Part shown: one piece after another, positions 1 to 64,000 of the stretch
Position numbering within the stretch: position 1 is the first letter of the stretch
Layout of the letters: every line of letters starts with the position of its first letter
Assembly (NCBI RefSeq): GCF_002753895.1
Contig: NZ_NJER01000001.1
Coordinates: forward strand, 558,001 to 622,000
Source: Halobacteriovorax sp. JY17
GTDB taxonomy: Bacteria; Bdellovibrionota; Bacteriovoracia; Bacteriovoracales; Bacteriovoracaceae
Direction: 5' to 3'
Length of the DNA stretch: 64,000 nt
Notes under the pieces: model-generated
What the model was told of the DNA's origin: nothing
What the model saw: only the letters and a program-made list of their open reading frames with translations
Databases searched by the model: none
Translations under genes and position numbers: made by a program

Positions 1-3000
1 GAAGTGATATTTCCTGCAACATCAGTTTGTTTAACTGTGATATTCTTTGTTCCATCTCCATTAGAGAAGTTAATTAATTGACTATAAGTTCCAGCAGGAC
101 AAGTAATATCAAAGCTTGTTTGAATATCTCCACTGAAATTAACATTAATTCCTGTTTCGCAGACCCCTGCTATTGTTGCACTAGAGGTGTGGTAACTTCC
201 ATTGGCCGGAGAAGTAATCGTAAGCCCCGGAGGCGTAGAGTCTACATCAAAGTCGATAGAAGAAACGCTTCTTGAATTACCTGCTAAGTCAGTAAAGTCG
301 ACTCTAAATTTTGCATTACTTATATCTAAACTTGGCGTTGTCCAAGAATAATTAAAAGGAGCGTTTGACAGAGGACCGTTGGAAGAAGTCGTCGTTCCAA
401 GTGTTGACCAAGATGAACCATTGTAGAATGAGACCGTGTAATTTAGAGACGTGCTTGAGTTAAGCTCCGTTGTTGTCCAATTGAGAGTGTTGGAGGCTCC
501 ACCTTTTAGGGCAACTGGGTCTATTGTCGATAATGATGGAAGAACAGTATCGTAAGTGACATCAATACTTGTCGCGGTATTAGAAACATTTGCATGACTA
601 TCTTTTGACCATAATTTTACAGAGTGAATTCCTTGATTTGTTGTCGCCAAAGTAAATGAGAGCGCTGAAGCTGTCGTTGAGCAAGTTTGCCACCCTGCTG
701 CTCCCGCAGAAGGTTTAGATCCTTCATTAATGTAGATCTGAGGTGTGTCTGCACAAGTAGAAGCTGTAAAAGTTGTCGCTGTTGAATTTGTAAAAATTGA
801 CGATGAAAGAGCAACTGCTGGTGGTGCAGGGGCCGTTTTGTCAGTAACAGCTATGGTTACAGTCGCAACTGATAGCGCGTCTATTGTTCCATCATTTGCA
901 ATAAAAGTGAATGAATCAGTACCATGGAAATTAGCGTTGGCATCATAGTTACAAGTGAGGTCTGAACCATAACTTCCTGTTGTAATACAATTTGAAAGCG
1001 TTCCATTTGATGGAGCAGTCATTACTTTATAGTTTAGGGTGTCTCCGTCAATATCTGTTGCATTTGAAAGAGTAATAGATAAAGTGACATTGTCATCTGT
1101 ATTATAATTTTGATCAGCGGCCATTACTGGGCGATCATTAACGGCATTAACTGTTATTGATACAGTTGTATTTGCAATTGAGTCAAGTGCTCCATCATTC
1201 ACTTTATAAGTAAATGAGCCACTACCGTTGTAATTTCCATTTGGAGTATAAGTACAGGCCTGGGCTGTACAGTTTAGAACTCCATTACTTGGATTTCCTA
1301 CTATAATATAAGTTAGAGTGTCTCCCTCTACATCACTTCCAAAGTTTAGAGTGAAGTTAATCGCAGTATCTTCATTTGTTGCGATCGATTGATTTGCTGC
1401 TTTTACAGGAGCGTCGTTTACAGGAGTTACAGTGATAGTCACAGTATTAATTGTCGAATCAAGATTCCCATCATTGACTTTATAAGTGAAAGTATCAGTT
1501 CCGTTAAAGTTTAATGATGGTGTATAACTACAACTTCTTGAAGCTCCTCCTGTACAAGAGAGAGTTCCACTAGCAGTAGATGAAACTACTATGTATGAAA
1601 GAGGATCACTTTCTATATCACTTCCTGCTGTGAGGCTAAAATTTAAAAGTGTATCTTCATTTGTTGAAAGCGATTGAGTTGCGGCAAGAGTAGGAGCATC
1701 ATTTACTGCGCTTATATTAACAGTCACAGTATTAACTGTTGAATCAAGACTTCCATCGTTCACTTTATAGGTAAAAGTAGTAGAACCATTGAAATTTGTC
1801 GCAGGAGTGTAAGTACAGGCTCTAGAAGTTCCTCCTGTACAAGATAAATTTCCTGAAGAAGGATTCGCCACAATAATATAACTTAGTGTATCTAGGTCAA
1901 CGTCAGCACCTGCTGTTAAATTGAAGTTTAGGGCGGTATCCTCTGTTGTCGCAATTATCTGTGTCGCAGCTAACGTTGGAGCGTCATTAACAGCATTAAC
2001 TGTGATAGAAACTGTTGATGAAGTTCCTGACTCTAAACTTCCGTCATAGGCCTTGTAGCTAAATGAATCAGATCCATTGAAGTTACTTGCAGGTGTATAG
2101 TCACAAATAATATCTGTATTCCAAGTTGATGTATTTATACAATTTGAAAGCGTTCCATTACTTGGCGCTGATGTGATTTTATATTGAATTGATCCTGTCG
2201 CAGTTTCTAGGTCAGTTGCTCCACTTAGAGTGACAGCGTAGAGAGTGTCTTCATTAGTCGTAAAAGATTGGTCGGCCAACATTACTGGAGCATCATTAAT
2301 AGCATTGATTGTTATTGTAACTGTAGCCGTTGTAGAATCAAGGGCACCGTCGTTCACTTTATATGTAAAGGTTCTTGTTCCATTCTCATTTGGAGCAGGG
2401 GTATATGTACAAGCAGTAGAAGTTCCTCCCGTACAAGAGAGAGTCCCAGAAGATGGATTTGCAACTACTGAGTATGTCAATGAGGCCGAATCAATATCAG
2501 CACCACTAGTTAAATTAAAGTTTAGAGTTGTATCTTCATTTGTTGAAATTGATTGAGTCGCAGCTAAAGTAGGAGCATCGTTTATTGCATTAATTGTAAA
2601 AGAGATTGTGGCATCACTTGAAGAATCTGTTAATCCATCATTTGCTCTATAAGTAAAAGAGTCTGATCCATTAAAATTTGAATTTGGAGTATAAGTACAA
2701 GTTAAGTCTGTCCCTGGTGAAGTGGTTATACAATTAGAGAGAACTCCATTGGTGGGAGCAGAAATAACTCTATAAGTGATTGTCTGGCTCGGAAGATCAA
2801 TATCAGTAGCATTTGTTATAGTAAAATTAAGAGCAGTATCTTCATTTGTTGAAAAACTCTGTGATGAGGCAATGACTGGTGGATCATTTTGCGCTGAAAT
2901 ATTAATTGTGACAGTGGCAGTAGATGAATTCAAGCTTCCATCATTTACTCTATAAGTAAAGGTTTCAGAGCCATTGTCGTCTCCATCTGGCGTGTAAATA

Positions 3001-6000
3001 CATGCTCTGGAGGTACCTTCGGCGCAATTAAGAGTCCCTGCAATTGGCTGAGAAATTATAGTATAAGTCAGAGTATCATTTTCAATATCTGCACCAGCAT
3101 TTAGAGAGAAATTTAAAACAGTATCCTCATTGGTTGAAACTGTCTGCGTTGCAGCTAGAGTAGGAGCATCATTAACAGGAGTAATTGTTAAATTAACTGT
3201 TACTGTATTAGAGTCGGCCTGCCCGTCGTTGGCCTTATAGGTAAAGCTGTCGACTCCGTTATAATTTGAATTTGGTGTGTATGTACATGTACTCCCATCA
3301 GCTCCTGCACAGTTTAAAGTTCCATTACTCGTTGAAGAGACAATTAAATAGCTAAGAGTATCAAGGTCGATATCTACGCCAGCATTTAGAGAGAAATTTA
3401 AGACATTGTCTTCTGCTATTGTCTCTGTCTGCCCAGAGGCGAGTGTAGGAGAATCGTTAACACTATTTATAGTAAGAGTTACCGTGGCATTGGATACTGA
3501 GTTTGTAACACCATCATAGACTTGGTAAGTAAATGTATCACTACCATTATAATTTGCATTTGGTGTGTAAGTACAATCTCTATCTGTTGAGTAAGAAGAC
3601 GCATCGATGCAAGAGGAGAGTACTCCATTTGAAGGAGCGCTTATTAATTTATAAGAGAGTGTTTGCGCAGGAACATCAATGTCAGTACCTGTACTTAAGG
3701 TAAAGTTTGAAGAGATATCTTCATTTGTACTTATACTTTGATCTATTCCTATTACAGGAGCATCGTTTACTGGATTAATAGTTAAAGTTACTGTTGTTAT
3801 ATTTGCCGAATTTTCAGCTCCATCATTAACTCTGTAAGTAAAACTGTCGCTACCGTTGAAGTTTGCATTAGGAGTGTAGGTACAGTTTATATCAGCGTCA
3901 GCGGCCATACACCCTGTTAGTGATCCATTACTAGTTGTTGATACAATTGAGTAAGTAATCGTATCACCATCAATATCAGAACCTGTCGTAACATTGAAAG
4001 AAAATGGCGTATCTTCATTAGTAGAAGAGGCCATATCTGCTCCTGACGTAGGAGCATTATTAAGAGAATTATAATTTAGTGTTGAAGAAACATTATCACT
4101 ACCACATGACCAATTTAAGGTCGCCGATTTAGCGCCTTTAGAAGCAGGTGTAGGTCTAACCATAATATCACAGCTAGAAGAGACAGCTAGGTCATTAGTA
4201 GAACAATTATCTGTTGTAATTTCAAATTCAGCACTGTTGGTTCCACTAAGTGTTGGAAGAGTACAGAAGTCTGAACTTGCTTGACCAGTGTTTGAAACCG
4301 TAAAAGTATGATTTGCTCCATTAGATTGATTAGCAGTATTGGCAAAATTATATGTCGTTGGAGATATTGAAAGAATTGGCTTACTGATTGCTGTATCAGA
4401 TGTTTCTAAAACACGTGAGTTTCCAAGAGAGTCTTCAAAGCTTACTCTAAAGCGAGCATTACTCACTAGTATATTTGGAAGTGCGTAGGAGAGAGTATAG
4501 GTTTGATTATTAATTTCACCTGCTACTGTTGCAATATTTCCAATATTGCTCCAACTTGATCCATCAAAGAAGTCGACGATGAAACTCTTTGTTCCATCGT
4601 TATTCTTCTCTGTTGCATCCCACTTTATATCAATAGTTCTATCTGCTCGGTAATTTGAGGCCATAGAATTAAAGGCAAGGCTTGGTTCAGTAGTATCAAT
4701 TTCAAGTGTTAATATTTTTGCGGAACTAATATTTCCATTTACATCCATTGCCCATAAGTTAAGATCAACATTACCATCCACATTTTTTTGAACTAGGTAA
4801 GAGAGGTTTTGAATTGATGCATTCGAGCAAGCAATGTTGAAATCACTATTGCTTGGGTTAGTGCCATCTTCTGTGATTGCAAGATTTGAAAACGTTTCAC
4901 AATTATCAAAAACTCCCGGTGTTGTTTCGTTTCCAGTCATGATATCTAGAGTTATATTTCTAGTCGAAGTTGGATTCGTATTTGCCACGTTGAGAGAGAA
5001 GTTTGGTGCAACGACAACATAAGTATCTGCTACTGGGATAGTATATTCTAATTGATTGAATGGAAGACTTGTATCTATATCTAGGTCTCCAGAATTCTTC
5101 TTTCCAACCTTTAAAACAACGTTGTAAGTAGAGACTGAATTAGCACTAGGAGTGAAGCTCCATGAAGCTGCATTAGAAACCTTAGCGCCATTTAGTGACC
5201 ACTCATATCCAATTTCGTAGTCGCTACTCCAGTGAGCTGTATTGACCGTGAATGTATATGGAGACTTTTCGTTTAAAGACTCTTGAACATCTAACGAATT
5301 TATATCGGGGGCAGAAGTTAAGAGAAGCTCTGGACTATTTCCTTGAAAAGTTTCTTGAAAAGTAGAGTTTAATCCTATCGTATCTTTTAATTTTATATAG
5401 ACTTCTTCCTCTGAGTTAGTCGCTTCAGTGTTCAGTTCTAATTCTTCAGTGACTTGATGAAGAATATTATTATCTATTTTGTCTATCTCAATATCTAAAC
5501 TTGTTCTAATCACTTTTGAGATCAGAGTTGTTGCTGGACCTAGGTCTTGCTCTTCGAAGAAATCAGTCACAATCCTCTGATAATTCTTTGTACAGCCTGA
5601 TGTTCTTAACATATATTTGGTTGGTGTTTCTGTATTTAAGTTAAGTTCATTTGGATCAAAGAAGAATTCGGTATCTGCATTAAGGTCTTCTTGATTGATT
5701 GGGTTATCCGCAATAACTGACATAGACTCAATATCAAAGAGTTCAATCTTTGGATTTAAACAAGTTGCAGAATAAGCAGAGTTCATAAAAGGATTGGAAT
5801 TCGCTCTGACTATTGATCCTAGTAGTGCAGGAATTCTACCTTTAATCTGCTTTGTTTTTGTTGAATTCTTTGAAGTGCTTTCTACTTTCTTAGAACTCTC
5901 TTTTGTAGGAGTCGGCTCATCAGCCTTTTGAACGTCTTTTGTTGCTATCCCATAGCTCGTATCCGCAGGAGCCTTGCGAGTAACTTCTTTATCTTTGACT

Positions 6001-6365
6001 AATGTGAAAGAATCATCTGGAATATAGAGAGAAGTATTATCTGCTTCAAGAATTGAGTTTATTTTATCAGCAGTTGCCAGTCTCTTAGTATTTAGTTTTT
6101 TCTTCTTCTTTATATTTTTTGGAGAACTTAATTGTGTGTACTCTTCATCCACAGGGAGTGCAGAAGCAGGAAGTCTTCCTAGTTGAGTCTTCTTAGCTTC
6201 CAACTTACTTGTTGATCTCTTTATTAACTTATACTTTCTTTGAAACTTCTTTGAAGGTTTAGTTTGGTCTCTTAATTGTTCGCTCTCTGATGTATTTTTG
6301 AATGTAAGTTTCCCTACAACCAGGATGGAGAGAAAAGTTATTGTAAATATTGATTTCTTAACAAT
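1..6365 (-). CDS. Giant secreted tandem-repeat surface protein (C-terminus outside window)
   Basis: The frame is open for at least 2,121 codons to the window edge. The N-terminus has a lysine-rich start and a hydrophobic stretch (signal peptide or anchor), then a low-complexity Lys/Ser/Thr region to about residue 190. Around residues 690-760 there is a choice-of-anchor-D-like segment (ISPTTYNFA, then SNTGQAS). Eleven copies of a ~98-residue Ig/cadherin-like repeat follow, of the kind called tandem-95, each with NDAP, TNEDT, YTPNxNFNGSDxFTYKVNDG and usually a Cys pair. Further Ig-like domains follow. This is typical of surface adhesins, but the ligand is unknown. The start is uncertain: TTG at 6365 keeps the frame but sits 15 nt from the GGA of the ribosome site, while the well-spaced ATG at 6375 hits TAA after five codons. 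Confidence 0.85.
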   Translation of the reverse strand, partial: MVKKSIFTITFLSILVVGKLTFKNTSESEQLRDQTKPSKKFQRKYKLIKRSTSKLEAKKTQLGRLPASALPVDEEYTQLSSPKNIKKKKKLNTKRLATADKINSILEADNTSLYIPDDSFTLVKDKEVTRKAPADTSYGIATKDVQKADEPTPTKESSKKVESTSKNSTKTKQIKGRIPALLGSIVRANSNPFMNSAYSATCLNPKIELFDIESMSVIADNPINQEDLNADTEFFFDPNELNLNTETPTKYMLRTSGCTKNYQRIVTDFFEEQDLGPATTLISKVIRTSLDIEIDKIDNNILHQVTEELELNTEATNSEEEVYIKLKDTIGLNSTFQETFQGNSPELLLTSAPDINSLDVQESLNEKSPYTFTVNTAHWSSDYEIGYEWSLNGAKVSNAASWSFTPSANSVSTYNVVLKVGKKNSGDLDIDTSLPFNQLEYTIPVADTYVVVAPNFSLNVANTNPTSTRNITLDIMTGNETTPGVFDNCETFSNLAITEDGTNPSNSDFNIACSNASIQNLSYLVQKNVDGNVDLNLWAMDVNGNISSAKILTLEIDTTEPSLAFNSMASNYRADRTIDIKWDATEKNNDGTKSFIVDFFDGSSWSNIGNIATVAGEINNQTYTLSYALPNILVSNARFRVSFEDSLGNSRVLETSDTAISKPILSISPTTYNFANTANQSNGANHTFTVSNTGQASSDFCTLPTLSGTNSAEFEITTDNCSTNDLAVSSSCDIMVRPTPASKGAKSATLNWSCGSDNVSSTLNYNSLNNAPTSGADMASSTNEDTPFSFNVTTGSDIDGDTITYSIVSTTSNGSLTGCMAADADINCTYTPNANFNGSDSFTYRVNDGAENSANITTVTLTINPVNDAPVIGIDQSISTNEDISSNFTLSTGTDIDVPAQTLSYKLISAPSNGVLSSCIDASSYSTDRDCTYTPNANYNGSDTFTYQVYDGVTNSVSNATVTLTINSVNDSPTLASGQTETIAEDNVLNFSLNAGVDIDLDTLSYLIVSSTSNGTLNCAGADGSTCTYTPNSNYNGVDSFTYKANDGQADSNTVTVNLTITPVNDAPTLAATQTVSTNEDTVLNFSLNAGADIENDTLTYTIISQPIAGTLNCAEGTSRACIYTPDGDDNGSETFTYRVNDGSLNSSTATVTINISAQNDPPVIASSQSFSTNEDTALNFTITNATDIDLPSQTITYRVISAPTNGVLSNCITTSPGTDLTCTYTPNSNFNGSDSFTYRANDGLTDSSSDATISFTINAINDAPTLAATQSISTNEDTTLNFNLTSGADIDSASLTYSVVANPSSGTLSCTGGTSTACTYTPAPNENGTRTFTYKVNDGALDSTTATVTITINAINDAPVMLADQSFTTNEDTLYAVTLSGATDLETATGSIQYKITSAPSNGTLSNCINTSTWNTDIICDYTPASNFNGSDSFSYKAYDGSLESGTSSTVSITVNAVNDAPTLAATQIIATTEDTALNFNLTAGADVDLDTLSYIIVANPSSGNLSCTGGTSRACTYTPATNFNGSTTFTYKVNDGSLDSTVNTVTVNISAVNDAPTLAATQSLSTNEDTLLNFSLTAGSDIESDPLSYIVVSSTASGTLSCTGGASRSCSYTPSLNFNGTDTFTYKVNDGNLDSTINTVTITVTPVNDAPVKAANQSIATNEDTAINFTLNFGSDVEGDTLTYIIVGNPSNGVLNCTAQACTYTPNGNYNGSGSFTYKVNDGALDSIANTTVSITVNAVNDRPVMAADQNYNTDDNVTLSITLSNATDIDGDTLNYKVMTAPSNGTLSNCITTGSYGSDLTCNYDANANFHGTDSFTFIANDGTIDALSVATVTIAVTDKTAPAPPAVALSSSIFTNSTATTFTASTCADTPQIYINEGSKPSAGAAGWQTCSTTASALSFTLATTNQGIHSVKLWSKDSHANVSNTATSIDVTYDTVLPSLSTIDPVALKGGASNTLNWTTTELNSSTSLNYTVSFYNGSSWSTLGTTTSSNGPLSNAPFNYSWTTPSLDISNAKFRVDFTDLAGNSRSVSSIDFDVDSTPPGLTITSPANGSYHTSSATIAGVCETGINVNFSGDIQTSFDITCPAGTYSQLINFSNGDGTKNITVKQTDVAGNIT
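838..4061 (-). repeat. Eleven tandem ~293-bp coding repeats
   Basis: Within the giant surface gene, the encoded NDAP/NNAP motif recurs eleven times at about 98-residue spacing. Copies diverge in sequence but keep TNEDTxLNF, DxDxDTLTY and NGSDxFTYKxNDG. The DNA copies are far from identical, so recent expansion is not evident. Boundaries are approximate. Confidence 0.85.
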
Positions 6366-6525
6366 TGACGTCATAGAGTTCCTTTCGTCAATTTTACAAT
6401 TATTCTAAAGAAATCTTAAGTTTTATCTGTTTTCAGTAGGTTATGAGAGGTAGAAAAAGCCGCAAGGATTCATAGTACACCAAAAAGATGGCACTTTTCT
6501 TAAGGTTATTTGTAATTTAAGCTAC

Positions 6526-8142
6526 TTAGTGGGATTTCTTGAAGTCTGATGTTGAATAGAACTCAACTTCCTCATTCTTCTCCATAACAAGCTTTAGGTC
6601 CCACTCGCTTCTAACGGCGAAGCAAGGACGAGACTTATTGTCATAGACAATATTTGATCCATTTTTTTGAATAAACTTATCTCTTTGAATATCATTTTTA
6701 AACTTAAGCCAGCGAACACCTACGAAGCCGTAAGTTTCATATTCACCGCGTACATTATATTCATCTTCAAGTCTATGTTTGACGACTTCAAATTGAAGAA
6801 CACCAACAGCTCCAAGAATTTTTTCTGGACTTGTATGTCTTCTAAAGAGCTGAACAGTTCCTTCTTCTGAGAGTTGCTGCAGCCCTTTGTCTAACTGCTT
6901 TGCTTTCATTGGATCTCTTAGAAGAACTTTTCTAAAAATTTCAGGAGCAAAATTTGGGATACCTGTAAATTCTATTTTCTCTCCATTAGTGAATGTATCA
7001 CCAATTTGAAATTTTCCTGTATCGTGAAGGCCAATGATGTCTCCAGGATAAGCTCTCTCAGTTATCTCTCTATCTTGTGCTTGAAAAATGAGAGGAGTGG
7101 CAATCTTAATATCTTTGCCAGTTCTCACATGGTGAATTTTAGTATTTCTTTCAAAGACACCTGAACAAACTCTCATAAAGGCGACTCTGTCTCTATGCTT
7201 CTTATCCATATTGGCCTGAATTTTAAAAATAAAACCAGTAAAATTCTTCTCTGTTGGAAGAACTTCTCTCACATCAGATTTCTCATCAAAAGGGGCTAAT
7301 CTCACTTCTCTAGGAGCAGGTCCGGGGCCACTTCCTGAAATCATATCGAGAGTTTCTTTGACTCCAAAATTGTGAAGTGCTGTCCCAAAGAAGACCGGAG
7401 TCATAATCCCTGCCAGAAATTCTTCCTCAATAAATTCAGGCATCATCTCTTTTATCATTTCGAGATCTTCTTCTAACTTTTCTACAAGTGGAAGGCCTAC
7501 ATAACTGAGAACTTTTTCCGCTCTTAGATCGCTTGCATCTAAAATCGTTGCACTGTCTGGATCATTTCCTTCATCAAAGCTTCTAATTGTCTTAGAGGCA
7601 ATGTCATAGACTCCTTTAAAGTCAACTCCACTTCCTACTGGCCAAGTCATTGGCACGCATTGAATAGAGCAAATCTCCTCTACGTTATCAATAAGCTCAA
7701 ATGGGTCCATGGCATCACGGTCAAATTTATTCATAAATGTAACAATAGGAGTATCTCTTAGGCGACAAACTTCCATAAGTTTCTTCGTTTGTTCTTCCAC
7801 ACCCTTAGCAGAGTCGATCATCATAAGAACTGATTCAACGGCCGTGAGTGTTCTATAAGTATCTTCAGAGAAGTCCTTGTGCCCAGGAGTATCTAATAAG
7901 TGCATTGCTCTCTTATTATAAGGAAAGGACATTACAGATGAGGTAATCGAGATCCCTCTCTCTTTTTCCATTTCCATCCAGTCAGACTTTGCGTAATTTC
8001 CTTGCTTAGACTTTACCATTCCCATGTCGCGTACAACACGACCAAACCAGAGAAGCTTCTCGGTCATAGTTGTCTTCCCCGCATCCGGGTGAGAGATAAT
8101 GGCGAATGTGCAACGAGGTTTCTCGTTAATTGGTAGAGACAT
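6526..8142 (-). CDS. prfC: Peptide chain release factor 3 (RF3)
   Basis: A 538-residue translational GTPase of the usual RF3 length. The G1 loop SHPDAGKTT is at residues 17-25, followed by the G3 motif DTPGHKDF and the G4 motif NKFDRD. The downstream beta-barrel and C-terminal domains are full length. RF3 recycles RF1/RF2 from the ribosome after peptide release. An AAAGGA ribosome site lies shortly before the ATG. The 150 bp between it and the surface-protein gene show no clear terminator. Identification by family is firm. Confidence 0.97.
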   Translation of the reverse strand: MSLPINEKPRCTFAIISHPDAGKTTMTEKLLWFGRVVRDMGMVKSKQGNYAKSDWMEMEKERGISITSSVMSFPYNKRAMHLLDTPGHKDFSEDTYRTLTAVESVLMMIDSAKGVEEQTKKLMEVCRLRDTPIVTFMNKFDRDAMDPFELIDNVEEICSIQCVPMTWPVGSGVDFKGVYDIASKTIRSFDEGNDPDSATILDASDLRAEKVLSYVGLPLVEKLEEDLEMIKEMMPEFIEEEFLAGIMTPVFFGTALHNFGVKETLDMISGSGPGPAPREVRLAPFDEKSDVREVLPTEKNFTGFIFKIQANMDKKHRDRVAFMRVCSGVFERNTKIHHVRTGKDIKIATPLIFQAQDREITERAYPGDIIGLHDTGKFQIGDTFTNGEKIEFTGIPNFAPEIFRKVLLRDPMKAKQLDKGLQQLSEEGTVQLFRRHTSPEKILGAVGVLQFEVVKHRLEDEYNVRGEYETYGFVGVRWLKFKNDIQRDKFIQKNGSNIVYDNKSRPCFAVRSEWDLKLVMEKNEEVEFYSTSDFKKSH

Positions 8143-8286
8143 GTCTAATCCTTTTATGTTTTTAGGTAGTTATAGCGCATCTAGAGACAAGCGTAAATCA
8201 GAATTTGGACTTCCTGATCTTGAATACTTAGAACTAAAAAGGATCGTAAATAAATGTCGTGATAATGGGTCTTCTTCCTTTATAAA

Positions 8287-8853
8287 TTATGGATACATAT
8301 TAATCGGTGTTCCTTTCTTAACGAGTTCGAAGATCTCATCCATTTCACTATCTGTGACAGCAACACATCCGTTGGTCCAATCAAAGAACGGGTAGAAGTA
8401 ATCTCTCGCCCAGTTTTCAACGGTGTCGGCCTCTATTCCAAGTTTCGCGGCGAAGTCTCTAACTGATTTATTAACCTTATATGGGTTGCCGTGAATGAGA
8501 ATCATTCCTCCTAGTTGGTCTTCTGGGATTCCTCTAACTCTCGCATTGTGCTTATCTTTCCAATTTGGATAATCAATTAAAAGAGACTTTGGAAATCTTG
8601 TATTCTTTCTCTTCTTTGAAATTTTATAAAATCCTACGGGAGTTTGATTATCTCCTTCTCTTTGCTTGGCCCTCGCTATGAAGAGAGGGTTATTATAAGA
8701 GATGGAGAGTTTGATATTATAAGTCTTATAAAGTTCTTTGCCACTCCAAAGCTGCATCTCTCTCTTCTTTTTGAAGACAACAATATGAGTGATGTCTTCA
8801 GCAAAGATTGATGTACTTAAAATAATAAATATTAGAGCAAATATTTTCTTCAT
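8287..8853 (-). CDS. L,D-transpeptidase (YkuD family), periplasmic
   Basis: A 188-residue protein with a signal peptide (MKKIFALIFIILSTSIFA). The YkuD catalytic signature is visible: His121 in LIHGNPY and the nucleophile Cys163 in TNGCVAV, followed by D/E-rich TDSEMDEIF. Such enzymes form 3-3 peptidoglycan cross-links or attach or trim peptidoglycan-linked groups. It lies 17 bp downstream of a lytic transglycosylase gene on the same strand, so the pair is probably a cell-wall operon. In a predatory relative it could act on its own or prey wall, which cannot be decided here. Confidence 0.92.
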   Translation of the reverse strand: MKKIFALIFIILSTSIFAEDITHIVVFKKKREMQLWSGKELYKTYNIKLSISYNNPLFIARAKQREGDNQTPVGFYKISKKRKNTRFPKSLLIDYPNWKDKHNARVRGIPEDQLGGMILIHGNPYKVNKSVRDFAAKLGIEADTVENWARDYFYPFFDWTNGCVAVTDSEMDEIFELVKKGTPINMYP

Positions 8854-8870
8854 TAAATTCCCTTCTTATA

Positions 8871-9467
8871 TTACTTACAGCTTGGAAAGTTCTTTTGTAG
8901 TAAACTTGATACTTGCTTGAGCTTACCTACTGTTACTGTCTTTTTTACACTTGCGATATAGACTTTATATGGAGTTCTAAGTGTTGACCAATATCTTGCC
9001 GCGCCCTTATTTCCACTTGAGAGAACTTGGTCTTTTGCAATCCAAGTTTTCATAATAGCAAGACCGCATCTTATATTTGTTTTTGAGTCTTTAAGGGCCT
9101 CTACTGATGTTGCCCCTTTACAACCGTTATTCTTGTAAAGCTTTGAAATGGATTTTGGAGAAATCTGTAAGAGACCTGTACTTGTATTTCCATTATTTTC
9201 ACCAAAGGTAGTGTTTGGATTATAAGAAGATTCAAAATTTGTAATACTTGCCACTAAGTGTGAGAAGAAAGTTTCTCTCTCGTCTTGACTGAAGGAATCA
9301 TAGCTAGGGCACACATTCTTTATATCGCTAATATTGTAATCAGCAAGTGAGCTAAACTCATCTTGAATAATGATTTTTGCCTCTTTTTGAACTGAACTAT
9401 AATTCATTCTAGCTGCTGAGGCATTGATACTTAACGATAGAACTAAAAATGTAAATAGACTCTTCAT
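8871..9467 (-). CDS. Lytic transglycosylase SLT-domain protein
   Basis: A 198-residue secreted protein. The start at 9467 was chosen because GGAGAAAG lies 5 nt before it and a signal peptide (MKSLFTFLVLSLSINASA) begins there; an in-frame upstream start at 9494 would add nine residues and lacks support. The SLT fold is shown by catalytic Glu79 in NFESSYNP, then the GENNGNTSTGLLQIS motif. These enzymes cleave glycan strands of murein to 1,6-anhydro products. It is co-directional with and 17 bp upstream of the L,D-transpeptidase gene. Confidence 0.88.
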   Translation of the reverse strand: MKSLFTFLVLSLSINASAARMNYSSVQKEAKIIIQDEFSSLADYNISDIKNVCPSYDSFSQDERETFFSHLVASITNFESSYNPNTTFGENNGNTSTGLLQISPKSISKLYKNNGCKGATSVEALKDSKTNIRCGLAIMKTWIAKDQVLSSGNKGAARYWSTLRTPYKVYIASVKKTVTVGKLKQVSSLLQKNFPSCK

Positions 9468-9583
9468 CTTTACTTTCTCCAATAGAAAATCCATGGCTAA
9501 ATTTAATTCATTTTGAGATGCTTTAGTAGGGCGAGAGAAGTAATTACTAAGACCGTATAAAGTTTAGACACTTTCTTTGAGCA

Positions 9584-9613
9584 TTAACTTGTAAAGTATA
9601 TTTATGGTATAAT
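9584..9613 (+). promoter_or_regulatory. Promoter for 9620, leaderless type
   Basis: TTAACT (9584-9589), 18-nt spacer, TATAAT (9608-9613). The ATG at 9620 follows 6 nt after the -10, so transcription should start at or next to the start codon; no ribosome site is present. Confidence 0.65.
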
Positions 9614-9619
9614 TAGAGT

Positions 9620-9973
9620 ATGAGCAATCTAAGAGAAATGAAGTGTATCCCTTGTAGTGGCGAAGTTCCGCCACTAGATATCGTTTTAAAGAGAAAGCTT
9701 AAGGACGAGATCCATCTTGAATGGAAGTTCACCCACAATGAAACAAGACTTCGTAGGGAGTTAAAATTAAGTAATTTCTCCGAAGCTTTAGAGCTTGCAA
9801 ACCTTATAGGAGCTCTAGCAGAAGAAGAGTGGCATCATCCAGAACTTGTCATAGGTTTTGGACATCTTGACATAGAAATCTGGACGCATAAAATAGATAA
9901 TCTAGTTGAAAGCGATTTTATTTTCGCTTCAAAAGTCGATCAAATTATTGAAAAGGTAAATTTTGTAAAATGA
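9620..9973 (+). CDS. Pterin-4a-carbinolamine dehydratase
   Basis: A 117-residue member of the PCD/DCoH family. The signature EEWHHPEL (His72, His73, Pro74), then DIEIWTHKID (Trp88, His90) and a terminal D..FASKVD helix are all present. The family dehydrates 4a-hydroxy-tetrahydropterin after aromatic hydroxylation. No aromatic hydroxylase gene is nearby. The N-terminal CIPCSGEVPPL matches the family's CxxC-type leader. The start has no ribosome site but a consensus -10 sits 6 nt upstream, suggesting a leaderless message. The next gene overlaps by ATGA. Confidence 0.93.
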   Translation: MSNLREMKCIPCSGEVPPLDIVLKRKLKDEIHLEWKFTHNETRLRRELKLSNFSEALELANLIGALAEEEWHHPELVIGFGHLDIEIWTHKIDNLVESDFIFASKVDQIIEKVNFVK

Positions 9974-10536
9974 AGTTTATATTATTTTTTCTCGTTTCAT
10001 CTTCTATCTTTGGTCAAACTGTGAATGATCTACGAGACATGCTAAATGGCAAGGCCTTTGAGCAGTATGAGAAAATGTTTGAGGATATGGCCACTGAATT
10101 AGAGGCCTTAGATAAATCACAATTTGAAGAATATAATAAACTCTTTGATCAAAGTATTATGAGGCAATTACAAATATTTGGCGGAGTAAGAAGAACATAT
10201 AAATGGACAGAGAGCTCTAGTGAGCGAATCCTCTCCTTTGAAGGACGTCTAATAGAAGAGGAAAACCCTAAAATTGAAATAAAGAATGACTTCTTTGAGA
10301 TTAAGGGAACATTTAAAAAAGAAACCAATATCAATGGGAATAAATCAATCTCAAAATCTATTCAGTCGGTGAAAATTTCTCTTCCAGGTGATATTGATCA
10401 ATCTAAAGTTAGATACGAAAATTTAGAGAATTCATTTAAAGTGATTTTTCCTAAAAAGAATATTACCAAGAAAGTCTCACCGCCTAAAAAGATTCGTTCT
10501 CCAATAAAGAAGAATAATTCTGATATAACAATCTAG
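9970..10536 (+). CDS. Secreted small-heat-shock (Hsp20)-like protein
   Basis: A 188-residue protein with a signal peptide (MKFILFFLVSSSIFGQ), followed by an acidic helical region. Residues ~95-165 resemble an alpha-crystallin domain: IEIKNDFFEIKGT, then ISLPGDIDQSKVRYEN and SFKVIFPKK, matching the Hsp20 pattern of LPxxVDxxKhxAxhxNGVLxVxhPK. The tail is Lys-rich. It overlaps the pterin dehydratase by 4 nt (ATGA), so the two are translated together. Small heat shock proteins are normally cytoplasmic, so an exported one is unusual. Assignment is by motif only. Confidence 0.6.
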   Translation: MKFILFFLVSSSIFGQTVNDLRDMLNGKAFEQYEKMFEDMATELEALDKSQFEEYNKLFDQSIMRQLQIFGGVRRTYKWTESSSERILSFEGRLIEEENPKIEIKNDFFEIKGTFKKETNINGNKSISKSIQSVKISLPGDIDQSKVRYENLENSFKVIFPKKNITKKVSPPKKIRSPIKKNNSDITI

Positions 10537-11096
10537 CTTGGAATCACAATACTCATATAGACAGATTCAGTACCAAGAGGATTTTGGTAAGAGTGGTGAA
10601 CGTCTCCAGGGAAGGCCAAGAGGTCATTCTTTCTTAGATGAAACTCTTCTCCGTTAAAGCGCACAATAACTTCCCCAGAAATAACAGTCATATACTCTCT
10701 CGTTCCTCCAAGATGAGGAGTTCCTCTAAAAGTTTGATTTTGATCAAGTCTTACACGGTCTATATCTAGTCCCTTTGTCTTTTCTGGCAAGAGTTTGGTT
10801 ATATTGGCTCCGCCTTTTATTTCAAGAGGAAGTTCTGACTCTCTAAGAAGAATTGTTTCAGGTCTTGGGGCCGAGACAAGGAGGTCAATGCTCACATCAA
10901 GGGCGTGGGCGAGTTTTATAATATTAGAAAGGGAAGGGTTTCCTTCACCACTTTCTATATTGGTTAGAGTCGTTCTTGGAATTTTCGAAACTTCAGAGAG
11001 CTGCTTTTGGGTATAGTTTCTCTTTGCTCTTAGAAACTTCAAGTTCTGTGAGATATTCGAATTAAACGAATTTAAATCTAGTTCATTTGATAACAT
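10533..11096 (-). CDS. XRE-family regulator with C-terminal cupin domain
   Basis: A 187-residue protein. A helix-turn-helix spans residues ~17-72 (NLKFLRAKRNYTQKQLSEVSKIPRTTL region), and a cupin domain covers ~110-183, ending in the HHSYQNP and MSIVIPS strands. This HTH-cupin architecture is common in regulators of amine, amino-acid or redox genes. AAGG precedes the ATG. It is divergent from the Fe superoxide dismutase gene and two TGTC-N8-GACA palindromes lie between them, so it probably controls sodB and itself. The stop codon shares CTAG with the convergent upstream gene. Confidence 0.85.
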   Translation of the reverse strand: MLSNELDLNSFNSNISQNLKFLRAKRNYTQKQLSEVSKIPRTTLTNIESGEGNPSLSNIIKLAHALDVSIDLLVSAPRPETILLRESELPLEIKGGANITKLLPEKTKGLDIDRVRLDQNQTFRGTPHLGGTREYMTVISGEVIVRFNGEEFHLRKNDLLAFPGDVHHSYQNPLGTESVYMSIVIPS

Positions 11097-11108
11097 ATCA
11101 GGCCTTTG

Positions 11109-11124
11109 TGTCTATATCTTGACA
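11109..11124. promoter_or_regulatory. Putative operator A of the XRE-cupin regulator
   Basis: TGTC-TATATCTT-GACA, an inverted repeat with 4-bp arms and AT-rich 8-bp core, 13 bp before the regulator start. A second copy is at 11162. Confidence 0.5.
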
Positions 11125-11161
11125 TTTTGTCTAGGTTATAATGGCTATTAAATGGGCATAA

Positions 11162-11177
11162 TGTCAATATATGGACA
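11162..11177. promoter_or_regulatory. Putative operator B of the XRE-cupin regulator
   Basis: TGTC-AATATATG-GACA, with arms extending to AATGTC/GACATT. Same spacing as the copy at 11109; centres are 53 bp apart, about five helical turns. Confidence 0.5.
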
Positions 11178-11257
11178 TTCTTATGTTATTTATTTGTATT
11201 ATGAGAGACCTTGAAGCTATAGTTATTTAACTGATAAATAATAAGAAAGGAGTCTTT

Positions 11258-11830
11258 ATGGCACACGAACTACCAAAACTGCCTTGGGCAGACAACGCAC
11301 TAGAACCACACATTAGTGCTGAAACACTTAGCTTTCACTATGGTAAGCACCACAATGCTTACGTTACTAAATTGAATGCAGCAATTCCTGGAACTGAATA
11401 CGAGTCAATGTCTTTAGAAGATACAATTATGAAGTCTGAAGGTGGACTTTTTAATAATGCCGCTCAAGTTTGGAACCACACTTTTTACTGGAATTGTTTA
11501 GCTCCAAATGCTGGTGGCGCTGCTACTGGTGCGATCGCTGATAAGATCAATGCAAAGTGGGGATCTTTTGAAAAATTTCAAGAAGACTTCACAAATGCTG
11601 CTGCAACAAACTTTGGTTCAGGTTGGACTTGGCTTGTTGAAGACGGTGGAGAAATTGAGATTTTCAATACAGCAAACGCTGACACTCCAATGAAGCACGG
11701 TAAGAAAGCTCTTATGACAATTGATGTTTGGGAACATGCTTACTATGTAGACTACAGAAATGCTCGTCCAGATTACATCACTGCCTTCTGGAAGCTAGTT
11801 AACTGGAATTTTGTTAACTCAAATCTTTAA
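11258..11830 (+). CDS. sodB: Superoxide dismutase, Fe type
   Basis: A 190-residue Fe/Mn superoxide dismutase. Metal ligands are visible as His27, His74, Asp156 and His160 (DVWEHAYYVDYRN). The second-sphere Gln70 in NNAAQVWNHTFYW and the N-terminal FHYGKHHNAYV are characteristic of the iron enzymes. It converts superoxide to peroxide and oxygen, presumably in the cytoplasm because no signal peptide is present. AAAGGAG precedes the ATG. A strong terminator follows. It is divergent from the XRE-cupin regulator, with two shared palindromes. Confidence 0.97.
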   Translation: MAHELPKLPWADNALEPHISAETLSFHYGKHHNAYVTKLNAAIPGTEYESMSLEDTIMKSEGGLFNNAAQVWNHTFYWNCLAPNAGGAATGAIADKINAKWGSFEKFQEDFTNAAATNFGSGWTWLVEDGGEIEIFNTANADTPMKHGKKALMTIDVWEHAYYVDYRNARPDYITAFWKLVNWNFVNSNL

Positions 11831-11840
11831 TTTCAATTTG

Positions 11841-11866
11841 GGCCCACTTCATTGTGGGCCTTTTTT
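11841..11866 (+). terminator. Intrinsic terminator after sodB
   Basis: Stem GGCCCAC/GTGGGCC with loop TTCATT, followed by six T. Confidence 0.9.
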
Positions 11867-11880
11867 CTCTTAGGACATTT

Positions 11881-12612
11881 ATGAAATCCACTTACTTTAG
11901 AAAACCCCTAGAGTTTTCAATAGAAGTTAACGGTGAGAGCTGGAAGCAAGGCGATAGTATCTCTGGAAAGGTTAGTGTTTCAGATCACTCAGGTGAAAAT
12001 AGTGATCTCTCTGAGTTTGGAATTTTTCTCTGTATTGGAGATTTAAAGAAAATTCAAAAAAAAGATAATAGAGGAATAACTATTCTTGATGAGTGTCTTC
12101 TTCATAAGAGTGAAGTCGAGTTTAATTTCTCTTTAGATGAAAATTGTCAAATTACTCAAAAGTCTTCTGGCCCTTATCTCATCGTTGGAAAGAAAGAGGA
12201 CTTATTAGAAGGTCATCACCTAGCACTTCAAGTTGGACCAAGTGAATTAGTCTCAAATATTTTAGAAGTATTAGAGAATTTCATGCGCTTTAAAGTAAAG
12301 AGCTTAAAGCCTAAGAAGGATTCTCTGGAAGCGGTCATAACTCTTCCAACAATAAAAGAGTTCACATCTATTTCTAGTTTTAAATTAAATTTAAAGAAAA
12401 ATGTAGATGATCTTCTTCTTGATTATGACTTTAAGATTAAGAAGGTTTGCTTTGAAGGTGGAGTGACATCGACTAAAGATGAAGCAAAGTCTTTTCAGAC
12501 AATACTATCTCCAAAAGAGTATCTCATTTATGGTAGCTCTTTAAATCAAGACGCTATTGTAAAGAAAGTAAGTGATGTTTTAGATGAAGTGAAGCTAAGG
12601 CCTATTCTATAA
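11881..12612 (+). CDS. Uncharacterised protein, possible arrestin/Spo0M-like fold
   Basis: A 243-residue cytoplasmic protein of unknown function. The start at 11881 was chosen because TAGGA lies 5 nt upstream; an earlier GTG falls inside the sodB terminator. The N-terminus (FSIEVNGESWKQGDSISGKVSV) resembles the first strands of arrestin/Spo0M proteins, where a G-D-x-I-x-G-x-V step opens the sandwich. The rest is beta-rich with charged loops and no catalytic motif. It overlaps the next gene by one base, forming a three-gene unit. The fold suggestion is weak. Confidence 0.7.
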   Translation: MKSTYFRKPLEFSIEVNGESWKQGDSISGKVSVSDHSGENSDLSEFGIFLCIGDLKKIQKKDNRGITILDECLLHKSEVEFNFSLDENCQITQKSSGPYLIVGKKEDLLEGHHLALQVGPSELVSNILEVLENFMRFKVKSLKPKKDSLEAVITLPTIKEFTSISSFKLNLKKNVDDLLLDYDFKIKKVCFEGGVTSTKDEAKSFQTILSPKEYLIYGSSLNQDAIVKKVSDVLDEVKLRPIL

Positions 12613-12998
12613 TGTTTAAAGTCATTGTCTCTATCTATTCATTTCTTCTTCTCTTCTACATGATGTCTTATCAATTCTATTCGACTTCAGAGAGAGAGGC
12701 CTTGCTTTCCTTTCTTATTATCATTGCTGTGGTCACTATTATTGTGGCACCATCATTTGGTGCAAAGAATAGAAGAAAGGAAATGAAAAATATTAAAGAG
12801 AGAGAATGGCAAGAAGGCGAGTATCACAATGATTTTACAAGAGTAGGCTCAGCTGAGGACTACACTCCTGTAAAGCCCATTGATATGGCGGGAAATGCCG
12901 TCGAACATGCCAGAGAGCAGTTGAATGAAGACCTTGCAAAAATTGCTGTATATAAAGTTATTGAAGAAGAGAAAGGAAGTGATGATGAAGAGAAGTAG
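12612..12998 (+). CDS. Small two-helix membrane protein
   Basis: A 128-residue unrecognised protein. Two hydrophobic segments are seen (about residues 3-23 and 33-52), followed by a charged cytoplasmic-type tail with acidic helix. Its ATG overlaps the stop codon of the preceding gene, and its 3' end overlaps the next gene by 17 nt, so the three are probably co-transcribed and translationally coupled. No function can be assigned. Confidence 0.75.
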   Translation: MFKVIVSIYSFLLLFYMMSYQFYSTSEREALLSFLIIIAVVTIIVAPSFGAKNRRKEMKNIKEREWQEGEYHNDFTRVGSAEDYTPVKPIDMAGNAVEHAREQLNEDLAKIAVYKVIEEEKGSDDEEK

Positions 12999-13524
12999 CT
13001 TATTAAATATTCACCTTTACTGCGCAAGCTTTAGCGCGATTATTCTGGTGGTCTTTGCTTTTTCAGGTGGAATGCATCTTTTAAATTTTAAAGAATTAGA
13101 GACCTCTATCGTCGTAGAGACACTTGTAGAAAATGATTTTCTTAAGAAAGAAGTGGTCGATGAAAATATTGCGAATTATCTAAAAGAGAAAGATAAGGCC
13201 TATCATTATGAATATATTAAGTCTTATAAGGGCTACTCTATAACGAGACCTACGACGAGAGATTATTATAAGTTTGAAGATAATACTGAGGGTGGAATTA
13301 CGGTTATCAAAATGGAGCCATCTCTTAGAAAGCGTCTCTTCGAGTTTCACAAGGGACATGGGAGAAAGTTTTCCAGATGGATAAATAGCTTCTTTGGTCT
13401 TTGTCTGATGATTACTGTCGCGAGTGGAATTTGGCTTGGGTTAAAGAATAAGAGAATTAGGACTGCAACGATTGTTACAACCCTAGTTTCTTTCTTTGTC
13501 TTTCTTATTGAATTCTATTCCTAG
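12982..13524 (+). CDS. PepSY-type transmembrane protein
   Basis: A 180-residue protein. The start is one of two consecutive ATGs (12982/12985), preceded by AAAGGAAG. There is one transmembrane helix near residues 8-30, a soluble loop of ~90 residues, then FEFHKGHGRKFSRWINSFFG leading into two closely spaced helices with ASGIWLGLK. The H-G plus SGxxLxL arrangement resembles the closing helices of PepSY-associated membrane proteins. Substrate is unknown. Its stop codon shares CTAG with the convergent phosphate transporter gene. Confidence 0.7.
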   Translation: MMKRSSLLNIHLYCASFSAIILVVFAFSGGMHLLNFKELETSIVVETLVENDFLKKEVVDENIANYLKEKDKAYHYEYIKSYKGYSITRPTTRDYYKFEDNTEGGITVIKMEPSLRKRLFEFHKGHGRKFSRWINSFFGLCLMITVASGIWLGLKNKRIRTATIVTTLVSFFVFLIEFYS

Positions 13525-15176
13525 CTATAGGCCTGGGCAACATTTTGAGTGTGACTTCTAATTTTTCTAAGGGCCACAATCATATCTGAATAGGTGAGTG
13601 CTGTTAATGCGTCAAACTCACCATTTGAAATTCTCTCCAAATGCTTCGAGCGCATATTCTCTGCAGAAAGTCTTAGTTGCTCGGACTTTCTAAGCGTGAC
13701 ACTTAGATCTATTGATGATGTGTCTATCTCTTTAATTGTTGTTTCATAGAAGCTTTTGACAGCTTGATAGAAGTTAGTGAAGTCTTCTCTAGTATCGCCC
13801 TTTAGCATTTTATCAATCGAAGTTCTTTCACTATAGCAGATAAGCTTTTCAATATAATCTGCGATACTCTCTAATTCATCGACTTCTTTAAGAATTCCAC
13901 GAGCGTGAATAGACTCTTTTGCGCTAAGAGGGCTCTCCATTAATTTTACAGTATAGACTGTTACTTCTTTTTGAATATTGTCGGTAATCGATTCGTAGTC
14001 TTTTGCTTTAATGATAATATCTGCTTGGGACTTCTTACTTCCAGTTATGAAGAGCTCATCAGCGAGAGCATAGAGTCTTCTTAGAATATCTTTCATTTTA
14101 TTAATTTCTAGATCGGCCTGAGCGAGAGCTGTTGCTGGAACCATTGTGCTTGGGTCTGAGAGCATGACGAGATGGTGTTGCTCTTTTCTACCGTAGTCAG
14201 GAGTGATCTTTGTCACAAGTTTTGCTAGAGTTCCAAGAAAAGGAATAAAGAGAATTGTTGCTGTTACGTTAAATATCGTGTGCCCAGTGGCAATGTGTAC
14301 GGCAATATTGTCAAATTCTCCAGTAGTACTTCTAAAGTTTGCACTGCCAGGAACGACCCAGTCTATGAATTCAACGTAGTATGGAAAGAAAGAGAATACC
14401 GCAAGGACACCGAGAGCGTTAAAGATGGCGTGGGCCCTAGCTGCTCTCTTTGCGGTAACGTTTGCTCCGACACTTGCTAGCAGAGCAGTAATGGTTGTTC
14501 CAATATTTTCACCGAGAACAAGGGCCGCCGCTGTATGAAACTCAATGACGCCACTGGTGGCCATGGCCATAGTTATTCCGAGCATGGCCGATGAGGACTG
14601 AATAACGATTGTAAGTATGCAACCTACAACTATACAAGCAAAGTAAGAGAAGTAATTTTGCGCCGAGAAGTAGCTAATCATGTCTAGAAATTCTGGCATA
14701 GCTCTGAGTGGCTTGAAAGCATCTGACATTATATCAAGTCCAAAGAAGATCATCCCTACACTAAAAAGAATTCTTCCAATTTGTCTTACTTTTGTTGATT
14801 TTCCAAAGAGTAGTGGAAAAATTCCCATACCAATTAAGAGCAGGCCATACTTTCCAATTTTAATGGAGATAATCCAGCCTGTGATAGTTGTTCCAATATT
14901 AGCTCCGAATATAACTCCTATGGCCTGAGTTAAATTCATGAGTCCAGCATTTACAAAGCCAACAACCATAACAGTTGTTACCGATGAACTTTGAACGACT
15001 ATGGTGACAATTGTTCCAACTAAGATGGCCGAAATTCTATTTTTAGTAATCGTATTTATCGCACTTTTTACGACGTCGCCAGCTACAGATTGAAGGCCTT
15101 CTGACATATTCTTCATTCCGTAGAAGAATATTCCAAGTCCGCCTAGAACGGTATAGATGATTTTAAATGCTTCCAA
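13521..15176 (-). CDS. Na+/phosphate cotransporter family protein with PhoU-like tail
   Basis: About 551 residues. The membrane half has the two inverted QSSSxT/S motifs (VVQSSSVTTVMVVGF and VIQSSSAMLGITMA) and the GANIGTTITG/GENIGTTITA repeats that define Na/Pi-cotransporter II family proteins. Residues ~340-551 are helical and PhoU-like. A TTG at 15176 is preferred as start because AAGGTGG lies 5 nt before it; GTG at 15185 has no ribosome site. It probably imports or exports phosphate. It stands alone, convergent with the PepSY-type gene. Confidence 0.9.
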   Translation of the reverse strand: MEAFKIIYTVLGGLGIFFYGMKNMSEGLQSVAGDVVKSAINTITKNRISAILVGTIVTIVVQSSSVTTVMVVGFVNAGLMNLTQAIGVIFGANIGTTITGWIISIKIGKYGLLLIGMGIFPLLFGKSTKVRQIGRILFSVGMIFFGLDIMSDAFKPLRAMPEFLDMISYFSAQNYFSYFACIVVGCILTIVIQSSSAMLGITMAMATSGVIEFHTAAALVLGENIGTTITALLASVGANVTAKRAARAHAIFNALGVLAVFSFFPYYVEFIDWVVPGSANFRSTTGEFDNIAVHIATGHTIFNVTATILFIPFLGTLAKLVTKITPDYGRKEQHHLVMLSDPSTMVPATALAQADLEINKMKDILRRLYALADELFITGSKKSQADIIIKAKDYESITDNIQKEVTVYTVKLMESPLSAKESIHARGILKEVDELESIADYIEKLICYSERTSIDKMLKGDTREDFTNFYQAVKSFYETTIKEIDTSSIDLSVTLRKSEQLRLSAENMRSKHLERISNGEFDALTALTYSDMIVALRKIRSHTQNVAQAYS

Positions 15177-15271
15177 AGATGCCACCTTAATAAATGCTAT
15201 TGTTTGGAAGAGATTAAGATTTTATTAGGATTTTGTCACGAAGAACTGGGGATTTTGTAAAGTCTATTGAC

Positions 15272-15709
15272 CTATTCTTTCTTGAAATCACAGCTCATTT
15301 TATCCAAGAGTTCCACTAGTTTAAGTGCATCTTCATAGCTAAGGGACTCTAGTGAGCACCACATTCTCTCTGGAATTGTGATGGCCTTCTCTTTTAATTT
15401 AAGTCCTTTAGCTGAGAGTGAAATTATTTTCTGTCTCCTATCCAGCTTGTTCTTTGCTATAGAGATTAAGTTCTTTTCCAGCATTTTAGTGAGCATAAGG
15501 CTCAATGAGCCAGCATCTAGAGAGGTTTTCTCCACAAGAGAGAGAACGGAAATCTTATCTTCTTCCCATAGGGCCATTAGAACAATGTACTGGGGATAGG
15601 TAATATCTAATTCTTGTAGCATAGGGCGATAGGCCCTGGTCATGGCATTTGAGACTGTATAGAGACGATGGCAGAGTTGGTTGTCTAGCTTTAAGTTATC
15701 GTAATTCAT
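15272..15709 (-). CDS. ohrR: OhrR-type MarR-family peroxide-sensing repressor
   Basis: A 145-residue winged-helix regulator. The start at 15709 has AGGAGC upstream; a longer in-frame start at 15787 would run across the operator. The N-terminal LDNQLCHRLYTVSNAMTRAYRPML closely follows the OhrR pattern, with the peroxide-reactive Cys at residue 13, and TYPQYIVLMALWE follows. The wing contains DRRQKIISLS. It is divergent from a glutathione peroxidase rather than the usual ohr gene. Two matching palindromes lie in the shared promoter region, so it most likely represses both genes. Confidence 0.88.
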   Translation of the reverse strand: MNYDNLKLDNQLCHRLYTVSNAMTRAYRPMLQELDITYPQYIVLMALWEEDKISVLSLVEKTSLDAGSLSLMLTKMLEKNLISIAKNKLDRRQKIISLSAKGLKLKEKAITIPERMWCSLESLSYEDALKLVELLDKMSCDFKKE

Positions 15710-15729
15710 AAATGCTCCTGTGAATATTA

Positions 15730-15747
15730 TACTTTGTGTACAAAGTA
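15730..15747. promoter_or_regulatory. OhrR-type operator, copy 1
   Basis: TACTTTG-TGTA-CAAAGTA, perfect 7-bp inverted arms with 4-bp centre, 21 bp from the ohrR start. Confidence 0.7.
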
Positions 15748-15773
15748 TTTGCAAGGATGAGGATATTAATATA

Positions 15774-15791
15774 TACTTTGTATGCAAACTA
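15774..15791. promoter_or_regulatory. OhrR-type operator, copy 2
   Basis: TACTTTG-TATG-CAAACTA, one mismatch between arms. It sits 13 bp before the peroxidase start; its centre is 44 bp from that of copy 1. Confidence 0.65.
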
Positions 15792-15804
15792 AATGGAGGT
15801 TTTT

Positions 15805-16353
15805 ATGGAAAACTTATTAGAAGTAAATTTTAAAAATAAAAATGGTGAGAGTGTAAGTTTAAAAGATTTTAAAGCGAAGGCCTATCTCATTGTAAATGTC
15901 GCTTCTAAGTGCGGACTTACACCTCAGTATGAGGGCCTACAGAATTTATATACAGATTATAAAGAAAAGGGATTAGAAATCTTAGGTTTTCCTGCTAATG
16001 AATTTCTAGCTCAAGAGCCGGGAACAAATGAAGAGATTCAAAGCTTCTGCTCGCTCACTTACAATGTCACTTTTCCTGTTAACGAGAAGATCGTTGTAAA
16101 AGGTGAGGGACAACATAAACTTTTTCATGAGCTCACAAATTCAGGTGTAGATTATACAAAGAACGAAGAGGGTAATTTTGAAAACCTTCTTACTGAAAAA
16201 GGTCTTATCTCAGGTGCTGCCCATGATATTAAGTGGAATTTTGAAAAATTTCTTGTCGATTCTTCTGGTAAAGTTGTGGCTAGATACTTTCCTGATGTAG
16301 TTGCAGGTGATGAGAGACTTAAGGCAGATATCCTAAGACTCTTGAATTCTTAA
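15805..16353 (+). CDS. Glutathione peroxidase-family (probably thioredoxin-dependent) peroxidase
   Basis: A 182-residue protein. ATG at 15805 has GGAGG 5 nt upstream. Peroxidatic Cys36 is in NVASKCGLTPQY, Gln70 in FLAQEPG, and the Trp-Asn pair in IKWNFEKFLVD. The usual FPCNQF motif reads FPANEF, so the middle Cys is absent, but Cys82 (IQSFCSLTYNVTFP) corresponds to the resolving Cys of thioredoxin-dependent members. It reduces peroxides, including organic ones, which fits its position under the OhrR-type operators. It is cytoplasmic (no signal peptide). Confidence 0.93.
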   Translation: MENLLEVNFKNKNGESVSLKDFKAKAYLIVNVASKCGLTPQYEGLQNLYTDYKEKGLEILGFPANEFLAQEPGTNEEIQSFCSLTYNVTFPVNEKIVVKGEGQHKLFHELTNSGVDYTKNEEGNFENLLTEKGLISGAAHDIKWNFEKFLVDSSGKVVARYFPDVVAGDERLKADILRLLNS

Positions 16354-16388
16354 GAATTTTAATAGTAAACCAAAAAGCTAAAGTATTT

Positions 16389-16425
16389 AACCTACTCCTC
16401 CGATAACTTAGAAAAGGAGTAGGTT
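16389..16425 (+). promoter_or_regulatory. Hairpin sequestering the ribosome site of the cupredoxin gene
   Basis: Perfect 10-bp arms AACCTACTCC (16389-16398) and GGAGTAGGTT (16416-16425) with a 17-nt loop. The 3' arm contains GGAG that serves the start at 16426. There is no T run, so a simple terminator is less likely. Confidence 0.6.
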
Positions 16426-16863
16426 ATTAAGAAAATAGCATTATTACTCACATTCATGATGGCCTTCAATAGTTATTCTTTAGAGGATACCTATTTACAA
16501 GGCGAAAAGTTTGATAATCCTGAGAGATTGCAGTCGGTGATTGTAACTCATGAGGGCTTTTATCCTAAAGTTATTCAGCTCTTCAGTGGTGAGACATTGA
16601 GGCTCTTTGTCACCTCAACAACCAATAAACCTAGTTGTTTAACTATTCCACAAAAAAGTATCTTTCTCTCGGCAAATAAAGGTCAAGTGACTGAAAGTAC
16701 AGTCGTTTTCCCCCGCCCAGGAGTCTATGAAGTCAACTGCCCAGTTGGTGGAATTAAGGGAAAAATAGTCGTTCAAGAGCATCCTCTGGTTCGTCGTGAG
16801 CGTATTAGAAGAGAGATCGCCTCTGAAAAAAGAGTAAAGATTTGGCGTCCAAGAGACGAATAG
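16426..16863 (+). CDS. Secreted cupredoxin-like protein with apparent ATT start
   Basis: 145 residues if translation starts at ATT 16426. That start gives a textbook signal peptide (KKIALLLTFMMAFNSYS) and GGAG 6 nt upstream; TAG at 16420 forbids an earlier start, and the first ATG (16456) has no ribosome site and would remove the basic N-region. Residues ~36-118 form a cupredoxin-like sandwich (FYPKVIQLFSGETLRLFV, then GVYEVNCPVGGIKGKIVV). Cys71 and Cys105 are present but no classical His-Cys-His-Met copper set is seen. The tail is Arg-rich. It lies 34 bp before the tadA-like gene. Confidence 0.75.
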   Translation: MKKIALLLTFMMAFNSYSLEDTYLQGEKFDNPERLQSVIVTHEGFYPKVIQLFSGETLRLFVTSTTNKPSCLTIPQKSIFLSANKGQVTESTVVFPRPGVYEVNCPVGGIKGKIVVQEHPLVRRERIRREIASEKRVKIWRPRDE

Positions 16864-16897
16864 TAGGTGTAGAATAGACTTTTAACAGAGGGTTAGA

Positions 16898-18031
16898 ATG
16901 TCATCAGTATTTAGTGATGCTATATCATCTTTTCTTGCACCGATTGTAGATCTTCTTGAAGATGAAGGCGTTTCTGAAGTAATGATCAATGGACCTAGTG
17001 AAATCTTTGTAGAAAAGAAAGGTCTTGTCTTTAAAGTTCCAAATACATTTCATAGCGAAGACGCATTGATATCTGCCATGAGAGCAATTGCTCAATCAGT
17101 GGGAAGAGTCTTTGACGACGATAACCCAAGGCTCGATGCGAGACTTCCTGATGGCTCTCGTATTCACGCAGTTCTTCCTCCAATGTCCAAGAATGGAACG
17201 ACTGTTGCCATAAGAAAATTTTCTAAAGAAAGTTTAACTATTAATGATTTAATAAAATTTGGTTCTTTATCAAAAGATGCGGCCAGATTCTTAGATATTT
17301 GTATTTATCTTGGAAAGAACTTAATTGTCTCAGGTGGGACAGGTTCTGGTAAGACGACAATGCTAAATGTTCTGGGCTCAAGAATTCCAAAAACTCAGCG
17401 CTTGATTATTATTGAAGATGCAGCGGAACTTCAAGTCGATGCTGAACACGTCGTAAATTTTGAAACAAGAAAAGCTGACCCAAGTAAAGGTGTTAATGAA
17501 GTTACCATTAGAGATCTAGTGATTAGTTCTATGAGACTTAGGCCGGATAGAATTATTGTAGGGGAAGTTAGAGGGGAAGAGGCCCTCGATCTCATTCAAG
17601 TGATGAACACAGGTCATGATGGCTCAATGGGGACTGTCCATGCTAATAATCCTGAAGATGCCTGTACTAGACTGGAAACTCTATGCTTAATGGGTGATAC
17701 GAAGATTCCACCAGATGCTGTAAGAAAAATGGTGGGCTCGGCCATGCAAATCGTTGTTCAATGTAGTCGTTACCACGATGGTGGTAGACGAACTTCACAT
17801 ATTTCGGAAATTATCGGCCTCGATAATCACGGTAATTATATTAGTAGAGATATCTTTCGTTGGGTTCAAACGGGGAAAGATCCTGAGACAGGAAAGTATA
17901 TTGGAGAGATGGTTGCTTGTAATTATGTTCCAACTTTCTTTGAAGATATCGTAGTGAATAAGCTTCCATTTCCAAAGAGTAATTTTATCTCGCCTGATTG
18001 GCTTAATAAAATGAAGAAGGATGCTGCTTAG
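16898..18031 (+). CDS. TadA/CpaF-family secretion ATPase
   Basis: A 377-residue hexameric ATPase of the type II/IV secretion superfamily. Walker A GGTGSGKTT is at residues 146-154, the Asp box LIIIEDAAEL at ~169-178, Walker B with RIIVGEVRGEE at ~218-228 and the His box TGHDGSMGTVHANN at ~240-253. CpaF-type ATPases power Flp/Tad pili or related assembly. None of the partner tad/cpa genes is adjacent, so this is an orphan or a second copy. GAGGG precedes the ATG. Its stop shares TTAG with the convergent small gene. Confidence 0.93.
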   Translation: MSSVFSDAISSFLAPIVDLLEDEGVSEVMINGPSEIFVEKKGLVFKVPNTFHSEDALISAMRAIAQSVGRVFDDDNPRLDARLPDGSRIHAVLPPMSKNGTTVAIRKFSKESLTINDLIKFGSLSKDAARFLDICIYLGKNLIVSGGTGSGKTTMLNVLGSRIPKTQRLIIIEDAAELQVDAEHVVNFETRKADPSKGVNEVTIRDLVISSMRLRPDRIIVGEVRGEEALDLIQVMNTGHDGSMGTVHANNPEDACTRLETLCLMGDTKIPPDAVRKMVGSAMQIVVQCSRYHDGGRRTSHISEIIGLDNHGNYISRDIFRWVQTGKDPETGKYIGEMVACNYVPTFFEDIVVNKLPFPKSNFISPDWLNKMKKDAA

Positions 18032-18276
18032 ATATCGACTTCGATCCCATCATCATTAATTTCAAAAGTGAAGAATTCTTTCTCTAGCTCTATTGTCTTT
18101 TCCACGATTTCTTTCATATCTTCGTGGTCAAGCTCAGGGTCTAGATCATAGTCGTTGGAGAAGCAGGTTACTGTTGCCACGGCCATTTTGTAGTCGTCAG
18201 CCGTTTTAAAGTTTTCAACCTGAAATTTTAAAAGGTAAGACTGGGAGAATTTATCAATATCAATATCTACTATCAT
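18028..18276 (-). CDS. Small acidic protein of unknown function
   Basis: 82 residues, strongly acidic, without signal peptide or membrane helix. The pattern of beta strands at both ends around a helix (KEIVEKTIELEKEFFTF) suggests a compact alpha/beta domain. TATAAT lies exactly 6 nt before ATG and no ribosome site is present, which supports a real, leaderless gene. It is convergent with and overlaps the tadA-like gene by 4 nt. No family is recognised. Confidence 0.65.
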   Translation of the reverse strand: MIVDIDIDKFSQSYLLKFQVENFKTADDYKMAVATVTCFSNDYDLDPELDHEDMKEIVEKTIELEKEFFTFEINDDGIEVDI

Positions 18277-18282
18277 AAGATT

Positions 18283-18288
18283 ATTATA
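18283..18288 (-). promoter_or_regulatory. -10 element for 18276, leaderless type
   Basis: TATAAT on the minus strand, 6 nt before ATG. A weak TTGTTT lies 19 nt further upstream. Confidence 0.5.
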
Positions 18289-18310
18289 GTGAATTTTCTC
18301 AAAGAGAAAA

Positions 18311-18335
18311 CAAAAAAGAGCAAATAATTGCTCTT
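18311..18335 (-). terminator. Intrinsic terminator after the SurA-like gene
   Basis: On the minus strand: AAGAGCAA-TTAT-TTGCTCTT, followed by a T-rich tract. It also lies just upstream of the small gene at 18276. Confidence 0.8.
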
Positions 18336-18350
18336 CTTTCGTCCGCTACT

Positions 18351-19853
18351 TTATTGAAAATCACTTCCAAAGATAAGGCTTCTTTTATCTTCTGGAGTGA
18401 GGTACTCGTTCTCGCCTGTTCTGATTGTCATATATTCAGTTGACCAAATCATCTCTTTTTCTACATAGCTCTTAAACTGGTCTTTCATCCAATTATACTT
18501 AAGTAGGTTTCTTAGAGCGTCGTTAGTCTTAAAATCTGTGTACTTGTTATAACTAATTCTTACAGGCATAGTGCTTTCGAATGAGTGTTTCTTGATTTGA
18601 AACTTAATTGAAAAGATTGAAAGCTCCGCAAGGGCCTTCTCTAAATCACTTAGGCCTTGGTAGTTGATCTCTTCTAATAGCTTACTCTCAACAGCTTTCT
18701 CCAGAGCATTTTCTGATTCAGAGTTGATAATTGATTTCTTAAACCCAATTAAGTGCTCTCTTAAATTAGAGTTTAAATCACTTGCTAGTGAACTCACTTC
18801 TTCAATGGATGAGCCCTCTCGTGTTCTAGCGGCTAGCTTCGCAATTAGTGCCGTCATGTAGTTAGAGTACTTTGATTTATCCTGAATATAAATTTCAGTG
18901 TTCTTTCTTGCAAATTCATCTAATTGAGCGACAGAGTATTTCTTCTCTATTAACTCACTTATTTTTGAGTGGTAGCTAGTTATTTTGTCCCAGTTCTTTT
19001 CAGTGATAGTAGAAAGAATTTCATCCGCTCTATTTTGTACTTCAAGATCATCTTTATAATTCTTTAAAGGTGTTGTCTCAATTTGAGTATTGCTTAATTC
19101 TTTTATAACAATTTTCCAATCATCATTACTATTAATCATACTAAGTAGAGACTTATGAGAAATCTTCTTATTGTTTAAGCTTGATTCAACTTCTTCTTTT
19201 AAAGAATCATACTTGTCTTGTAATTCCATATAATTAATATGGTAGTATTTCTGATTTCTAAGGGCGATATACCCTTCATAGTTTTTAACTTCTTTTAAGA
19301 ATAATTCTGTCTTTATTCTCGCTTTTTGATCCTCGTACCATCTCCAGTAAACTTCTGTAGAGGTTTCATTTTCTTGATGAGGATAATCTTGCTTGATTAG
19401 AAATTTTCCAAACTCATCTCTTGCTTTAACAATTCCCATTCTTTGATCGAGTAGAGATCTTAAGATAGTCGTTTCATTCTTTTGAACAGCTTCAAAGTAA
19501 GTTGTCTCAGTTGTTCTAAAGGCAACTCTCTTACTCCCGTGGTTCTTTCTATGATCTTGTTGCATGATATGGGCATAAATCAATTGACCAGTGGCCTTCT
19601 TAAAGTTCTTTTGAGTAATTTCTCTTTTTAATTGCTGATACTTTGAAAAATTCTTTTCAGCTTTTTTAAAGAGTAGTGTCTTTATAGAATCTGTAATCTG
19701 AGTTTGCTCGATGAAGTCTTCAACGTCACCATTAGTGATAATGTGTCTCCCTACGTTTGCGACTTTCCAAGCCACAAGTCTCCTCTCTGACCCTAGGACA
19801 GAGGAGAGTGTGAGTAGTTGAGTTAAACATAAGATTGTGGCGATTCTTTTCAT
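18351..19853 (-). CDS. Secreted helical protein with SurA-like N-terminal region
   Basis: 500 residues with a signal peptide (MKRIATILCLTQLLTLSSVLG). Residues ~27-100 (VAWKVANVGRHIITNGDVEDFIEQ, then KKATGQLIYAHIMQQD) follow the SurA N-domain pattern of hVAxVNxxxITxxDhxx leading to L-I-x-x-x-h-hxQ. No parvulin isomerase domain is recognised; the remainder is charged alpha-helix. It may be a periplasmic chaperone. It is 31 bp downstream of an outer-membrane barrel gene on the same strand, which fits such a role. The assignment is tentative. Confidence 0.6.
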   Translation of the reverse strand: MKRIATILCLTQLLTLSSVLGSERRLVAWKVANVGRHIITNGDVEDFIEQTQITDSIKTLLFKKAEKNFSKYQQLKREITQKNFKKATGQLIYAHIMQQDHRKNHGSKRVAFRTTETTYFEAVQKNETTILRSLLDQRMGIVKARDEFGKFLIKQDYPHQENETSTEVYWRWYEDQKARIKTELFLKEVKNYEGYIALRNQKYYHINYMELQDKYDSLKEEVESSLNNKKISHKSLLSMINSNDDWKIVIKELSNTQIETTPLKNYKDDLEVQNRADEILSTITEKNWDKITSYHSKISELIEKKYSVAQLDEFARKNTEIYIQDKSKYSNYMTALIAKLAARTREGSSIEEVSSLASDLNSNLREHLIGFKKSIINSESENALEKAVESKLLEEINYQGLSDLEKALAELSIFSIKFQIKKHSFESTMPVRISYNKYTDFKTNDALRNLLKYNWMKDQFKSYVEKEMIWSTEYMTIRTGENEYLTPEDKRSLIFGSDFQ

Positions 19854-19884
19854 TTCTATCTCTTCTCGTTAATTAAATTAGTAA

Positions 19885-20919
19885 TTACTCTGCACCAAAA
19901 AGGTAGTTTTCATTTTCACTATAGCCAGTATTTCCAAATCTATAGGTGAAAGTGATTCCAAAGATGACATCATCTTCTCTTTCTGTAACATAGTTTCTAT
20001 ATCTAACTTCAGCTCCAACAGATAGATTTCTTGTAAGTTCTGTTTTTACTCCAGCTCCGATTTCATGTAACTCACTCTCAACGTAGTTATACTCCACAAC
20101 CACAGCGGTTGATTCGGCAATTTGATATTGTCCACCAACAGTGATGGCAAATTTTGAATTTGGATATTCTGGATTATTTGAAAAGAGTACACCTTCAACC
20201 CAACCAACGAGGCTTCCATCTTCTGATTCACCAATGAGTCCAATACTTGTTCTCTTTTCAGTTCCTGTTCCAAGGTGATCGTTTCCAAGTTGTGCGTGAG
20301 AAGCAGTAAGTAACCACTGCTCAGTGAGCATCTTACTCATACGAATAGACATTCCATCAATCTTTCCGATTTGTAAGTCTCCGGCTTCTGTTTCAAAAGT
20401 AGAAATTTCAACTTGATCGAAGAGACCTAAGAGACCTTCAGTTAGATCTACTGTAAGTCCGTAAACTTCATCAATCTCTTGTAAGTTTACAAGAGGGTTA
20501 TTTCTAAACATAGGCATTGCTTGAACATTTTGCCCAAATGGAATTGGTTGTTTACCAACAATAATCGCCATCGGGGTTCCTGCAACTTCTCTAATCTCAA
20601 TATAAGCTTCTGAAATAAATTTTTCTAAATCGAAATCTTCATTAAATTCAACTTCATTGTTTTGAAATACTTCTTCTAGTTTTCCTGTTAGAACAAGACG
20701 TATTTTCTCTCTCCACTCAACTGACATTGAGACAAAAGAGCCATCTAGATTTATTCCCGTACCATCTGCTCTAGAATCAACAAGATTAGTATTTACTTCT
20801 GCATCGTACTCAATTGTGAAGTCATCACCTAAGTAAATAGGCTCTACTTCTTGAGACCGAGAGGCCATACTTAATGTCATAGTGCTTAGTAAAACTGGGA
20901 TAAGTAATTTCTTTTTCAC
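19885..20919 (-). CDS. Outer-membrane beta-barrel (porin-like) protein
   Basis: 344 residues, GTG start with GGAG 7 nt upstream and a signal peptide of about 22 residues. The mature part alternates hydrophobic and polar residues in many short strands. KQPIPFGQNVQAMPMFRNNP resembles the substrate-facing segment of LbtU/OprP-like porins. The barrel seems to end at FGITFTYRFG, followed by a 14-residue acidic tail. It probably forms a channel in the outer membrane. It is co-directional with the SurA-like gene. Solute is unknown. Confidence 0.75.
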   Translation of the reverse strand: MKKKLLIPVLLSTMTLSMASRSQEVEPIYLGDDFTIEYDAEVNTNLVDSRADGTGINLDGSFVSMSVEWREKIRLVLTGKLEEVFQNNEVEFNEDFDLEKFISEAYIEIREVAGTPMAIIVGKQPIPFGQNVQAMPMFRNNPLVNLQEIDEVYGLTVDLTEGLLGLFDQVEISTFETEAGDLQIGKIDGMSIRMSKMLTEQWLLTASHAQLGNDHLGTGTEKRTSIGLIGESEDGSLVGWVEGVLFSNNPEYPNSKFAITVGGQYQIAESTAVVVEYNYVESELHEIGAGVKTELTRNLSVGAEVRYRNYVTEREDDVIFGITFTYRFGNTGYSENENYLFGAE

Positions 20920-20986
20920 GCTAGAGCTCCATTGCTGATTTTCTCTTCATTTCTTTTTATTTAGACTAATCATATAGAATATTGCG

Positions 20987-20997
20987 ATGCGTCGCAT
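20987..20997. promoter_or_regulatory. GC-rich palindrome in a divergent promoter region
   Basis: ATGCG-T-CGCAT between two divergent outer-membrane protein genes. It stands out in AT-rich sequence; function unknown. Confidence 0.3.
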
Positions 20998-21138
20998 TAT
21001 GGTGTGTACTATTTACAGGGACTGCTAAGTGTATGATCACTAATAAGTAGCTGTTTTTAGGTTATTTTAAAAAAGCAAGTTTAAGTGAAAAGGTCGGTCT
21101 TCCGATGGGCTCTATTGAGAGATTCTAGGGAGAACCTT

Positions 21139-22548
21139 ATGAAGCATTACCTTATGGCCCTAATACTATTGGCCATAAATATTAGTTCTAGCGCTGCAGG
21201 GCTAGTTTTCTTTTCAGATAAAAAGAGAGTGGAAATCAAGAAACAAGGAAGTGCTGGAGAAGGCCTCTTTGAAGACGGAACTTTTATTCGCTTCTATCCT
21301 ATTGTTTCTAGATCTGATCTAAAACTACTGATTAATGACATTGAAAAATATCCGGGCGACGATAAAGAGTTAGACCGAATAAAGAAGTTATTAACTAAGA
21401 GATTTGAAGAAAAGCTTAATCCAGCAACTTCTGAAGAATTGATTAGAACATCTCTGGTCCTTGGTAAGGTGGCCGAGAAAGCACTTGCTCCAAGAGATGA
21501 GATTGAGTGTAATAAAGAGAATGGCCTAAAAACTCCTGTTGCGACAAAAGAGACTAAAGAAGAGAAGATCTACTGTGAATGCGAGCTTCCAGAGGATGCT
21601 AATTTTGAATATGGACTAGCTTCTGCTCCTACATTTGAAGGTGAGTATTGGGACGATTACTCAATTCTAGGAAAGATAGAATCTAGCTCTCTTCTTCTCA
21701 ATACATCTAATGATAATCACCTTCATGGACTATGGAGAAAGATGGCAGGACCTGAATATGATGGAAATGACCGTGGACGTACATTTGGTTTAAATCTAGA
21801 TTACACTTTAAAAGGTTCGGAAGGGGAGTTTCGCCTTAACTACGAATCAGTTATCTTTACTCAACTCCAGGAGACAGCTCCTGGCTCTAATCGATTCTAC
21901 GTTAATGATGAAGGAGCCTACCGGCAAGACTTACTAGAAAGAAATAGATTGGATATGAGTTTGCGTCGAAATATAGACAATGATGGGATCTATTATATTG
22001 CTGGAGTTGAGTTAGAAGAGTTGAGTGATGAGGGGAGAGTTGGTGGCCCTTTGCAGGAGGCATGGCATAAGGCCTTTAAGAAAGCAGGTAATATTCAATA
22101 TGATAATCAAGATCATATGGATGATGAGATTAATCTCACTCTCTACGGAGGACTTGGGAAGACTTGGATGAAAGATATTGGAAATTGGAAATGTACATCA
22201 ACTATAGAAGGAACAATTGGGTATAATATTCTAGACTCTGAAGATGCTTATTTTAAAACCCGTGGTTCACTTGAAGTTAATAGTAATGAATTTCTTGGAA
22301 GAACAAAAGAGAGCCCATTTTTCTTGCTCACTTTGTGGGCCGAGGGAAGTTTAGAAACAAAGGGTGGAAACCAAACAGGAGCAGGAGTCAACCTATCTTT
22401 TCCTAGAGAAGTTGGTAAGTGGCAAATTGCCCCGCAAATAGGATTCTCTGTTAAAGATGAGAAGGAGGATAGGTTCTTTTCTCAACAGCAGTCAATTAAG
22501 ATAGAGCCCGAGTCTCATATTGGAATTACATTTACGAGAAAATTTTAA
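21139..22548 (+). CDS. Outer-membrane protein with soluble N-domain and C-terminal barrel
   Basis: 469 residues. ATG 21139 was chosen because AGGGAG lies 6 nt upstream and a signal peptide (MKHYLMALILLAINISSSAA) begins there; an in-frame GTG at 21085 lacks both. Residues ~20-150 form a charged helical domain ending in CECELPED. From ~residue 160 the protein alternates like a beta barrel, and the last residues (HIGITFTRKF) end in Phe, the usual barrel-insertion signal. No family is recognised. The 3' end overlaps the convergent gene by 17 nt. Confidence 0.75.
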   Translation: MKHYLMALILLAINISSSAAGLVFFSDKKRVEIKKQGSAGEGLFEDGTFIRFYPIVSRSDLKLLINDIEKYPGDDKELDRIKKLLTKRFEEKLNPATSEELIRTSLVLGKVAEKALAPRDEIECNKENGLKTPVATKETKEEKIYCECELPEDANFEYGLASAPTFEGEYWDDYSILGKIESSSLLLNTSNDNHLHGLWRKMAGPEYDGNDRGRTFGLNLDYTLKGSEGEFRLNYESVIFTQLQETAPGSNRFYVNDEGAYRQDLLERNRLDMSLRRNIDNDGIYYIAGVELEELSDEGRVGGPLQEAWHKAFKKAGNIQYDNQDHMDDEINLTLYGGLGKTWMKDIGNWKCTSTIEGTIGYNILDSEDAYFKTRGSLEVNSNEFLGRTKESPFFLLTLWAEGSLETKGGNQTGAGVNLSFPREVGKWQIAPQIGFSVKDEKEDRFFSQQQSIKIEPESHIGITFTRKF

Positions 22549-23221
22549 TTTTACCAAGAGAGAATATTTCGTAGATGAGTTTTATGAACTCATCAAGTAT
22601 CATCGGTCTATTATTGTAGAATTCACCATTATAGCTAGGCTTTTCTGCATGTCCTCTCGAAAAATTCTTATCGTCAAAGACGCTAAGATAGAGCTTTCCA
22701 TTATTTAGAAAAGTCAGAGAGTAGTCTAGGTTGTAGCACTGGAGACGAACGCTAAATTCCTCTTCTCCTTGTTTTCTTCCTAAGAAGAGCTTCGCCTCTA
22801 CCACGAGAGAGTCGTCTCTTGATGCTTTCTTTAAAGATTCCTTTAGGACATGATTGGTCACTTTAAGCCATTCCTCTCCTTTGAGTTCTCCTTCGGTAGG
22901 ATTGCTGATATTTGGAAAGAGGTGAATTTCTTTTTTTGCCTGTTCAATCTTTTCTAAGATGACTTTCTTGGATTGAAGAAGAATCAAATTTCTTAATTCT
23001 TCTTGATTATTTACTTTCTTCGTTCTTCCACTTAGGTTTGTAAGTGTAATACTATTTCTTGAAAGCTCCAGCCCTAGAGTTCCATACTCACTTTCTTCCC
23101 ATACTGATTTAAGAGTACTGCCTTGGAGATCAAGACTTAGGTAATGAGGAGATAGTTGTTGAAGCTCTGTCGTAAATGACTCTACAAATTTTTCTTTAGA
23201 TTTAAATAGATTCTTTAACAT
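22532..23221 (-). CDS. Uncharacterised cytoplasmic protein
   Basis: 229 residues without signal peptide or membrane helix. Sequence alternates beta strands (HYLSLDLQGSTLKSVW, GLELSRNSITLTNLSG) with charged helices (LLQSKKVILEKIEQAKKEI). No family is recognised. It starts 2 nt after the stop codon of the thioesterase gene, so the pair is an operon and probably coupled in translation. It is convergent with the outer-membrane protein gene, overlapping by 17 nt. Confidence 0.7.
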   Translation of the reverse strand: MLKNLFKSKEKFVESFTTELQQLSPHYLSLDLQGSTLKSVWEESEYGTLGLELSRNSITLTNLSGRTKKVNNQEELRNLILLQSKKVILEKIEQAKKEIHLFPNISNPTEGELKGEEWLKVTNHVLKESLKKASRDDSLVVEAKLFLGRKQGEEEFSVRLQCYNLDYSLTFLNNGKLYLSVFDDKNFSRGHAEKPSYNGEFYNNRPMILDEFIKLIYEIFSLGKIKIFS

Positions 23222-23223
23222 AA

Positions 23224-23652
23224 TTATAAACCTTCTAAATACTTTAAGAAGTCTTCATGAGCACTTGTGATGGAGCCTTCTTGGTAATTGAAATTTAGCA
23301 TTCCCGTTTTGATGCGAGCAATCTCGCTATTAGCTTTTAAGTTTACAATCTTATAATAAAGATCAAAGGCCTTTGAGTTAAAGTCTCCAAGAGAAATTTC
23401 TACTGAAATCTCATCACCAATATGGCCCTGAGACTTATACATGACCATGGCATCACTCTGGATAAGTCCATTACCAAAGATATTCAATTCACTATGTCCA
23501 AGCTCTCTAAGCCATCTCACTCTCGCTTCATGGCAGAGAGTGAGGACTTTGTCATTGGCCAGATGATTTCCATAATTCATATGACTGACATGTAAGTCGG
23601 TTTTCCAAATAAAAAAGGGAGAGTTCTCAATTTTAAATTTAACTCTTTCCAC
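23224..23652 (-). CDS. Acyl-CoA thioesterase of the 4HBT hotdog family
   Basis: 142 residues, the normal size of a hotdog thioesterase. The N-terminal HVSHMNYGNHLANDKVLTLCHEARVRWL follows the 4HBT/YbgC pattern of H-x-N-Y-x-N-H with the following helix, although the usual catalytic Asp before the Gly is replaced by Asn-Tyr. The long strand GDEISVEISLGDF fits the fold. Substrate is unknown. The menaquinone pathway needs a DHNA-CoA thioesterase and this is a possible but unproven candidate. It is the first gene of a two-gene unit. Confidence 0.8.
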   Translation of the reverse strand: MERVKFKIENSPFFIWKTDLHVSHMNYGNHLANDKVLTLCHEARVRWLRELGHSELNIFGNGLIQSDAMVMYKSQGHIGDEISVEISLGDFNSKAFDLYYKIVNLKANSEIARIKTGMLNFNYQEGSITSAHEDFLKYLEGL

Positions 23653-23666
23653 TTTGTTTCCCCTTA

Positions 23667-23696
23667 TTGATATTCAGGGTGATTCTAGGCTATATT
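23667..23696 (+). promoter_or_regulatory. murI promoter, leaderless type
   Basis: TTGATA (23667-23672), 18-nt spacer, TATATT (23691-23696), then 6 nt to ATG 23703. No ribosome site is seen. Confidence 0.65.
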
Positions 23697-23702
23697 AATT
23701 AA

Positions 23703-24482
23703 ATGGGCCAAAAAAAAGCACAATCTATTGGGATATTTGATTCGGGAATTGGAGGATTTTCTATCCTTAAGCAAATTCATGAGCTGGCGCCAGAATTAAA
23801 TGTTCACTATATTGCAGATAGCTCCTTTGCTCCCTATGGTAATAAATCTAAGAGTGAAATTATTGAAAGATCAATTTTCATTACAAATGAATTATTGAAA
23901 TTTGACCTCGATCTCATTGTCGTGGCCTGCAATACCGCTACAGGAGTGGCCATAGATCATCTAAGAGAGAGATTCGATATTCCCTTCGTCGGTGTAGAAC
24001 CTTTCATTAATGCTCTCTCCAAGCACGAGTGGCAAAATGGTGACAAGGGTTGTGTTATTACGACAGAATTAATGTCTAAGAGCGAAAGATTTAATAACCT
24101 TATTACAAGGCTCGATCCACTGAGACGTTTATCCTATGTGGTCACTCCAGAGCTTGCTTCTACGATTGAGGAATTCTTTCTTGGTAAAGACGAATCTCTT
24201 TTAAAGAAGAAACTGCGAGATCAATTGAGCTTTGTTAGAGAAAACTCATATACTCACCTCATTCTTGGTTGCACTCACTATCCACTCATCGGAAAGTATA
24301 TTGAAGAAGCGTCAGGGGCAAAGACTCTATCGCCTTGTCTTCATGTGGCCAGTAGAACTCTCTCGGTGCTAGAGAGGGAAGAGGGGCTTGAGCTTCTAGT
24401 GAATCCTCAGTTTCAATTTGCAGAAACACAGCCTCAGCAATCCCTACGCTTTGTGTCCAAAGATTTTTCAAGTTTGCCCTAG
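23703..24482 (+). CDS. murI: Glutamate racemase
   Basis: 259 residues, full length. The family signatures are IGIFDSGIGG (Asp13, Ser14), the first catalytic Cys76 in VVACNTATG and the second Cys190 in LILGCTHYPL. The enzyme converts L-glutamate to D-glutamate for peptidoglycan in the cytoplasm. The ATG is 6 nt after a TATATT -10 box and lacks a Shine-Dalgarno site, so translation is probably leaderless. Enolase follows 60 bp downstream with its own GGAGG site. Confidence 0.97.
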   Translation: MGQKKAQSIGIFDSGIGGFSILKQIHELAPELNVHYIADSSFAPYGNKSKSEIIERSIFITNELLKFDLDLIVVACNTATGVAIDHLRERFDIPFVGVEPFINALSKHEWQNGDKGCVITTELMSKSERFNNLITRLDPLRRLSYVVTPELASTIEEFFLGKDESLLKKKLRDQLSFVRENSYTHLILGCTHYPLIGKYIEEASGAKTLSPCLHVASRTLSVLEREEGLELLVNPQFQFAETQPQQSLRFVSKDFSSLP

Positions 24483-24542
24483 TATTTAGACTTTGGGCCC
24501 TATAAAATTCTTCTAATTTTACTTATTTACTATGGAGGATCC

Positions 24543-25823
24543 ATGTCAAAAATAACAAATATTCACGCGCGTCAAATACTAGATTCAAGAGGTAATCCAA
24601 CAGTAGAAGTGGATGTATTCACTGAAGCTGGAAATATGGGAAGGGCCGCAGTTCCAAGTGGAGCTTCAACAGGTTCTAGAGAGGCCCTTGAGTTAAGAGA
24701 TGGAGATAAGTCTTACTACGTTGGAAAGTCGGTGAGAACCGCTGTTAAGAATATTAACGAACAGATAAAGAATGTTATTATTGGAAAAGACTCAACAGCT
24801 CAAAAAGAACTTGATCTGGCCATGCTTGAACTTGATGGTACAGAGAATAAGTCTAAGCTAGGTGCCAATGCTATCTTAGCGGTTTCAATGGCCGCCTGTA
24901 GAGCAGGAGCTCTCGATGCTGGAAAACCACTTTACCTCTATATGAACGAGAACTTAAATGTTCCAAACCCTGTTGGGAAAATGCGTCTTCCAACACCTTT
25001 GATGAATATTATTAATGGGGGAGAGCACGCTTCAAATAATCTTGATATTCAAGAATTCATGATTGTTCCTCATCTAAAGAATACATTCTCTGAAAACTTC
25101 AGGGCCGGAGTTGAAATCTTTCACGCTCTAAAGAATGTTCTTAGCAAAGGAAATCACTCAACTAATGTGGGCGATGAAGGTGGATTTGCTCCAAACCTTG
25201 GAAGCCACGAAGAAGCACTTGATTGCATTCTTCAAGCGATCAAAGACGCTGGTTATAAGCCAGGTGAAGAGATTTCTCTCGCCCTTGATTCGGCCGCCAG
25301 CGAATTCTATAAGGATGGTAGTTACCATATGCAAGGAAAGACTTTTTCTAGCGAAGATATGGTTAAATATTACTCAGATTTATGTGAAAAGTATCCGATC
25401 TACTCTATAGAAGATGGTTTAGACGAGTCTGACTATAATGGTTGGGTAAAGCTAAATGCAGCACTTGGAGAAAAGATTCTTCTCATTGGTGACGATTTAT
25501 TTGTAACTAATAAGAAAATTCTCCAAGAAGGTATTGAGAAGAAATGGGCCAACTCAATCTTAGTTAAAGTAAACCAAATTGGATCTTTAACTGAAACATT
25601 TGAGGCCATCGATCTCGCATTTGAAAATGGATACCAAGCTGTTATTTCCCATCGTTCAGGTGAAACAGGAGACGCCTTCATTGCTGATCTCGCTGTTGCT
25701 TGTGGGTCTGGTCATATTAAGACTGGTTCTGCGTCAAGATCTGATCGTATGGAAAAATACAATCAACTACTAAGAATTGAAGAAGCTCTTGGGGATAAGG
25801 CCATTTACAATCCAGTAAAGTAG
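24543..25823 (+). CDS. eno: Enolase
   Basis: 426 residues, standard length. The motifs [16 protein letters not shown], the metal ligand in ALDSAASEF, then [10 protein letters not shown], the catalytic Lys in [12 protein letters not shown] and SHRSGETGD are all intact. It interconverts 2-phosphoglycerate and phosphoenolpyruvate, needs Mg2+ and may associate with RNase E. The upstream TATGGAGGATCC gives a strong ribosome site. A GC-rich hairpin lies between it and the following kinase gene. Confidence 0.98.
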
Positions 25824-25831
25824 GTTTTAAT

Positions 25832-25855
25832 CAGGGGCATTTAAAAGGGCCCCTG
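25832..25855 (+). promoter_or_regulatory. Hairpin between eno and the histidine kinase gene
   Basis: Arms CAGGGGC and GCCCCTG (7 bp) with loop ATTTAAAAGG, ending 4 nt before ATG 25860. There is no T run. The only candidate ribosome site (AAGGG) is in the loop and 3' arm, so this may limit translation of the kinase. Confidence 0.45.
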
Positions 25856-25859
25856 TACC

Positions 25860-27155
25860 ATGGTTTACGCTAAGAAGAGTTTAAAACAAACACATAATTT
25901 AATTGATCTCTATTTATCAGAGTCTTTTTATTTGAGTATTGTTCTTTGGCTAGGTCTTAATACTTATAGCAGCTCTTCTAAGGTTGATTTCTTTTCAACG
26001 CTTCTCTTAGTTGCTCACTATCAATTCTATATCTATGCAAAAGGTGCTCTAGATAAAGTTGCACATCGCTGGGAACTACCGGCGCTCTTTGTCTTTCAAA
26101 TCTTTTCTTTCATTGGCCTTAGTTTTAGTTTATCAATTTCGGCACCGCTCTTTATTTCAATAATTCCATGCTTGGCCGGAATGTATTACTTCCTCTATCA
26201 AGACGGGAAAACTCCTGAGAGTGCTCAGAGAAAGAGTTGGACTCTCATGGCCATCGCCCTTAGTTCATTCTTTATTTTTCAAGGTGTAAAAGAATCAGAA
26301 TTCCTAAGTTTTAACGAAGGAATTTGTCTTGCCGTTTTCAGTTTGTGGACACTTGGAACGATTTACTTTGGAAATGAATTTATTTTAAAACAGAGAAAGA
26401 ACTTATTTGATAGACTCAGAAGTGGTAAGCAGAAAATCGAAGAAGTTCACGCCAATAAAGAGCGCTACTTCTTTCACGATATTATAAATCACACTCACGG
26501 ACTAGGTCTCTTTCTTGAAACGAAAATGAGTGAGAAGAAAGGTCTCTCTCCTTTAGATACTTCTCGTGTGGCCGATGAAATTAAACTCTTTCAAACCTTG
26601 ATTCGAGATCACTTTGGATATTCCCATAAGGACCTTGGTTCAAATAGTGAGTTCGTCAATTTTGAATTTGCAAAAATGGGACTCTTTAATCTCGTAGAAA
26701 ACTTCCTTGGCGGAGATCATATTGATTGTCACATGATTTTCAAAGGAGATATCGCTTCAGATTTCTCTTATCAAGAAAGTAAGAGGGTGATGGTTCACTA
26801 TCCAACATTTCACAGAGTGATGAATAATTTGATTAAGAATATTTCGGAAGAAAAATCTAAGCTCATCGAATTCACTTTCGACTACGCTAAAGAAGGTCTC
26901 CATATTACAGTGAAAAATAAAATTCTCTCTCTTAAAGAGAATGACTCGTACTTAGAACGGGAATTAGAAGATATTATTCTAGAGAGTAATGTTCACAGTC
27001 TACAAGAGAGAAGATCGGGATTAGGTCTTGAGAGTATTCATAGTCTTGTCACAGAAGTCGATGGTTCTTTTCATTTTTCTATTGAAGGTGAGTACTGGGT
27101 AAGTGAAATTTTCTTACCAAGGCCATTTGAGTTCCAAAAAAAATCTGCCGCGTAA
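25860..27155 (+). CDS. Membrane sensor histidine kinase (orphan)
   Basis: 431 residues. About six hydrophobic helices occupy residues 20-175, without an obvious periplasmic sensor domain. The H-box-like FFHDIINHTHG has a candidate phospho-acceptor at His206. The N box HRVMNNLIKN and the G box RSGLGLESIHSLVTEVDGSF belong to a HATPase_c domain. The H-box is divergent. No response regulator is adjacent. It begins 36 bp after eno across a hairpin and may be co-transcribed with it. Confidence 0.82.
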   Translation: MVYAKKSLKQTHNLIDLYLSESFYLSIVLWLGLNTYSSSSKVDFFSTLLLVAHYQFYIYAKGALDKVAHRWELPALFVFQIFSFIGLSFSLSISAPLFISIIPCLAGMYYFLYQDGKTPESAQRKSWTLMAIALSSFFIFQGVKESEFLSFNEGICLAVFSLWTLGTIYFGNEFILKQRKNLFDRLRSGKQKIEEVHANKERYFFHDIINHTHGLGLFLETKMSEKKGLSPLDTSRVADEIKLFQTLIRDHFGYSHKDLGSNSEFVNFEFAKMGLFNLVENFLGGDHIDCHMIFKGDIASDFSYQESKRVMVHYPTFHRVMNNLIKNISEEKSKLIEFTFDYAKEGLHITVKNKILSLKENDSYLERELEDIILESNVHSLQERRSGLGLESIHSLVTEVDGSFHFSIEGEYWVSEIFLPRPFEFQKKSAA

Positions 27156-27182
27156 TTACCACTTTATTTATAGGCCGACTAA

Positions 27183-27209
27183 AGTTATTCTATTATAAAT
27201 AGAATAACT
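27183..27209. promoter_or_regulatory. Perfect 11-bp inverted repeat before the 27221 gene
   Basis: AGTTATTCTAT-TATAA-ATAGAATAACT. The 3' end is 11 nt from ATG. There is no T run, so it is either an operator or a 5'-UTR hairpin rather than a typical terminator. Confidence 0.5.
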
Positions 27210-27220
27210 AGCGAGCAAAT

Positions 27221-28396
27221 ATGAAATGGATTTCATTATCGGTACTACTAATACTATGTCAAAATTCCTTTGCACAAAATGGTCTCATTAACGGCCTTGA
27301 TGCACAGGTTATCAATAAGAAGAGCTACCAACTAGAATTTGAAGCAAGAATCTGGAACTCCACTGCAACTATAGATGATGACGGTGAAGAAGTTGAATTC
27401 GCTGAGGACGAGGGCTTCTCGCAAATGGAAGGGGATATGCTCCTTCGTTACGGTTTTGGTGAACAACTTGAGCTTCGAGGTGGAGCGATTTTTAGGCAAG
27501 TAAAGTCTACTAAAGAAGAGGCTTCAAAGTCTGGCGCTGAGAGCATCAGAGTTGGGGCCAAGTATGCCTTTAAACCGATGGGAAATTGGCACTACGCTGT
27601 TGATCTTCAATATAAGTTAACACTCTATGAGAATACTGATTATGTGATAGCTTCGGATATTCCTGATGGTGAAATTCTCTTGGGAGATGCTGGAAACTCC
27701 TATCACGTGAAAGGAATTCTCTCTTATAAGACTCGAACTGGAAATTCTCTCAATGGCTCATTTGCCTATGTTGGGGCACCAAATAATTTAAGTGCGGAGC
27801 TCTTCTACGATATTAATGGAAAGCTGGCCTGGTCAACTTTTGCTCTCTACGCAGGACTTGAGGGTGTAAATTCACTTAAGAACGATCCTTATTCGTCTGA
27901 GCCAACAACTAAGCCACCACAGGGGCTAGGAGAGTCACGTCTCTATAACTCAGTAAATAGATCATATACGAAGCCTTATATCGGGGCTTATAAATCATTT
28001 GGACGAGTACGAGTTGGAGTACAAGGTGCGCAGGTTATTAGCGGTATTTCCACGGATAAAGGAAGCGAAATAGCTCTATCTATTGCCTGGAATTCAAAGG
28101 GTGAGACAAGTTCGGATAGAAAACTTTCAAAATTCAAAGAATATGACCTAGAGGCCTCTGTTATAAAGGTTTCACCTAGAGGGAAATTTATCAAAATAGA
28201 TAAGGGAATCTCTCAAGATGTTGAAAAAGGACAGACTTTCGATATCTATAAGACAGATTATTTTGGCGGTAATGAACTTGTGGCCCAGGGTCGTGTTTAT
28301 GAGCTGGGGGCCGATTGGGCCATCATTAAACTATCGAAAAAGTTTAAGAAAATGGAAATTAAATCGGGATTTACGGCCAGAGGCCTTGCGAATTAG
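27221..28396 (+). CDS. Secreted outer-membrane-type protein with C-terminal domain
   Basis: 391 residues with a signal peptide (MKWISLSVLLILCQNSFA). Residues ~30-280 alternate like beta-barrel strands (ELRGGAIFRQV, SIRVGAKYAF, NSLNGSFAYVGAP). The last ~90 residues form a separate small domain (VIKVSPRGKFIKIDKGISQDVEKGQTFDIY, then GRVYELGADWAIIKL), which resembles a beta-barrel nucleotide/ligand-type module with two similar halves. Function is unknown. A perfect inverted repeat precedes the start. Confidence 0.7.
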   Translation: MKWISLSVLLILCQNSFAQNGLINGLDAQVINKKSYQLEFEARIWNSTATIDDDGEEVEFAEDEGFSQMEGDMLLRYGFGEQLELRGGAIFRQVKSTKEEASKSGAESIRVGAKYAFKPMGNWHYAVDLQYKLTLYENTDYVIASDIPDGEILLGDAGNSYHVKGILSYKTRTGNSLNGSFAYVGAPNNLSAELFYDINGKLAWSTFALYAGLEGVNSLKNDPYSSEPTTKPPQGLGESRLYNSVNRSYTKPYIGAYKSFGRVRVGVQGAQVISGISTDKGSEIALSIAWNSKGETSSDRKLSKFKEYDLEASVIKVSPRGKFIKIDKGISQDVEKGQTFDIYKTDYFGGNELVAQGRVYELGADWAIIKLSKKFKKMEIKSGFTARGLAN

Positions 28397-28484
28397 AAAA
28401 GGGAAAAAATTTTCTTTTTTGTAATTCCAATACTCTAGGTTAAGATATTATCAGACTAACTAAATTTTCTAAAGGAAACAACCC

Positions 28485-29255
28485 ATGATGTTTTGGAAGA
28501 AATTATTTTATTCGATGCTCACAATTGGACTTTTGAGCACCACTGTAAGTGCGAAGAGATTTACTAACCAATACTCTCAATTTGAGCTTCCTCCTGGTTG
28601 GGGTTGTGCACTTGAGGGAACTGAGTGGGTTTGCCAATCAGAGAATAAAGATAGAAAGAAAGAGGCTATCATTATTCTTGCGGCTAAAATTAGAGGGAAT
28701 CAAGATTCTCTTGAGCAATACCAAGCTTACCTAAAAGGAACGAAGACTTTTACACTGCCAGGTGGAAAGACTCAGGTTTCAGAGCCCGTTTACTCAAAGA
28801 AGAATTCTGTTAATTCTCAGCAATGGATTGATTCACTTCACCTCGCTTCAGAAGTTCCAGGCTTCTATACAAGATATATGGCAACAGTTAAGGCTGACCT
28901 AGGTGTAGCTGTAACATTCTCTGTAGGGAAAGATCACTATAATTCTTATAAGCCTGTCTTTGATAAAATTATCGAAACACTTAGAGTCTTTAGACAGAAG
29001 AAAGATTCTGGCGAGTGGACGGCCAAGACAAAATCAGGTTCCGCTCTTGATAATGCCGATGGGCTTATTGATGATGGCGGTATGACAGGTGATATTAGTG
29101 CAAGAAGCGCTCAAAAGAGTAAATCTGGTGCTGGTGGAGCTACTGACTACCTTATCTATCTTGTTATTGCTGGTGTTGTTGGTTTTGCACTGATGAAGTT
29201 AAAGGCAGGAAAGAAAGGTAAGAAGAAAAAGAAGAAGAAAAGTAAGGAATCATAA
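28485..29255 (+). CDS. Secreted protein with C-terminal membrane anchor and poly-Lys tail
   Basis: 256 residues. A signal peptide (to ~residue 23, VSA) is followed by a globular domain with two Cys (GWGCALEGTEWVCQ), a Ser/Gly/Asp-rich linker at ~185-215, one transmembrane helix (DYLIYLVIAGVVGFALMKL) and a Lys-rich cytoplasmic end with seven consecutive Lys. The layout is that of an inner-membrane-anchored periplasmic protein. AAAGGA lies before two consecutive ATGs. No family is recognised. A perfect bidirectional terminator follows. Confidence 0.75.
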   Translation: MMFWKKLFYSMLTIGLLSTTVSAKRFTNQYSQFELPPGWGCALEGTEWVCQSENKDRKKEAIIILAAKIRGNQDSLEQYQAYLKGTKTFTLPGGKTQVSEPVYSKKNSVNSQQWIDSLHLASEVPGFYTRYMATVKADLGVAVTFSVGKDHYNSYKPVFDKIIETLRVFRQKKDSGEWTAKTKSGSALDNADGLIDDGGMTGDISARSAQKSKSGAGGATDYLIYLVIAGVVGFALMKLKAGKKGKKKKKKKSKES

Positions 29256-29257
29256 AT

Positions 29258-29289
29258 AAAAAAAGGCCCTCGATCGAGGGCCTTTTTTT
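29258..29289. terminator. Perfect 32-bp bidirectional terminator
   Basis: Seven A, GGCCCTC-GATC-GAGGGCC, seven T: a complete palindrome serving both the 28485 gene (+) and the lipoprotein gene ending at 29288 (-). Confidence 0.92.
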
Positions 29290-29911
29290 ATTTTCTATAC
29301 TTTGAGACTAATGCTTTAAATCTATCTGTATTTCTAATGACTTCAATATCTTTATCAGACTCTAAATGTTCCCAGTTCTTCCAACCGGCCTTAAAGGCTT
29401 TTTCTAAAAATGCATAAGCATTCTCTTTCTTATTAAGAGCACTCGATCTCCAGGCGGCTCCCCAGCAACTTTCTCCATTTCCTATATTACAATTCTTAGA
29501 CAGAGAAATGAGCTCTTTTCTAAGGTTCGCCTTATAAAGTGCTTTCTTTTGCAGAGCTGTTAATGGCGTCTTTTCACAAGAGTATGCACTTCCTGTTATT
29601 GCTGTCGCGGTATTGCCTGCGGCCTTCCAAGCACTGGCATTGGTTACCTCATGTACATGTACGACATTGCCACCAAGAGAATAGGTATTATTTTTTAGAG
29701 TATTGCGAGCTCCAACTAAGAGGTCTTCGTTTGAAGTGAAGTCGCCTGTTACCCAATTCCCTTGGCTTCCTGAAACTTCTTTAAGAAAGACACACTTATT
29801 CATATCTGGCTTTGCATAAACGATTTCTACATTAATAGCTTCGTTATGGACTACGTTTGCAGCACATGAGCATAGAAGAGTGAGTACTAATAATTTAAAA
29901 GAATTTGCCAT
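29288..29911 (-). CDS. DUF4156-like lipoprotein
   Basis: 207 residues. A short leader ends in a lipobox (LLCSC, lipidated Cys about residue 17). Residues ~25-112 resemble DUF4156: CVFLKEVSGSQG, then GARNTLKNNTYSLGGNVVHVHEV. A Cys-containing second half with NGESCWGAAWRSSALNKKENAYAFLEKAFKAGW looks like a Sel1/TPR-type tail. GGAG precedes the ATG. Probably an outer-membrane lipoprotein; role unknown. Its stop codon touches the bidirectional terminator. Confidence 0.75.
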   Translation of the reverse strand: MANSFKLLVLTLLCSCAANVVHNEAINVEIVYAKPDMNKCVFLKEVSGSQGNWVTGDFTSNEDLLVGARNTLKNNTYSLGGNVVHVHEVTNASAWKAAGNTATAITGSAYSCEKTPLTALQKKALYKANLRKELISLSKNCNIGNGESCWGAAWRSSALNKKENAYAFLEKAFKAGWKNWEHLESDKDIEVIRNTDRFKALVSKYRK

Positions 29912-29995
29912 TATTTTCTCCGATGAATGTTTAGAGAAAAATATAGAAAAAGAATTAAAATGTAAATGAAAGATATTTTATAAAGAATTATGAAA

Positions 29996-30337
29996 TTAGA
30001 TAATATTTAAGCTCTTGGCCAAATTGTGGTTGGCCGCAATTTCATTATTATCTTCGCTGGTAATTTCTTTTAGTTGTTGCTCTCTTGAGTTAGCAACTTT
30101 CTTCCACTGAGTTTCTTTCTCAGTTCCCTTTATTCTAGTTGCATCGTAATGAGGTCTATCAGTAGCATAGGGAGAACTTGGATCTTTATTCTGTGGAGTG
30201 GCGATTTTCTCAGTTAACCCTTCAAGTTTTTGAAGTGAATAACTAATTGATTCTAGTCCTTCGACAATATCATTGCCTCGTCCTGCACTAGTATCAAATG
30301 ATTTAATAGAATTGAGTCTATTTATTTTTAAGTCCAT
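29996..30337 (-). CDS. Small hydrophilic protein of unknown function
   Basis: 113 residues, no signal peptide or membrane helix. The first half is helical (GNDIVEGLESISYSLQKLEGLTEKI), the second half rich in Lys/Glu/Asn. No clear ribosome site precedes the ATG, and no -10 sits 6 nt away, so the exact start is uncertain. It lies 54 bp downstream of the menEH gene and might be the end of that operon. No family is recognised. Confidence 0.5.
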   Translation of the reverse strand: MDLKINRLNSIKSFDTSAGRGNDIVEGLESISYSLQKLEGLTEKIATPQNKDPSSPYATDRPHYDATRIKGTEKETQWKKVANSREQQLKEITSEDNNEIAANHNLAKSLNII

Positions 30338-30391
30338 AGCTACTTGTCGGTACCTGAGTAGAATACTTTAGTAAGAAAGTGTTTTGAATCG

Positions 30392-32428
30392 TTATTTTAG
30401 GAAGTTAGAGAGGGTTCTTGCGAATTCCTCTGGTTTTTCAAAGTGGGTATTATGAGCACAATCTTCAATTTTAGAAAAGCTAAACTTAAATTTAGCTTCC
30501 ATCTCTTTAGAAGCAGCTAAGTATTTATGATCTTTCTCTCCGCATATAGTGAGAGCTCTAAGATCTTTTGCTCTAGAGAGAAGGAGTCTGTAGTCCGGTT
30601 GAATGCCGACACTAAAGCCTTTAAGAGCTTCTTGCCAAAGCTTCCAGTCGTGTTGGCTAAGTTTGTTTAATAGCTCATTAAAAGAGGCATGATTCTTTAA
30701 TTCTCCAAAGAGTGGATTCTCATACCAATAGGTGAGAAAACTTCTTAAGTCTTCACTAGAGTTAGTATTTTTAAACATCTTTAAATCAGATTGATAGCGT
30801 CTCTCTCTCTCGTCTTCATCAACAATTCCAAGAGAGGCACTTTCAAGAATGAGAGACTCTACAGAAAGTCCTCTAAGAACAAGTCCTAGGGCCAATCTTC
30901 CTCCCTGCGAATAGCCAAGTAAATGAAAAGGGTGTGAGAGAATTGTAGAGAATTTAGTAAAATCCATTTGGAATTTCTCAAGGCTCACTTCATCTACATT
31001 CTTATTTTCTCCGTGTCCTGGGACATCTATAGCAATAGTGAAGAAATCATTTTCTAGAAGCTTGGTGAGCTTGCGCCAGTCTTCTTTGTCTCCCATGAAA
31101 CCATGAATGAGAATAATCCAAGGGTTTCTTGGATCACCGCAAGTTACTAGTGGGAATACGCTCGTGGCCTGATCTATTCTTGCATAGGAGGGAGCAACTT
31201 CTTTCAAAGTCGTTTTCTTAATCTTTATTCCCGAAAAAGCACACGAAGGAACTTTTATAAAATGCCTCGGCCTCTTATGGGGAGAAAGAGAATTCCGTGC
31301 AAGTTCTCTAACCTCTAGAGGCGTCTTCTCTCCTCTATAAAAGAGAATCGACTTCTGTCCTAGAAGCTTATCTTCTATAGGAGTAATATAAGGGTCTTCA
31401 ATACCATTTTCTCTAAGTGTATTTTCAATTTCTAGAGGATTGATATTTTCTCCACCACTAATGAAGATATCGTCTATTCTTCCTATAATATAGTAATGAC
31501 CGTTCTCAATTTTAACTTGATCGCTAGTTTGAATTGTTGAGTTTTCAAAGAGAGGAGAAGCGCTTGGAGTTGTAATAGTCATAGTCTGATCTTTAGAGAG
31601 GGTAATCTCAACATCCCTAAATGGGGCGCCAACACTTTTTAGGACTTCTCTATCACTACTTACTGGGGTCGCCATAATCATGGCGCAAGTTTCAGTCATT
31701 CCATAAGTTGAAGAGGCCTTTAAGTTATTCTTTGAAATATTTTCAAGAGTGCTAAGAGAAGTCTTTGCTCCTCCTATAATGAAAACCGTTTCTTTAAAGA
31801 ATTCAAGCTCTGAGGAATTTGCTATAATTCTCTCAAGCTGTAGAGGGACTACGGAGAGAAAGTTTGGATAAGTTTTAAATTCACTAGACTTTAAGTTCCC
31901 CGGTCGATGAAGGCTAGTCTTTGCACAATTAAAAATTGTTCGAATAAAAATGAGTAATCCTCCCACATGATAGAGTGGGAGAGTTATAGGTAAGTAGTCT
32001 TCTTTTTTCACATTATAGTGAAGAGAGTAATTCCTGGCCGCCGTAAAGAGATTCTTAAAACTTAAGGGGATTGCCTTTGGTTTGGCAGTACTTCCCGAAG
32101 TGAAAATATAGCAAGCAATTGGGTCTAGGAAGTTTAAGTGATTATCTTTAAGTGAGTCTTCATATTCTTTCACTACGGATGGAGGAGTTCCAGGGGCATG
32201 AAGAATGATAGATTTTCCTGCAATCCATGCGGCTAAGATTTTTAGAAGATACTCTCTTGAGTTTTCTGGAATAAGAGAGAGGTTCTTCTCTTTAATTTGC
32301 AAGTAGTCCTTACTAAGGGAGGAAGCTTCTGTGTAAAAGTCTTTATAGCTGGTACTTGAATCAAGTAGTAGAATTTCACTACTTTCAAAAAGAGACTGTA
32401 AATGAGTGGGCTCTATAGTAATTCTCAT
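30392..32428 (-). CDS. MenE-MenH fusion: o-succinylbenzoate-CoA ligase with SHCHC synthase
   Basis: 678 residues in two domains. Residues 1 to ~415 are an AMP-forming ligase: P-loop FTSGSTAKPKA (109-119), TYGMTETCAM, DDIFISGGENINPLEIE and a Lys-rich IKIKK end near 401-405. Residues ~425-678 are an alpha/beta hydrolase with HGFMGDKEDW (442-451), GYSQGGRLAL (nucleophile Ser507) and AHNTHFEKPEEF, all MenH-like. The fusion joins two non-consecutive steps of menaquinone synthesis. It begins one base after the dinB stop codon, so it appears to be the third gene of the lexA operon and away from the other men genes. MenE versus another acyl-CoA ligase is inferred from the fusion partner. Confidence 0.85.
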   Translation of the reverse strand: MRITIEPTHLQSLFESSEILLLDSSTSYKDFYTEASSLSKDYLQIKEKNLSLIPENSREYLLKILAAWIAGKSIILHAPGTPPSVVKEYEDSLKDNHLNFLDPIACYIFTSGSTAKPKAIPLSFKNLFTAARNYSLHYNVKKEDYLPITLPLYHVGGLLIFIRTIFNCAKTSLHRPGNLKSSEFKTYPNFLSVVPLQLERIIANSSELEFFKETVFIIGGAKTSLSTLENISKNNLKASSTYGMTETCAMIMATPVSSDREVLKSVGAPFRDVEITLSKDQTMTITTPSASPLFENSTIQTSDQVKIENGHYYIIGRIDDIFISGGENINPLEIENTLRENGIEDPYITPIEDKLLGQKSILFYRGEKTPLEVRELARNSLSPHKRPRHFIKVPSCAFSGIKIKKTTLKEVAPSYARIDQATSVFPLVTCGDPRNPWIILIHGFMGDKEDWRKLTKLLENDFFTIAIDVPGHGENKNVDEVSLEKFQMDFTKFSTILSHPFHLLGYSQGGRLALGLVLRGLSVESLILESASLGIVDEDERERRYQSDLKMFKNTNSSEDLRSFLTYWYENPLFGELKNHASFNELLNKLSQHDWKLWQEALKGFSVGIQPDYRLLLSRAKDLRALTICGEKDHKYLAASKEMEAKFKFSFSKIEDCAHNTHFEKPEEFARTLSNFLK

Positions 32429-32429
32429 A

Positions 32430-33536
32430 TTAAATTAACTTCAACTGTCTAGGACCAGTATCGCCTTGCTCTAGGCGAACTCCAATTCCTATTAATCTTA
32501 CAGGCCTTTGCCCTCTTTGATAAGCAATCTTTGTTAACTCTGCTATATGTTCACTTAGTTCTGTATTAAATTTAAAGTCTTCCCAGAGTTCTAGATAGAA
32601 TTCGTCTTCTTTCTTCTTTTCTACAGTGACAGTTTGAAAATCTAGAAACTTTATTTTGACAAAGGCCTTGGCAATCTTCTTCGTTGTTCCATACTTCTGT
32701 TGGTATCTTCTGAGGCGCTCTGTTAATTCAAGACTAAGCCCAGAGATATATTCTAAGCATTTACCTATATCTTCAATATCTTTATTAAAAGTATGCTCAA
32801 CGGAAATAGACTTTCTATCTGTGGTAGGAATAACTTCTCTATGATCAATGCCGCGAGATTTATAATAGAGAGACTTTCCCATCTTTCCGAATATGGCCTC
32901 TAGTTTTTCTAACTCCCAGGCCCTAACCTTTTCACAGGTATCTAATCCATAATCATATAATTTGGAGGCACTGACTTTTCCTATACCTGGAATCTTCCTC
33001 ACATCAAGAGGTTTTACAAATTCATCAACTTGATCGGGAGTGATAACAAATAGTCCCGAAGGTTTCTTCCAGTCGCTAGCTATCTTTGCTAAGAATTTAT
33101 TGGGAGCAACTCCTGCAGAAGCAGTCAGCTCTGTTTCTTTAAAAATAAGCCTTTGTATTTCTTTGGCGATAAGTGTGGCACTTCCGTTAAATTTATCGCA
33201 TTCGCTCACATCTAGAAAGGCTTCGTCTAAACTTAGAGGTTCGATAGAATCTGTGAAGCGTTTAAAAATTCTATGAATGAGTTCAGAGGCTTCTTTGTAT
33301 TTTTTAAAGTCTGGAGGAATAATTTTTAAGTGAGGACACTTTCTAATGGCCATAGAAGATGGCATTGCTGCTCGTACTCCAAACTCTCTCGCAAGATAAT
33401 TACTAGTACAGAGGACACTCCTTGAGTTGGGAGGTCCTCCAATGGCGAGAGGAATATTTCTAAGAGTTGGATCATCCCTCATCTCAACGGCAGCATAGAA
33501 GCAGTCCATATCAATGTGGATAATTTTTCTATCCAT
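32430..33536 (-). CDS. dinB: DNA polymerase IV
   Basis: 368 residues, a Y-family polymerase. The catalytic carboxylates are Asp9 in HIDMDCFYAAVEMRD and the Asp-Glu of SLDEAFLDVS. The helix-hairpin-helix VRKIPGIGKVSASKL and the little-finger domain follow. It performs error-prone translesion synthesis. The start is 7 bp after the lexA stop codon, a standard SOS operon arrangement, and the stop is 1 nt before the menEH start. Confidence 0.96.
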   Translation of the reverse strand: MDRKIIHIDMDCFYAAVEMRDDPTLRNIPLAIGGPPNSRSVLCTSNYLAREFGVRAAMPSSMAIRKCPHLKIIPPDFKKYKEASELIHRIFKRFTDSIEPLSLDEAFLDVSECDKFNGSATLIAKEIQRLIFKETELTASAGVAPNKFLAKIASDWKKPSGLFVITPDQVDEFVKPLDVRKIPGIGKVSASKLYDYGLDTCEKVRAWELEKLEAIFGKMGKSLYYKSRGIDHREVIPTTDRKSISVEHTFNKDIEDIGKCLEYISGLSLELTERLRRYQQKYGTTKKIAKAFVKIKFLDFQTVTVEKKKEDEFYLELWEDFKFNTELSEHIAELTKIAYQRGQRPVRLIGIGVRLEQGDTGPRQLKLI

Positions 33537-33543
33537 CTCTCTC

Positions 33544-34167
33544 TTACTCGTAAGTTCTCATAAGGCCGATGAGAATTCCTGCAATAGAGAATTCAGACTC
33601 TCTAGGGTCTACGAGGATAGGTTTCATTGAACTATTGGCGGGAATCAATTCAATCATATTCTTGTTGGGAGAATATCTTTTTACTGTCGCTTCTCCATCG
33701 ACGATGGCAATAATTGTCTGGCCACGATTGGCATTTTGTTGATGTCTACAAACGATAATATCTCCGTCCAAAATCCCATCTTCAATCATGGAGTCGCCCT
33801 TTACGTTGAGAGCGTAGTATTGTTTATTATCTCTAATCATATGGGCCGGAACACCAATGGTATTGTCTGGATTCTCAATGGCCTCAATTGGAATACCTGC
33901 GGCCACGTCTCCTAGAAGAGGAATATCAATTGTTGAATCAATAGAGTTTATTACTTGGTTTTCTTTGGGTTTTAATCCGCGTCTAGCATTCCAATCTGAA
34001 TCAATATGGCCTGCATCTTTTAAATATTTAAGGTATCTTTGTACTGAACCAAAAGATTTAAGGGCAAAGGCCTCTTTGATTTCTTTCTGCGTGGGAGCGA
34101 CTTCGTGTTCGTCCCAATAGGCAGTGATAAAATCTAGAACTTCTTTTTGTTTCTTTGTTATAGTCAT
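33544..34167 (-). CDS. lexA: LexA repressor
   Basis: 207 residues. The N-terminal winged helix (residues ~1-65) has TQKEIKEAFALKSFGSVQRYLKYL. The self-cleavage site is Ala90-Gly91 (DVAAGIP), with Ser126 (GDSM) and Lys163 (ATVKRY) as catalytic dyad. LexA represses the SOS genes until RecA-stimulated cleavage. The ATG is 6 nt after its -10 box and has no ribosome site, so the transcript is probably leaderless. It is followed closely by dinB and menEH. Confidence 0.97.
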   Translation of the reverse strand: MTITKKQKEVLDFITAYWDEHEVAPTQKEIKEAFALKSFGSVQRYLKYLKDAGHIDSDWNARRGLKPKENQVINSIDSTIDIPLLGDVAAGIPIEAIENPDNTIGVPAHMIRDNKQYYALNVKGDSMIEDGILDGDIIVCRHQQNANRGQTIIAIVDGEATVKRYSPNKNMIELIPANSSMKPILVDPRESEFSIAGILIGLMRTYE

Positions 34168-34173
34168 ACTTAA

Positions 34174-34202
34174 ATTTTAAGCGTAAGTTTTGCGTAAGTC
34201 AA
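34174..34202 (-). promoter_or_regulatory. lexA promoter with TTACGC direct repeats
   Basis: Minus strand: TTGACT (34202-34197), 17-nt spacer, TAAAAT (34179-34174), then 6 nt to ATG. Two TTACGC hexamers (34192-34197 and 34181-34186), 11 bp apart, fill the spacer and are the best operator candidates. Confidence 0.7.
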
Positions 34203-34227
34203 GGCTTTATTTTTTGGAATATATTCT

Positions 34228-35058
34228 ATGGATTTTAAGAACCTCATCTTTGATAACGTCTACTCAAATAAGATTTTTCTAAGCCTTACTATCTTCATCG
34301 TAGTTATGATTCTTAGAATGTTTGTGGCCAAAGGATTAAATAATGCCACTAATATGAAAATTGATAAGAGAAGACGCTGGTTCGTTAATCTAAATTCAAT
34401 GGTCTCTTTTCTCATTCTTATTTCCTTCTTTCTTATTTGGTCGAATGAAATTAAAACAATCGCTTTCTCTCTTGCAGCAATTCTAGTCGCAATAGTTATC
34501 GCCTCTAAAGAGTTCACTCTAAATTTCTTTGGGGGACTTTTTAAAATTACTCAAAATAGTTTTCATATCGGAGATCGTATTGAAATTAATGGTCTTCGAG
34601 GAGATGTTATTGACCGCACACTTTTTTCTACTAAAGTTCTAGAGATTGGCCCCGGTCATGAGACTCACCAGCTAACAGGAAGAAGTATTATTATTCCAAA
34701 TAGTGTCTTCCTCACAAATTGTCTTATTAATGAATCACACTTAAAGAACTACGTTCTTCATACTTTTAAAATTCCTGTTAAGGGAAGTATTGACTGGGAA
34801 GCGAGTGAGAAGCTTCTCGTTGAAATTTGCGAAAAACACTGTAGTGATTACTTTGAAAGGGCGCAAAAGCACTTTGATAGAATTCAGAAAACTTCTCATT
34901 TAGAAATACCTGTTTTAAAGCCTAGGGTTCATATAAATGTAATCTCCCCTGACCAATTAGATCTAATTGTCAGATTTACCGCTCCTGCGGGTCTAAAGGG
35001 GCGAATTGAGCAACGTATATTGAAAGATTATTTACGAGAATATAAGAATATTAAATAA
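34228..35058 (+). CDS. MscS-family mechanosensitive channel
   Basis: 276 residues. Three hydrophobic helices are seen; the last (FSLAAILVAIVIASKEFTLNFFGGLF) is the pore-lining TM3 type. The beta domain FHIGDRIEINGLRGDVIDRTLFSTKVLEIG follows, typical of MscS. The C-terminal alpha/beta domain is short. Such channels release solutes on hypo-osmotic shock in the inner membrane. It is divergent from lexA with only 60 bp between the start codons, so both promoters lie on the same short stretch. Its own promoter is not clear. Confidence 0.9.
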   Translation: MDFKNLIFDNVYSNKIFLSLTIFIVVMILRMFVAKGLNNATNMKIDKRRRWFVNLNSMVSFLILISFFLIWSNEIKTIAFSLAAILVAIVIASKEFTLNFFGGLFKITQNSFHIGDRIEINGLRGDVIDRTLFSTKVLEIGPGHETHQLTGRSIIIPNSVFLTNCLINESHLKNYVLHTFKIPVKGSIDWEASEKLLVEICEKHCSDYFERAQKHFDRIQKTSHLEIPVLKPRVHINVISPDQLDLIVRFTAPAGLKGRIEQRILKDYLREYKNIK

Positions 35059-35196
35059 AATATCAGTTAGTTAAGCACTTATCGATAAGCATAGCTAATA
35101 ATGTATATTAGCTGTAAGTATTTATTAGATTGACTTAATCTCTTTCTCTTTGGTAGAAATACCTATCAAATTTTTACTCTATGAGAGGAGAGACTC

Positions 35197-35934
35197 GTGA
35201 AAAAATTTCTAGCAGCAACACTACTAACGATTTTTACTTTTTCAGCATCAGCTGGAATGAGATCACTTCCATTTACGCAAACAGACTTAGAATTTGTAGA
35301 CGATTCAAAAACTTATGACGTGGACTATCACACTATTTCAGAGGTAACTGTTGAAGAAGTAGAGATAGGAGACGAGTTCGTATGGGCTCCTCAATATAAA
35401 GGTTTTGAAAAGAACCTAGGTGAAGTGATCATGGTTGTGGATAAATTGATCGCACTTGGAAAAAAGATTTGGGTAATTGTTGAAGCAGGTAAACCTGTTG
35501 TAACTGTTAACATGGGAGCACCAATAAGTGTTCTTCCTAAAACTGATAATGGTCAACTTGCAGCTTTCTATAATATGGACTCTTGGAGTATGCCAATGGC
35601 CAGAACTTATAAAGTAAGTTTTAAAAATGGTTTTGGTTCAAGTGTTATTGGATTTGACTATACTGTTAATTTCCAATGGGGCGGAAAGTATGAAGACAAG
35701 GGGGCTTACCTTACAGGATTAAATGTTCAGGCGAGTAATGTGAGTGTTAGCTGGGGATTTAACTTCGATGCCAATTCGGAGCTCGTTTCAATAGTTAATC
35801 ACGGATCAAAAGATAGTCCAGTTGCAGGTGCTAGTGTGAGAGTTAATTACACAGCGAAGAGTGTTCTTAGAGAAATCAAAACTTCTGAGACATTCCATGT
35901 GACAGGAAATGGCTTAATTCAAAAGCTTTACTAG
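35197..35934 (+). CDS. Secreted protein of unknown function
   Basis: 245 residues with a signal peptide (MKKFLAATLLTIFTFSASA) and AGAGGAGAG before the start. The mature protein is beta-rich with an early acidic region (DDSKTYDVDYHTISEVTVEEVEIGDE) and many short alternating strands. There are no Cys residues and no membrane anchor. No family is recognised. A strong terminator follows. Confidence 0.75.
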   Translation: MKKFLAATLLTIFTFSASAGMRSLPFTQTDLEFVDDSKTYDVDYHTISEVTVEEVEIGDEFVWAPQYKGFEKNLGEVIMVVDKLIALGKKIWVIVEAGKPVVTVNMGAPISVLPKTDNGQLAAFYNMDSWSMPMARTYKVSFKNGFGSSVIGFDYTVNFQWGGKYEDKGAYLTGLNVQASNVSVSWGFNFDANSELVSIVNHGSKDSPVAGASVRVNYTAKSVLREIKTSETFHVTGNGLIQKLY

Positions 35935-35945
35935 TAAATATCTAA

Positions 35946-35982
35946 AGCGAGAAAGATCTTCTTTCTCGCTCTTCTTCTTTTT
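35946..35982 (+). terminator. Intrinsic terminator after 35934
   Basis: AGCGAGAAAGA-TCT-TCTTTCTCGCT, an 11-bp stem, followed by a T-rich tract. Confidence 0.85.
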
Positions 35983-35993
35983 CATCTAAAAAA

Positions 35994-36929
35994 TTAAAGA
36001 CCAAATTCTTGAAAGAAGTTAAGAATCATTTTCGTGGAGTCTGGACCAGCGCTTTGATTATAGGGAAGAGTTTGATCTCCGCCTGACCACTCATGCTTTA
36101 AATTTTCTATAAGCAGTTCTTTGACGATTGTTTTCTGATTTCTGTCGTGCCAAGTCTTTACTTGGTAATGGTAACCGTCAGCTCTTTCAATTGCGCTTTC
36201 TTCTAAAGAGAGCTCTTGGTAAGAGAAAGAATTGTAAGTTGTGTATTGAGTGGATAGGTCTTTGGCGTGCACTGGTGCAACAACCTCATCTTCACTTCCT
36301 TGAATTATAAGGGCGGGAACCTTTGTCTTTGCGTACTTTCCACAAAGAAGTCCTTTCTGAGCCGCGAGATATGGACTTATGAACATTCCTCTCTCTAAAA
36401 CAGCTTGGGCCATGAGAGGGTTCACTGTTGCCGCGTAGGGGATTCCTGAGTGAGAGGCCACCGCTTTGAAGAGTTTAGGGTAGCAGTTCATCAAAATATT
36501 TGACATGGCCGCGCCGGAACTCATCCCAAGTAAGTAGAGCTTTGATTCATCTAGAGCGTACTTACTCTTCGCGTGGTGAATGGACTCTACAATAATGGAA
36601 GGCTCTCCGAGTCTTCTTTGGTTAATATCTAAGAACCAATTCCAACAATTATAAGGATTGGTGGCCGGGTCTTGTTCTGGAAGTAGGAGATTAAATCTAA
36701 ACTTCTTGGCCGCTTCGTAAAGTCTGGCCCCTCTCGCAAAAGTATCACCAGTTTGCTTGCAACCATGAATTGCTACAACCGTCGGCGAGTTTGGTTGAAT
36801 GCCTTCTGGTCTAAAGAGTTTATATTCTCTTAGACCGTAGGGAGTAAGAATTTTATGAGTTGTTAATTGGGCCAAAGAATTTGACCCAATAAGTGTAAGT
36901 ACAGATACTAGAAATGACTTATTTAGCAT
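35994..36929 (-). CDS. Secreted PHB depolymerase-type esterase
   Basis: 311 residues with a signal peptide (~20 residues). It has the oxyanion motif VVAIHGCKQTGD, the lipase box GMSSG with Ser137, QGSEDEVVAP carrying the acid, and LKHEWSGGD with the His. LLPEQDPATNPYNCWNWF is characteristic of short-chain polyhydroxyalkanoate depolymerases. It likely cleaves PHB or related esters outside the cytoplasm. It begins 3 nt after the stop of the upstream barrel gene, suggesting coupled translation and a possible porin-plus-hydrolase unit. Confidence 0.85.
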   Translation of the reverse strand: MLNKSFLVSVLTLIGSNSLAQLTTHKILTPYGLREYKLFRPEGIQPNSPTVVAIHGCKQTGDTFARGARLYEAAKKFRFNLLLPEQDPATNPYNCWNWFLDINQRRLGEPSIIVESIHHAKSKYALDESKLYLLGMSSGAAMSNILMNCYPKLFKAVASHSGIPYAATVNPLMAQAVLERGMFISPYLAAQKGLLCGKYAKTKVPALIIQGSEDEVVAPVHAKDLSTQYTTYNSFSYQELSLEESAIERADGYHYQVKTWHDRNQKTIVKELLIENLKHEWSGGDQTLPYNQSAGPDSTKMILNFFQEFGL

Positions 36930-36932
36930 GAT

Positions 36933-38099
36933 TTAGAACCAGAAATTTACGCCAGAACCTAGGGCCCAAGCATCAGTGAAACCTGCATAACCATGGGCGT
37001 AGCTTAGATGAGGAAGAGCTTTCCACTCATACTTTCTTTCGTAGAGAGCGCCTACTTTAAAGTTTACTCTCTTCGCCATTTTCCAAATAACACCAAAGTC
37101 GATTTTGTAGTTATTTGTATGGGCACTCTGACCTCTGTTAAATACTTGTTGTCCAACATTGTTTGGAATATTATTCTTGTTGAATTCTTGAGAGTTTACG
37201 AGAGCAAATTCAGTGTTTAATTGAAGCGTTGTGATTTCTGTGAGTGAATAAAGCATTTGTAATTGTCCCAATTGCTCATATTGATGCTCTACCGCGTATC
37301 TATCATTTGGGTGATTGCTCACGTAGGCAAAAGTATATTCAAAAACAAATTCCCAGTCACCAGTCTTATATTTTCCTGAAAAGTCAGCGGCCCAGTTTAA
37401 GTTGTAATCAATATCTCTATCTCTTACTAGAGCTCCAAGAGCGAATTCAGCTCCTCTCTTAGGGTAGAAGTAGAATTTATTTGAAACACCAACGTCTCTT
37501 CTTGTATCAATTTCTTTTTCAGTTTCATAAACAATTTCACCTTGTCCTTCATTTGGATTACTTCTAGTTGTTTCGTATCCAACTGGGTTTCTATCGTCTC
37601 TTGAAACTTTTGGCTGTCTTGCATCAGCAAAGATATTTAACGTATTTCTAAAACCTCTTCTGTAACCACCGTAGCTTACTTCACCAACAATCTTTCTATC
37701 TTGATCTCTAAAACTGTGCTTTGTTCCTAGAAGTGAGCCACCATCAATATAGTGTGATTCTAAAACTCCAAAGGCCATTTGATGAATTCTAACTTTTCCC
37801 TTACCCATTCCAAAGCTCCAATTTCTTACTGGACGCCAAGTAAGCATTGCTTCTTCATAGAGATTATTTGGTTCATCTAGTTGACCATCGAGGTCTAACT
37901 TTATCTTTGCCCCGAAGTCTTCGTGATTGAAATAGAATTTTAAATCGATTGTCCCGATTCCCATTTTCATCGTAGGGTCTCTATTTTCTACTTTCTCATA
38001 AGAGAGAGTATTTAGTGCGATGAAACCTTTCACTTCAGTGTCTAAGGCAAAAGTGGTTGAAGTTAGGGCAAGTAATAGGAAAATGAGTTGAAATTTCAC
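36933..38099 (-). CDS. Outer-membrane beta-barrel protein (porin-like)
   Basis: 388 residues, GTG start with GGAG 5 nt upstream and a signal peptide (MKFQLIFLLLALTSTTFA). The mature sequence is a chain of amphipathic strands (IGTIDLKFYFNHEDFGAKIKLDLDG, WSFGMGKGKVRIHQ) and ends GSGVNFWF with terminal Phe, the barrel insertion signal. It may be a porin for an organic ligand. The esterase gene follows directly. No family is recognised with confidence. Confidence 0.75.
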   Translation of the reverse strand: MKFQLIFLLLALTSTTFALDTEVKGFIALNTLSYEKVENRDPTMKMGIGTIDLKFYFNHEDFGAKIKLDLDGQLDEPNNLYEEAMLTWRPVRNWSFGMGKGKVRIHQMAFGVLESHYIDGGSLLGTKHSFRDQDRKIVGEVSYGGYRRGFRNTLNIFADARQPKVSRDDRNPVGYETTRSNPNEGQGEIVYETEKEIDTRRDVGVSNKFYFYPKRGAEFALGALVRDRDIDYNLNWAADFSGKYKTGDWEFVFEYTFAYVSNHPNDRYAVEHQYEQLGQLQMLYSLTEITTLQLNTEFALVNSQEFNKNNIPNNVGQQVFNRGQSAHTNNYKIDFGVIWKMAKRVNFKVGALYERKYEWKALPHLSYAHGYAGFTDAWALGSGVNFWF

Positions 38100-38223
38100 A
38101 AGGGCTCCAGCTATAAATTAATACTGAGCTCTTGATTAACATACTAAAAATCTAAGTTAAAGTGAGAATATCATTAGGAAAAACTTAACGCGTGGCAAAG
38201 GGGAATATTACATAATGTAGAGA

Positions 38224-38376
38224 CTAGATGTCTCTACATTTTTCAATTGAGTCAAAGTAAGTATGCTCACTTGTGTATAAGTTATCAGAGCATTTGTCAT
38301 TGGCAATCTCTCTATTTGTAGTCGAGCTACAAGCAGTGATAGTAAGTGCAAAGGCAATTAGTAATAATTTCTTCAT
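38224..38376 (-). CDS. 50-residue lipoprotein
   Basis: Encodes MKKLLLIAFALTITACSSTT and 30 further residues with two Cys (DKCSDNLYTSEHTYF, then EKCRDI). The leader ends in a perfect lipobox (ITAC, lipidated Cys16), and GGAG lies 6 nt before the ATG. It is too short for many gene finders. Mature length is only 35 residues. Function unknown. Confidence 0.75.
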   Translation of the reverse strand: MKKLLLIAFALTITACSSTTNREIANDKCSDNLYTSEHTYFDSIEKCRDI

Positions 38377-38620
38377 AGCAATCTCCAGTTAAATAGCTCT
38401 TCGTCACATTGGATGAATAAGCTAAGGTAAAAACTCATAACATGATAGATTTCAGATACTTAAGGTAAGGTGATGACTATCAGGTTACTGCTTGCCCGAT
38501 TCTGCATCCCTTAGATGCCCTTCTATTATACACAAAATTAAAATTAATCTCTAGTAGAGAAGATTTTGTCCAGCCGATAGTACTTATTGTTCTTATTGAA
38601 GTTTGAAGAGTGAGAGACGG
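38377..38620. other. Intergenic stretch between two small lipoprotein genes
   Basis: No open frame with a ribosome site or tRNA-like fold was seen here. It should hold the promoter of the 50-residue lipoprotein gene, but no convincing -10/-35 pair stands out. A GC-richer patch occurs at 38490-38520. Confidence 0.4.
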
Positions 38621-38651
38621 AAAAAGTAGGCCACAAATAGTTTATGTGGCC
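38621..38651 (-). terminator. Terminator after the metal-binding-type lipoprotein gene
   Basis: Minus strand: GGCCACA-(9 nt)-TGTGGCC followed by TACTTTTT. Confidence 0.8.
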
Positions 38652-38660
38652 CTTTTCTCA

Positions 38661-38906
38661 TTACATATTAGTTTGCTTTGCTCTATGGATTTTACAAGAG
38701 TTTAAATCGCATTCTGCTGCAGATAACTTCTTGTGATCACCTTTCTTATGCTTGTGACCTTTCTTCATTTTGCAAGAGGCCTTGTCACATTTCTTCTTAT
38801 CCATTTTGCATTGCTTAGCATCTTTTGCACAACACGCTTTGTCCTTAGTTGTGTGAGCACAAGAAACAAAGAATAGAGCGATAGCGATCATTAGAATTTT
38901 CTTCAT
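38661..38906 (-). CDS. Cys/His/Lys-rich small lipoprotein
   Basis: 81 residues. The lipobox VSCA gives lipidated Cys16. The mature part has eight further Cys, mostly in CC and CxxxxKxC-like settings, and a GHKHKKGDHKK His-Lys block. This composition suggests metal binding or redox buffering in the envelope, but no family is recognised. AAGGAG precedes the ATG and a terminator follows the stop, so it is a single-gene unit. Confidence 0.8.
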   Translation of the reverse strand: MKKILMIAIALFFVSCAHTTKDKACCAKDAKQCKMDKKKCDKASCKMKKGHKHKKGDHKKLSAAECDLNSCKIHRAKQTNM

Positions 38907-38958
38907 GAATTTCTCCTTAAATTACGTTTAGGAGTATTTTAGCAAATTTCTGTGAAAA

Positions 38959-39792
38959 TTAAAGAGGTGAAACTTTTAGGCTCTCTAAATAAAAGAACTT
39001 TAGCGTATCAAGTCCAGCGACTTGATCGCCTTCTCTTGCAATCATATTTAAAATCTTTAGATTATTTGGAGGCTCAAAAGCACTAGAGATAATGACTTCT
39101 TGGTTTTCGAGGGCCAATTCTTTCAAAGTGTCTCGAAGTGAGATATTCCAAGTAGGTTTTGCAACGAGATAATTCGCGAAATCAAGCTCTCTTCTTAGAG
39201 AAATATTCTCATCAAGGGCGAGTTTAAGCTCATTTCTTCTATCTAGAGTTTCCCAATCTCTCACATTGGTGAGAGGTTCTTCGATATATTGAATTCTTGT
39301 GAGGTCTAGCTTTTCTAAATACCTATTAAGATCTTTTACAGTAAAGGCCATATTGCCATCTAATCTCACCGAAATACTTTCAGAGAGATTACTTAGTAAT
39401 TCTTTTAACCATAGAGACTCGAGGGAGAGATCATCTCTGCCGATCTTTATTTTGTAAATACTATCTTCAACTAGACTTGATGAGATTTCTTTAGGAGACT
39501 TTGCAAGATCAATATAAAGTAGCTTATTTGATTCTGCTTGAACTTCCTCAACATCTGTAAAAATATCGAAGACTTCTCTTACAAAGAGAGCGCTTGGAGT
39601 TTTAAATTTCTTAGAAGTAAAATCTATAAATGATTCTGGAAGACTTTCTTGGTGTAGACCAGGTAGAGGGGCGAGATCAACAGAGAAATTTCCATTTGAG
39701 ACTTCAATCCACTCTCGTGTCTCTATCGTGATATCTCCAACCTTAATAGGATTTTTTAAATTACAACTACATTTTAAGTAGGAGTAGCTCAT
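38959..39792 (-). CDS. menC: o-Succinylbenzoate synthase
   Basis: 277 residues of the enolase superfamily. Metal ligands are visible as Asp in RLDGNMAF, Glu in IEEPL and Asp in ALDENI. A catalytic Lys is likely in IYKIKIGR, where the KxK motif reads KIK, and the second Lys in VAKPTWN. MenC dehydrates SHCHC to o-succinylbenzoate. It is the last gene of the menG-F-D-A-C operon, overlapping menA by 4 nt. The protein is somewhat shorter than the usual ~320 residues. Confidence 0.88.
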   Translation of the reverse strand: MSYSYLKCSCNLKNPIKVGDITIETREWIEVSNGNFSVDLAPLPGLHQESLPESFIDFTSKKFKTPSALFVREVFDIFTDVEEVQAESNKLLYIDLAKSPKEISSSLVEDSIYKIKIGRDDLSLESLWLKELLSNLSESISVRLDGNMAFTVKDLNRYLEKLDLTRIQYIEEPLTNVRDWETLDRRNELKLALDENISLRRELDFANYLVAKPTWNISLRDTLKELALENQEVIISSAFEPPNNLKILNMIAREGDQVAGLDTLKFFYLESLKVSPL

Positions 39793-40667
39793 AGAAGAAG
39801 ACCAACACTAAAGATGAGTGAGTAGATAAAGAGATACTTTCCAGTATTACCTAGCGCCGTATTAAGATTCTTATCTATTGGCCCTCTCGCTACTTGTTTC
39901 CAAGTCTTATAGAAAGGATAGCAGGAGAGAGTCGCGAGTATGGCCCACTTTGTATCAAGAGTTAGGACTGCATAGTACGGAATAAAAGTAGAAGATAAGA
40001 CAAGTGATAGAGTGAAAGCTCTTGCAAACTTTGGCCCCACTAGCGTTGCAACTGTAATTTTCTTCGCTCGAGTATCACTCTTAATATCGCGCAGATTATT
40101 TACACTCATAATAGCGGCCGAGATTAATCCAGGCCCTAATCCTATGATAAGTATACTCAAGTTAAAATGCTGGTGTTGTAGAAAGTATGTTCCCCAAACG
40201 GCCACAGGCCCAAAGAAAATAAGAGCAAAAACTTCACCTAAAGCGTAATGGCTAAGAGGGAGCGGCCCTCCCGTATAGCAATAGGCGGTTAAGATACAGA
40301 AAAATCCCATGATAATAATAGTTGGACCACCAATAATCATTAAATAGATACTAATCAGTATGGCAAAGAGAAAGCAGGCGATGAAACCTCTCTTCACTTC
40401 TGCCGGTGGAATGAGACCTGATTGAGTCACTCTTGTTGGGCCTAGTCTATCGTCAGAGTCTGTCCCTCTAATGGCATCGTAGTAATCATTTACAAAATTT
40501 GTTCCTACTTGCATGGAGAGAGCGGCAAGTAGAGTGAGGACGAAAATAAGTATGGAAAAAGTTTGTGTTTCTCTATAGGCGAGGGCTGTTCCTAGAATTA
40601 CTGGACCACAGGCCGCCGTTAATGTCTTAGGTCTTGAAGCAAGTATCCAAGCGTTTAACTTGCTCAC
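39789..40667 (-). CDS. menA: 1,4-Dihydroxy-2-naphthoate polyprenyltransferase
   Basis: 292 residues of the UbiA membrane prenyltransferase family with about eight helices. The first Asp motif NFVNDYYDAIRGTDSDDR and the second NNLRDIKSDTRAKK are intact, as is the N-terminal RPKTLTAACGPV typical of MenA. It attaches the polyprenyl chain to DHNA in the inner membrane. GTG start overlaps the menD stop (GTGA), and its 3' end overlaps menC by 4 nt. Confidence 0.95.
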   Translation of the reverse strand: MSKLNAWILASRPKTLTAACGPVILGTALAYRETQTFSILIFVLTLLAALSMQVGTNFVNDYYDAIRGTDSDDRLGPTRVTQSGLIPPAEVKRGFIACFLFAILISIYLMIIGGPTIIIMGFFCILTAYCYTGGPLPLSHYALGEVFALIFFGPVAVWGTYFLQHQHFNLSILIIGLGPGLISAAIMSVNNLRDIKSDTRAKKITVATLVGPKFARAFTLSLVLSSTFIPYYAVLTLDTKWAILATLSCYPFYKTWKQVARGPIDKNLNTALGNTGKYLFIYSLIFSVGLLL

Positions 40668-42382
40668 AGTTTTACCGTCTTTAATTTATTGTAGAGTTCA
40701 ATATTTTGCTCATTATCAACAGTGACTTCTAAGATAATAGTTTCTCTATTCTTCTGCGCGTGATTGAATTCAAAATCAAATTCTTGAGTACTTGTAATTA
40801 ACTTATAATCAATATCAAATAACTTGGCTGCATTTTCAAATGTGAGCGAATGAGGCGTCGTAAGATAAGGGAGAAGCTCTTTGTCTTTTGCTATTGGCAG
40901 GAGAGTGAAAATTCCTCCTCCTGAGTTATTCACAACGACAATGCAAAGAGGTGCTTTTGATTCTTTGATATTTTGTAGAGAGTTTAAGTCATGTAAGAAG
41001 CTTACGTCTCCCACAATTAATGTTGTGAACTTATTGATTGCTTCTGCACAACCTAGAGCACTGGCCATAAGACCTTCAATTCCACTGACTCCACGATTTG
41101 TGAAGATATCAATTTCTTTCTTTGCTTCAAGAGATAAGTAATTATCAAAACTTCTAACTACAGTGCTATTGGCAATATAGAGGGCCTGATTATTTCCCAT
41201 GCTATCAATTATCTTTTTAGAAATGTAAGGATAACTTAGAGGGGCATCATCAATTAATTTACATTTCTTATCGCTAAAATCTTTCCAATTAATTTGAATA
41301 GGACTCTTAGACGGAGAAATGAGAGGGATCATCTCACTACAGAATTGGTCAACTTCAGAGATCATTCTATAGTCAGTATTTTGAGAAGGATCTTCTTTCT
41401 CCTCACTCCAATTGACAGTGATGAGATTTATATCTGAAAATTCTTCTAGGAATCTATAGTAGTGCTTACTTGTTGTTCGCCCACCTAAGTGAATTATTGT
41501 ACTTGGGCGCTCTTTACTCATTTGTTCGTAGACTTCACTATGATCAAAAGTAGGAATGATATTATCTTGTATTGAATAGCTATATTTAAGTGACGAAGAG
41601 ATATCTAAAAAGACTGGCCAGTTTAGCTTTGAAGCGAATTCTTTAATTACTTCTCTATCTAAAGTACACGGAAGAGAGCCTATGACGAGAAGACCTTTTG
41701 GATTCTTCTCGATAATGTCAGCGATAACTTCCTTCGCCTTAGGACTAATCCCTTGAGTAGGAGGAAAGTACTTTGTTTGAAATTTTCTTTTAAACCCTGC
41801 TTGAGATTTTTCAATATAGTTTGAACTCACTTGAGTTCTCGTCATATCGAGTGGCTCACGCAGTGGTATATTTAAATGAACCGGCCCTTTAATAGGGTAG
41901 CGCGATCTAAAAATGAGGTGATCAATCGTATTTCTTATGACCTGTGGACAAATTTCTTCCGTAGGAGCTCCAAGACAATTATCTGCTAGGATGTGATTTC
42001 CGTAGAAGTGAACTTGATTAATTGTTTGGTTAGCATCACTTGTAGCAAGTTCAATAGGTCTATCTGCTGATAGAACGATTAAAGGTGTGGCCGATTTCTT
42101 GGCTTCAATTATTGCAGGAGTATAATTGGCGAGGGCCGTTCCTGAGGTGCAAAGAAGAGCACTCGTTCTCCCTGTGGCCTTAGCATTCCCAAGAGCTCTA
42201 TAGGATTGTCCTCTCTCGTCAATTCCAAGATAGAGGTTAACTTCCTTTCTTTGTAGGAGTGATTGAACAAGAGGTGCGTTTCTCATGCCTGGAGAGATGT
42301 AGAAATCTATCACTCCAGACTTAACTAGCTCATCAATGATAATTGATGACCATATTGTAGAAAGGTTATTTTCTAAGAGCAT
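40664..42382 (-). CDS. menD: SEPHCHC synthase (MenD)
   Basis: 572 residues, a thiamine diphosphate enzyme. The N-terminal domain has DFYISPGMRNAPLVQ, GIDERGQSYRALGNAKATGR and CTSGTALANYTPA, all MenD-specific. The C-terminal ThDP site is GDVSFLHDLNSLQ followed by VNNSGGGIF. It adds 2-oxoglutarate to isochorismate. The SPGSR of most MenD proteins reads SPGMR here. AGG precedes the ATG, and the gene is 6 bp from menF. Confidence 0.96.
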   Translation of the reverse strand: MLLENNLSTIWSSIIIDELVKSGVIDFYISPGMRNAPLVQSLLQRKEVNLYLGIDERGQSYRALGNAKATGRTSALLCTSGTALANYTPAIIEAKKSATPLIVLSADRPIELATSDANQTINQVHFYGNHILADNCLGAPTEEICPQVIRNTIDHLIFRSRYPIKGPVHLNIPLREPLDMTRTQVSSNYIEKSQAGFKRKFQTKYFPPTQGISPKAKEVIADIIEKNPKGLLVIGSLPCTLDREVIKEFASKLNWPVFLDISSSLKYSYSIQDNIIPTFDHSEVYEQMSKERPSTIIHLGGRTTSKHYYRFLEEFSDINLITVNWSEEKEDPSQNTDYRMISEVDQFCSEMIPLISPSKSPIQINWKDFSDKKCKLIDDAPLSYPYISKKIIDSMGNNQALYIANSTVVRSFDNYLSLEAKKEIDIFTNRGVSGIEGLMASALGCAEAINKFTTLIVGDVSFLHDLNSLQNIKESKAPLCIVVVNNSGGGIFTLLPIAKDKELLPYLTTPHSLTFENAAKLFDIDYKLITSTQEFDFEFNHAQKNRETIILEVTVDNEQNIELYNKLKTVKL

Positions 42383-42388
42383 GTCTGC

Positions 42389-43735
42389 CTACAGTGTGAT
42401 CTCGAAGTTCTTCATTTTATTTTGAGTCTCAATCCACTCACTTTCAGCTTCGCTTCCAGTAACTAGACCACATCCTCCAAATAGATGTAACTTCGTATCT
42501 TCAGTCAGAGCACTTCTAATGGCCACGGCAAACTCGCACGAGTCTGCAGAGATGTAGCCCATCGGTCCTGCGTAGAGTCCTCTATCAAATGGCTCTGCTT
42601 CTTCAATACACTTCTTGGCCATCTCCCATGGACGTCCACCAACTGCTGGAGTTGGGTGAAAAGTATTTAGGAGAACAGCAAAGTTACTTCTCTCTGAAAG
42701 AGTAGCACTTATATGAGTATGAAGATGTTGAATAAATTTAAGCTTAAGAATAGACTCTTTATTTTCGATTCTTATATCTGCGCCCATGGCCGAAAGCTTT
42801 TCTTGGATTTCTCTAGTGACGATTCTGTGCTCATTTAATTCTTTAGCAGAGCTCATGAGTTCACTTTGAAATTTAACGTCGGCCTCAAAGTCATTTGATC
42901 TTGGACGAGTTCCGGCCAAGCAGTCTAGGGAAATCTCTCTTTGATTTAATTTAAATAGTTTTTCAGGAGTAAAACTCATGAAAACTTTCCCATCACCTGG
43001 ATCAAGGTACATGAGGTAGCTATCTGCCGCATTCTTCATATTTTTTTCGAAGATGGCCATAGGGTCAGCTAAGCGGTCAAATTCAACAATTTCTTTTCTG
43101 GCCAAGACAACTTTTTCAAGCGGAGTTGTCTCTAAGTTTCCAAGACAGTAGTCAATCATTTTAGACCACTGGTCTTTGCTTGGGTATGTGGAAACTTCTT
43201 GAGGTTTTGTCACAGTAAAGTCATGTCTAATGAAATTTAAGTAAGCTTCAAGTTCAAAGAGAGCATTTGATCTCTTATCTTCTGTTGAGATAGACTTCTT
43301 ATTAAAAACAACTTTTAGAACTGTTGATTCCCCAGTTGTTTCAAAGATAATTTTTGGAAGAGTGAAGTGACATTCGTCAAATCCGGCCCAGGCTTCATCT
43401 CTTTTTGAGTTAGAGTCAAATCTCTGAGCACCTAGGAAAGTTAAGTCGCTATCAGACTCAATTAAACCTAGAAGTTTATTGTAATCATATTTCTTTGTGT
43501 AAGTAATGTGCGAGCCGATTCCAAGAATCTCTTTACTACTATCTTTACTCTTGAAGTAGTTAAGTGGTCTGTGAATAACGTGACCCAGAAGATTTGAGAG
43601 TTTTGTTTTTTCAATTTTAAATTTATAAGTAACAAATCTCTTCTTGTCTTTTGCTAGCCCATCAAAGTCAACCTGTTTCCAGTGCTCTGAAAGTTGTCTT
43701 ATAACAGAATGTTTTAATTCGAGTAGATTAATCAT
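42389..43735 (-). CDS. menF: Isochorismate synthase
   Basis: 448 residues of the chorismate-utilising family. LDCLAGTRPRS, ELNEHRIVTREI, HLHTHISATL, FHPTPAVGGRPWEMA and DRGLYAGPMGYI are present; the last two carry the isochorismate synthase pattern. It isomerises chorismate as the committed step to menaquinone. The start codon directly abuts the menG stop codon, consistent with coupling in the five-gene operon. Confidence 0.94.
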   Translation of the reverse strand: MINLLELKHSVIRQLSEHWKQVDFDGLAKDKKRFVTYKFKIEKTKLSNLLGHVIHRPLNYFKSKDSSKEILGIGSHITYTKKYDYNKLLGLIESDSDLTFLGAQRFDSNSKRDEAWAGFDECHFTLPKIIFETTGESTVLKVVFNKKSISTEDKRSNALFELEAYLNFIRHDFTVTKPQEVSTYPSKDQWSKMIDYCLGNLETTPLEKVVLARKEIVEFDRLADPMAIFEKNMKNAADSYLMYLDPGDGKVFMSFTPEKLFKLNQREISLDCLAGTRPRSNDFEADVKFQSELMSSAKELNEHRIVTREIQEKLSAMGADIRIENKESILKLKFIQHLHTHISATLSERSNFAVLLNTFHPTPAVGGRPWEMAKKCIEEAEPFDRGLYAGPMGYISADSCEFAVAIRSALTEDTKLHLFGGCGLVTGSEAESEWIETQNKMKNFEITL

Positions 43736-44449
43736 TTATTCTTTATCACCGATATATAAATTAGAAATTCCAAAAGTTAACTCTTGAAATTTTGCGTTCT
43801 TAAATCCAGCTTCTTTCATCCACTTGGTAAAGTCCTCGCCGTATGGGAAGTCCTCTACCGTTTCATTTAAATACTTATAAGCATCTCTATGCTTTGAAAG
43901 AAGATTTCCAACAAAAGGAAGAAGGTGTCTAAAGTAGAACATGTAGACAGTGTTCACTAGAAAATTCTTTGGAACACCAAACTCCATAATCATGACTCTT
44001 CCGCCTGGCTTTAGAACTCTAAAGATTTCGCGGAGTGACTTCTGTGGATCTGGGAAGTTTCTAATTCCAAAACTAATAGTCACTACGTCCATTGTTTCGT
44101 CGGCTGCAGGAATATTACAACCATCTCCAATATGAAGAGCGATCTTATCTTCTTTCTTTGCTTTCTTTACTTTGACTTTTCCAAGTTCAACCATTCCCTT
44201 AGAAAGATCGATTCCTGTAATTTTAGAAATATTTTCAGACTTAACTAGAACGAGAGGAACATCTCCTGTACCTGTTGCTAGATCAAGGGCCTGCATATTC
44301 TTTCTTGCAGGAAGATTCTTTAGGAGCTTATTTCTCCAATAAATATCAATTCCACAAGATAGTAGCTTATTTAATAGATCGTAAGTTCCTGCAATCTCAT
44401 CAAAAATTTTCCAAGATTCTTTTTTACGGCCTTGAAGTGCTGACGTCAT
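43736..44449 (-). CDS. menG: Demethylmenaquinone methyltransferase
   Basis: 237 residues from ATG 44449, which has AGAGGA 4 nt upstream; a GTG 30 nt earlier has no ribosome site. SAM-binding motif I is LDLATGTGDVPL, then ISFGIRNFPDPQKSLREIFRVLKPGGRVMIMEFGVP, a UbiE/MenG signature region. The N-terminal IFDEIAGTYDLLNKLLSCGID also fits. It methylates demethylmenaquinone in the last step. First gene of the menG-F-D-A-C operon, divergent from the prenyl synthase. Confidence 0.95.
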   Translation of the reverse strand: MTSALQGRKKESWKIFDEIAGTYDLLNKLLSCGIDIYWRNKLLKNLPARKNMQALDLATGTGDVPLVLVKSENISKITGIDLSKGMVELGKVKVKKAKKEDKIALHIGDGCNIPAADETMDVVTISFGIRNFPDPQKSLREIFRVLKPGGRVMIMEFGVPKNFLVNTVYMFYFRHLLPFVGNLLSKHRDAYKYLNETVEDFPYGEDFTKWMKEAGFKNAKFQELTFGISNLYIGDKE

Positions 44450-44616
44450 AGGTTCCTCTTTTAGGTATTCTAAGGGCACAGATATAACTTTTTGTGCCTA
44501 ATGTTGCAAGTGTTGTCTAAAAAAAGAAGTAATCATTTCATGTAACTTCGATCTCATCGAGATTTTAGATTTACAATGGACGTGTGGATTGTTAAAACAG
44601 GGTGTTATTAAATCAC

Positions 44617-44622
44617 TATAAA
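44617..44622 (+). promoter_or_regulatory. Possible -10 element for the prenyl synthase gene
   Basis: TATAAA, 7 nt before ATG 44630, with no ribosome site. A good -35 is not seen, so this is weaker than the other leaderless candidates. Confidence 0.35.
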
Positions 44623-44629
44623 TTATAAT

Positions 44630-45607
44630 ATGTTACAAGACTTTTTATCGACCATTCCATTAAAGACCTTGAAGCATGTCAAAGATATGGACCTAAATAT
44701 ATCTTCTGATAACTGCTCTAAGGCCATAAATGAGCTCCTTCAAAATAGCGTACTTGTTGGTGGTAAACGCCTGCGTCCGCTACTTACTTACCTTGTGGGG
44801 AATCTCTATGGTGTGGACTTTAAAACTCTTGATCCTTACGCAAAATCCATTGAATTAGTACACGCGGCAAGCCTTAGTCATGATGATGTCATCGACAATG
44901 CAACGACAAGACGTGGCGTGCCTTCAATAAATATTCAGGCCTCTAATAAGAAAGCTGTTCTTGCGGGAGATTACTTACTCTCTGATGTGATTGTTAATTT
45001 AACTCGTGCAGGTAATTTAGAATTAGTTGGCGAGATGGCCAAGGTTATTCAAGATCTAGCTGTAGGTGAGTGGATTCAATCAGACGCAATTGAGACGAGA
45101 AAGTATACGAGTGCTCTTATTGAAGAAATAGCAATTAAGAAAACTGCTTCTGTTATGAGTTGGTGCTGTTACGCTCCGGCGATTATTGCAAATCTTGATC
45201 GCACGACAATTGAAAAGTCTAAGCAGATGGGAATTGATCTAGGAATTGCCTTTCAATTAATGGATGATACACTGGATTTCTCTAGTGAGTCTCAAAAAGA
45301 TGCCAATCTTGATTTAGATAATGAACTTGTAAATTCTGTGATCTTTCAGTGGCTCTGTCTTCATCCTGCTGAATTTGAAAGATATCAAAAAGGTGAGTCT
45401 CTCTCTAAACTCTATACGGGTGAGAAAATTGAAAAGGCCGTAGAAGTAGTAAGAGAAGCGGCCAATAAGCACATTGAAAGTGCGAGAAACCTTTTGGATG
45501 AAATCGAAAAAGATCTCTGTCAAACCGAGAAAGAGTTAAAGGCCTTCTCTAAGAATAAGAAGCCTATTCTCTATATCTTTGATTATCTAACTCAAAGACG
45601 TCACTAA
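44630..45607 (+). CDS. Trans-polyprenyl diphosphate synthase
   Basis: 325 residues of the IspA/IspB superfamily. The first Asp-rich motif is HDDVIDNATTRRG and the second is QLMDDTLDF; GGKRLRPLL and the KTAS motif are present. It should make the long isoprenoid side chain used by MenA, which fits its position divergent from the men operon. No Shine-Dalgarno sequence precedes the ATG. The stop codon abuts the stop of the convergent gene. Confidence 0.94.
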   Translation: MLQDFLSTIPLKTLKHVKDMDLNISSDNCSKAINELLQNSVLVGGKRLRPLLTYLVGNLYGVDFKTLDPYAKSIELVHAASLSHDDVIDNATTRRGVPSINIQASNKKAVLAGDYLLSDVIVNLTRAGNLELVGEMAKVIQDLAVGEWIQSDAIETRKYTSALIEEIAIKKTASVMSWCCYAPAIIANLDRTTIEKSKQMGIDLGIAFQLMDDTLDFSSESQKDANLDLDNELVNSVIFQWLCLHPAEFERYQKGESLSKLYTGEKIEKAVEVVREAANKHIESARNLLDEIEKDLCQTEKELKAFSKNKKPILYIFDYLTQRRH

Positions 45608-46087
45608 TTACTTTCTTTTAACTAGAATACAATGTGGAAGAGCTCTCGTGGCATCTTTGATCGCGCGCTTACATCGTTCCACGCCAGAAGGTGTGTGCCT
45701 TGGAAAACTTCTCTGTTTTGCATCTTCAAAAATAAGAGGATCGCTCTTTCTCGCTCGGTCTACTTTTGATTGGTACATTCTTATTTCAGCACTACAATCT
45801 TTGAAGACTTTACTACCGCTTCTAAGCCAAGAGAAGTTTAAGTGGTAATCGCCAGCAATGATCTTTCTATTCTCTTCTAATATAGAGACACTATAATTCT
45901 TTTCTTTTAAGTATTCGATGAGGACATCTTTGTACTTAAGGTCTTCTTTTGAATCAAAAGTATCCCAGAGCTTTAGGCGACAGGTGTCGTGCTCTCTCTT
46001 GTAGAAGATATGATCAGTGGCCGCTGACACACTTTGTGCCAGCATGAGAATTAAGACTAAAGAAATTGCTTGTAGTCTTCTAGACAT
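45608..46087 (-). CDS. Secreted protein of unknown function
   Basis: 159 residues with a signal peptide (MSRRLQAISLVLILMLAQSVSA). The mature part has four Cys and many basic residues (HDTCRLKLWDTF, KVFKDCSAEI, VERCKRAIKDA, LPHCILVKRK), compatible with two disulfides. No family is recognised. It overlaps the 3' end of the aminopeptidase P gene by 31 nt in another frame, so the two are co-transcribed. Confidence 0.7.
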   Translation of the reverse strand: MSRRLQAISLVLILMLAQSVSAATDHIFYKREHDTCRLKLWDTFDSKEDLKYKDVLIEYLKEKNYSVSILEENRKIIAGDYHLNFSWLRSGSKVFKDCSAEIRMYQSKVDRARKSDPLIFEDAKQRSFPRHTPSGVERCKRAIKDATRALPHCILVKRK

Positions 46088-47379
46088 GCGGCCTCCACTT
46101 CTTTAATTTCTTTTGGAATCATTGCTGTTAAATTTTCGTGAGAGTTTTCAGTGATAAGTATATCATCTTCAATTCTAACCGCTAGTCCTCTAAAGTGCTC
46201 AGGGATATCTAGATTATCTCTTTGGAAGTAGAGACCAGGTTCAACTGTGAAGCACATTCCCTTTTCAAATTTTATGGCATTGAAGTCTTTATCTAGGTAT
46301 GGGTTTTGATCGTGAACATCAAGACCTATCCAGTGAGAAGTTCCATGTGGGTAGAACTCTTTATAGAGATTCTTTTCAATGATTTCTTCAACGCTTTCTT
46401 TTAAAATTCCAAGCTCTTTAAGTCCTTTGGATAATTCTTTCACTGACTCCATGTGAACTTCTTCAAGAGTGTGTCCTGGAGAGCATTTTGAAAAGCTTGC
46501 TTTCATGGCGCGAAGAACGATTTCATAAATCTCTCTTTGAGTTTTTGAAAATTTTCCATTCACTGGAAAAGTTCTGGTCACATCGCTGGCGTAAGTATTG
46601 AACTCACTGCCTGCGTCGATGAGTAGGGTTTCACCATCAATAAGTTTGGCATTGTTTTCTACGTAGTGAAGAATTGTTCCATTCTCTCCACACGCAACAA
46701 TTGACCCATAGGCCTCACCACTTGCTCCGTGCTTCTTAAAGAGATAGTTCATTGTATTGTGAATGTCGGCCTCTGTGTGATCTGTACTGGCCATGGCCAT
46801 TGCCGCTCGGTGAGCTTTATTAGTAGCTGCCGCTGCATTTTTCATATTTAAGATTTCATTTTGGTCTTTGATTAATCTCTGTTTTTCAATAATTGTATTT
46901 AAGTGTCTATAGGCCTTTGGTGTTGGAACTTTTAGTCTATTTCTTGGATCAAGACCATTTGCCATTTTTCTCACTTTATTAAAGAGAGTATCGTTATTGT
47001 GGAGGTCAATGAAAATTTCACTATGTCCTTTCATGAGTTCTGGAAGAACTTTATCAAAGTCTTCTAGGGAATAAGTCTCGTCCATTTCAAAAATATCTTT
47101 TGATTTCTCAACACCTAATCTTCTTCCTGCCCAAATTTCTTGCATACGATCGTTTGGTCTAACAAAGAGGTGATCTTTCTTTATACCATGAGGAGTGAGA
47201 ACAAGAATTGAGTCGGGCTCACTGCTACCTGTGAGGTATTTAAAATTTGAATTTTGGCGAAAATCAAATTCAGTATCATTTGATCTTGTCATATGTGTGG
47301 CCGCAGGAAGGATTGCAATACCGTCTTTTAATTTTGATATTGTCGCAATTCTTCTACTCTTATAATTTGTTGATTCCAT
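46057..47379 (-). CDS. pepP: Xaa-Pro aminopeptidase (aminopeptidase P)
   Basis: 440 residues of the M24B family. The AMP_N domain covers about residues 1-130 (TRSNDTEFDFRQNSNFKYLTG). The dinuclear metal ligands are in LLIDAGSEFNTYASDVTRTFPV, then the His in YPHGTSHWIGLDVHD and the two Glu in FTVEPGLYF and AVRIEDD. It removes an N-terminal residue preceding proline, in the cytoplasm. GGAG lies before the ATG. Length is normal. Confidence 0.95.
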   Translation of the reverse strand: MESTNYKSRRIATISKLKDGIAILPAATHMTRSNDTEFDFRQNSNFKYLTGSSEPDSILVLTPHGIKKDHLFVRPNDRMQEIWAGRRLGVEKSKDIFEMDETYSLEDFDKVLPELMKGHSEIFIDLHNNDTLFNKVRKMANGLDPRNRLKVPTPKAYRHLNTIIEKQRLIKDQNEILNMKNAAAATNKAHRAAMAMASTDHTEADIHNTMNYLFKKHGASGEAYGSIVACGENGTILHYVENNAKLIDGETLLIDAGSEFNTYASDVTRTFPVNGKFSKTQREIYEIVLRAMKASFSKCSPGHTLEEVHMESVKELSKGLKELGILKESVEEIIEKNLYKEFYPHGTSHWIGLDVHDQNPYLDKDFNAIKFEKGMCFTVEPGLYFQRDNLDIPEHFRGLAVRIEDDILITENSHENLTAMIPKEIKEVEAACLEDYKQFL

Positions 47380-47466
47380 CTATTTCTCCTAAGTCGTTAT
47401 TATAGGCCAGTGTAGGTACTTCGGTCAAAATTTGTTTGAAAAGTGTAGGTTCATTGAGGGATTGTG

Positions 47467-47496
47467 CAAAAAAAAAGGGCCTAGTGAATAGGCCCT
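47467..47496 (-). terminator. Terminator after ppa
   Basis: Minus strand: AGGGCCTA-TTCAC-TAGGCCCT followed by a run of nine T. Confidence 0.9.
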
Positions 47497-47501
47497 GATC
47501 A

Positions 47502-48041
47502 TTATTTCTTTAGATTTTTTTCTTCTTTATTGTAGAGATCAATTGCATTTTGAAGAACAACTAGTGCCTCTTTTTGGTCAGTGAAGTCATTTACTTCAAC
47601 AGACTTATTCTCTAGAGATTTATAAGTCTCAAAGAAGTGTTTAATTTCTTTAAGAGTGTGCTCTGGAATATCTTTAATAGAGTTGAATCCATTAAATTGT
47701 GGATCGTCAGCATGAACAGCGATTAATTTATCATCTACTTCTCCGCCGTCGATCATATGCATATTTCCAATGATTTTAACACTCATTAGGCATAGAGGAA
47801 CAACTACAGCTTGACCTAGAACTAGAACATCGAGAGGATCATTGTCATCACAATATGTTCTTGGGATAAACCCGTAGTTCGCTGGGTAATGGACTGCACT
47901 TGAGAGAATTCTATCAACTTTAATTAGTCCAGTTGTCTTATCTAATTCGTACTTAGTTTTCTCACCACGAGGTACTTCGATAATTGCATTTACTATTGCC
48001 GGACCTTCTTGCCCGAGAGACACATCATGCCATGGATTCAT
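47502..48041 (-). CDS. ppa: Inorganic pyrophosphatase (family I)
   Basis: 179 residues from ATG 48041, which has AAAGG 8 nt upstream and matches the usual family N-terminus; in-frame ATGs at 48071 and 48113 would add 10 or 24 residues. The active site is clear: VPRGEKTKYELDK, YPANYGFIPRTYCDDNDPLDVLVL with the Asp cluster, and GEVDDKLIAVHADDP. It hydrolyses pyrophosphate in the cytoplasm and pulls biosynthetic reactions forward. It is flanked by strong terminators, so it is a single-gene unit. Confidence 0.93.
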   Translation of the reverse strand: MNPWHDVSLGQEGPAIVNAIIEVPRGEKTKYELDKTTGLIKVDRILSSAVHYPANYGFIPRTYCDDNDPLDVLVLGQAVVVPLCLMSVKIIGNMHMIDGGEVDDKLIAVHADDPQFNGFNSIKDIPEHTLKEIKHFFETYKSLENKSVEVNDFTDQKEALVVLQNAIDLYNKEEKNLKK

Positions 48042-48140
48042 TACTTCTACCTTTTTTAAAATTTGCGCCATTCTAGACCTAAATCCATAGAGAGTAAATT
48101 TCTTGAAGGCCATTTCTTGGATTTTTTACATGACAATGCA

Positions 48141-48168
48141 CAAAAAAAGGCCCTATTAAGGGCCCTTT
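48141..48168. terminator. Terminator between ppa and the Cys-rich gene
   Basis: Seven A, GGCCCT-ATTA-AGGGCC, C, four T on the plus strand. The minus-strand side has the longer T run and serves the 48190 gene. Confidence 0.85.
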
Positions 48169-48189
48169 TCAGATATATAATATCTAGAA

Positions 48190-48807
48190 TTATCTTTGAG
48201 TACAGTATTGTCTATTGATTACGTTTCTTTGACACTGATTCATCGCTTTTTGACAAGCTTTTGCCAGAACTCCAGAACCTTGACGACCGCTGGCCTGCGC
48301 TGTGTGAGAGTCTCTCACTCTACCTTGTCCACCTCTTCTATCAACAGTACAAGATCTTGTAACATTTCTAGTTGGAGGAGTTGGTCTTGAGTAGGACTGA
48401 ACACATCTTGCTCTTAAGTTTCTTCCATTTCTATTTCTCTGGATTAGGTCTCTCATACAAGCATCTTCTGCTGCTCTACAGCTTTGTCTACTAAATGTAT
48501 CGATCACAGCTCCATTTCGTCTTTGCATATCATAAGAGCAGTTTCGGTTTCCATTTCCATTTCCTCTACCTTCTACGGAACAAGTAAGGTTTGCATTTCT
48601 ATCCCATCTTCTTCTTTCATTTAACTCTTGCCTACAATCGCGTAGAGCTTCGTTACATGCTCTTTGTTGATTGAAGTCAAATTTCACAAATGTTTGAATT
48701 GTGTATGAGCCAAATCTGTCTAGTTGATCAAGTTTCGCCGTACATACTTCTGCGCTTACGCTAGATACAGTCAATAAAGTTACAAGTGCCATTAAGATTT
48801 TCTTCAT
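48190..48807 (-). CDS. Cys/Arg-rich secreted protein with three internal repeats
   Basis: 205 residues with a signal peptide (MKKILMALVTLLTVSSVSA) and GGGAG before the start. The mature protein has about three copies of a 45-60 residue unit: an opening Cys, a beta-like stretch, then ACxxAxxxCxxxLxxR and a closing Cys (for example RACNEALRDCRQEL, DACMRDLI, KACQKAMNQC). The even Cys pattern suggests a disulfide bonded repeat. It is strongly basic. No family is recognised. Confidence 0.78.
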   Translation of the reverse strand: MKKILMALVTLLTVSSVSAEVCTAKLDQLDRFGSYTIQTFVKFDFNQQRACNEALRDCRQELNERRRWDRNANLTCSVEGRGNGNGNRNCSYDMQRRNGAVIDTFSRQSCRAAEDACMRDLIQRNRNGRNLRARCVQSYSRPTPPTRNVTRSCTVDRRGGQGRVRDSHTAQASGRQGSGVLAKACQKAMNQCQRNVINRQYCTQR

Positions 48808-49176
48808 TCTGAGTTCTCCCTCTTGGTTGTTTCGTACTTATGTTTTCTCTTCTTGGAGATCGTGTGGCAACGGTTGCCGGTAAATAAGAGCTATTTTTTT
48901 ACAAATGTAATACTTTTTTGTCAGATGTAAGATTTCACATTTTTTGTGAAATGAGAAAAATTTCTAAGTTGTTAATAATATTACTGGTGTCAAAGTGCGC
49001 ATAGGGTCAGATTGGAACAGAAGGTATCTTTCTTACTTTATTTAATTTTTCGATGATCTTTGTTGATGCATTAGGTTATCCCTAATTGATCAAATTAGAT
49101 GAGCCAGAAAATTAGTTTTTCTACAGTAGAAGTCGATGGGGAAAATAAGCTAAATTATTAATATATTGAGGTTTTA
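48808..49176. other. Intergenic region between two divergent genes
   Basis: No gene was seen in this 369-bp AT-rich stretch. It holds promoters for the Cys-rich gene (-) and the BCCT transporter (+), neither identified with confidence, and one notable hairpin at 48932-48952. Confidence 0.5.
48932..48952. promoter_or_regulatory. Inverted repeat in the divergent promoter region
   Basis: ATTTCACA-TTTTT-TGTGAAAT, perfect 8-bp arms. The TGTGA/TCACA half sites resemble Crp/Fnr-type operators but the spacing is shorter than the usual 6-nt centre by one base. Confidence 0.4.
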
Positions 49177-51126
49177 ATGAATGAATCGACGATGAATAAG
49201 AGGGTCTTCCTCACTTCGGCCGTCTTTATTGTGCTAATTACAATCTGTGGGTCTATCTGGCCTTCGGGAATAGAGCAATTATTTAAAGGAATTCAACACT
49301 GGCTAATCACTAATACTAGTTGGGTCTATGTTCTCTCTGTGGGAATTATTCTCTTCTTCTCTCTCTGGCTAATGTTTAGCAGAATGGGGGATATAAAGCT
49401 TGGGCCTGATCACTCTGAGCCTGAGTACACTAATACCTCGTGGTTTGCCATGCTCTTTAGTGCGGGAATGGGGATTGGACTGCTCTTCTTTGGAGTGGCC
49501 GAGCCTATGATGCACTTTAGTTCTCCTCCTGTAGGGGAGGGACAAACTATAGAGGCGGCGAGAGAGGCGATGAAGATCACTTTCTTTCACTGGGGACTTC
49601 ACGCCTGGGCAATTTACGCAACCCTTGGAGTCATCCTTGCTTACTTCTGTTATAGAAAAGAGTTACCACTTCTGCCAAGGTCAGCTTTCTATCCAATTAT
49701 TGGAGATAAAATTCATGGTGTTCTTGGAGATTGCGTAGACATCTTTGCTATTATTGGAACGATGTTTGGTGTTGCGACCTCTCTAGGTTATGGAGTGACT
49801 CAGGTCAATGCAGGTTTACACTATCTCTTTGATCTTCCGCAAACGGGAATGATTCAAGTGGCACTGATAGCAGGGATTACACTTCTTGCAACCATCTCTG
49901 TAGTCCTAGGCCTAGATGGTGGAATTAAGAAATTATCAAATATAAACCTCTTTCTGGCGCTAGTTCTTCTCGTTGCTGTTATTATTCTAGGGGATACGGT
50001 CTTCTTATTAAAATCATATATTCAAAATACTGGGGCCTATCTTTCAGATATTATTTATAAGACATTTAATCTCTATGCCTATGAGAAGAAAGAATCTTGG
50101 ATTGGCGGATGGACACTTCTCTACTGGGGATGGTGGATTTCATGGTCACCATTTGTGGGAATGTTTATTGCTAGAATTTCTAAAGGAAGAACGATTAGAG
50201 AGTTCATGGTCGGCGTCGTCTTTGTTCCGGCCGCTTTTACATTTCTTTGGATGTCTGTTTTTGGAAATTCTGCGATCTCTCTTGCTCTTCAGGGAAAGGC
50301 CGATAAGTTAATTGAAACTGTGAATACAAATGTTCCAGTAGCTCTCTTTCAATTCTTTGAATACTTACCAGGGGCAACTTTTCTCTCAGGACTTGGAGTT
50401 CTTCTTGTGATGACGTTCTTTATTAGTTCATCTGATTCAGGCTCTCTTGTTATAGATACCCTCGCTTCAGGTGGAGAGGAAGAACCTCCTGTGTGGCAGA
50501 GAATTTTCTGGGCAGTTCTTGAGGGCGTCGTAGCCGCAACACTACTCTTGGCCGGTGGGCTAGGTGCACTTCAAACAATGACCATTGCCTCGGCCTTTCC
50601 GATGATTTTTATGATTATGGTGGCGCTCTTTGCTTTTATAAAATCACTTCGAGCAGATTATCTCTTGATGAGTTCGGTGCAAAATCATTCGACAACAATT
50701 CAATATACACAAGCTTCAATGGGCTGGAAGGATAGGCTAAAGACTTTAATAGATCATCCCTCCGAAGAGAGTGCTAGAAACTTTATTAAAGACATAGGAC
50801 TTCCGGCCATTGAGGAATTAGCAGAAGAGCTTTCAAATAAAGACCAAATCGTTGAAGTGAATAGGGGAGATGAGAGTGTTGATTTAACGATCAAGAATCT
50901 TAATGTTGAAGACTTTCACTATTCGATTAGGCTTAGAGAGTTTATGACTCCTGACTATATTGATGAGAGTCAGAAGTCTTATTGGAGAGCAGAAGTTTTT
51001 CTCTTCTCTGGTGGGCAGCACTACGATATCTTTGGATATTCAAAAGAGCAGATTATTGCAGATGCTATAACTCAATATGAGAAGCATTTTCATTTTCTAC
51101 ATGTAAATAATTTCGAGAAAGTATAA
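49177..51126 (+). CDS. BCCT-family betaine/choline/carnitine transporter
   Basis: 649 residues with about 12 transmembrane helices. GMGIGLLFFGVAEPMMHF and the aromatic segment WTLLYWGWWISWSPFVGMFIARISKGRTIREF are the BCCT signature and substrate cage. A cytoplasmic tail of about 120 residues follows the last helix, as in BetT-like members that respond to osmotic stress. It probably imports glycine betaine, choline or a related compound. GAGG lies 5 nt before the ATG. A strong terminator follows. Confidence 0.95.
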   Translation: MNESTMNKRVFLTSAVFIVLITICGSIWPSGIEQLFKGIQHWLITNTSWVYVLSVGIILFFSLWLMFSRMGDIKLGPDHSEPEYTNTSWFAMLFSAGMGIGLLFFGVAEPMMHFSSPPVGEGQTIEAAREAMKITFFHWGLHAWAIYATLGVILAYFCYRKELPLLPRSAFYPIIGDKIHGVLGDCVDIFAIIGTMFGVATSLGYGVTQVNAGLHYLFDLPQTGMIQVALIAGITLLATISVVLGLDGGIKKLSNINLFLALVLLVAVIILGDTVFLLKSYIQNTGAYLSDIIYKTFNLYAYEKKESWIGGWTLLYWGWWISWSPFVGMFIARISKGRTIREFMVGVVFVPAAFTFLWMSVFGNSAISLALQGKADKLIETVNTNVPVALFQFFEYLPGATFLSGLGVLLVMTFFISSSDSGSLVIDTLASGGEEEPPVWQRIFWAVLEGVVAATLLLAGGLGALQTMTIASAFPMIFMIMVALFAFIKSLRADYLLMSSVQNHSTTIQYTQASMGWKDRLKTLIDHPSEESARNFIKDIGLPAIEELAEELSNKDQIVEVNRGDESVDLTIKNLNVEDFHYSIRLREFMTPDYIDESQKSYWRAEVFLFSGGQHYDIFGYSKEQIIADAITQYEKHFHFLHVNNFEKV

Positions 51127-51130
51127 AAGA

Positions 51131-51157
51131 AAAGGGGAGTGCTAGACTCCCCTTTTT
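51131..51157. terminator. Bidirectional terminator between BCCT and lysyl-tRNA synthetase genes
   Basis: AAAGGGGAGT-GCTAG-ACTCCCCTTT followed by T residues; A run on the other side. Confidence 0.9.
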
Positions 51158-51162
51158 ATTTC

Positions 51163-52746
51163 TTATTTAAAGAGTTTTAAGACTCTATCTTTACCAATTG
51201 TTCTAATAAAGCCCGCTAGTTTTGGACCTTTTTCTTTTGAAATCAATCTATCGTACATAACAGGAAAGACATCATTTGGCTCAACTTCAACAGAGTGAAT
51301 GACTTCATACATTTTCTCATGAAGCTCTTTATCTGTTGTAATTGAATCCCATTCATTAGAAATAAATTCAGAAAACTTATTCAAGAATTGGGCCTGCTTG
51401 TCGCCGCATTGAGTGTCTTTTACATCAGAGTTAATTTTAAATTTAAATTCTTCTGGAGCGTAGTTTTCTAACCAGTGAAGTGCGCAAAGACTTCTCTCGT
51501 TAAATCTTCTCTCATCTCTGTCATTTTTAATTTCAGCTTCGTAGTACTTCTTTGCCTGATCAATATTTCCGTCATTGATTTGAAGAACATTACAAAGGTG
51601 TCTAAATGAAGGCTGGAATGGGCAAGTCTTAGGAGCCTCTCCAATTTGAGAAAGCTCATAAACTCTCTTGGCCATATTTACTTTCTTTTCATTTCCAGCT
51701 TCAAGACCAAAGGCAAGTCTCTCTTGTCTATCAAAGTCTTCATAAGTTTTTAGAACATCTAGATCAAAACTAACGGCGAAATCTACATTTGATTTATAGC
51801 TCGCAAAAATCCATCTCACCATTTCAGGTTCGTAAACTTTTAGAACGTCATTGACTGTGACAAGATTTCCTTTAGAAGAAGACATTTTCCCGCCAGCACC
51901 TTTAATAGAGACAAAGTCGTATTGAAGATAGACAGGAGTTTCTCCGCCGTAGAGCTTCACGATATCTTTTGCTGTTGTATAAGATCCACCCTGTGAAGAG
52001 TGATCTTTTCCACCTGGCTCAAAATCTACATTTTCGTAAACCCAACGCATCGGCCAATCGACACGCCATGGAAGTTTTACTTTATCAGTTGTCTCAAGAT
52101 CAATAGTTCCCGTGTAATCGTGTTTCTTATGCTTATAAGTGATTGTGTTATTTCCATCCCATCCAGTAATTTCAGTTTCATCGGTTAGATATTTTTCACA
52201 GTAAACTGAGATTGGATAATATTCATCACCGTAAGGAGTTGATCTATATTGGTTTAAGATGGCTGCAATATCACCTTTCATCTCAAGTGCTTTTTTGATC
52301 TGTGATTTATAATCACCAGCTCTATATTTCTTAGCTTGATAAATTGGCTCAACAGAAACACCAACTTTTTCAAGCTGTGCTTCAAAGTTTTGCTCATGGT
52401 GAGCAGCGTATGACTCGGCAACTTCAAAAGGATCTGGAGTGTCAACAATTGGTCTAAAGAGATATTCAGCGAGTTCATCTTGCTTTGGAAGATTCATTGG
52501 AACTTTTCTAAATGTATCGTAGTCATCCCAACTAAAAATAAATCGAACTTTCTTTCCACGGTCTCTTAGAGCTCTCGCTACAAAGTCTACTGTGATAACT
52601 TCTCGGAAGTTTCCAAAGTGAACAACACCCGATGGAGTAATCCCACTTGCAACAGTGTACTCTTCTTTATCGCCTCTTTGCTTGATGATTCTGTCCGCTG
52701 TAAAATCGGCCCAGTGAATAAGTTGTCTTTGATTATCATCACTCAT
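51163..52746 (-). CDS. lysK: Lysyl-tRNA synthetase, class I
   Basis: 527 residues with the class I motifs: the HIGH-type HFGN (residues 43-46, SGVVHFGNFREV) and KMSSS in GAGGKMSSSKGN. This is the class I LysRS found in archaea and scattered bacteria, unrelated to the class II LysS of most bacteria. It charges tRNA-Lys in the cytoplasm. GAGGA lies 8-9 nt before the ATG. The sequence is complete, so it may be the only LysRS of the organism. Confidence 0.95.
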   Translation of the reverse strand: MSDDNQRQLIHWADFTADRIIKQRGDKEEYTVASGITPSGVVHFGNFREVITVDFVARALRDRGKKVRFIFSWDDYDTFRKVPMNLPKQDELAEYLFRPIVDTPDPFEVAESYAAHHEQNFEAQLEKVGVSVEPIYQAKKYRAGDYKSQIKKALEMKGDIAAILNQYRSTPYGDEYYPISVYCEKYLTDETEITGWDGNNTITYKHKKHDYTGTIDLETTDKVKLPWRVDWPMRWVYENVDFEPGGKDHSSQGGSYTTAKDIVKLYGGETPVYLQYDFVSIKGAGGKMSSSKGNLVTVNDVLKVYEPEMVRWIFASYKSNVDFAVSFDLDVLKTYEDFDRQERLAFGLEAGNEKKVNMAKRVYELSQIGEAPKTCPFQPSFRHLCNVLQINDGNIDQAKKYYEAEIKNDRDERRFNERSLCALHWLENYAPEEFKFKINSDVKDTQCGDKQAQFLNKFSEFISNEWDSITTDKELHEKMYEVIHSVEVEPNDVFPVMYDRLISKEKGPKLAGFIRTIGKDRVLKLFK

Positions 52747-52920
52747 TGCGTAATTTCCTCATTTTTTATTTTTCATACATTGACATTGGCGGAAATATTA
52801 CCACCTTAAACATAAGGCGAAAAGACACTAATTAGGCTAAATCAGGTACTTTTGAGAATTTTTTCACTGTAATTGACTAATTGGTGGCCGGTTATGTTTA
52901 ATGGGGCTTAAAGGATTTAT

Positions 52921-53136
52921 ATGATAGTTCAATTTTTACTGAAATTAATATTCTTCTACTTTCTGTATACTTTTATAAGGTCTGTTCTTAGAGGTTACTT
53001 TCAAAAGAGGCCAGTAGCGTCTGGAGCTAATTATTCTGAAAATGAAACTCGTTATAGAAGTGAAAGAAGGAAAGAGACGGCTTCGTCGTCAGATGTTTTC
53101 GAAGCCGAGTATAAAGTCATTAAAGAAGAAAATTAG
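52921..53136 (+). CDS. Small membrane protein with charged tail
   Basis: 71 residues. One transmembrane helix (residues ~3-25, FLLKLIFFYFLYTFIRSVL) is followed by a hydrophilic tail ending in DVFEAEYKVIKEEN, an ending seen in several small membrane proteins of unknown role. AAAGGA precedes the ATG by 6 nt. Its 3' end overlaps the convergent large secreted-protein gene by 17 nt. No function can be given. Confidence 0.7.
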   Translation: MIVQFLLKLIFFYFLYTFIRSVLRGYFQKRPVASGANYSENETRYRSERRKETASSSDVFEAEYKVIKEEN

Positions 53137-55654
53137 CAGGAAGTTTTGCCTCTAGTCTTGCCACGGGAGTAATTCTCTCGTGGGAAATTAAATCAAGTAT
53201 TAATTTATCTCCATTAAGTCTAAGAAACCATTGTTCAATTCCAATATCTGGCAAGTGATGGTTTAGAAGACTTCCTTGGTCGTTGTGAAAGATAGCAAAT
53301 GTTTCGATTTCACTTCTTGGTGAGTCAACGTAATAAGAACTTAGATCAAAAGTATTAATTCCAATTAATTTATAAATTCCTTTTACTTTATCTGTGGCCC
53401 AAGGACGAAACTTACTGGTAAAGACCTCTTGGTTTGATCTATCTTTAAGTTTACTTAAGTCAATATTTCCAATAGAGAGATTGATATTTCTATCACCGCT
53501 TAATTTTATATTTAAAAGCTCTCCGTCTCTAGCAACTTGAAGCTTCTTAAAACTATAGGCATTCTTAAAATCAAATTTAAGTCTAACTTTCTTATTCTTT
53601 AAAAGGGCAAGATCGTGCTCATTAGTTTGTTGAAGATTTGTCTCCCAGTTTTGACCAGTGTAGATGCCATCTACTTCAAACATAGAAAGGTGAACTTCAT
53701 AGTCTAATAAGTCTTGGTAGTGAAAGAAGTTAATTGGGGTGAAAGAGCAGGTCTTCTTCTTCCAGTATTCAAGGCTATTCATATCGTAGTGGGGCTTTGG
53801 TGGATAGAAGTGCTTAGGAGGAGCGACCTTTGCCTCTTGGTCATTACAAGGAGTTTTGACGTAGACTAGAGGTGTTTTAATTTTATTGTAGCCAGACTTC
53901 ATTCTTGTCTCTACGGGAAATTGGTCGTATTCAATTCTTCCCATTTCGTATGTGAATGGAACTTCCTGGTAATTAAGGGAATTCTTTATGAGGTCACTTT
54001 CAATATTTCTAATAGAGCAATCTGCAGTTGCTTTGCTGAAATCATTAACTGCAAACCATCTATAATCTTTGTCAAAGAACTTTGACCAAAGAGAGACGAC
54101 TTTATTCTTTATTCCCGGAGAGTAGTTAATATCTTCGTAAATATCAGCATAGAAAGATGATGTTCTACTCTCAACTCCTAGCTCAAAGAAATCTCCTTTG
54201 CCATCATTCATGTCTTTGTAGATTTGATTCATGACTGTGATTGGAAGTTGAAAATAAGTCTTCATAATTCCCGGCCATTCAAATTCAATATTTCCTGGGC
54301 CTCTACAATTATTAGTAATAATAATTTCATTTAAAGGATATTGTTTAAATTTTCTCTCATAGAGAATGAGCTCATCAGAAATAGGAAGAGATTCTGATCT
54401 TGTAAAAACAAATGACTTTCTCTCATATTCATTTAAGTGTCTCATCGCTTTTTCTGTACAGCTTGAGAGTTTATTTTGAAAGTTTTTCCAGTAAATATCT
54501 CTAAACTTAAAAGGCCCTACTTCAAATTCAGCATTGTCTTTATTGTTAAAGAAATAGAAGAAGTAGTTTCCATCTTTCTTATTAAGAGCTACGTTTGAAA
54601 TGATAGACATATCTAGGTATTTATTAGGCTTAAAAGCATCTCTTTGATCGGCAAATTTACTTGTGTCAATAGGTATGCTTAGAAGTTCAAGACCTTGCCT
54701 CTTTTCTTTTGAAAATATTCTCCTTACTCTTGAATTCTTAGCTGAAGAAAGTTTTCCTTTAAGTATAGTCTTTAGTTCATTTATTTTTTCTACTCTATCT
54801 TTACTACTTATTTTCTCGAGCTTAATTTTAGTGAAGATAAGTCTCTTTGATAGATGAGCTCCTTCAAAGAAGTTGAGGTGTTTAGTTATTTCATTCTTAG
54901 AGATACTACCTTCTAAGTAAGAATCAATAAGTTCTTGTTGAATACTTTCTTTTAAAGGAGTGAGGCTCTCTGACCATTTAGATGGGGAGTTCGTGAGATC
55001 TATGACTTTTTCAAATTTTCGAACCGGTGGAATTTTTTCTTCAGCTCTCTTACAACTAATAGTATTTTTTAAAAAAGCACTATTTAAACTTTGAATAATT
55101 CTCGTTAAAAGAGAGTACTTGTCATTGTATTCGATATAGTAATTAGCGCTTGTTATTCCCTTCGTATTCTTTGGAAGCCTCCAAGTTCTATGAATAGGAA
55201 GCCTTGGATCAATTGTCTCCACGGAAATAAGCGGAAAATTTCTCTCAGCTTTTTTAGGAGAAATTAAGATAGGAGAGAATTCTAATTTTGTTAAATTATC
55301 TTCAGTAAGATACCTAAGCTTATAAGAATAATTTTTAAGGTTTAGAGAACTTTTTAATTTCTTTAAATCAATCGAGTAGCTTTGTAATCCTTCGTTCCAA
55401 GTCCAGATTCCATTCTTGTAATTATAAAGTGAACTTTGGTCTTGAGAGATGAATTCTGTGAAATGGCCGGGGCTAGATATACTAATGAGCTGATTCTTTT
55501 GAAAAGAATTTATCACTCCATTTTTTACTTGAGTATTCTCACAGAGAAAGTGGATATCAGCAGAAGCGGCTAAACAAGTACTACTTAGAGAAATTAATAG
55601 AAGGGCCCGTCTGCCCATTTTTAAAGACACGTATTTTATATTTTTTATTTTCAT
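53120..55654 (-). CDS. Large secreted protein of unknown function (844 aa)
   Basis: 844 residues. An N-terminal signal peptide (GRRALLLISLSSTCLAASA) is preceded by twelve basic/polar residues from the ATG at 55654; an alternative ATG at 55618 begins closer to the hydrophobic core. TATATT lies 6 nt before ATG 55654, fitting a leaderless start. The mature protein is rich in Lys, Asn and Ser, with Cys near both ends and mostly beta structure in the C-terminal third. No family is recognised. It is divergent from another large secreted protein. Confidence 0.78.
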   Translation of the reverse strand: MKIKNIKYVSLKMGRRALLLISLSSTCLAASADIHFLCENTQVKNGVINSFQKNQLISISSPGHFTEFISQDQSSLYNYKNGIWTWNEGLQSYSIDLKKLKSSLNLKNYSYKLRYLTEDNLTKLEFSPILISPKKAERNFPLISVETIDPRLPIHRTWRLPKNTKGITSANYYIEYNDKYSLLTRIIQSLNSAFLKNTISCKRAEEKIPPVRKFEKVIDLTNSPSKWSESLTPLKESIQQELIDSYLEGSISKNEITKHLNFFEGAHLSKRLIFTKIKLEKISSKDRVEKINELKTILKGKLSSAKNSRVRRIFSKEKRQGLELLSIPIDTSKFADQRDAFKPNKYLDMSIISNVALNKKDGNYFFYFFNNKDNAEFEVGPFKFRDIYWKNFQNKLSSCTEKAMRHLNEYERKSFVFTRSESLPISDELILYERKFKQYPLNEIIITNNCRGPGNIEFEWPGIMKTYFQLPITVMNQIYKDMNDGKGDFFELGVESRTSSFYADIYEDINYSPGIKNKVVSLWSKFFDKDYRWFAVNDFSKATADCSIRNIESDLIKNSLNYQEVPFTYEMGRIEYDQFPVETRMKSGYNKIKTPLVYVKTPCNDQEAKVAPPKHFYPPKPHYDMNSLEYWKKKTCSFTPINFFHYQDLLDYEVHLSMFEVDGIYTGQNWETNLQQTNEHDLALLKNKKVRLKFDFKNAYSFKKLQVARDGELLNIKLSGDRNINLSIGNIDLSKLKDRSNQEVFTSKFRPWATDKVKGIYKLIGINTFDLSSYYVDSPRSEIETFAIFHNDQGSLLNHHLPDIGIEQWFLRLNGDKLILDLISHERITPVARLEAKLPANFLL

Positions 55655-55660
55655 AGCATA

Positions 55661-55666
55661 AATATA
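55661..55666 (-). promoter_or_regulatory. -10 element for 55654, leaderless type
   Basis: TATATT on the minus strand, 6 nt before ATG. A convincing -35 is not seen. Confidence 0.4.
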
Positions 55667-55793
55667 ACCTATTGTTTATACTGGGAAAATGAGGAAAAAA
55701 ATGACTGCTAATGATAAGTCGTTCCAACAAAATTAATCTAATGTTAAAATTTTACTATATTTTAATAGTTTAATGCCTTTATGGGTGGTTTTT

Positions 55794-58700
55794 ATGAAAA
55801 AGCAATTTCTAATCTTACTTATGTTACTTACTTCTCTCTCTGCTCTAGGGCAGACCACTCCGATTGATACAAAGAGTGAAGGGAAGATAGATCCTTTAGA
55901 TAATTACATCGATCCAGCAACTCAAATTGATTACAAAAATGAGCTTTCTAAGCTCAATGGTGATCAAAAAGAAGTTTTGATGGAAAGATGTATTATGTTC
56001 ACCATTCAAAATGAGATGGGGCAATCAGGTGAGGATTCAATGAGTCCTTCTGAAATCGAGTCTTATGAGAACCTTATAGAAACAAAGTGTAAGTGTATTA
56101 ATGATGGATTCACTTGGAAGAAAGAATCTAATATGAAAGGGCAGTGTGATAACGCGGCTCCTGCTGAGAAAGACCTTCTTCTTTATACAATGGATCAATG
56201 TGTTGATAGGCTTAAATTATCAGATAAGAGTTGTAAAGATTCTATGACTGACTCTTGTCTGGCTGACTTTAGATATCAGTGTTATCAATATATGACTCAG
56301 GCACATGAATTTTCAGAGAAATCAAATCCTATCCTTAATAGATGTGACTACGACGATCAGACTAAGAATATTAAGTTAGAGTGTCGTTCATATTGCTATA
56401 TTAGAAATGAGTGTGACGTCACTCAAGAAGATTTTAAAAATAGAAAGATCGGAAATGTATATCTTCTACAAAAGAAATCAAGATCATCATGTGTAAAGGG
56501 AAGTACTTACGGAATTAATGACGATAATACAATTTGGGTAACAAATTCTTGTCACGGTGATTTTGCTATTCAGTATAAAGACCCAAAGTGTGGATTTAGA
56601 CCAACTTGTACGCCTAAGCCACATATCACTGACTTTATTCCTGATGGTGGAACACAGACTTTAGAAATGGTTTGTAATGGTGAAGAGAATGAAAGTGGTG
56701 GAAAGCAATTTTGTAAAGTGACTCCATTTAAAATAGATAAGAATGGGAAGCTTACAAATGAGCCAGATCCAATGAAGGAAGTTACTTACGTTAATGACCT
56801 TAAGCTATCTAAGAAGCTTGGGGCCGCTAAGTGTAATCCTGGTGGAAATGGTTCGGCGATTGATTATAATCCAAGAAATAAAGGTCTTGCTGGTGGTTGG
56901 GGAATTGAAACTCAAAACCAGTGTAATGCACTCTTTAAAGTGACGGTTAAGTGGCAGAGAAAACTTTGTACCCTTGCTGGTCAAAAAGCTGAGTCAAAAG
57001 ATACTTGTTGTAATGGTCTCTACTTTGATCCAAAAGATAAGACCTGTAATGTTGCTCCATTTGATCCTCCGGCGCTCGCTGATGAGGTTAATATTGCGAG
57101 TATGGCGAATAATATTCGCTCAGGAGCTGAATGTAACCCTAAGGTAGGTGATGACATTACTGAGCTAATGGATAAGTACTTCTTTGAACTTGGTAATTAT
57201 GAAAATCTCTTTACTCTTGTTGATGGAAAGAGCGATGCAATTAGCTCTATTGAAGTTGATACTGCAGAAAGTGAGGAATCTAATTCTAGTAGTGTTGTTG
57301 AACCAAGAGAATCAACATATGATCTCACAAAATTACTTCACGATACTGTAGTTAGATATAGAACGGACTATCAAAATGCTTTTGCACAATTTAAAACAGC
57401 AGAAGACTATACATCCGATCAGTATAAGGCCTATATTAACTACCTTTTAAAGGTTGATAAGAAAGAAAATACACCTGAAGATGATAAAGGTGTCGAGAAG
57501 AATATGTTCTTAGGTCTTGACGTGCAATCTGCTGCATTTAAAAATCAGCAACTAACTAAGACTTACCAAAAGGCCTACATTACTACTATCAAAGAGATGA
57601 CTGCTAACTATGAAGCTGACTTAGAAAAAGCTTCTCATGCTGGTCAAAATGCTGTTTGGTATTGTGCCCACAATGAAAATTGTTCTGAGAATAATTGGCT
57701 TGTTCGAGATATTAAAAAAGATGAAGTTGTAGATTTTCTACATGATCCGGCCTACCCATATAAGGCATTAACTATTCGTGGGAAGCCACTTCCAAAACTT
57801 GCTAAAGTGAATAAGCTTCTTCTTGAAAACTCTGTTTATAGAAAATTTGAATTCACTAATGATAATAGTGATGACAAGAAGGGATTAGATAAGCTTGGAG
57901 TTTACGCTAGCTACTTTGACTATAGAGCTGGTGCTCAAAGAATTAATCCTATGATGAAAGCTGCAGGTCTAGCGGGTGTTGATGATGAGAATCAGAGAGA
58001 GTATTACAAGACTCTTGAGCTCTTTAGAAAGTATTCCCATGAAGTTCCTCTTCGTGAAAATAGTCTTATTTCAAATGGAGACTATCTAAAGAAAACAAAA
58101 GAGGGATCTCTTGCTGGTGGACTTCCACTATACTGTGAAAAACAAGATGACTATGAAGTTAGGGTTCCAATTGGTAAGGCGATAGAGCCTCTTAGAATGT
58201 TACAGATTACAGGTGTAGCAAAGGCCTATTACGATCTAATTTCTGCTGTCTATGAAAAGAATGAAAGCTGTCTAGTAGATGTAAGTGCCAAGCACGATAA
58301 GAATGTTGCTGATCTTGATGTGAATTTAGGCTTAGACTCTAGACTTATTGGAGGGGCCAATACTGCTGCAACTTCTAAGGGAGAAGACACTGGATTCATA
58401 AAGAATGTAAGTGGAACTCTTCTAGGGGCCATGTCTAGTAAGTTTGGATCGGCAACAGCTGGATCATTTATGGATAATCTCTTTGGAAGAAAAGATGGCG
58501 GAGCGGGAGCTAATTTAAACGATTCAAATTCTGGAAGTAATTTAAGTGCTCTTAAAAAGCAAGAGGCCGCAAGGATTTCAAAACTTATTGATAAGAGAAT
58601 TAAATACAAGAAAGATAATGCTCTAGCAGCGTATAAGAACTCTCTAGACGCGGCGTTTGGTGATCAATTGAAGAATAAGGCCAACGCCTTTGCTTCTCTC

Positions 58701-59096
58701 TCTCCAGGGCTTAGTAGTGGAAGTGGATTGAATTCTGGTTCATCTAATAATTCTGCTCTTGGAAACTCTAATAGAGGTGAAGACGAAAAGAAAGTAGATC
58801 CAAATTCTGGAGTCAACTGGGGAAGCTCAAGTGGTAGCTCTGCAAACTATGGTGGATTTGGAAATTCAGGATCATCGGGATCAAATAGAGGTGGCCATGG
58901 TTCAGGTTCAAATGGTGGAAGTGGTAGTGGAATGAATTACTCTGGAAATTCAGGTTCAGGAAATCAAGATATTTTAGATAATATTGATGATAAGAAGTAT
59001 GAGCCAAATGATGGAGATAGTTTATTTGATAGAGTGACTAAGCGTTATATTAAATCCGCTTATCCCGTTCTACTTGAAAGAAAGAAACAGGAATAG
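55794..59096 (+). CDS. Large Cys-rich secreted protein with Gly/Ser/Asn-rich region (1,100 aa)
   Basis: 1,100 residues from ATG 55794, which has GGTGG 5 nt upstream and a signal peptide (MKKQFLILLMLLTSLSALG); an ATG 21 nt earlier is less suitable. Residues ~60-430 contain most of the many Cys (CRSYCYIRNEC, CTPKPH, KDTCCNGLYFD). The middle is helical and charged. Residues ~960-1060 are low-complexity Gly/Ser/Asn, followed by a conserved-looking tail SLFDRVTKRYIKSAYPVLLE. It looks like an envelope-exposed protein. No family is recognised. Confidence 0.8.
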   Translation: MKKQFLILLMLLTSLSALGQTTPIDTKSEGKIDPLDNYIDPATQIDYKNELSKLNGDQKEVLMERCIMFTIQNEMGQSGEDSMSPSEIESYENLIETKCKCINDGFTWKKESNMKGQCDNAAPAEKDLLLYTMDQCVDRLKLSDKSCKDSMTDSCLADFRYQCYQYMTQAHEFSEKSNPILNRCDYDDQTKNIKLECRSYCYIRNECDVTQEDFKNRKIGNVYLLQKKSRSSCVKGSTYGINDDNTIWVTNSCHGDFAIQYKDPKCGFRPTCTPKPHITDFIPDGGTQTLEMVCNGEENESGGKQFCKVTPFKIDKNGKLTNEPDPMKEVTYVNDLKLSKKLGAAKCNPGGNGSAIDYNPRNKGLAGGWGIETQNQCNALFKVTVKWQRKLCTLAGQKAESKDTCCNGLYFDPKDKTCNVAPFDPPALADEVNIASMANNIRSGAECNPKVGDDITELMDKYFFELGNYENLFTLVDGKSDAISSIEVDTAESEESNSSSVVEPRESTYDLTKLLHDTVVRYRTDYQNAFAQFKTAEDYTSDQYKAYINYLLKVDKKENTPEDDKGVEKNMFLGLDVQSAAFKNQQLTKTYQKAYITTIKEMTANYEADLEKASHAGQNAVWYCAHNENCSENNWLVRDIKKDEVVDFLHDPAYPYKALTIRGKPLPKLAKVNKLLLENSVYRKFEFTNDNSDDKKGLDKLGVYASYFDYRAGAQRINPMMKAAGLAGVDDENQREYYKTLELFRKYSHEVPLRENSLISNGDYLKKTKEGSLAGGLPLYCEKQDDYEVRVPIGKAIEPLRMLQITGVAKAYYDLISAVYEKNESCLVDVSAKHDKNVADLDVNLGLDSRLIGGANTAATSKGEDTGFIKNVSGTLLGAMSSKFGSATAGSFMDNLFGRKDGGAGANLNDSNSGSNLSALKKQEAARISKLIDKRIKYKKDNALAAYKNSLDAAFGDQLKNKANAFASLSPGLSSGSGLNSGSSNNSALGNSNRGEDEKKVDPNSGVNWGSSSGSSANYGGFGNSGSSGSNRGGHGSGSNGGSGSGMNYSGNSGSGNQDILDNIDDKKYEPNDGDSLFDRVTKRYIKSAYPVLLERKKQE

Positions 59097-59106
59097 AAAG
59101 TATAAT

Positions 59107-59136
59107 GAAAGGCCCTTCGGGGCTTTTCTTTTTTGT
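59107..59136 (+). terminator. Terminator after the 1,100-residue protein gene
   Basis: GCCC-TTCG-GGGC with AAAG/TTTT flanks and one bulged G, a UUCG-type tetraloop, followed by a T-rich run. Confidence 0.85.
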
Positions 59137-59161
59137 CTTATTCATAAAAATTCTCTAAAAT
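59133..59161 (+). promoter_or_regulatory. Aminotransferase promoter, leaderless type
   Basis: TTGTCT (59133-59138), 17-nt spacer, TAAAAT (59156-59161), then 6 nt to ATG 59168. The -35 overlaps the T tract of the upstream terminator. Confidence 0.6.
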
Positions 59162-59167
59162 CATTTC

Positions 59168-60319
59168 ATGATAAAATTTAACTCAAAACTTCCTCGTGTA
59201 GGTCAGACAATCTTTTCAACTATAACGGCCAAGGCAAATGCTGAGGGCGCACTTAATCTAGGACAAGGCTTTCCTGACTTTGATGGGGATAACTTTTTAA
59301 AAGAGCGCATCTGTCACTATATCGAAGAGGGGAAGAATCAATATGCACCCATGATTGGCGTTCAGAGTTTAAGAGAAAGTATTAGTCAGTACTTTAAAGC
59401 GAAGTATAAATTAGCTGTGAATCCTGACTTAGAGGTGACGATTACTTCTGGTGCAACTGAGGCCTTAACCTGTACAATTTTAGCTCTTATTGAAGAAGGT
59501 GATGAAGTCATCGTCTTTGATCCAAGTTATGATAGCTATGTTCCTGCAATTGAGCTGGCCGGTGGAATCGCAAAGAGGTTGAATTTAGTTGGGGAAGAAT
59601 TCGTTCTCCCATTTTCTAAAATTAAAGAGGCCATTAGCGACAAGACAAAAATGATCATTGTAAATTCTCCCCATAATCCAACAGGGAGCTCTCTTTCAAA
59701 AACAGACTGGCAAGAACTTTCAAAAATTATAGAAGAAGAGAATATTTTTATTCTAAGCGATGAAGTTTATGAGGGAATTTTCTTTGGAGGTGTAAACCAC
59801 TTTAATCCACGTTCAATCGAAGCTCTGAGAGAGAGACTCATTAGTGTGTATAGTTTTGGTAAGTCTTGTCATATGACGGGCTGGAAAGTGGGATACGCTA
59901 TCGCAAATCCTGAGTTAAGTAATGAAATCAGAAAGCTTCATCAGTACTTTACTTTTTCAACTTTTACCGCCGCTCAAATGGCCATCGCAGACTATCTTAG
60001 TGAGAAAGTGGAAAACTTCTTAGAGCTTGGAAAATTTTACCAGGAAAAGAGAGACTTCTTTGTAAATGGTTTAAAAGAATCCAGATTTAAAGTTTTAAAC
60101 CCTAAGGGAACTTATTTCTGTCTCTTAGATTATAGTGCTATTTCAGATCTCTCTGATTTTGATTTCTGTATGAAGCTTATTTCTGATCATGGGATGGCCA
60201 CAATTCCTATCTCCGGATTCTATGAGAGCCCACCTAAAGATCAGAAAATTGTAAGAGTTTGCTTTGCAAAAGATCAAGAGACCCTTGCTCGGGCCCTTGA
60301 AATCTTGAATGCTATTTAG
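59168..60319 (+). CDS. PLP-dependent aminotransferase, class I/II (methionine aminotransferase YbdL-like)
   Basis: 383 residues. LNLGQGFPDFDG, NQYAPMIGVQSLRESI, SGATEALTC, the NSPHNPTGS loop and LSDEVYEG are present, and the PLP-binding Lys is in SVYSFGKSCHMTGWKVGY. The N-terminal pattern is closest to the methionine/kynurenine aminotransferase YbdL group. It would transaminate methionine or aromatic amino acids in the cytoplasm. The ATG has no ribosome site but sits 6 nt after a -10 box. Its stop codon overlaps the convergent livF stop by 4 nt. Confidence 0.92.
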   Translation: MIKFNSKLPRVGQTIFSTITAKANAEGALNLGQGFPDFDGDNFLKERICHYIEEGKNQYAPMIGVQSLRESISQYFKAKYKLAVNPDLEVTITSGATEALTCTILALIEEGDEVIVFDPSYDSYVPAIELAGGIAKRLNLVGEEFVLPFSKIKEAISDKTKMIIVNSPHNPTGSSLSKTDWQELSKIIEEENIFILSDEVYEGIFFGGVNHFNPRSIEALRERLISVYSFGKSCHMTGWKVGYAIANPELSNEIRKLHQYFTFSTFTAAQMAIADYLSEKVENFLELGKFYQEKRDFFVNGLKESRFKVLNPKGTYFCLLDYSAISDLSDFDFCMKLISDHGMATIPISGFYESPPKDQKIVRVCFAKDQETLARALEILNAI

Positions 60320-61035
60320 TGACCTAGGTAGGCCTTTTGAATTTCTTCATTGGTAATTAGCTCACTTGCAGGTCCTTCCATAAAGATTTCCCCAGTGGTG
60401 AGAACGTATCCTCTATGGGCAATTTTAAGTGAGGCGTAAGCATTTTGTTCAACTAGAAGAATAGTCATTCCATGCTTATTTAAATCAACAATCGCATCGA
60501 ATATTGCTTGCACTAGGATTGGAGCGATTCCAAGAGATGGCTCATCTAGTAAGAGAAGATCTGGTGCTGACATATAAGCGCGAGCGATAGCTAACATCTG
60601 TTGCTCTCCACCTGAAAGAGTTCCCGCAAATTGCGCTGATCTCTCCTTAAGTTTTGGAAAGAGTGCATACATATACTCATAGTCAGCTTTTATTTTTTCA
60701 GTATCTCTTCTAAGAAAGGCCCCCATTTCTAGGTTTTCTTTAACCGTTAAATCTGGAAAGACCATTCTTCCTTCAGGAGAGTGAGCAACACCAAGGCCTA
60801 CAATTTTATTGGCCTTGATACCATCAATTCTATTTCCTTTGTAGAGAATTTCTCCCTGACTCGGTTTTAGAAGTCCTGATATAGTGTGAAGACTGGTTGT
60901 CTTTCCGGCTCCATTAGAACCTAGAATTGTGACGATTTCACCTTTGTGTACTTTTAAATTAATTCCGTGGATGGCATGAATGGCACCGTAGTGAACATGC
61001 ATATCTCTTACTTCTAATAATACTTCTTTACTCAT
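60316..61035 (-). CDS. livF: Branched-chain amino acid ABC transporter ATP-binding protein LivF
   Basis: 239 residues. Walker A is GSNGAGKT, the signature LSGGEQQM and Walker B LLLLDEPSLGI. The VHYGAIHAIHGI opening and the GYVLTTGEI end are typical of LivF. Together with LivG it powers uptake of Leu/Ile/Val or related compounds. Last gene of the livH-M-G-F cluster, 10 bp after livG. Confidence 0.95.
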   Translation of the reverse strand: MSKEVLLEVRDMHVHYGAIHAIHGINLKVHKGEIVTILGSNGAGKTTSLHTISGLLKPSQGEILYKGNRIDGIKANKIVGLGVAHSPEGRMVFPDLTVKENLEMGAFLRRDTEKIKADYEYMYALFPKLKERSAQFAGTLSGGEQQMLAIARAYMSAPDLLLLDEPSLGIAPILVQAIFDAIVDLNKHGMTILLVEQNAYASLKIAHRGYVLTTGEIFMEGPASELITNEEIQKAYLGH

Positions 61036-61045
61036 AACTTAGTCC

Positions 61046-61819
61046 CTATGGCCGCTCTGTTCCTAGATAGGCCTCAATAACTTTAGGATTACTTTGAATC
61101 TCTTTTGGTTCTCCGTGAGCGATAAGCTCGCCGTGATCGACCACATAAATTTGTTCACACACATCCATTACTAATCTCATATCGTGCTCGATAAGAAGAA
61201 TTGCAATTTGAAACTTATCTCGCACCCAGCGAATAAGTTCTGTTAGATCTCTTGTTTCATTTGGATTCATTCCAGCTGCAGGCTCATCTAAGAGAAGAAT
61301 GTCAGGCTTAGTGGCAAGAGCTCTTGCGATTTCTAGCCTTCTCTGCTCTCCGTAAGGAAGGTTCTTAGCAAAGTGATCTTTCTTCTTGTCGAGGCCAAAG
61401 ATCTTTAAAATTTCCATGGCCTCTTTCTTAAGTCGCTCTTCTTCTTGGTGAAATTTCTTTGTTCTAAAAATACTTGCCAGTAGCCCGTAATCAACACGAA
61501 AGTGTCCAGCAAGTCTAATATTATCTAAGACAGTTAAATCTTTAAAGAGACGAATATTTTGAAAAGTTCTCGCTACCCCTTGTTGAGTAATGAATGCGGG
61601 TCTTAATCCTGAAATATTCTTTCCATTTAAGAGGATCTCTCCCTCTGTTGGCTCATATATTCCTGTGACCATATTAAAGATCGTCGTCTTTCCTGCACCG
61701 TTAGGGCCAATGACTCCAACGAGATCAGTTTTTCCAATCGAGAGAGAGAAATTATCAACAGCAGTTAAACCACCAAAGCGCATTGTTATATTCTTTGTTT
61801 CTAAAATAGGAGTACTCAT
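61046..61819 (-). CDS. livG: Branched-chain amino acid ABC transporter ATP-binding protein LivG
   Basis: 257 residues. Walker A is GPNGAGKT; the LivG-type signature is LPYGEQRRLEIARAL; Walker B is LLLDEPAAGMNPNET. FGGLTAVDNFSL at the start and the C-terminal YLG are family-typical. Its ATG overlaps the livM stop codon by 4 nt (ATGA). Nucleotide-binding partner of LivF. Confidence 0.96.
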   Translation of the reverse strand: MSTPILETKNITMRFGGLTAVDNFSLSIGKTDLVGVIGPNGAGKTTIFNMVTGIYEPTEGEILLNGKNISGLRPAFITQQGVARTFQNIRLFKDLTVLDNIRLAGHFRVDYGLLASIFRTKKFHQEEERLKKEAMEILKIFGLDKKKDHFAKNLPYGEQRRLEIARALATKPDILLLDEPAAGMNPNETRDLTELIRWVRDKFQIAILLIEHDMRLVMDVCEQIYVVDHGELIAHGEPKEIQSNPKVIEAYLGTERP

Positions 61820-62697
61820 GCAGCTTCTCCTTTCTTTTTAAAGAACTTTAGAGGATTAAATTCATGTTTACCAAAAATCCCTCCTGGTCTTAGAAGCATC
61901 AACGTAATAAGTAGAACAGAGTAAATAACCATTCTCCATTCACTAATGGTCTCACCCATAAGTCTTAGAATTTCAGGAAGAAGCGTTAGGATAATTGCTC
62001 CAACAATTGATCCTGTTATAGATCCAAGTCCACCTAGAATTACCATTAAGAGAATGATGACTGAGAACATAAAGGTAAATCCATTTGGATGAAGAAATTG
62101 AGTATAGTGAGCGTAGAGAGAGCCTGCGATACCAGCAAAACCTGCACCAATAACAAAGGCCATAGTTTTATATTTAAAAGTATAAATTCCCATTGAGTCT
62201 GCAGCGATCTCATCTTCTCTAATACTAATGATGGCCCTACCGTGAGTTCCTCTCATAATATTTGCAATAATGAGAACTGTGATGAATACAAAGAGGTAGA
62301 CCCAGAAGAAATTAGTAATCTTTGGAATTCCACTAAAACCTCTTGGGCCACCAATTGAGTCAGTGTTCATAATCACAATACGAATGATTTCTCCAAAACC
62401 TAGAGTGGCAATTGCTAAGTAATCGCCGCGAAGTCTAAGACATGGAACTCCAATAATAAGTCCAGCTATTGATGCTGTGATAAATCCAATGAAGCAGCCT
62501 ATGATTAGGTTTACTTCTGGTGGCACAGGTAATTGCGCGTACACTGTAAAGGCCGCAGCAGAGTAGGCTCCCACTGCCCAAAAACCTGCGTGGCCTAAGC
62601 TGAATTGCCCACAGATTCCATTAATTAAATTAAGGGAAACTGTTAAGATAATATTAATTCCGCTAAGGATACTAAGGTGTAGTAGTAATTCTAACAT
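61816..62697 (-). CDS. livM: Branched-chain amino acid ABC transporter permease LivM
   Basis: 293 residues with about eight membrane helices. GQFSLGHAGFWAVGAYSAA, LRLRGDYLAIATLGFGEI and GGLGSITGSIVGA are the LivM permease motifs, and ISIREDEIAADSMGI is the coupling loop to the ATPases. It forms the inner-membrane channel with LivH. It overlaps both livH (1 nt) and livG (4 nt). Confidence 0.96.
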   Translation of the reverse strand: MLELLLHLSILSGINIILTVSLNLINGICGQFSLGHAGFWAVGAYSAAAFTVYAQLPVPPEVNLIIGCFIGFITASIAGLIIGVPCLRLRGDYLAIATLGFGEIIRIVIMNTDSIGGPRGFSGIPKITNFFWVYLFVFITVLIIANIMRGTHGRAIISIREDEIAADSMGIYTFKYKTMAFVIGAGFAGIAGSLYAHYTQFLHPNGFTFMFSVIILLMVILGGLGSITGSIVGAIILTLLPEILRLMGETISEWRMVIYSVLLITLMLLRPGGIFGKHEFNPLKFFKKKGEAA

Positions 62698-63596
62698 TAC
62701 ACTTTCTCCTTTCTATTCTTACCGAGAATTCCCGCAGGCTTTACTAGTAAGATTAAAATAAGGATGAGAAATGCAATCCCATCTCTATATGTTGATTCCC
62801 AGAAACCAACAACTAGGTTTTCTGCGACTCCTAATGTAAGTCCACCAAGAACAGCTCCTGGTATAATTCCAATACCACCTAGAACTGCAGCAATAAATGC
62901 TTTAAGCCCTGGGATTAGTCCCATCATTGGTTCAACAGTACTGTAATACATCCCAACAAGAACTCCCGCTGCACCGGCCATGGCCGCCCCAATGAAGAAG
63001 GTATAAGAGATAATTTTATTTGTGTCGATTCCCATGAGTTCAGCGGCGTCGTGATTATAACTAGTCGCTTTCATGGCCTTTCCGATTCTAGTTTTATTTA
63101 CTAACCACCAGAGAAAAATCATCAGTACAAAAGTAGTCACAAGAATAATAACTTGGATATTTGAAATCATAATTTCGCCGAAGAACCATGTCTTTTGCTC
63201 AATGGCGGTTGGAAATGCTTTGGGATCAGCTCCAATAACTAGTTGACCAGTATATTGAAAGAAGAGTGATGTTCCAAGTGCCGTAATAAGGGCCGGAATT
63301 CTTCCAGCTGATCTTATCGGTCTATAAACAATTTTTTCAACAATTACTGCAACTATTCCTGAACCTAACATGGCCACTGGAAAAGCTAGGTAGAGAGGAA
63401 GCCCTCCCATAATACAATAGAAGCCAATAAAGCCACCTATCATATAGAATTCACCATGGGCAAAGTTAATTAACTTAATAATACCGTACACCATCGTATA
63501 GCCTAGGGCTATAAGGGCGTAGATACTACCTTGGGTTAGTCCATTAATTAGGTATTGCCCAAGGTCCCAGAAAAAATACATTGTATCTTCACTCAT
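62697..63596 (-). CDS. livH: Branched-chain amino acid ABC transporter permease LivH
   Basis: 299 residues with about eight membrane helices. The family motifs GLTQGSIYALIALGYTMVYGIIKLINFAHGEFYMIG and VLGGIGIIPGAVLGG are present. It pairs with LivM in the inner membrane. AAAGG lies 6 nt before the ATG. It follows livK across a hairpin, a typical arrangement that keeps binding-protein expression higher than that of the membrane subunits. Confidence 0.96.
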   Translation of the reverse strand: MSEDTMYFFWDLGQYLINGLTQGSIYALIALGYTMVYGIIKLINFAHGEFYMIGGFIGFYCIMGGLPLYLAFPVAMLGSGIVAVIVEKIVYRPIRSAGRIPALITALGTSLFFQYTGQLVIGADPKAFPTAIEQKTWFFGEIMISNIQVIILVTTFVLMIFLWWLVNKTRIGKAMKATSYNHDAAELMGIDTNKIISYTFFIGAAMAGAAGVLVGMYYSTVEPMMGLIPGLKAFIAAVLGGIGIIPGAVLGGLTLGVAENLVVGFWESTYRDGIAFLILILILLVKPAGILGKNRKEKV

Positions 63597-63610
63597 ATTT
63601 AACCTTTAAA

Positions 63611-63636
63611 AAATAAAAGGCCCAAATATATGGGCC
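63611..63636 (-). terminator. Partial terminator between livK and livH
   Basis: Minus strand: GGCCCA-TATATT-TGGGCC followed by TTTTATTTTTT. Because livHMGF follow without a clear promoter, it is likely to be a leaky (attenuating) terminator. Confidence 0.75.
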
Positions 63637-63656
63637 CGTTGAACTTTTGAATTTAA

Positions 63657-64000
63657 TTATGGGTTAACTTTAGAATTGAAAACGTTACCACTAGGTGTTG
63701 TTTCCAGAACTACAGCACTCTTTTGAGCATTTCTATCTTTATCAATTGTTATTGATCCAGTTACACCAACAAAATTCTTTGTCGCTAGAATTGCCGCTTG
63801 GATATCTGTGTTCTTAGTTGATTTTGCTTTTGTGATAGCGTCTGCCATGACGAGAATTCCGTCATACCCAAGTGCTGCCATTGCTCCTGGTTGTTGCCCG
63901 TAAGCAGCTTTGTATTCTTTTACGAAGGCCTGAACTTTTTCATCTTTGTCGTCTGGAGCAAAGTGAGAGCTGATATAATTTCCACTAACAGCATCTCCGG
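63657..64000 (-). CDS. livK: Branched-chain amino acid-binding periplasmic protein, C-terminal part
   Basis: The open frame runs past the right edge, so only the last ~114 residues are seen, and the gene is incomplete at its 5' end. FVKEYKAAYGQQPGAMAALGYDGI and the final VGVTGSITIDKDRNAQKSAVVLE, then the end at PSGNVFNSKVNP, are typical of the Peripla_BP_6 proteins of LIV transporters. It delivers substrate to LivHM in the periplasm. First gene of the liv operon. Confidence 0.93.
   Translation of the reverse strand, partial: GDAVSGNYISSHFAPDDKDEKVQAFVKEYKAAYGQQPGAMAALGYDGILVMADAITKAKSTKNTDIQAAILATKNFVGVTGSITIDKDRNAQKSAVVLETTPSGNVFNSKVNP

Follow-up and report, generated by a model that had tools for sequence, protein, structure and literature searches.

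A conserved AUU start codon and a sigma28-type promoter set within an inverted repeat ahead of a cupredoxin-like gene in Bacteriovoracaceae

A gene for an exported cupredoxin-like protein, found in a 64,000-nt window (the whole stretch of DNA analysed, in which all positions below are numbered) that occupies C1:558001-622000 of a 3.47-Mb genome, almost certainly begins with AUU at position 16426, a type of start codon that recurs among its orthologues in the family. We put at roughly 0.6 the probability of the whole reading that we favor, i.e., that the gene opens a FliA-driven cupredoxin-cpaF operon, that the AUU start sets its translation low, and that in one clade a hairpin masks its ribosome site on RNA reading through from upstream. 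The features on which this reading rests are collected in Table 1.

Table 1. Positions of the features described, in window coordinates
Feature	Position	Strand	Remarks
gpx, glutathione peroxidase gene	15805..16353	+	Possible source of read-through RNA
FliA (sigma28)-type promoter	16379..16406	+	-35 TAAAG 16379-16383; 16-nt spacer 16384-16399; -10 CCGATAA 16400-16406
5' arm TAACCTACTCCT	16388..16399	+	Wholly within the promoter spacer; 8/9 core positions the same in three genomes
Repeat loop	16400..16414	+	Contains the promoter -10 and the predicted (inferred) transcription start, ~16412-16414
Shine-Dalgarno AAGGAG	16414..16419	+	From the sequence and contexts in the orthologue alignment
3' arm AGGAGTAGGTTA	16415..16426	+	Spans the Shine-Dalgarno sequence, the gap and the first base of ATT
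TAG	16420..16422	+	Shuts out an earlier start; identical in L002 and L003
ATT start codon	16426..16428	+	ATT/ATC/ATA kept in 28/95 orthologues
Secreted cupredoxin-fold protein	16426..16863	+	145 aa plus stop; PF13473, model and fold match
cpaF/tadA-type ATPase gene	16898..18031	+	Starts with ATG; follows the cupredoxin gene in the conserved pair

Results

The AUU start codon and its conservation

The ATT codon, rechecked in the window sequence, follows the Shine-Dalgarno (SD) sequence AAGGAG at a proper spacing of 6 nt, and the frame that it opens translates as (I/M)KKIALLLTFMMAFNSYS-LED, the beginning of a signal peptide. No earlier start is available because an in-frame TAG stands two codons before the ATT, followed by GTT at 16423. 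Downstream, the first in-frame NTG is the ATG at 16456, the first codon of an ATG ATG pair (16456-16461), and a start there would leave little of the signal peptide, so that no NTG gives an intact N terminus. The first-pass annotation of this DNA had proposed the ATT start with its upstream ribosome site, the block to earlier starts by TAG and the lack of any NTG yielding a signal peptide, and all three points hold. A sequencing error or an oddity of a single strain is excluded, since both the ATT and the preceding TAG are also present in L003 and in L002, the nearest orthologue.

We sought the protein in 129 genomes of the family Bacteriovoracaceae, where it was present in 108, and read 106 loci; for 95 orthologues we assigned a start, by hand, from the SD, its spacing and the signal peptide. 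Beyond the family, the search found distant homologues only and no orthologues. The assigned starts are ATG (57), ATT (21), GTG (8), ATC (5), ATA (2) and TTG (2), and those of the ATT/ATC/ATA class (ATH in DNA, AUH in RNA) stand at the equivalent place in 28 species belonging to 10 genus groups (g1, g4, g9, g13, g18, g19, g25, g35, g47, and g48). That annotation had named ATG at this place in orthologues as evidence against the ATT start; ATG does occur in the 57 orthologues counted above, but L002 and L003 have ATT. ATT, ATC, and ATA all encode isoleucine, and interchange among them is by itself no proof of a start. The context of these codons is alike throughout, with GAGG or GGAG, about 5 to 7 nt, often TT, the ATH codon, and then a codon for Lys, Asn, or Arg. 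In 18 of the 28 AUH genes, the stretch from the predicted transcription start to the ATH codon contains no NTG, and neither do the 8 codons after it, while the remaining 10 have an NTG nearby, which makes their start less certain.

In a protein tree from which the signal peptide was left out, the AUH genes are confined to one half, where they make up 28 of 54 rows, and the AUH class changes 9 times, compared to 24.5 times in shuffles, on a tree in which many forks are unresolved. ATG, GTG, or TTG is used in 67 of the 95 orthologues, and a low-efficiency start is therefore not essential to the family.

As a control, 460 kb of the window's own genome was compared with 400 kb of the sister genome G043, which gave 284 pairs of orthologous ORFs; some of these are shadow ORFs, and genes whose SD is weak are absent from the set. 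An SD-supported NTG is conserved in 157 of these pairs, and this gene alone has a convincing conserved ATH start; ATH starts as a general habit of the genome were rejected within the 460 kb, where 5 of the 284 pairs were flagged and 4 of these dismissed by eye. For a positive control, we read 30 infC genes from other genomes of the family (loci L125 to L154); most begin with ATT, ATC, or ATA after an SD, and such starts are thus in use in these bacteria. Autocontrol by IF3 through the infC start codon is probably general in the family.

A sigma28-type promoter upstream of the ribosome site

Upstream of the SD lies the motif TAAAG-N16-CCGATAA, which the first-pass annotation overlooked. A promoter score of at least 10 out of 12 was reached in 71 of the 95 orthologues, compared to 16 of 282 control genes from the window's own genome examined with the identical scanner, and the promoter element therefore belongs to the gene; all 28 AUH genes reach this score. 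A strict promoter pattern gave 14 matches versus 4 for the reversed pattern. The genome encodes a true FliA (271.6 bits, against a cut-off of 189.6), and the motif agrees with TAAAG-N15/16-CCGATAA, as expected of a FliA promoter. In Bdellovibrio, the attack-phase promoter consensus TTAAG-N16-CCGATA has been ascribed to FliA (PMC3627812), and the TAD pilus operon is under FliA control (PMC5430801); the promoter described here resembles these FliA attack-phase promoters in both consensus and 16-nt spacing (PMC3627812, PMC5430801). Altogether, the results make it very probable that the sigma28 promoter is used. Judging from the usual spacing of sigma28 promoters, transcription should start at about 16412-16414, and the mRNA from this promoter should carry a leader of some 13 nt, AAAGGAGTAGGTT, with little beyond the SD itself.

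A cupredoxin-like protein encoded next to a CpaF-type ATPase

The product carries a signal peptide and matches PF13473. Its structural model (pLDDT 85.5) has a cupredoxin beta-barrel fold, and the best Foldseek match in the PDB is 4hcg, the Cupredoxin_1 domain of a B. anthracis protein (E = 5.5e-10). Type 1 copper is bound by two His, one Cys, and usually Met. The orthologue alignment contains two invariant candidate ligands, Cys70 and Cys104, and no invariant His, and a normal type 1 copper site is therefore absent. A conserved C-terminal tail, REIASEKRVKIWRPRDE, was also observed.

A CpaF/TadA-type ATPase gene lies downstream in all 106 loci read, at a median gap of about 10 nt. Its start codon, as picked automatically, is ATG in 84 of the 106, and the few ATH codons picked seem to be artefacts of the alignment. 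The cupredoxin-cpaF pair (16426-18031) stands away from other pilus genes in the window; unlike the TAD operon of Bdellovibrio, it is a stand-alone pair, in Bacteriovoracaceae.

An inverted repeat spanning the promoter and the ribosome site

The promoter and the ribosome site are both overlapped by an inverted repeat that is perfect over 12 bp, with arms TAACCTACTCCT and AGGAGTAGGTTA and a loop of 15 nt. The first-pass annotation had correctly described this repeat as perfect, with GGAG in its 3' arm, although it gave a length of 10 bp. RNA folding of the repeat yields a z score of -3.0, i.e., 3 standard deviations better than shuffles. The repeat is single-copy in the genome, ruling out a repeat family, and no annotated RNA family or riboswitch was matched in Rfam within the window. 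To gauge the chance level, we looked for perfect repeats reaching the ribosome site in 153 SD-led genes within 460 kb of the same genome, and found repeats of at least 9 bp in 3 and of at least 10 bp in 2. A repeat at the ribosome site is unusual (about 1 to 2%) and not unique; the conserved ATH start, the sole convincing case among the 284 ORF pairs, is rarer. Repeats with a 15-nt loop seemed enriched in the window's own genome, but as a special class they were not upheld in a second genome.

The promoter spacer contains the whole 5' arm, and the loop contains the -10 element. A transcript begun at this promoter is thus expected to be without the 5' arm, which leaves longer, read-through RNA as the only kind on which the hairpin could act. 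In folding calculations for L001 to L003, opening the region from SD to start costs 17.4 to 17.7 kcal/mol in the long RNA versus 3.2 to 8.4 kcal/mol in the short RNA; in the short RNA of the window's own species the SD is free and the start codon can still pair downstream, so that the site is not fully open.

A candidate source of the longer RNA is gpx, which runs in the same direction and ends 34 nt ahead of the repeat, with no terminator-like site predicted between the two by a terminator scan. Its start at 15805 is preferred over one at 15793 because GGAGG precedes the former. Between gpx and a MarR-type gene on the minus strand (15272 onward) lies a dyad, TACTTTGT-GT-ACAAAGTA (15730-15747), which by eye resembles the operator of a peroxide-responsive regulator of the MarR/OhrR type.

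When the orthologues were compared, the hairpin of the first-pass annotation was borne out in three of them, L001 (12 bp), L002 (11 bp), and L003 (9 bp); the other 92 have no repeat of at least 9 bp that pairs the promoter region with the SD, and a 9-bp repeat close to the start in L063 does not go beyond shuffles. The hairpin was thus rejected as a family-wide feature. The three genomes form one clade in the protein tree, and gpx is directly upstream in exactly these three and nowhere else among the loci read; the link between gpx and hairpin accordingly counts as one evolutionary event. A tracking of the hairpin with same-direction upstream genes in general was not upheld: by heuristic gene calls, most other orthologues have a long same-strand ORF upstream and no hairpin. 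Taking these observations together, we consider the chances about even that the hairpin masks the ribosome site on read-through RNA.

Alternative explanations for the repeat and the start

One alternative accepts the AUU start as genuine and conserved but denies the repeat any function in RNA, its pairing being a chance event or a by-product retained in one young clade. The restriction of the repeat to three related genomes would suit this explanation, as would the existence of other orthologues that manage without a hairpin below same-direction upstream ORFs and of similar repeats in 2 of 153 other genes of the genome. We nevertheless regard it as unlikely, since the arms are far better kept than silent sites while adjoining spacer and loop bases have changed. 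Across L001 to L003, 8 of the 9 positions of the 5' arm and all 6 of the SD-to-start gap are the same, compared to 31% of fourfold degenerate sites and 1 of 7 positions in the stretch from -10 to SD; with 31% taken as the neutral rate, the chance of at least 8 of 9 identical positions is about 5 in 10,000. By this comparison of aligned sequences, both arms are conserved in the three hairpin genomes beyond the level of silent sites. The 3' arm is invariant among the three, and no covariation was found.

The repeat might instead act in DNA, as a dyad flanking the -10 element that serves as the operator for a regulator of the sigma28 promoter. It is indeed centered on the -10 region, and its arms are conserved as DNA, but pairing with the SD accounts for the 3' arm, no second copy of the dyad exists in the genome, a separation of 15 nt between the arms is unusual for operators, and there is no adjacent regulator gene except for the MarR-type gene beyond gpx. 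An operator function thus appears rather improbable.

The model put forward in the first-pass annotation, in which tight translational control results from AUU together with a hairpin that sequesters the ribosome site of the main mRNA, is very improbable. The hairpin would be stable in any RNA containing both arms; however, the conserved promoter crosses the repeat, so that the main mRNA, beginning at about 16412-16414, should lack the 5' arm, and most orthologues with an AUH start have no hairpin.

It is also very unlikely that the repeat is the terminator of gpx, even though it lies 34 nt downstream of that gene and no locus read without the repeat has gpx upstream. Intrinsic terminators consist of a G+C-rich hairpin followed by a T-run. 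Here neither strand has a T-run after the repeat (the tail is TTATTAAG), and the terminator scan did not report the repeat, whose loop is long and whose arms extend over both the SD and the start.

Finally, translation from ATG 16456 with an untranslated AUU frame upstream is scarcely credible: although ATG ATG is the first in-frame NTG, the scan found no SD before it, the signal peptide would be lost, 28 species share the AUH context, and L002 has TTA in its place, which rules out this alternative start for that species.

Discussion

In the reading that we favor, AUU would be the start of the leading gene in a cupredoxin-cpaF operon driven by FliA and, being discriminated against by IF3, would keep cupredoxin translation low, below that of the co-transcribed, ATG-started cpaF. 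By analogy with cvfC1 and ccpN of S. aureus, such a start may yield a small fraction of the translation obtained with AUG, and by analogy with sigR of Streptomyces it may respond to IF3. The sigma28 promoter would supply a leader of about 13 nt that is unable to form the hairpin; RNA entering from gpx, if made, would hold both arms and fold into a 12-bp hairpin over the SD and start, with no translation as the presumed outcome. For the three species that have gpx upstream, this would mean that the cupredoxin is made only when FliA initiates at the gene's own promoter, putatively in the attack phase. A more tentative proposal, and one that we hold to be possible at most, is a promoter-embedded lock, in which the sigma28 spacer doubles as the anti-SD arm so that only FliA-derived RNA could be translated, with AUU as a second, IF3-dependent brake; an exported protein of the hunting stage would thereby be kept both off and low.

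AUH start codons are found in infC and pcnB of E. coli. In S. aureus, cvfC1 and ccpN have conserved AUU/AUA starts, from which expression in poor medium was about 10% of that from AUG (PMC13009471). The present gene is like all four of these in that its AUH codon follows a good SD and is kept in relatives, and like cvfC1 in that this codon belongs to the first gene of an operon; it is unlike them in encoding an exported cupredoxin, in belonging to Bacteriovoracaceae, and in having a sigma28 promoter with a predicted minimal leader. The sigR gene of Streptomyces has a conserved GTC start repressed by IF3, which sets a low dose relative to its operon partner (PMC5472188). A conserved non-canonical start on the first gene of an operon is common to both systems, and a comparably low dose is what we propose here; they differ in the codon (AUU versus GTC) and in the partner, which is cpaF instead of an anti-sigma factor.

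The layout of the hairpin has its closest counterpart in phage T4, where the ribosome sites of gene e, soc, 49, and I-TevI are masked: RNA from a stage-specific promoter has no 5' arm, longer upstream RNA forms the hairpin, and the lysozyme of gene e is made only from late promoters (PMC2988022, PMC3014915). Here, too, the SD is in the 3' arm of a hairpin that is stable in the long RNA, and, by position alone, a proximal promoter is placed such that its transcript is predicted to lack the 5' arm. Unlike the T4 genes, this one is on a bacterial chromosome, is predicted to depend on FliA instead of phage late transcription, and starts with AUU; moreover, the spacer between -35 and -10 is itself the 5' arm, and the long RNA and the block to translation are putative. 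A described bacterial case of a promoter inside a hairpin was not found in the literature searched, which does not prove that none exists.

Two further repeats over ribosome sites were observed outside the window. In the window's own genome at C1:489298-489338 (locus L174, 9298-9338), a 13-bp perfect repeat, ATTTACCTCTAAA/TTTAGAGGTAAAT, has an SD in its 3' arm immediately 5' of the GTG start of a gene for an AurF-like protein, and in the orthologue of G043 the equivalent place is occupied by a different repeat of 9 bp, TCTAATATT/AATATTAGA; this gene possibly represents a second masked ribosome site. At about C1:458440-458500, a 10-bp repeat, TATATACTCC/GGAGTATATA, lies over the SD of a gene for an AhpC-like peroxiredoxin, and G043 has TACTCCT/AGGAGTA at the SD of this gene.

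To our knowledge, conserved starts other than AUG, GUG, and UUG are limited to a handful of genes; such starts are missed by gene finders. The AUU start looks like a further case of this known class, to which it adds a conserved AUH start found in 28 species and linked to a predator-stage sigma factor, with infC of the family as a yardstick. The promoter-inside-hairpin layout, if it works as we infer, looks like something new on a bacterial chromosome: should the mask prove true, bacteria too, beyond T4-like phages, would use a promoter spacer as an anti-SD arm against the translation of read-through RNA.

Follow-up and report, generated by a model that had tools for sequence, protein, structure and literature searches.

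The closest described system is that of Vibrio cholerae, where the SOS regulon was found to extend to the quinone genes ubiEJB: mitomycin C induces them, and their co-transcription with an SOS gene comes about by read-through (PMC5963079). In parallel, the LexA box of Bdellovibrio bacteriovorus, in the form in which it is cited in PMC8565304, is a TTAC-N3-GTAA palindrome. Here we describe the lexA-dinB-menEH locus of Halobacteriovorax sp. JY17, where a gene for a fused menaquinone enzyme follows those of the SOS repressor and of DNA polymerase IV; our literature search found no published description of such a lexA-dinB-menE/H arrangement. The locus was analysed within a stretch of 64,000 nucleotides (NZ_NJER01000001.1:558001-622000), called the window from here on, and all positions are counted from its first letter. 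Our best explanation as a whole, to which we give a probability of about 0.7, is that menEH would be the third cistron of an autoregulated lexA operon read from a single LexA-controlled promoter, a stranded remnant of an older men operon whose induction by DNA damage is a by-product.

Operon layout and the predicted LexA operator

All three genes lie on the minus strand in close succession. The lexA gene (33544..34167; 207 aa, with HTH and S24 peptidase domains; TIGR00498 at 173 bits, cut-off 111) is followed after 7 nt by dinB (32430..33536; 368 aa; NF002677 at 468 bits, cut-off 256) and this, after 1 nt, by the menEH fusion ORF (30392..32428; 678 aa); the sequence-only reading had given the same gap sizes, and coordinates, strand and gaps were exact on re-check. 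It had also seen neither promoter nor terminator between the genes, and our scans of the operon strand agree, since no promoter-like site was found between lexA and menEH, and the sole terminator-like site is weak (7 pairs, 3 GC, where shuffles give 3.7). An Rfam scan of positions 28000-45000 at gathering thresholds returned zero RNA elements. Beyond menEH by 54 nt, on the same strand, there is a gene for an uncharacterised protein of 113 aa (29996..30337), possibly a fourth cistron into which the transcript would run on. Proteins of about 100-115 aa, of a family with an NSPYxxDR-type motif and without a Pfam match, are encoded 10-130 nt after menEH in g1, g3, g4, g16 and g44 (five loci) as well as in the window.

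The one good promoter-like site upstream of the operon on its strand stands directly before lexA, as a predicted sigma-70-type promoter (34174..34202, minus strand; TTGACT-17-TAAAAT). Its -10 element ends 6 nt before the ATG in the window, and about 6-9 nt before it throughout the family (about 45 lexA upstream regions), which predicts a lexA mRNA with no leader or almost none. Overlapping the -35 element is a predicted LexA operator (34181..34199, minus strand), a direct repeat ACTTACGC-N3-ACTTACGC with a period of 11, and the conserved form of the repeat, TTGACTTACGC-N4-CTTACGC, hardly varies in sequence or position upstream of the lexA genes (about 45) across the family. In the 3.47-Mb genome there are two exact copies of the core, CTTACGC-N5-TTACGC, against about 0.05 expected, one before lexA and one before recA; exact boxes were found in 60 of the 129 genomes of the class, and a reversed control pattern gave 2 hits in all of them together. 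Among relatives, the copies stand before lexA, recA (in many genera), uvrA and a gene that we call ImuA-like from its sequence, with no NCBIfam hit. Given that the repeat is conserved at lexA, and that exact copies recur at recA, uvrA and the ImuA-like gene while being rare by the control, we predict with high confidence that it is the LexA operator. The promoter of the whole operon thus carries an element common to other SOS genes, which would make menEH a member of an SOS operon. The set of boxed genes suggests a small SOS regulon, varying between genera, and gives Bacteriovorax-like predators a testable direct-repeat LexA operator together with its predicted targets. The exact boxes before uvrA and the ImuA-like gene come from two loci in two genomes.

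Several variants of this system were seen in passing. In a sister clade (g7, g11, g24, g36, g43, g46; eight loci), the operator takes a variant form built of TACGG direct repeats, frequently present twice, and there is no lexA-men linkage. Some genomes, four in number, carry two lexA genes, and g39 has one lexA in its men operon and a second at another place, which would give the operator room to diverge. Antisense boxes with 1-2 mismatches near the dinB start in g4 were judged to be coding conservation.

We consider SOS-inducible co-transcription of menEH with lexA-dinB very likely from the conserved operator and the tight spacing. During normal growth, basal transcription from the lexA promoter would supply menaquinone synthesis, and since menEH is the sole copy, this basal activity should have to suffice. 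Upon DNA damage, the RecA-triggered self-cleavage of LexA would raise lexA, dinB and menEH together. Should menEH be essential, full silencing of the lexA promoter would never be possible, and a non-cleavable LexA could limit menaquinone.

Conservation of the linkage and its possible purpose

By a class-wide search with neighbour analysis, lexA was found immediately before menE in 44 genomes belonging to 19 genera of the family, with dinB between the two in 35 of them, and on this distribution of lexA-(dinB)-menE(H) chance adjacency was rejected. The junction into menE is a gap of at most 30 nt or an overlap in 39 of the 44 loci measured, the overlaps being upper bounds because longest-ORF starts were used. 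A single fused protein carries MenE and MenH in 41 genomes from 15 genera; in others, the two are separate neighbours. Outside the family, no fused MenE-MenH was found in a sample of the phylum, and lexA beside menE was not seen in the eight outside-family genomes having lexA. A contig scan with one protein as the query yielded no more than two loci, both of them distant and uninformative. What the sequence-only reading took as unusual is therefore not the oddity of one genome but the arrangement of a family.

This persistence is what brings up the question of purpose. In an adaptive coupling, SOS induction of MenE and MenH would have been selected because more menaquinone is available for respiration, ATP or redox protection during repair, and the linkage, kept across the 19 genera and surviving the dispersal of the remaining men cluster, could indeed reflect selection and not inertia; the V. 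cholerae ubiEJB genes, co-induced with an SOS gene, point the same way. However, no LexA box was found at any other men gene in the window or the genome, and menEH carries none where it stands apart from lexA (g9, g15, g21, g22, g30, g45, g48); in g15, lexA-dinB keeps its box while the separate menEH is without one. A second LexA box directly serving menGFDAC or menEH was looked for and not found. Besides, MenE and MenH alone would not be obvious flux-controlling steps. Because no other men gene is boxed and menEH lacks the box away from lexA, a purposeful link between damage and menaquinone is not supported and is probably absent. We thus hold adaptive coupling to be unlikely, and slightly more doubtful still is its lineage-wide form, in which LexA directly controls the MenH and MenE steps so that damage adjusts the quinone supply, a selected link that would be maintained through the family by the genes staying in the lexA operon. 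Most likely, the rise of MenEH is a tolerated by-product, given that the rest of the pathway (menGFDAC and menB) has no LexA operator. Of the earlier claim that a respiratory gene is co-transcribed with SOS genes, linking DNA damage to menaquinone, the predicted SOS-inducible co-transcription stands, but an evolved link does not. With a housekeeping respiratory gene placed behind the promoter of the SOS repressor in many genera, nature in any case offers a test of whether genes sharing an operon are passengers or partners.

As another possibility, menEH could have its own main promoter within dinB and receive only minor read-through from that of lexA. Many operon genes do have internal promoters, most of the co-induced neighbours in V. 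cholerae also have promoters of their own (PMC5963079), and a weak promoter-like site (8/12) at -95, near the dinB end, is present in 3 of 5 close relatives. Nevertheless, nothing on the operon strand reaches 9/12 upstream of menEH, and in most genera the neighbouring genes overlap or almost touch. Synonymous-site conservation is not raised at the dinB end, and a conserved internal promoter, judged from these sites, was rejected for want of any signal. All this makes a dominant internal promoter a rather improbable account, and we keep to transcription of menEH from the LexA-controlled promoter; a weak internal one close to the dinB end may exist.

Proposed ancestral order of the men genes

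The remaining men genes of the window lie on the same strand as the operon, 5-10 kb upstream of it, and menB is elsewhere in the genome. They comprise menG/ubiE, a methyltransferase gene (43736..44479), a menF-like isochorismate synthase gene (42389..43735), menD (40664..42382), menA (39789..40667) and menC (38959..39792), all of them minus, menC being the last gene of what would be the upstream portion of the ancestral men cluster, now split off; the predicted promoter of menGFDAC (44651-44622) has no LexA box. Between menC and lexA, on the plus strand, there is a gene (35197..35934) for a 245-aa exported protein of unknown family. Genes for an exported protein of about 245 aa occupy this place, on the opposite strand, in six genera, the similar ones being those of g2, g13, g16, g28 and g41 (six loci), and perhaps this gene marks the original insertion.

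Among relatives, the order in g39 is menF-D-A-C-lexA-menE-menH, which g41 and g28 share with small inserts added, and g34 has menD-A-C-lexA-dinB-menE up to the contig end. Without lexA, the order is menG-F-D-A-C-E-H in g30 and menC-E-H in g48. Where menA and lexA are on one contig (28 assessable genomes), menA precedes lexA on its strand in 23, from 12 genera, at 0.95 to 15.5 kb; in the window, the distance is 5.6 kb. The window thus looks like the dispersed remnant of a men cluster with lexA(-dinB) inside, and since relatives do have men clusters that contain lexA, we rejected the idea that the SOS operon of this genome captured a men gene recently. The simplest account of these gene orders is that an ancestral menG-F-D-A-C-E-H operon received lexA, by itself or together with dinB, at the junction of menC and menE, and that later insertions would have split menC from lexA, leaving menE-menH, fused here, stranded behind lexA-dinB. 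The opposite direction of change, with lexA leaving the men operon, is less likely. In the LexA tree, which is unrooted, the in-operon lineages are grouped weakly (78), and the linked state clusters, with at least 5 changes, a number as low as which was given by 0 of 500 shuffles. No lexA was detectable in the g30 genome, and its lexA-free men operon could therefore be a secondary loss.

Such an order might also couple the two systems in reverse, if read-through from an intact men operon containing lexA set the LexA level, so that the SOS threshold followed the respiratory state. The short distance from menC to the lexA start, about 50 nt in g34 and about 285 nt in g39, would allow it; yet in the window, as in most genera, kilobases of DNA with opposite-strand genes separate menC from lexA, and we regard this coupling as very improbable.

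The fused enzyme and its comparison with known systems

The MenE part, for the o-succinylbenzoate-CoA ligase, comprises residues 1 to about 412 (31193..32428, minus), and the MenH part, for SHCHC synthase, residues from about 430 to 678 (30392..31141, minus), with Pfam AMP-binding and alpha/beta hydrolase matches at residues 101-283 and 436-671. The best NCBIfam equivalogs are TIGR01923 menE for the ligase half, at 165.5 bits and below the curated cut-off of 330.2, and TIGR03695 menH for the hydrolase half, at 194.2 bits and narrowly below its cut-off of 208.6, so that the assignment of both halves rests on residues, context and other evidence. Thus, both the menE and the menH model found a match in each of the 32 fused relatives that were scanned, and the closest solved structures are those of MenE (3ipl, 5x8f, 5buq, 6nj0, 5c5h) and MenH (4mxd, 4gdm, 2xmz). 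An AlphaFold2 model is confident (mean pLDDT 91) and shows two domains.

In the MenE part, S111, G112, R163, D303, R317, D319 and K402 are invariant in the 32 relatives. By alignment to 6nj0 and 5c5h, R163 falls on R195 of E. coli MenE, the OSB-binding arginine (changed to Lys in 5C5H), and K402 lies within the C-terminal lysine motif, so the ANL motifs, this arginine and the catalytic lysine are all present; the N-terminal 100 residues are divergent. In the MenH part, Y506, S507, R511, W568, D633 and H659 are invariant in the same relatives and R544 is nearly so. The Ser-Asp-His triad (S507, D633, H659) is intact and the Arg/Trp substrate residues (R511, R544, W568) are present, in accordance with the E. 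coli numbering of these residues. No second MenE or MenH was found anywhere in the genome, and with no other copy the idea of menEH as a paralogue was rejected. By these sequence features, both domains look genuine and menEH looks like a bifunctional MenE/MenH enzyme of menaquinone synthesis, as in the earlier description of a ligase fused to a MenH-like hydrolase; that the two activities are non-consecutive is borne out by the pathway order D-H-C-E-B. It is least probable of all that the ligase serves another substrate as an acyl- or aryl-CoA ligase, since the half-cut-off TIGR01923 score and divergent first 100 residues that would favour this are set against best models and structures that are all MenE, the invariant R163, and the fusion to MenH in a genome without another MenE but with the remaining pathway present.

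Compared with the classical menFD-H-B-C-E and menG-F-D-A-C-E-H clusters, the enzymes are the same, and in g30 and g48 menE is likewise between menC and menH; in the window, by contrast, menC is separated from menE by lexA(-dinB), the men genes are dispersed, and a single fused gene stands for menE and menH. The plant protein PHYLLO joins the F, D, C and H activities, and it resembles the present fusion in uniting non-consecutive steps of the menaquinone pathway, although here these are MenE and MenH. With Bdellovibrio bacteriovorus, which the sequence-only reading assigned to the same phylum, the likeness is a LexA-type repressor; at the window lexA promoter, however, a search for its palindrome, as cited, gave a direct repeat instead, and the predicted operator before lexA and recA, TTACGC-N5-TTACGC, is in its layout closer to the alphaproteobacterial GTTC-N7-GTTC. 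Finally, V. cholerae ubiEJB shares with our locus the co-transcription of quinone-biosynthesis genes with an SOS gene, predicted here from the sequence, but there the cause is read-through reaching an adjacent operon, and the genes are ubiquinone genes outside the lexA operon, whereas lexA-dinB-menEH would be an autoregulated lexA operon that carries menE and menH, with near-zero spacing kept across genera.
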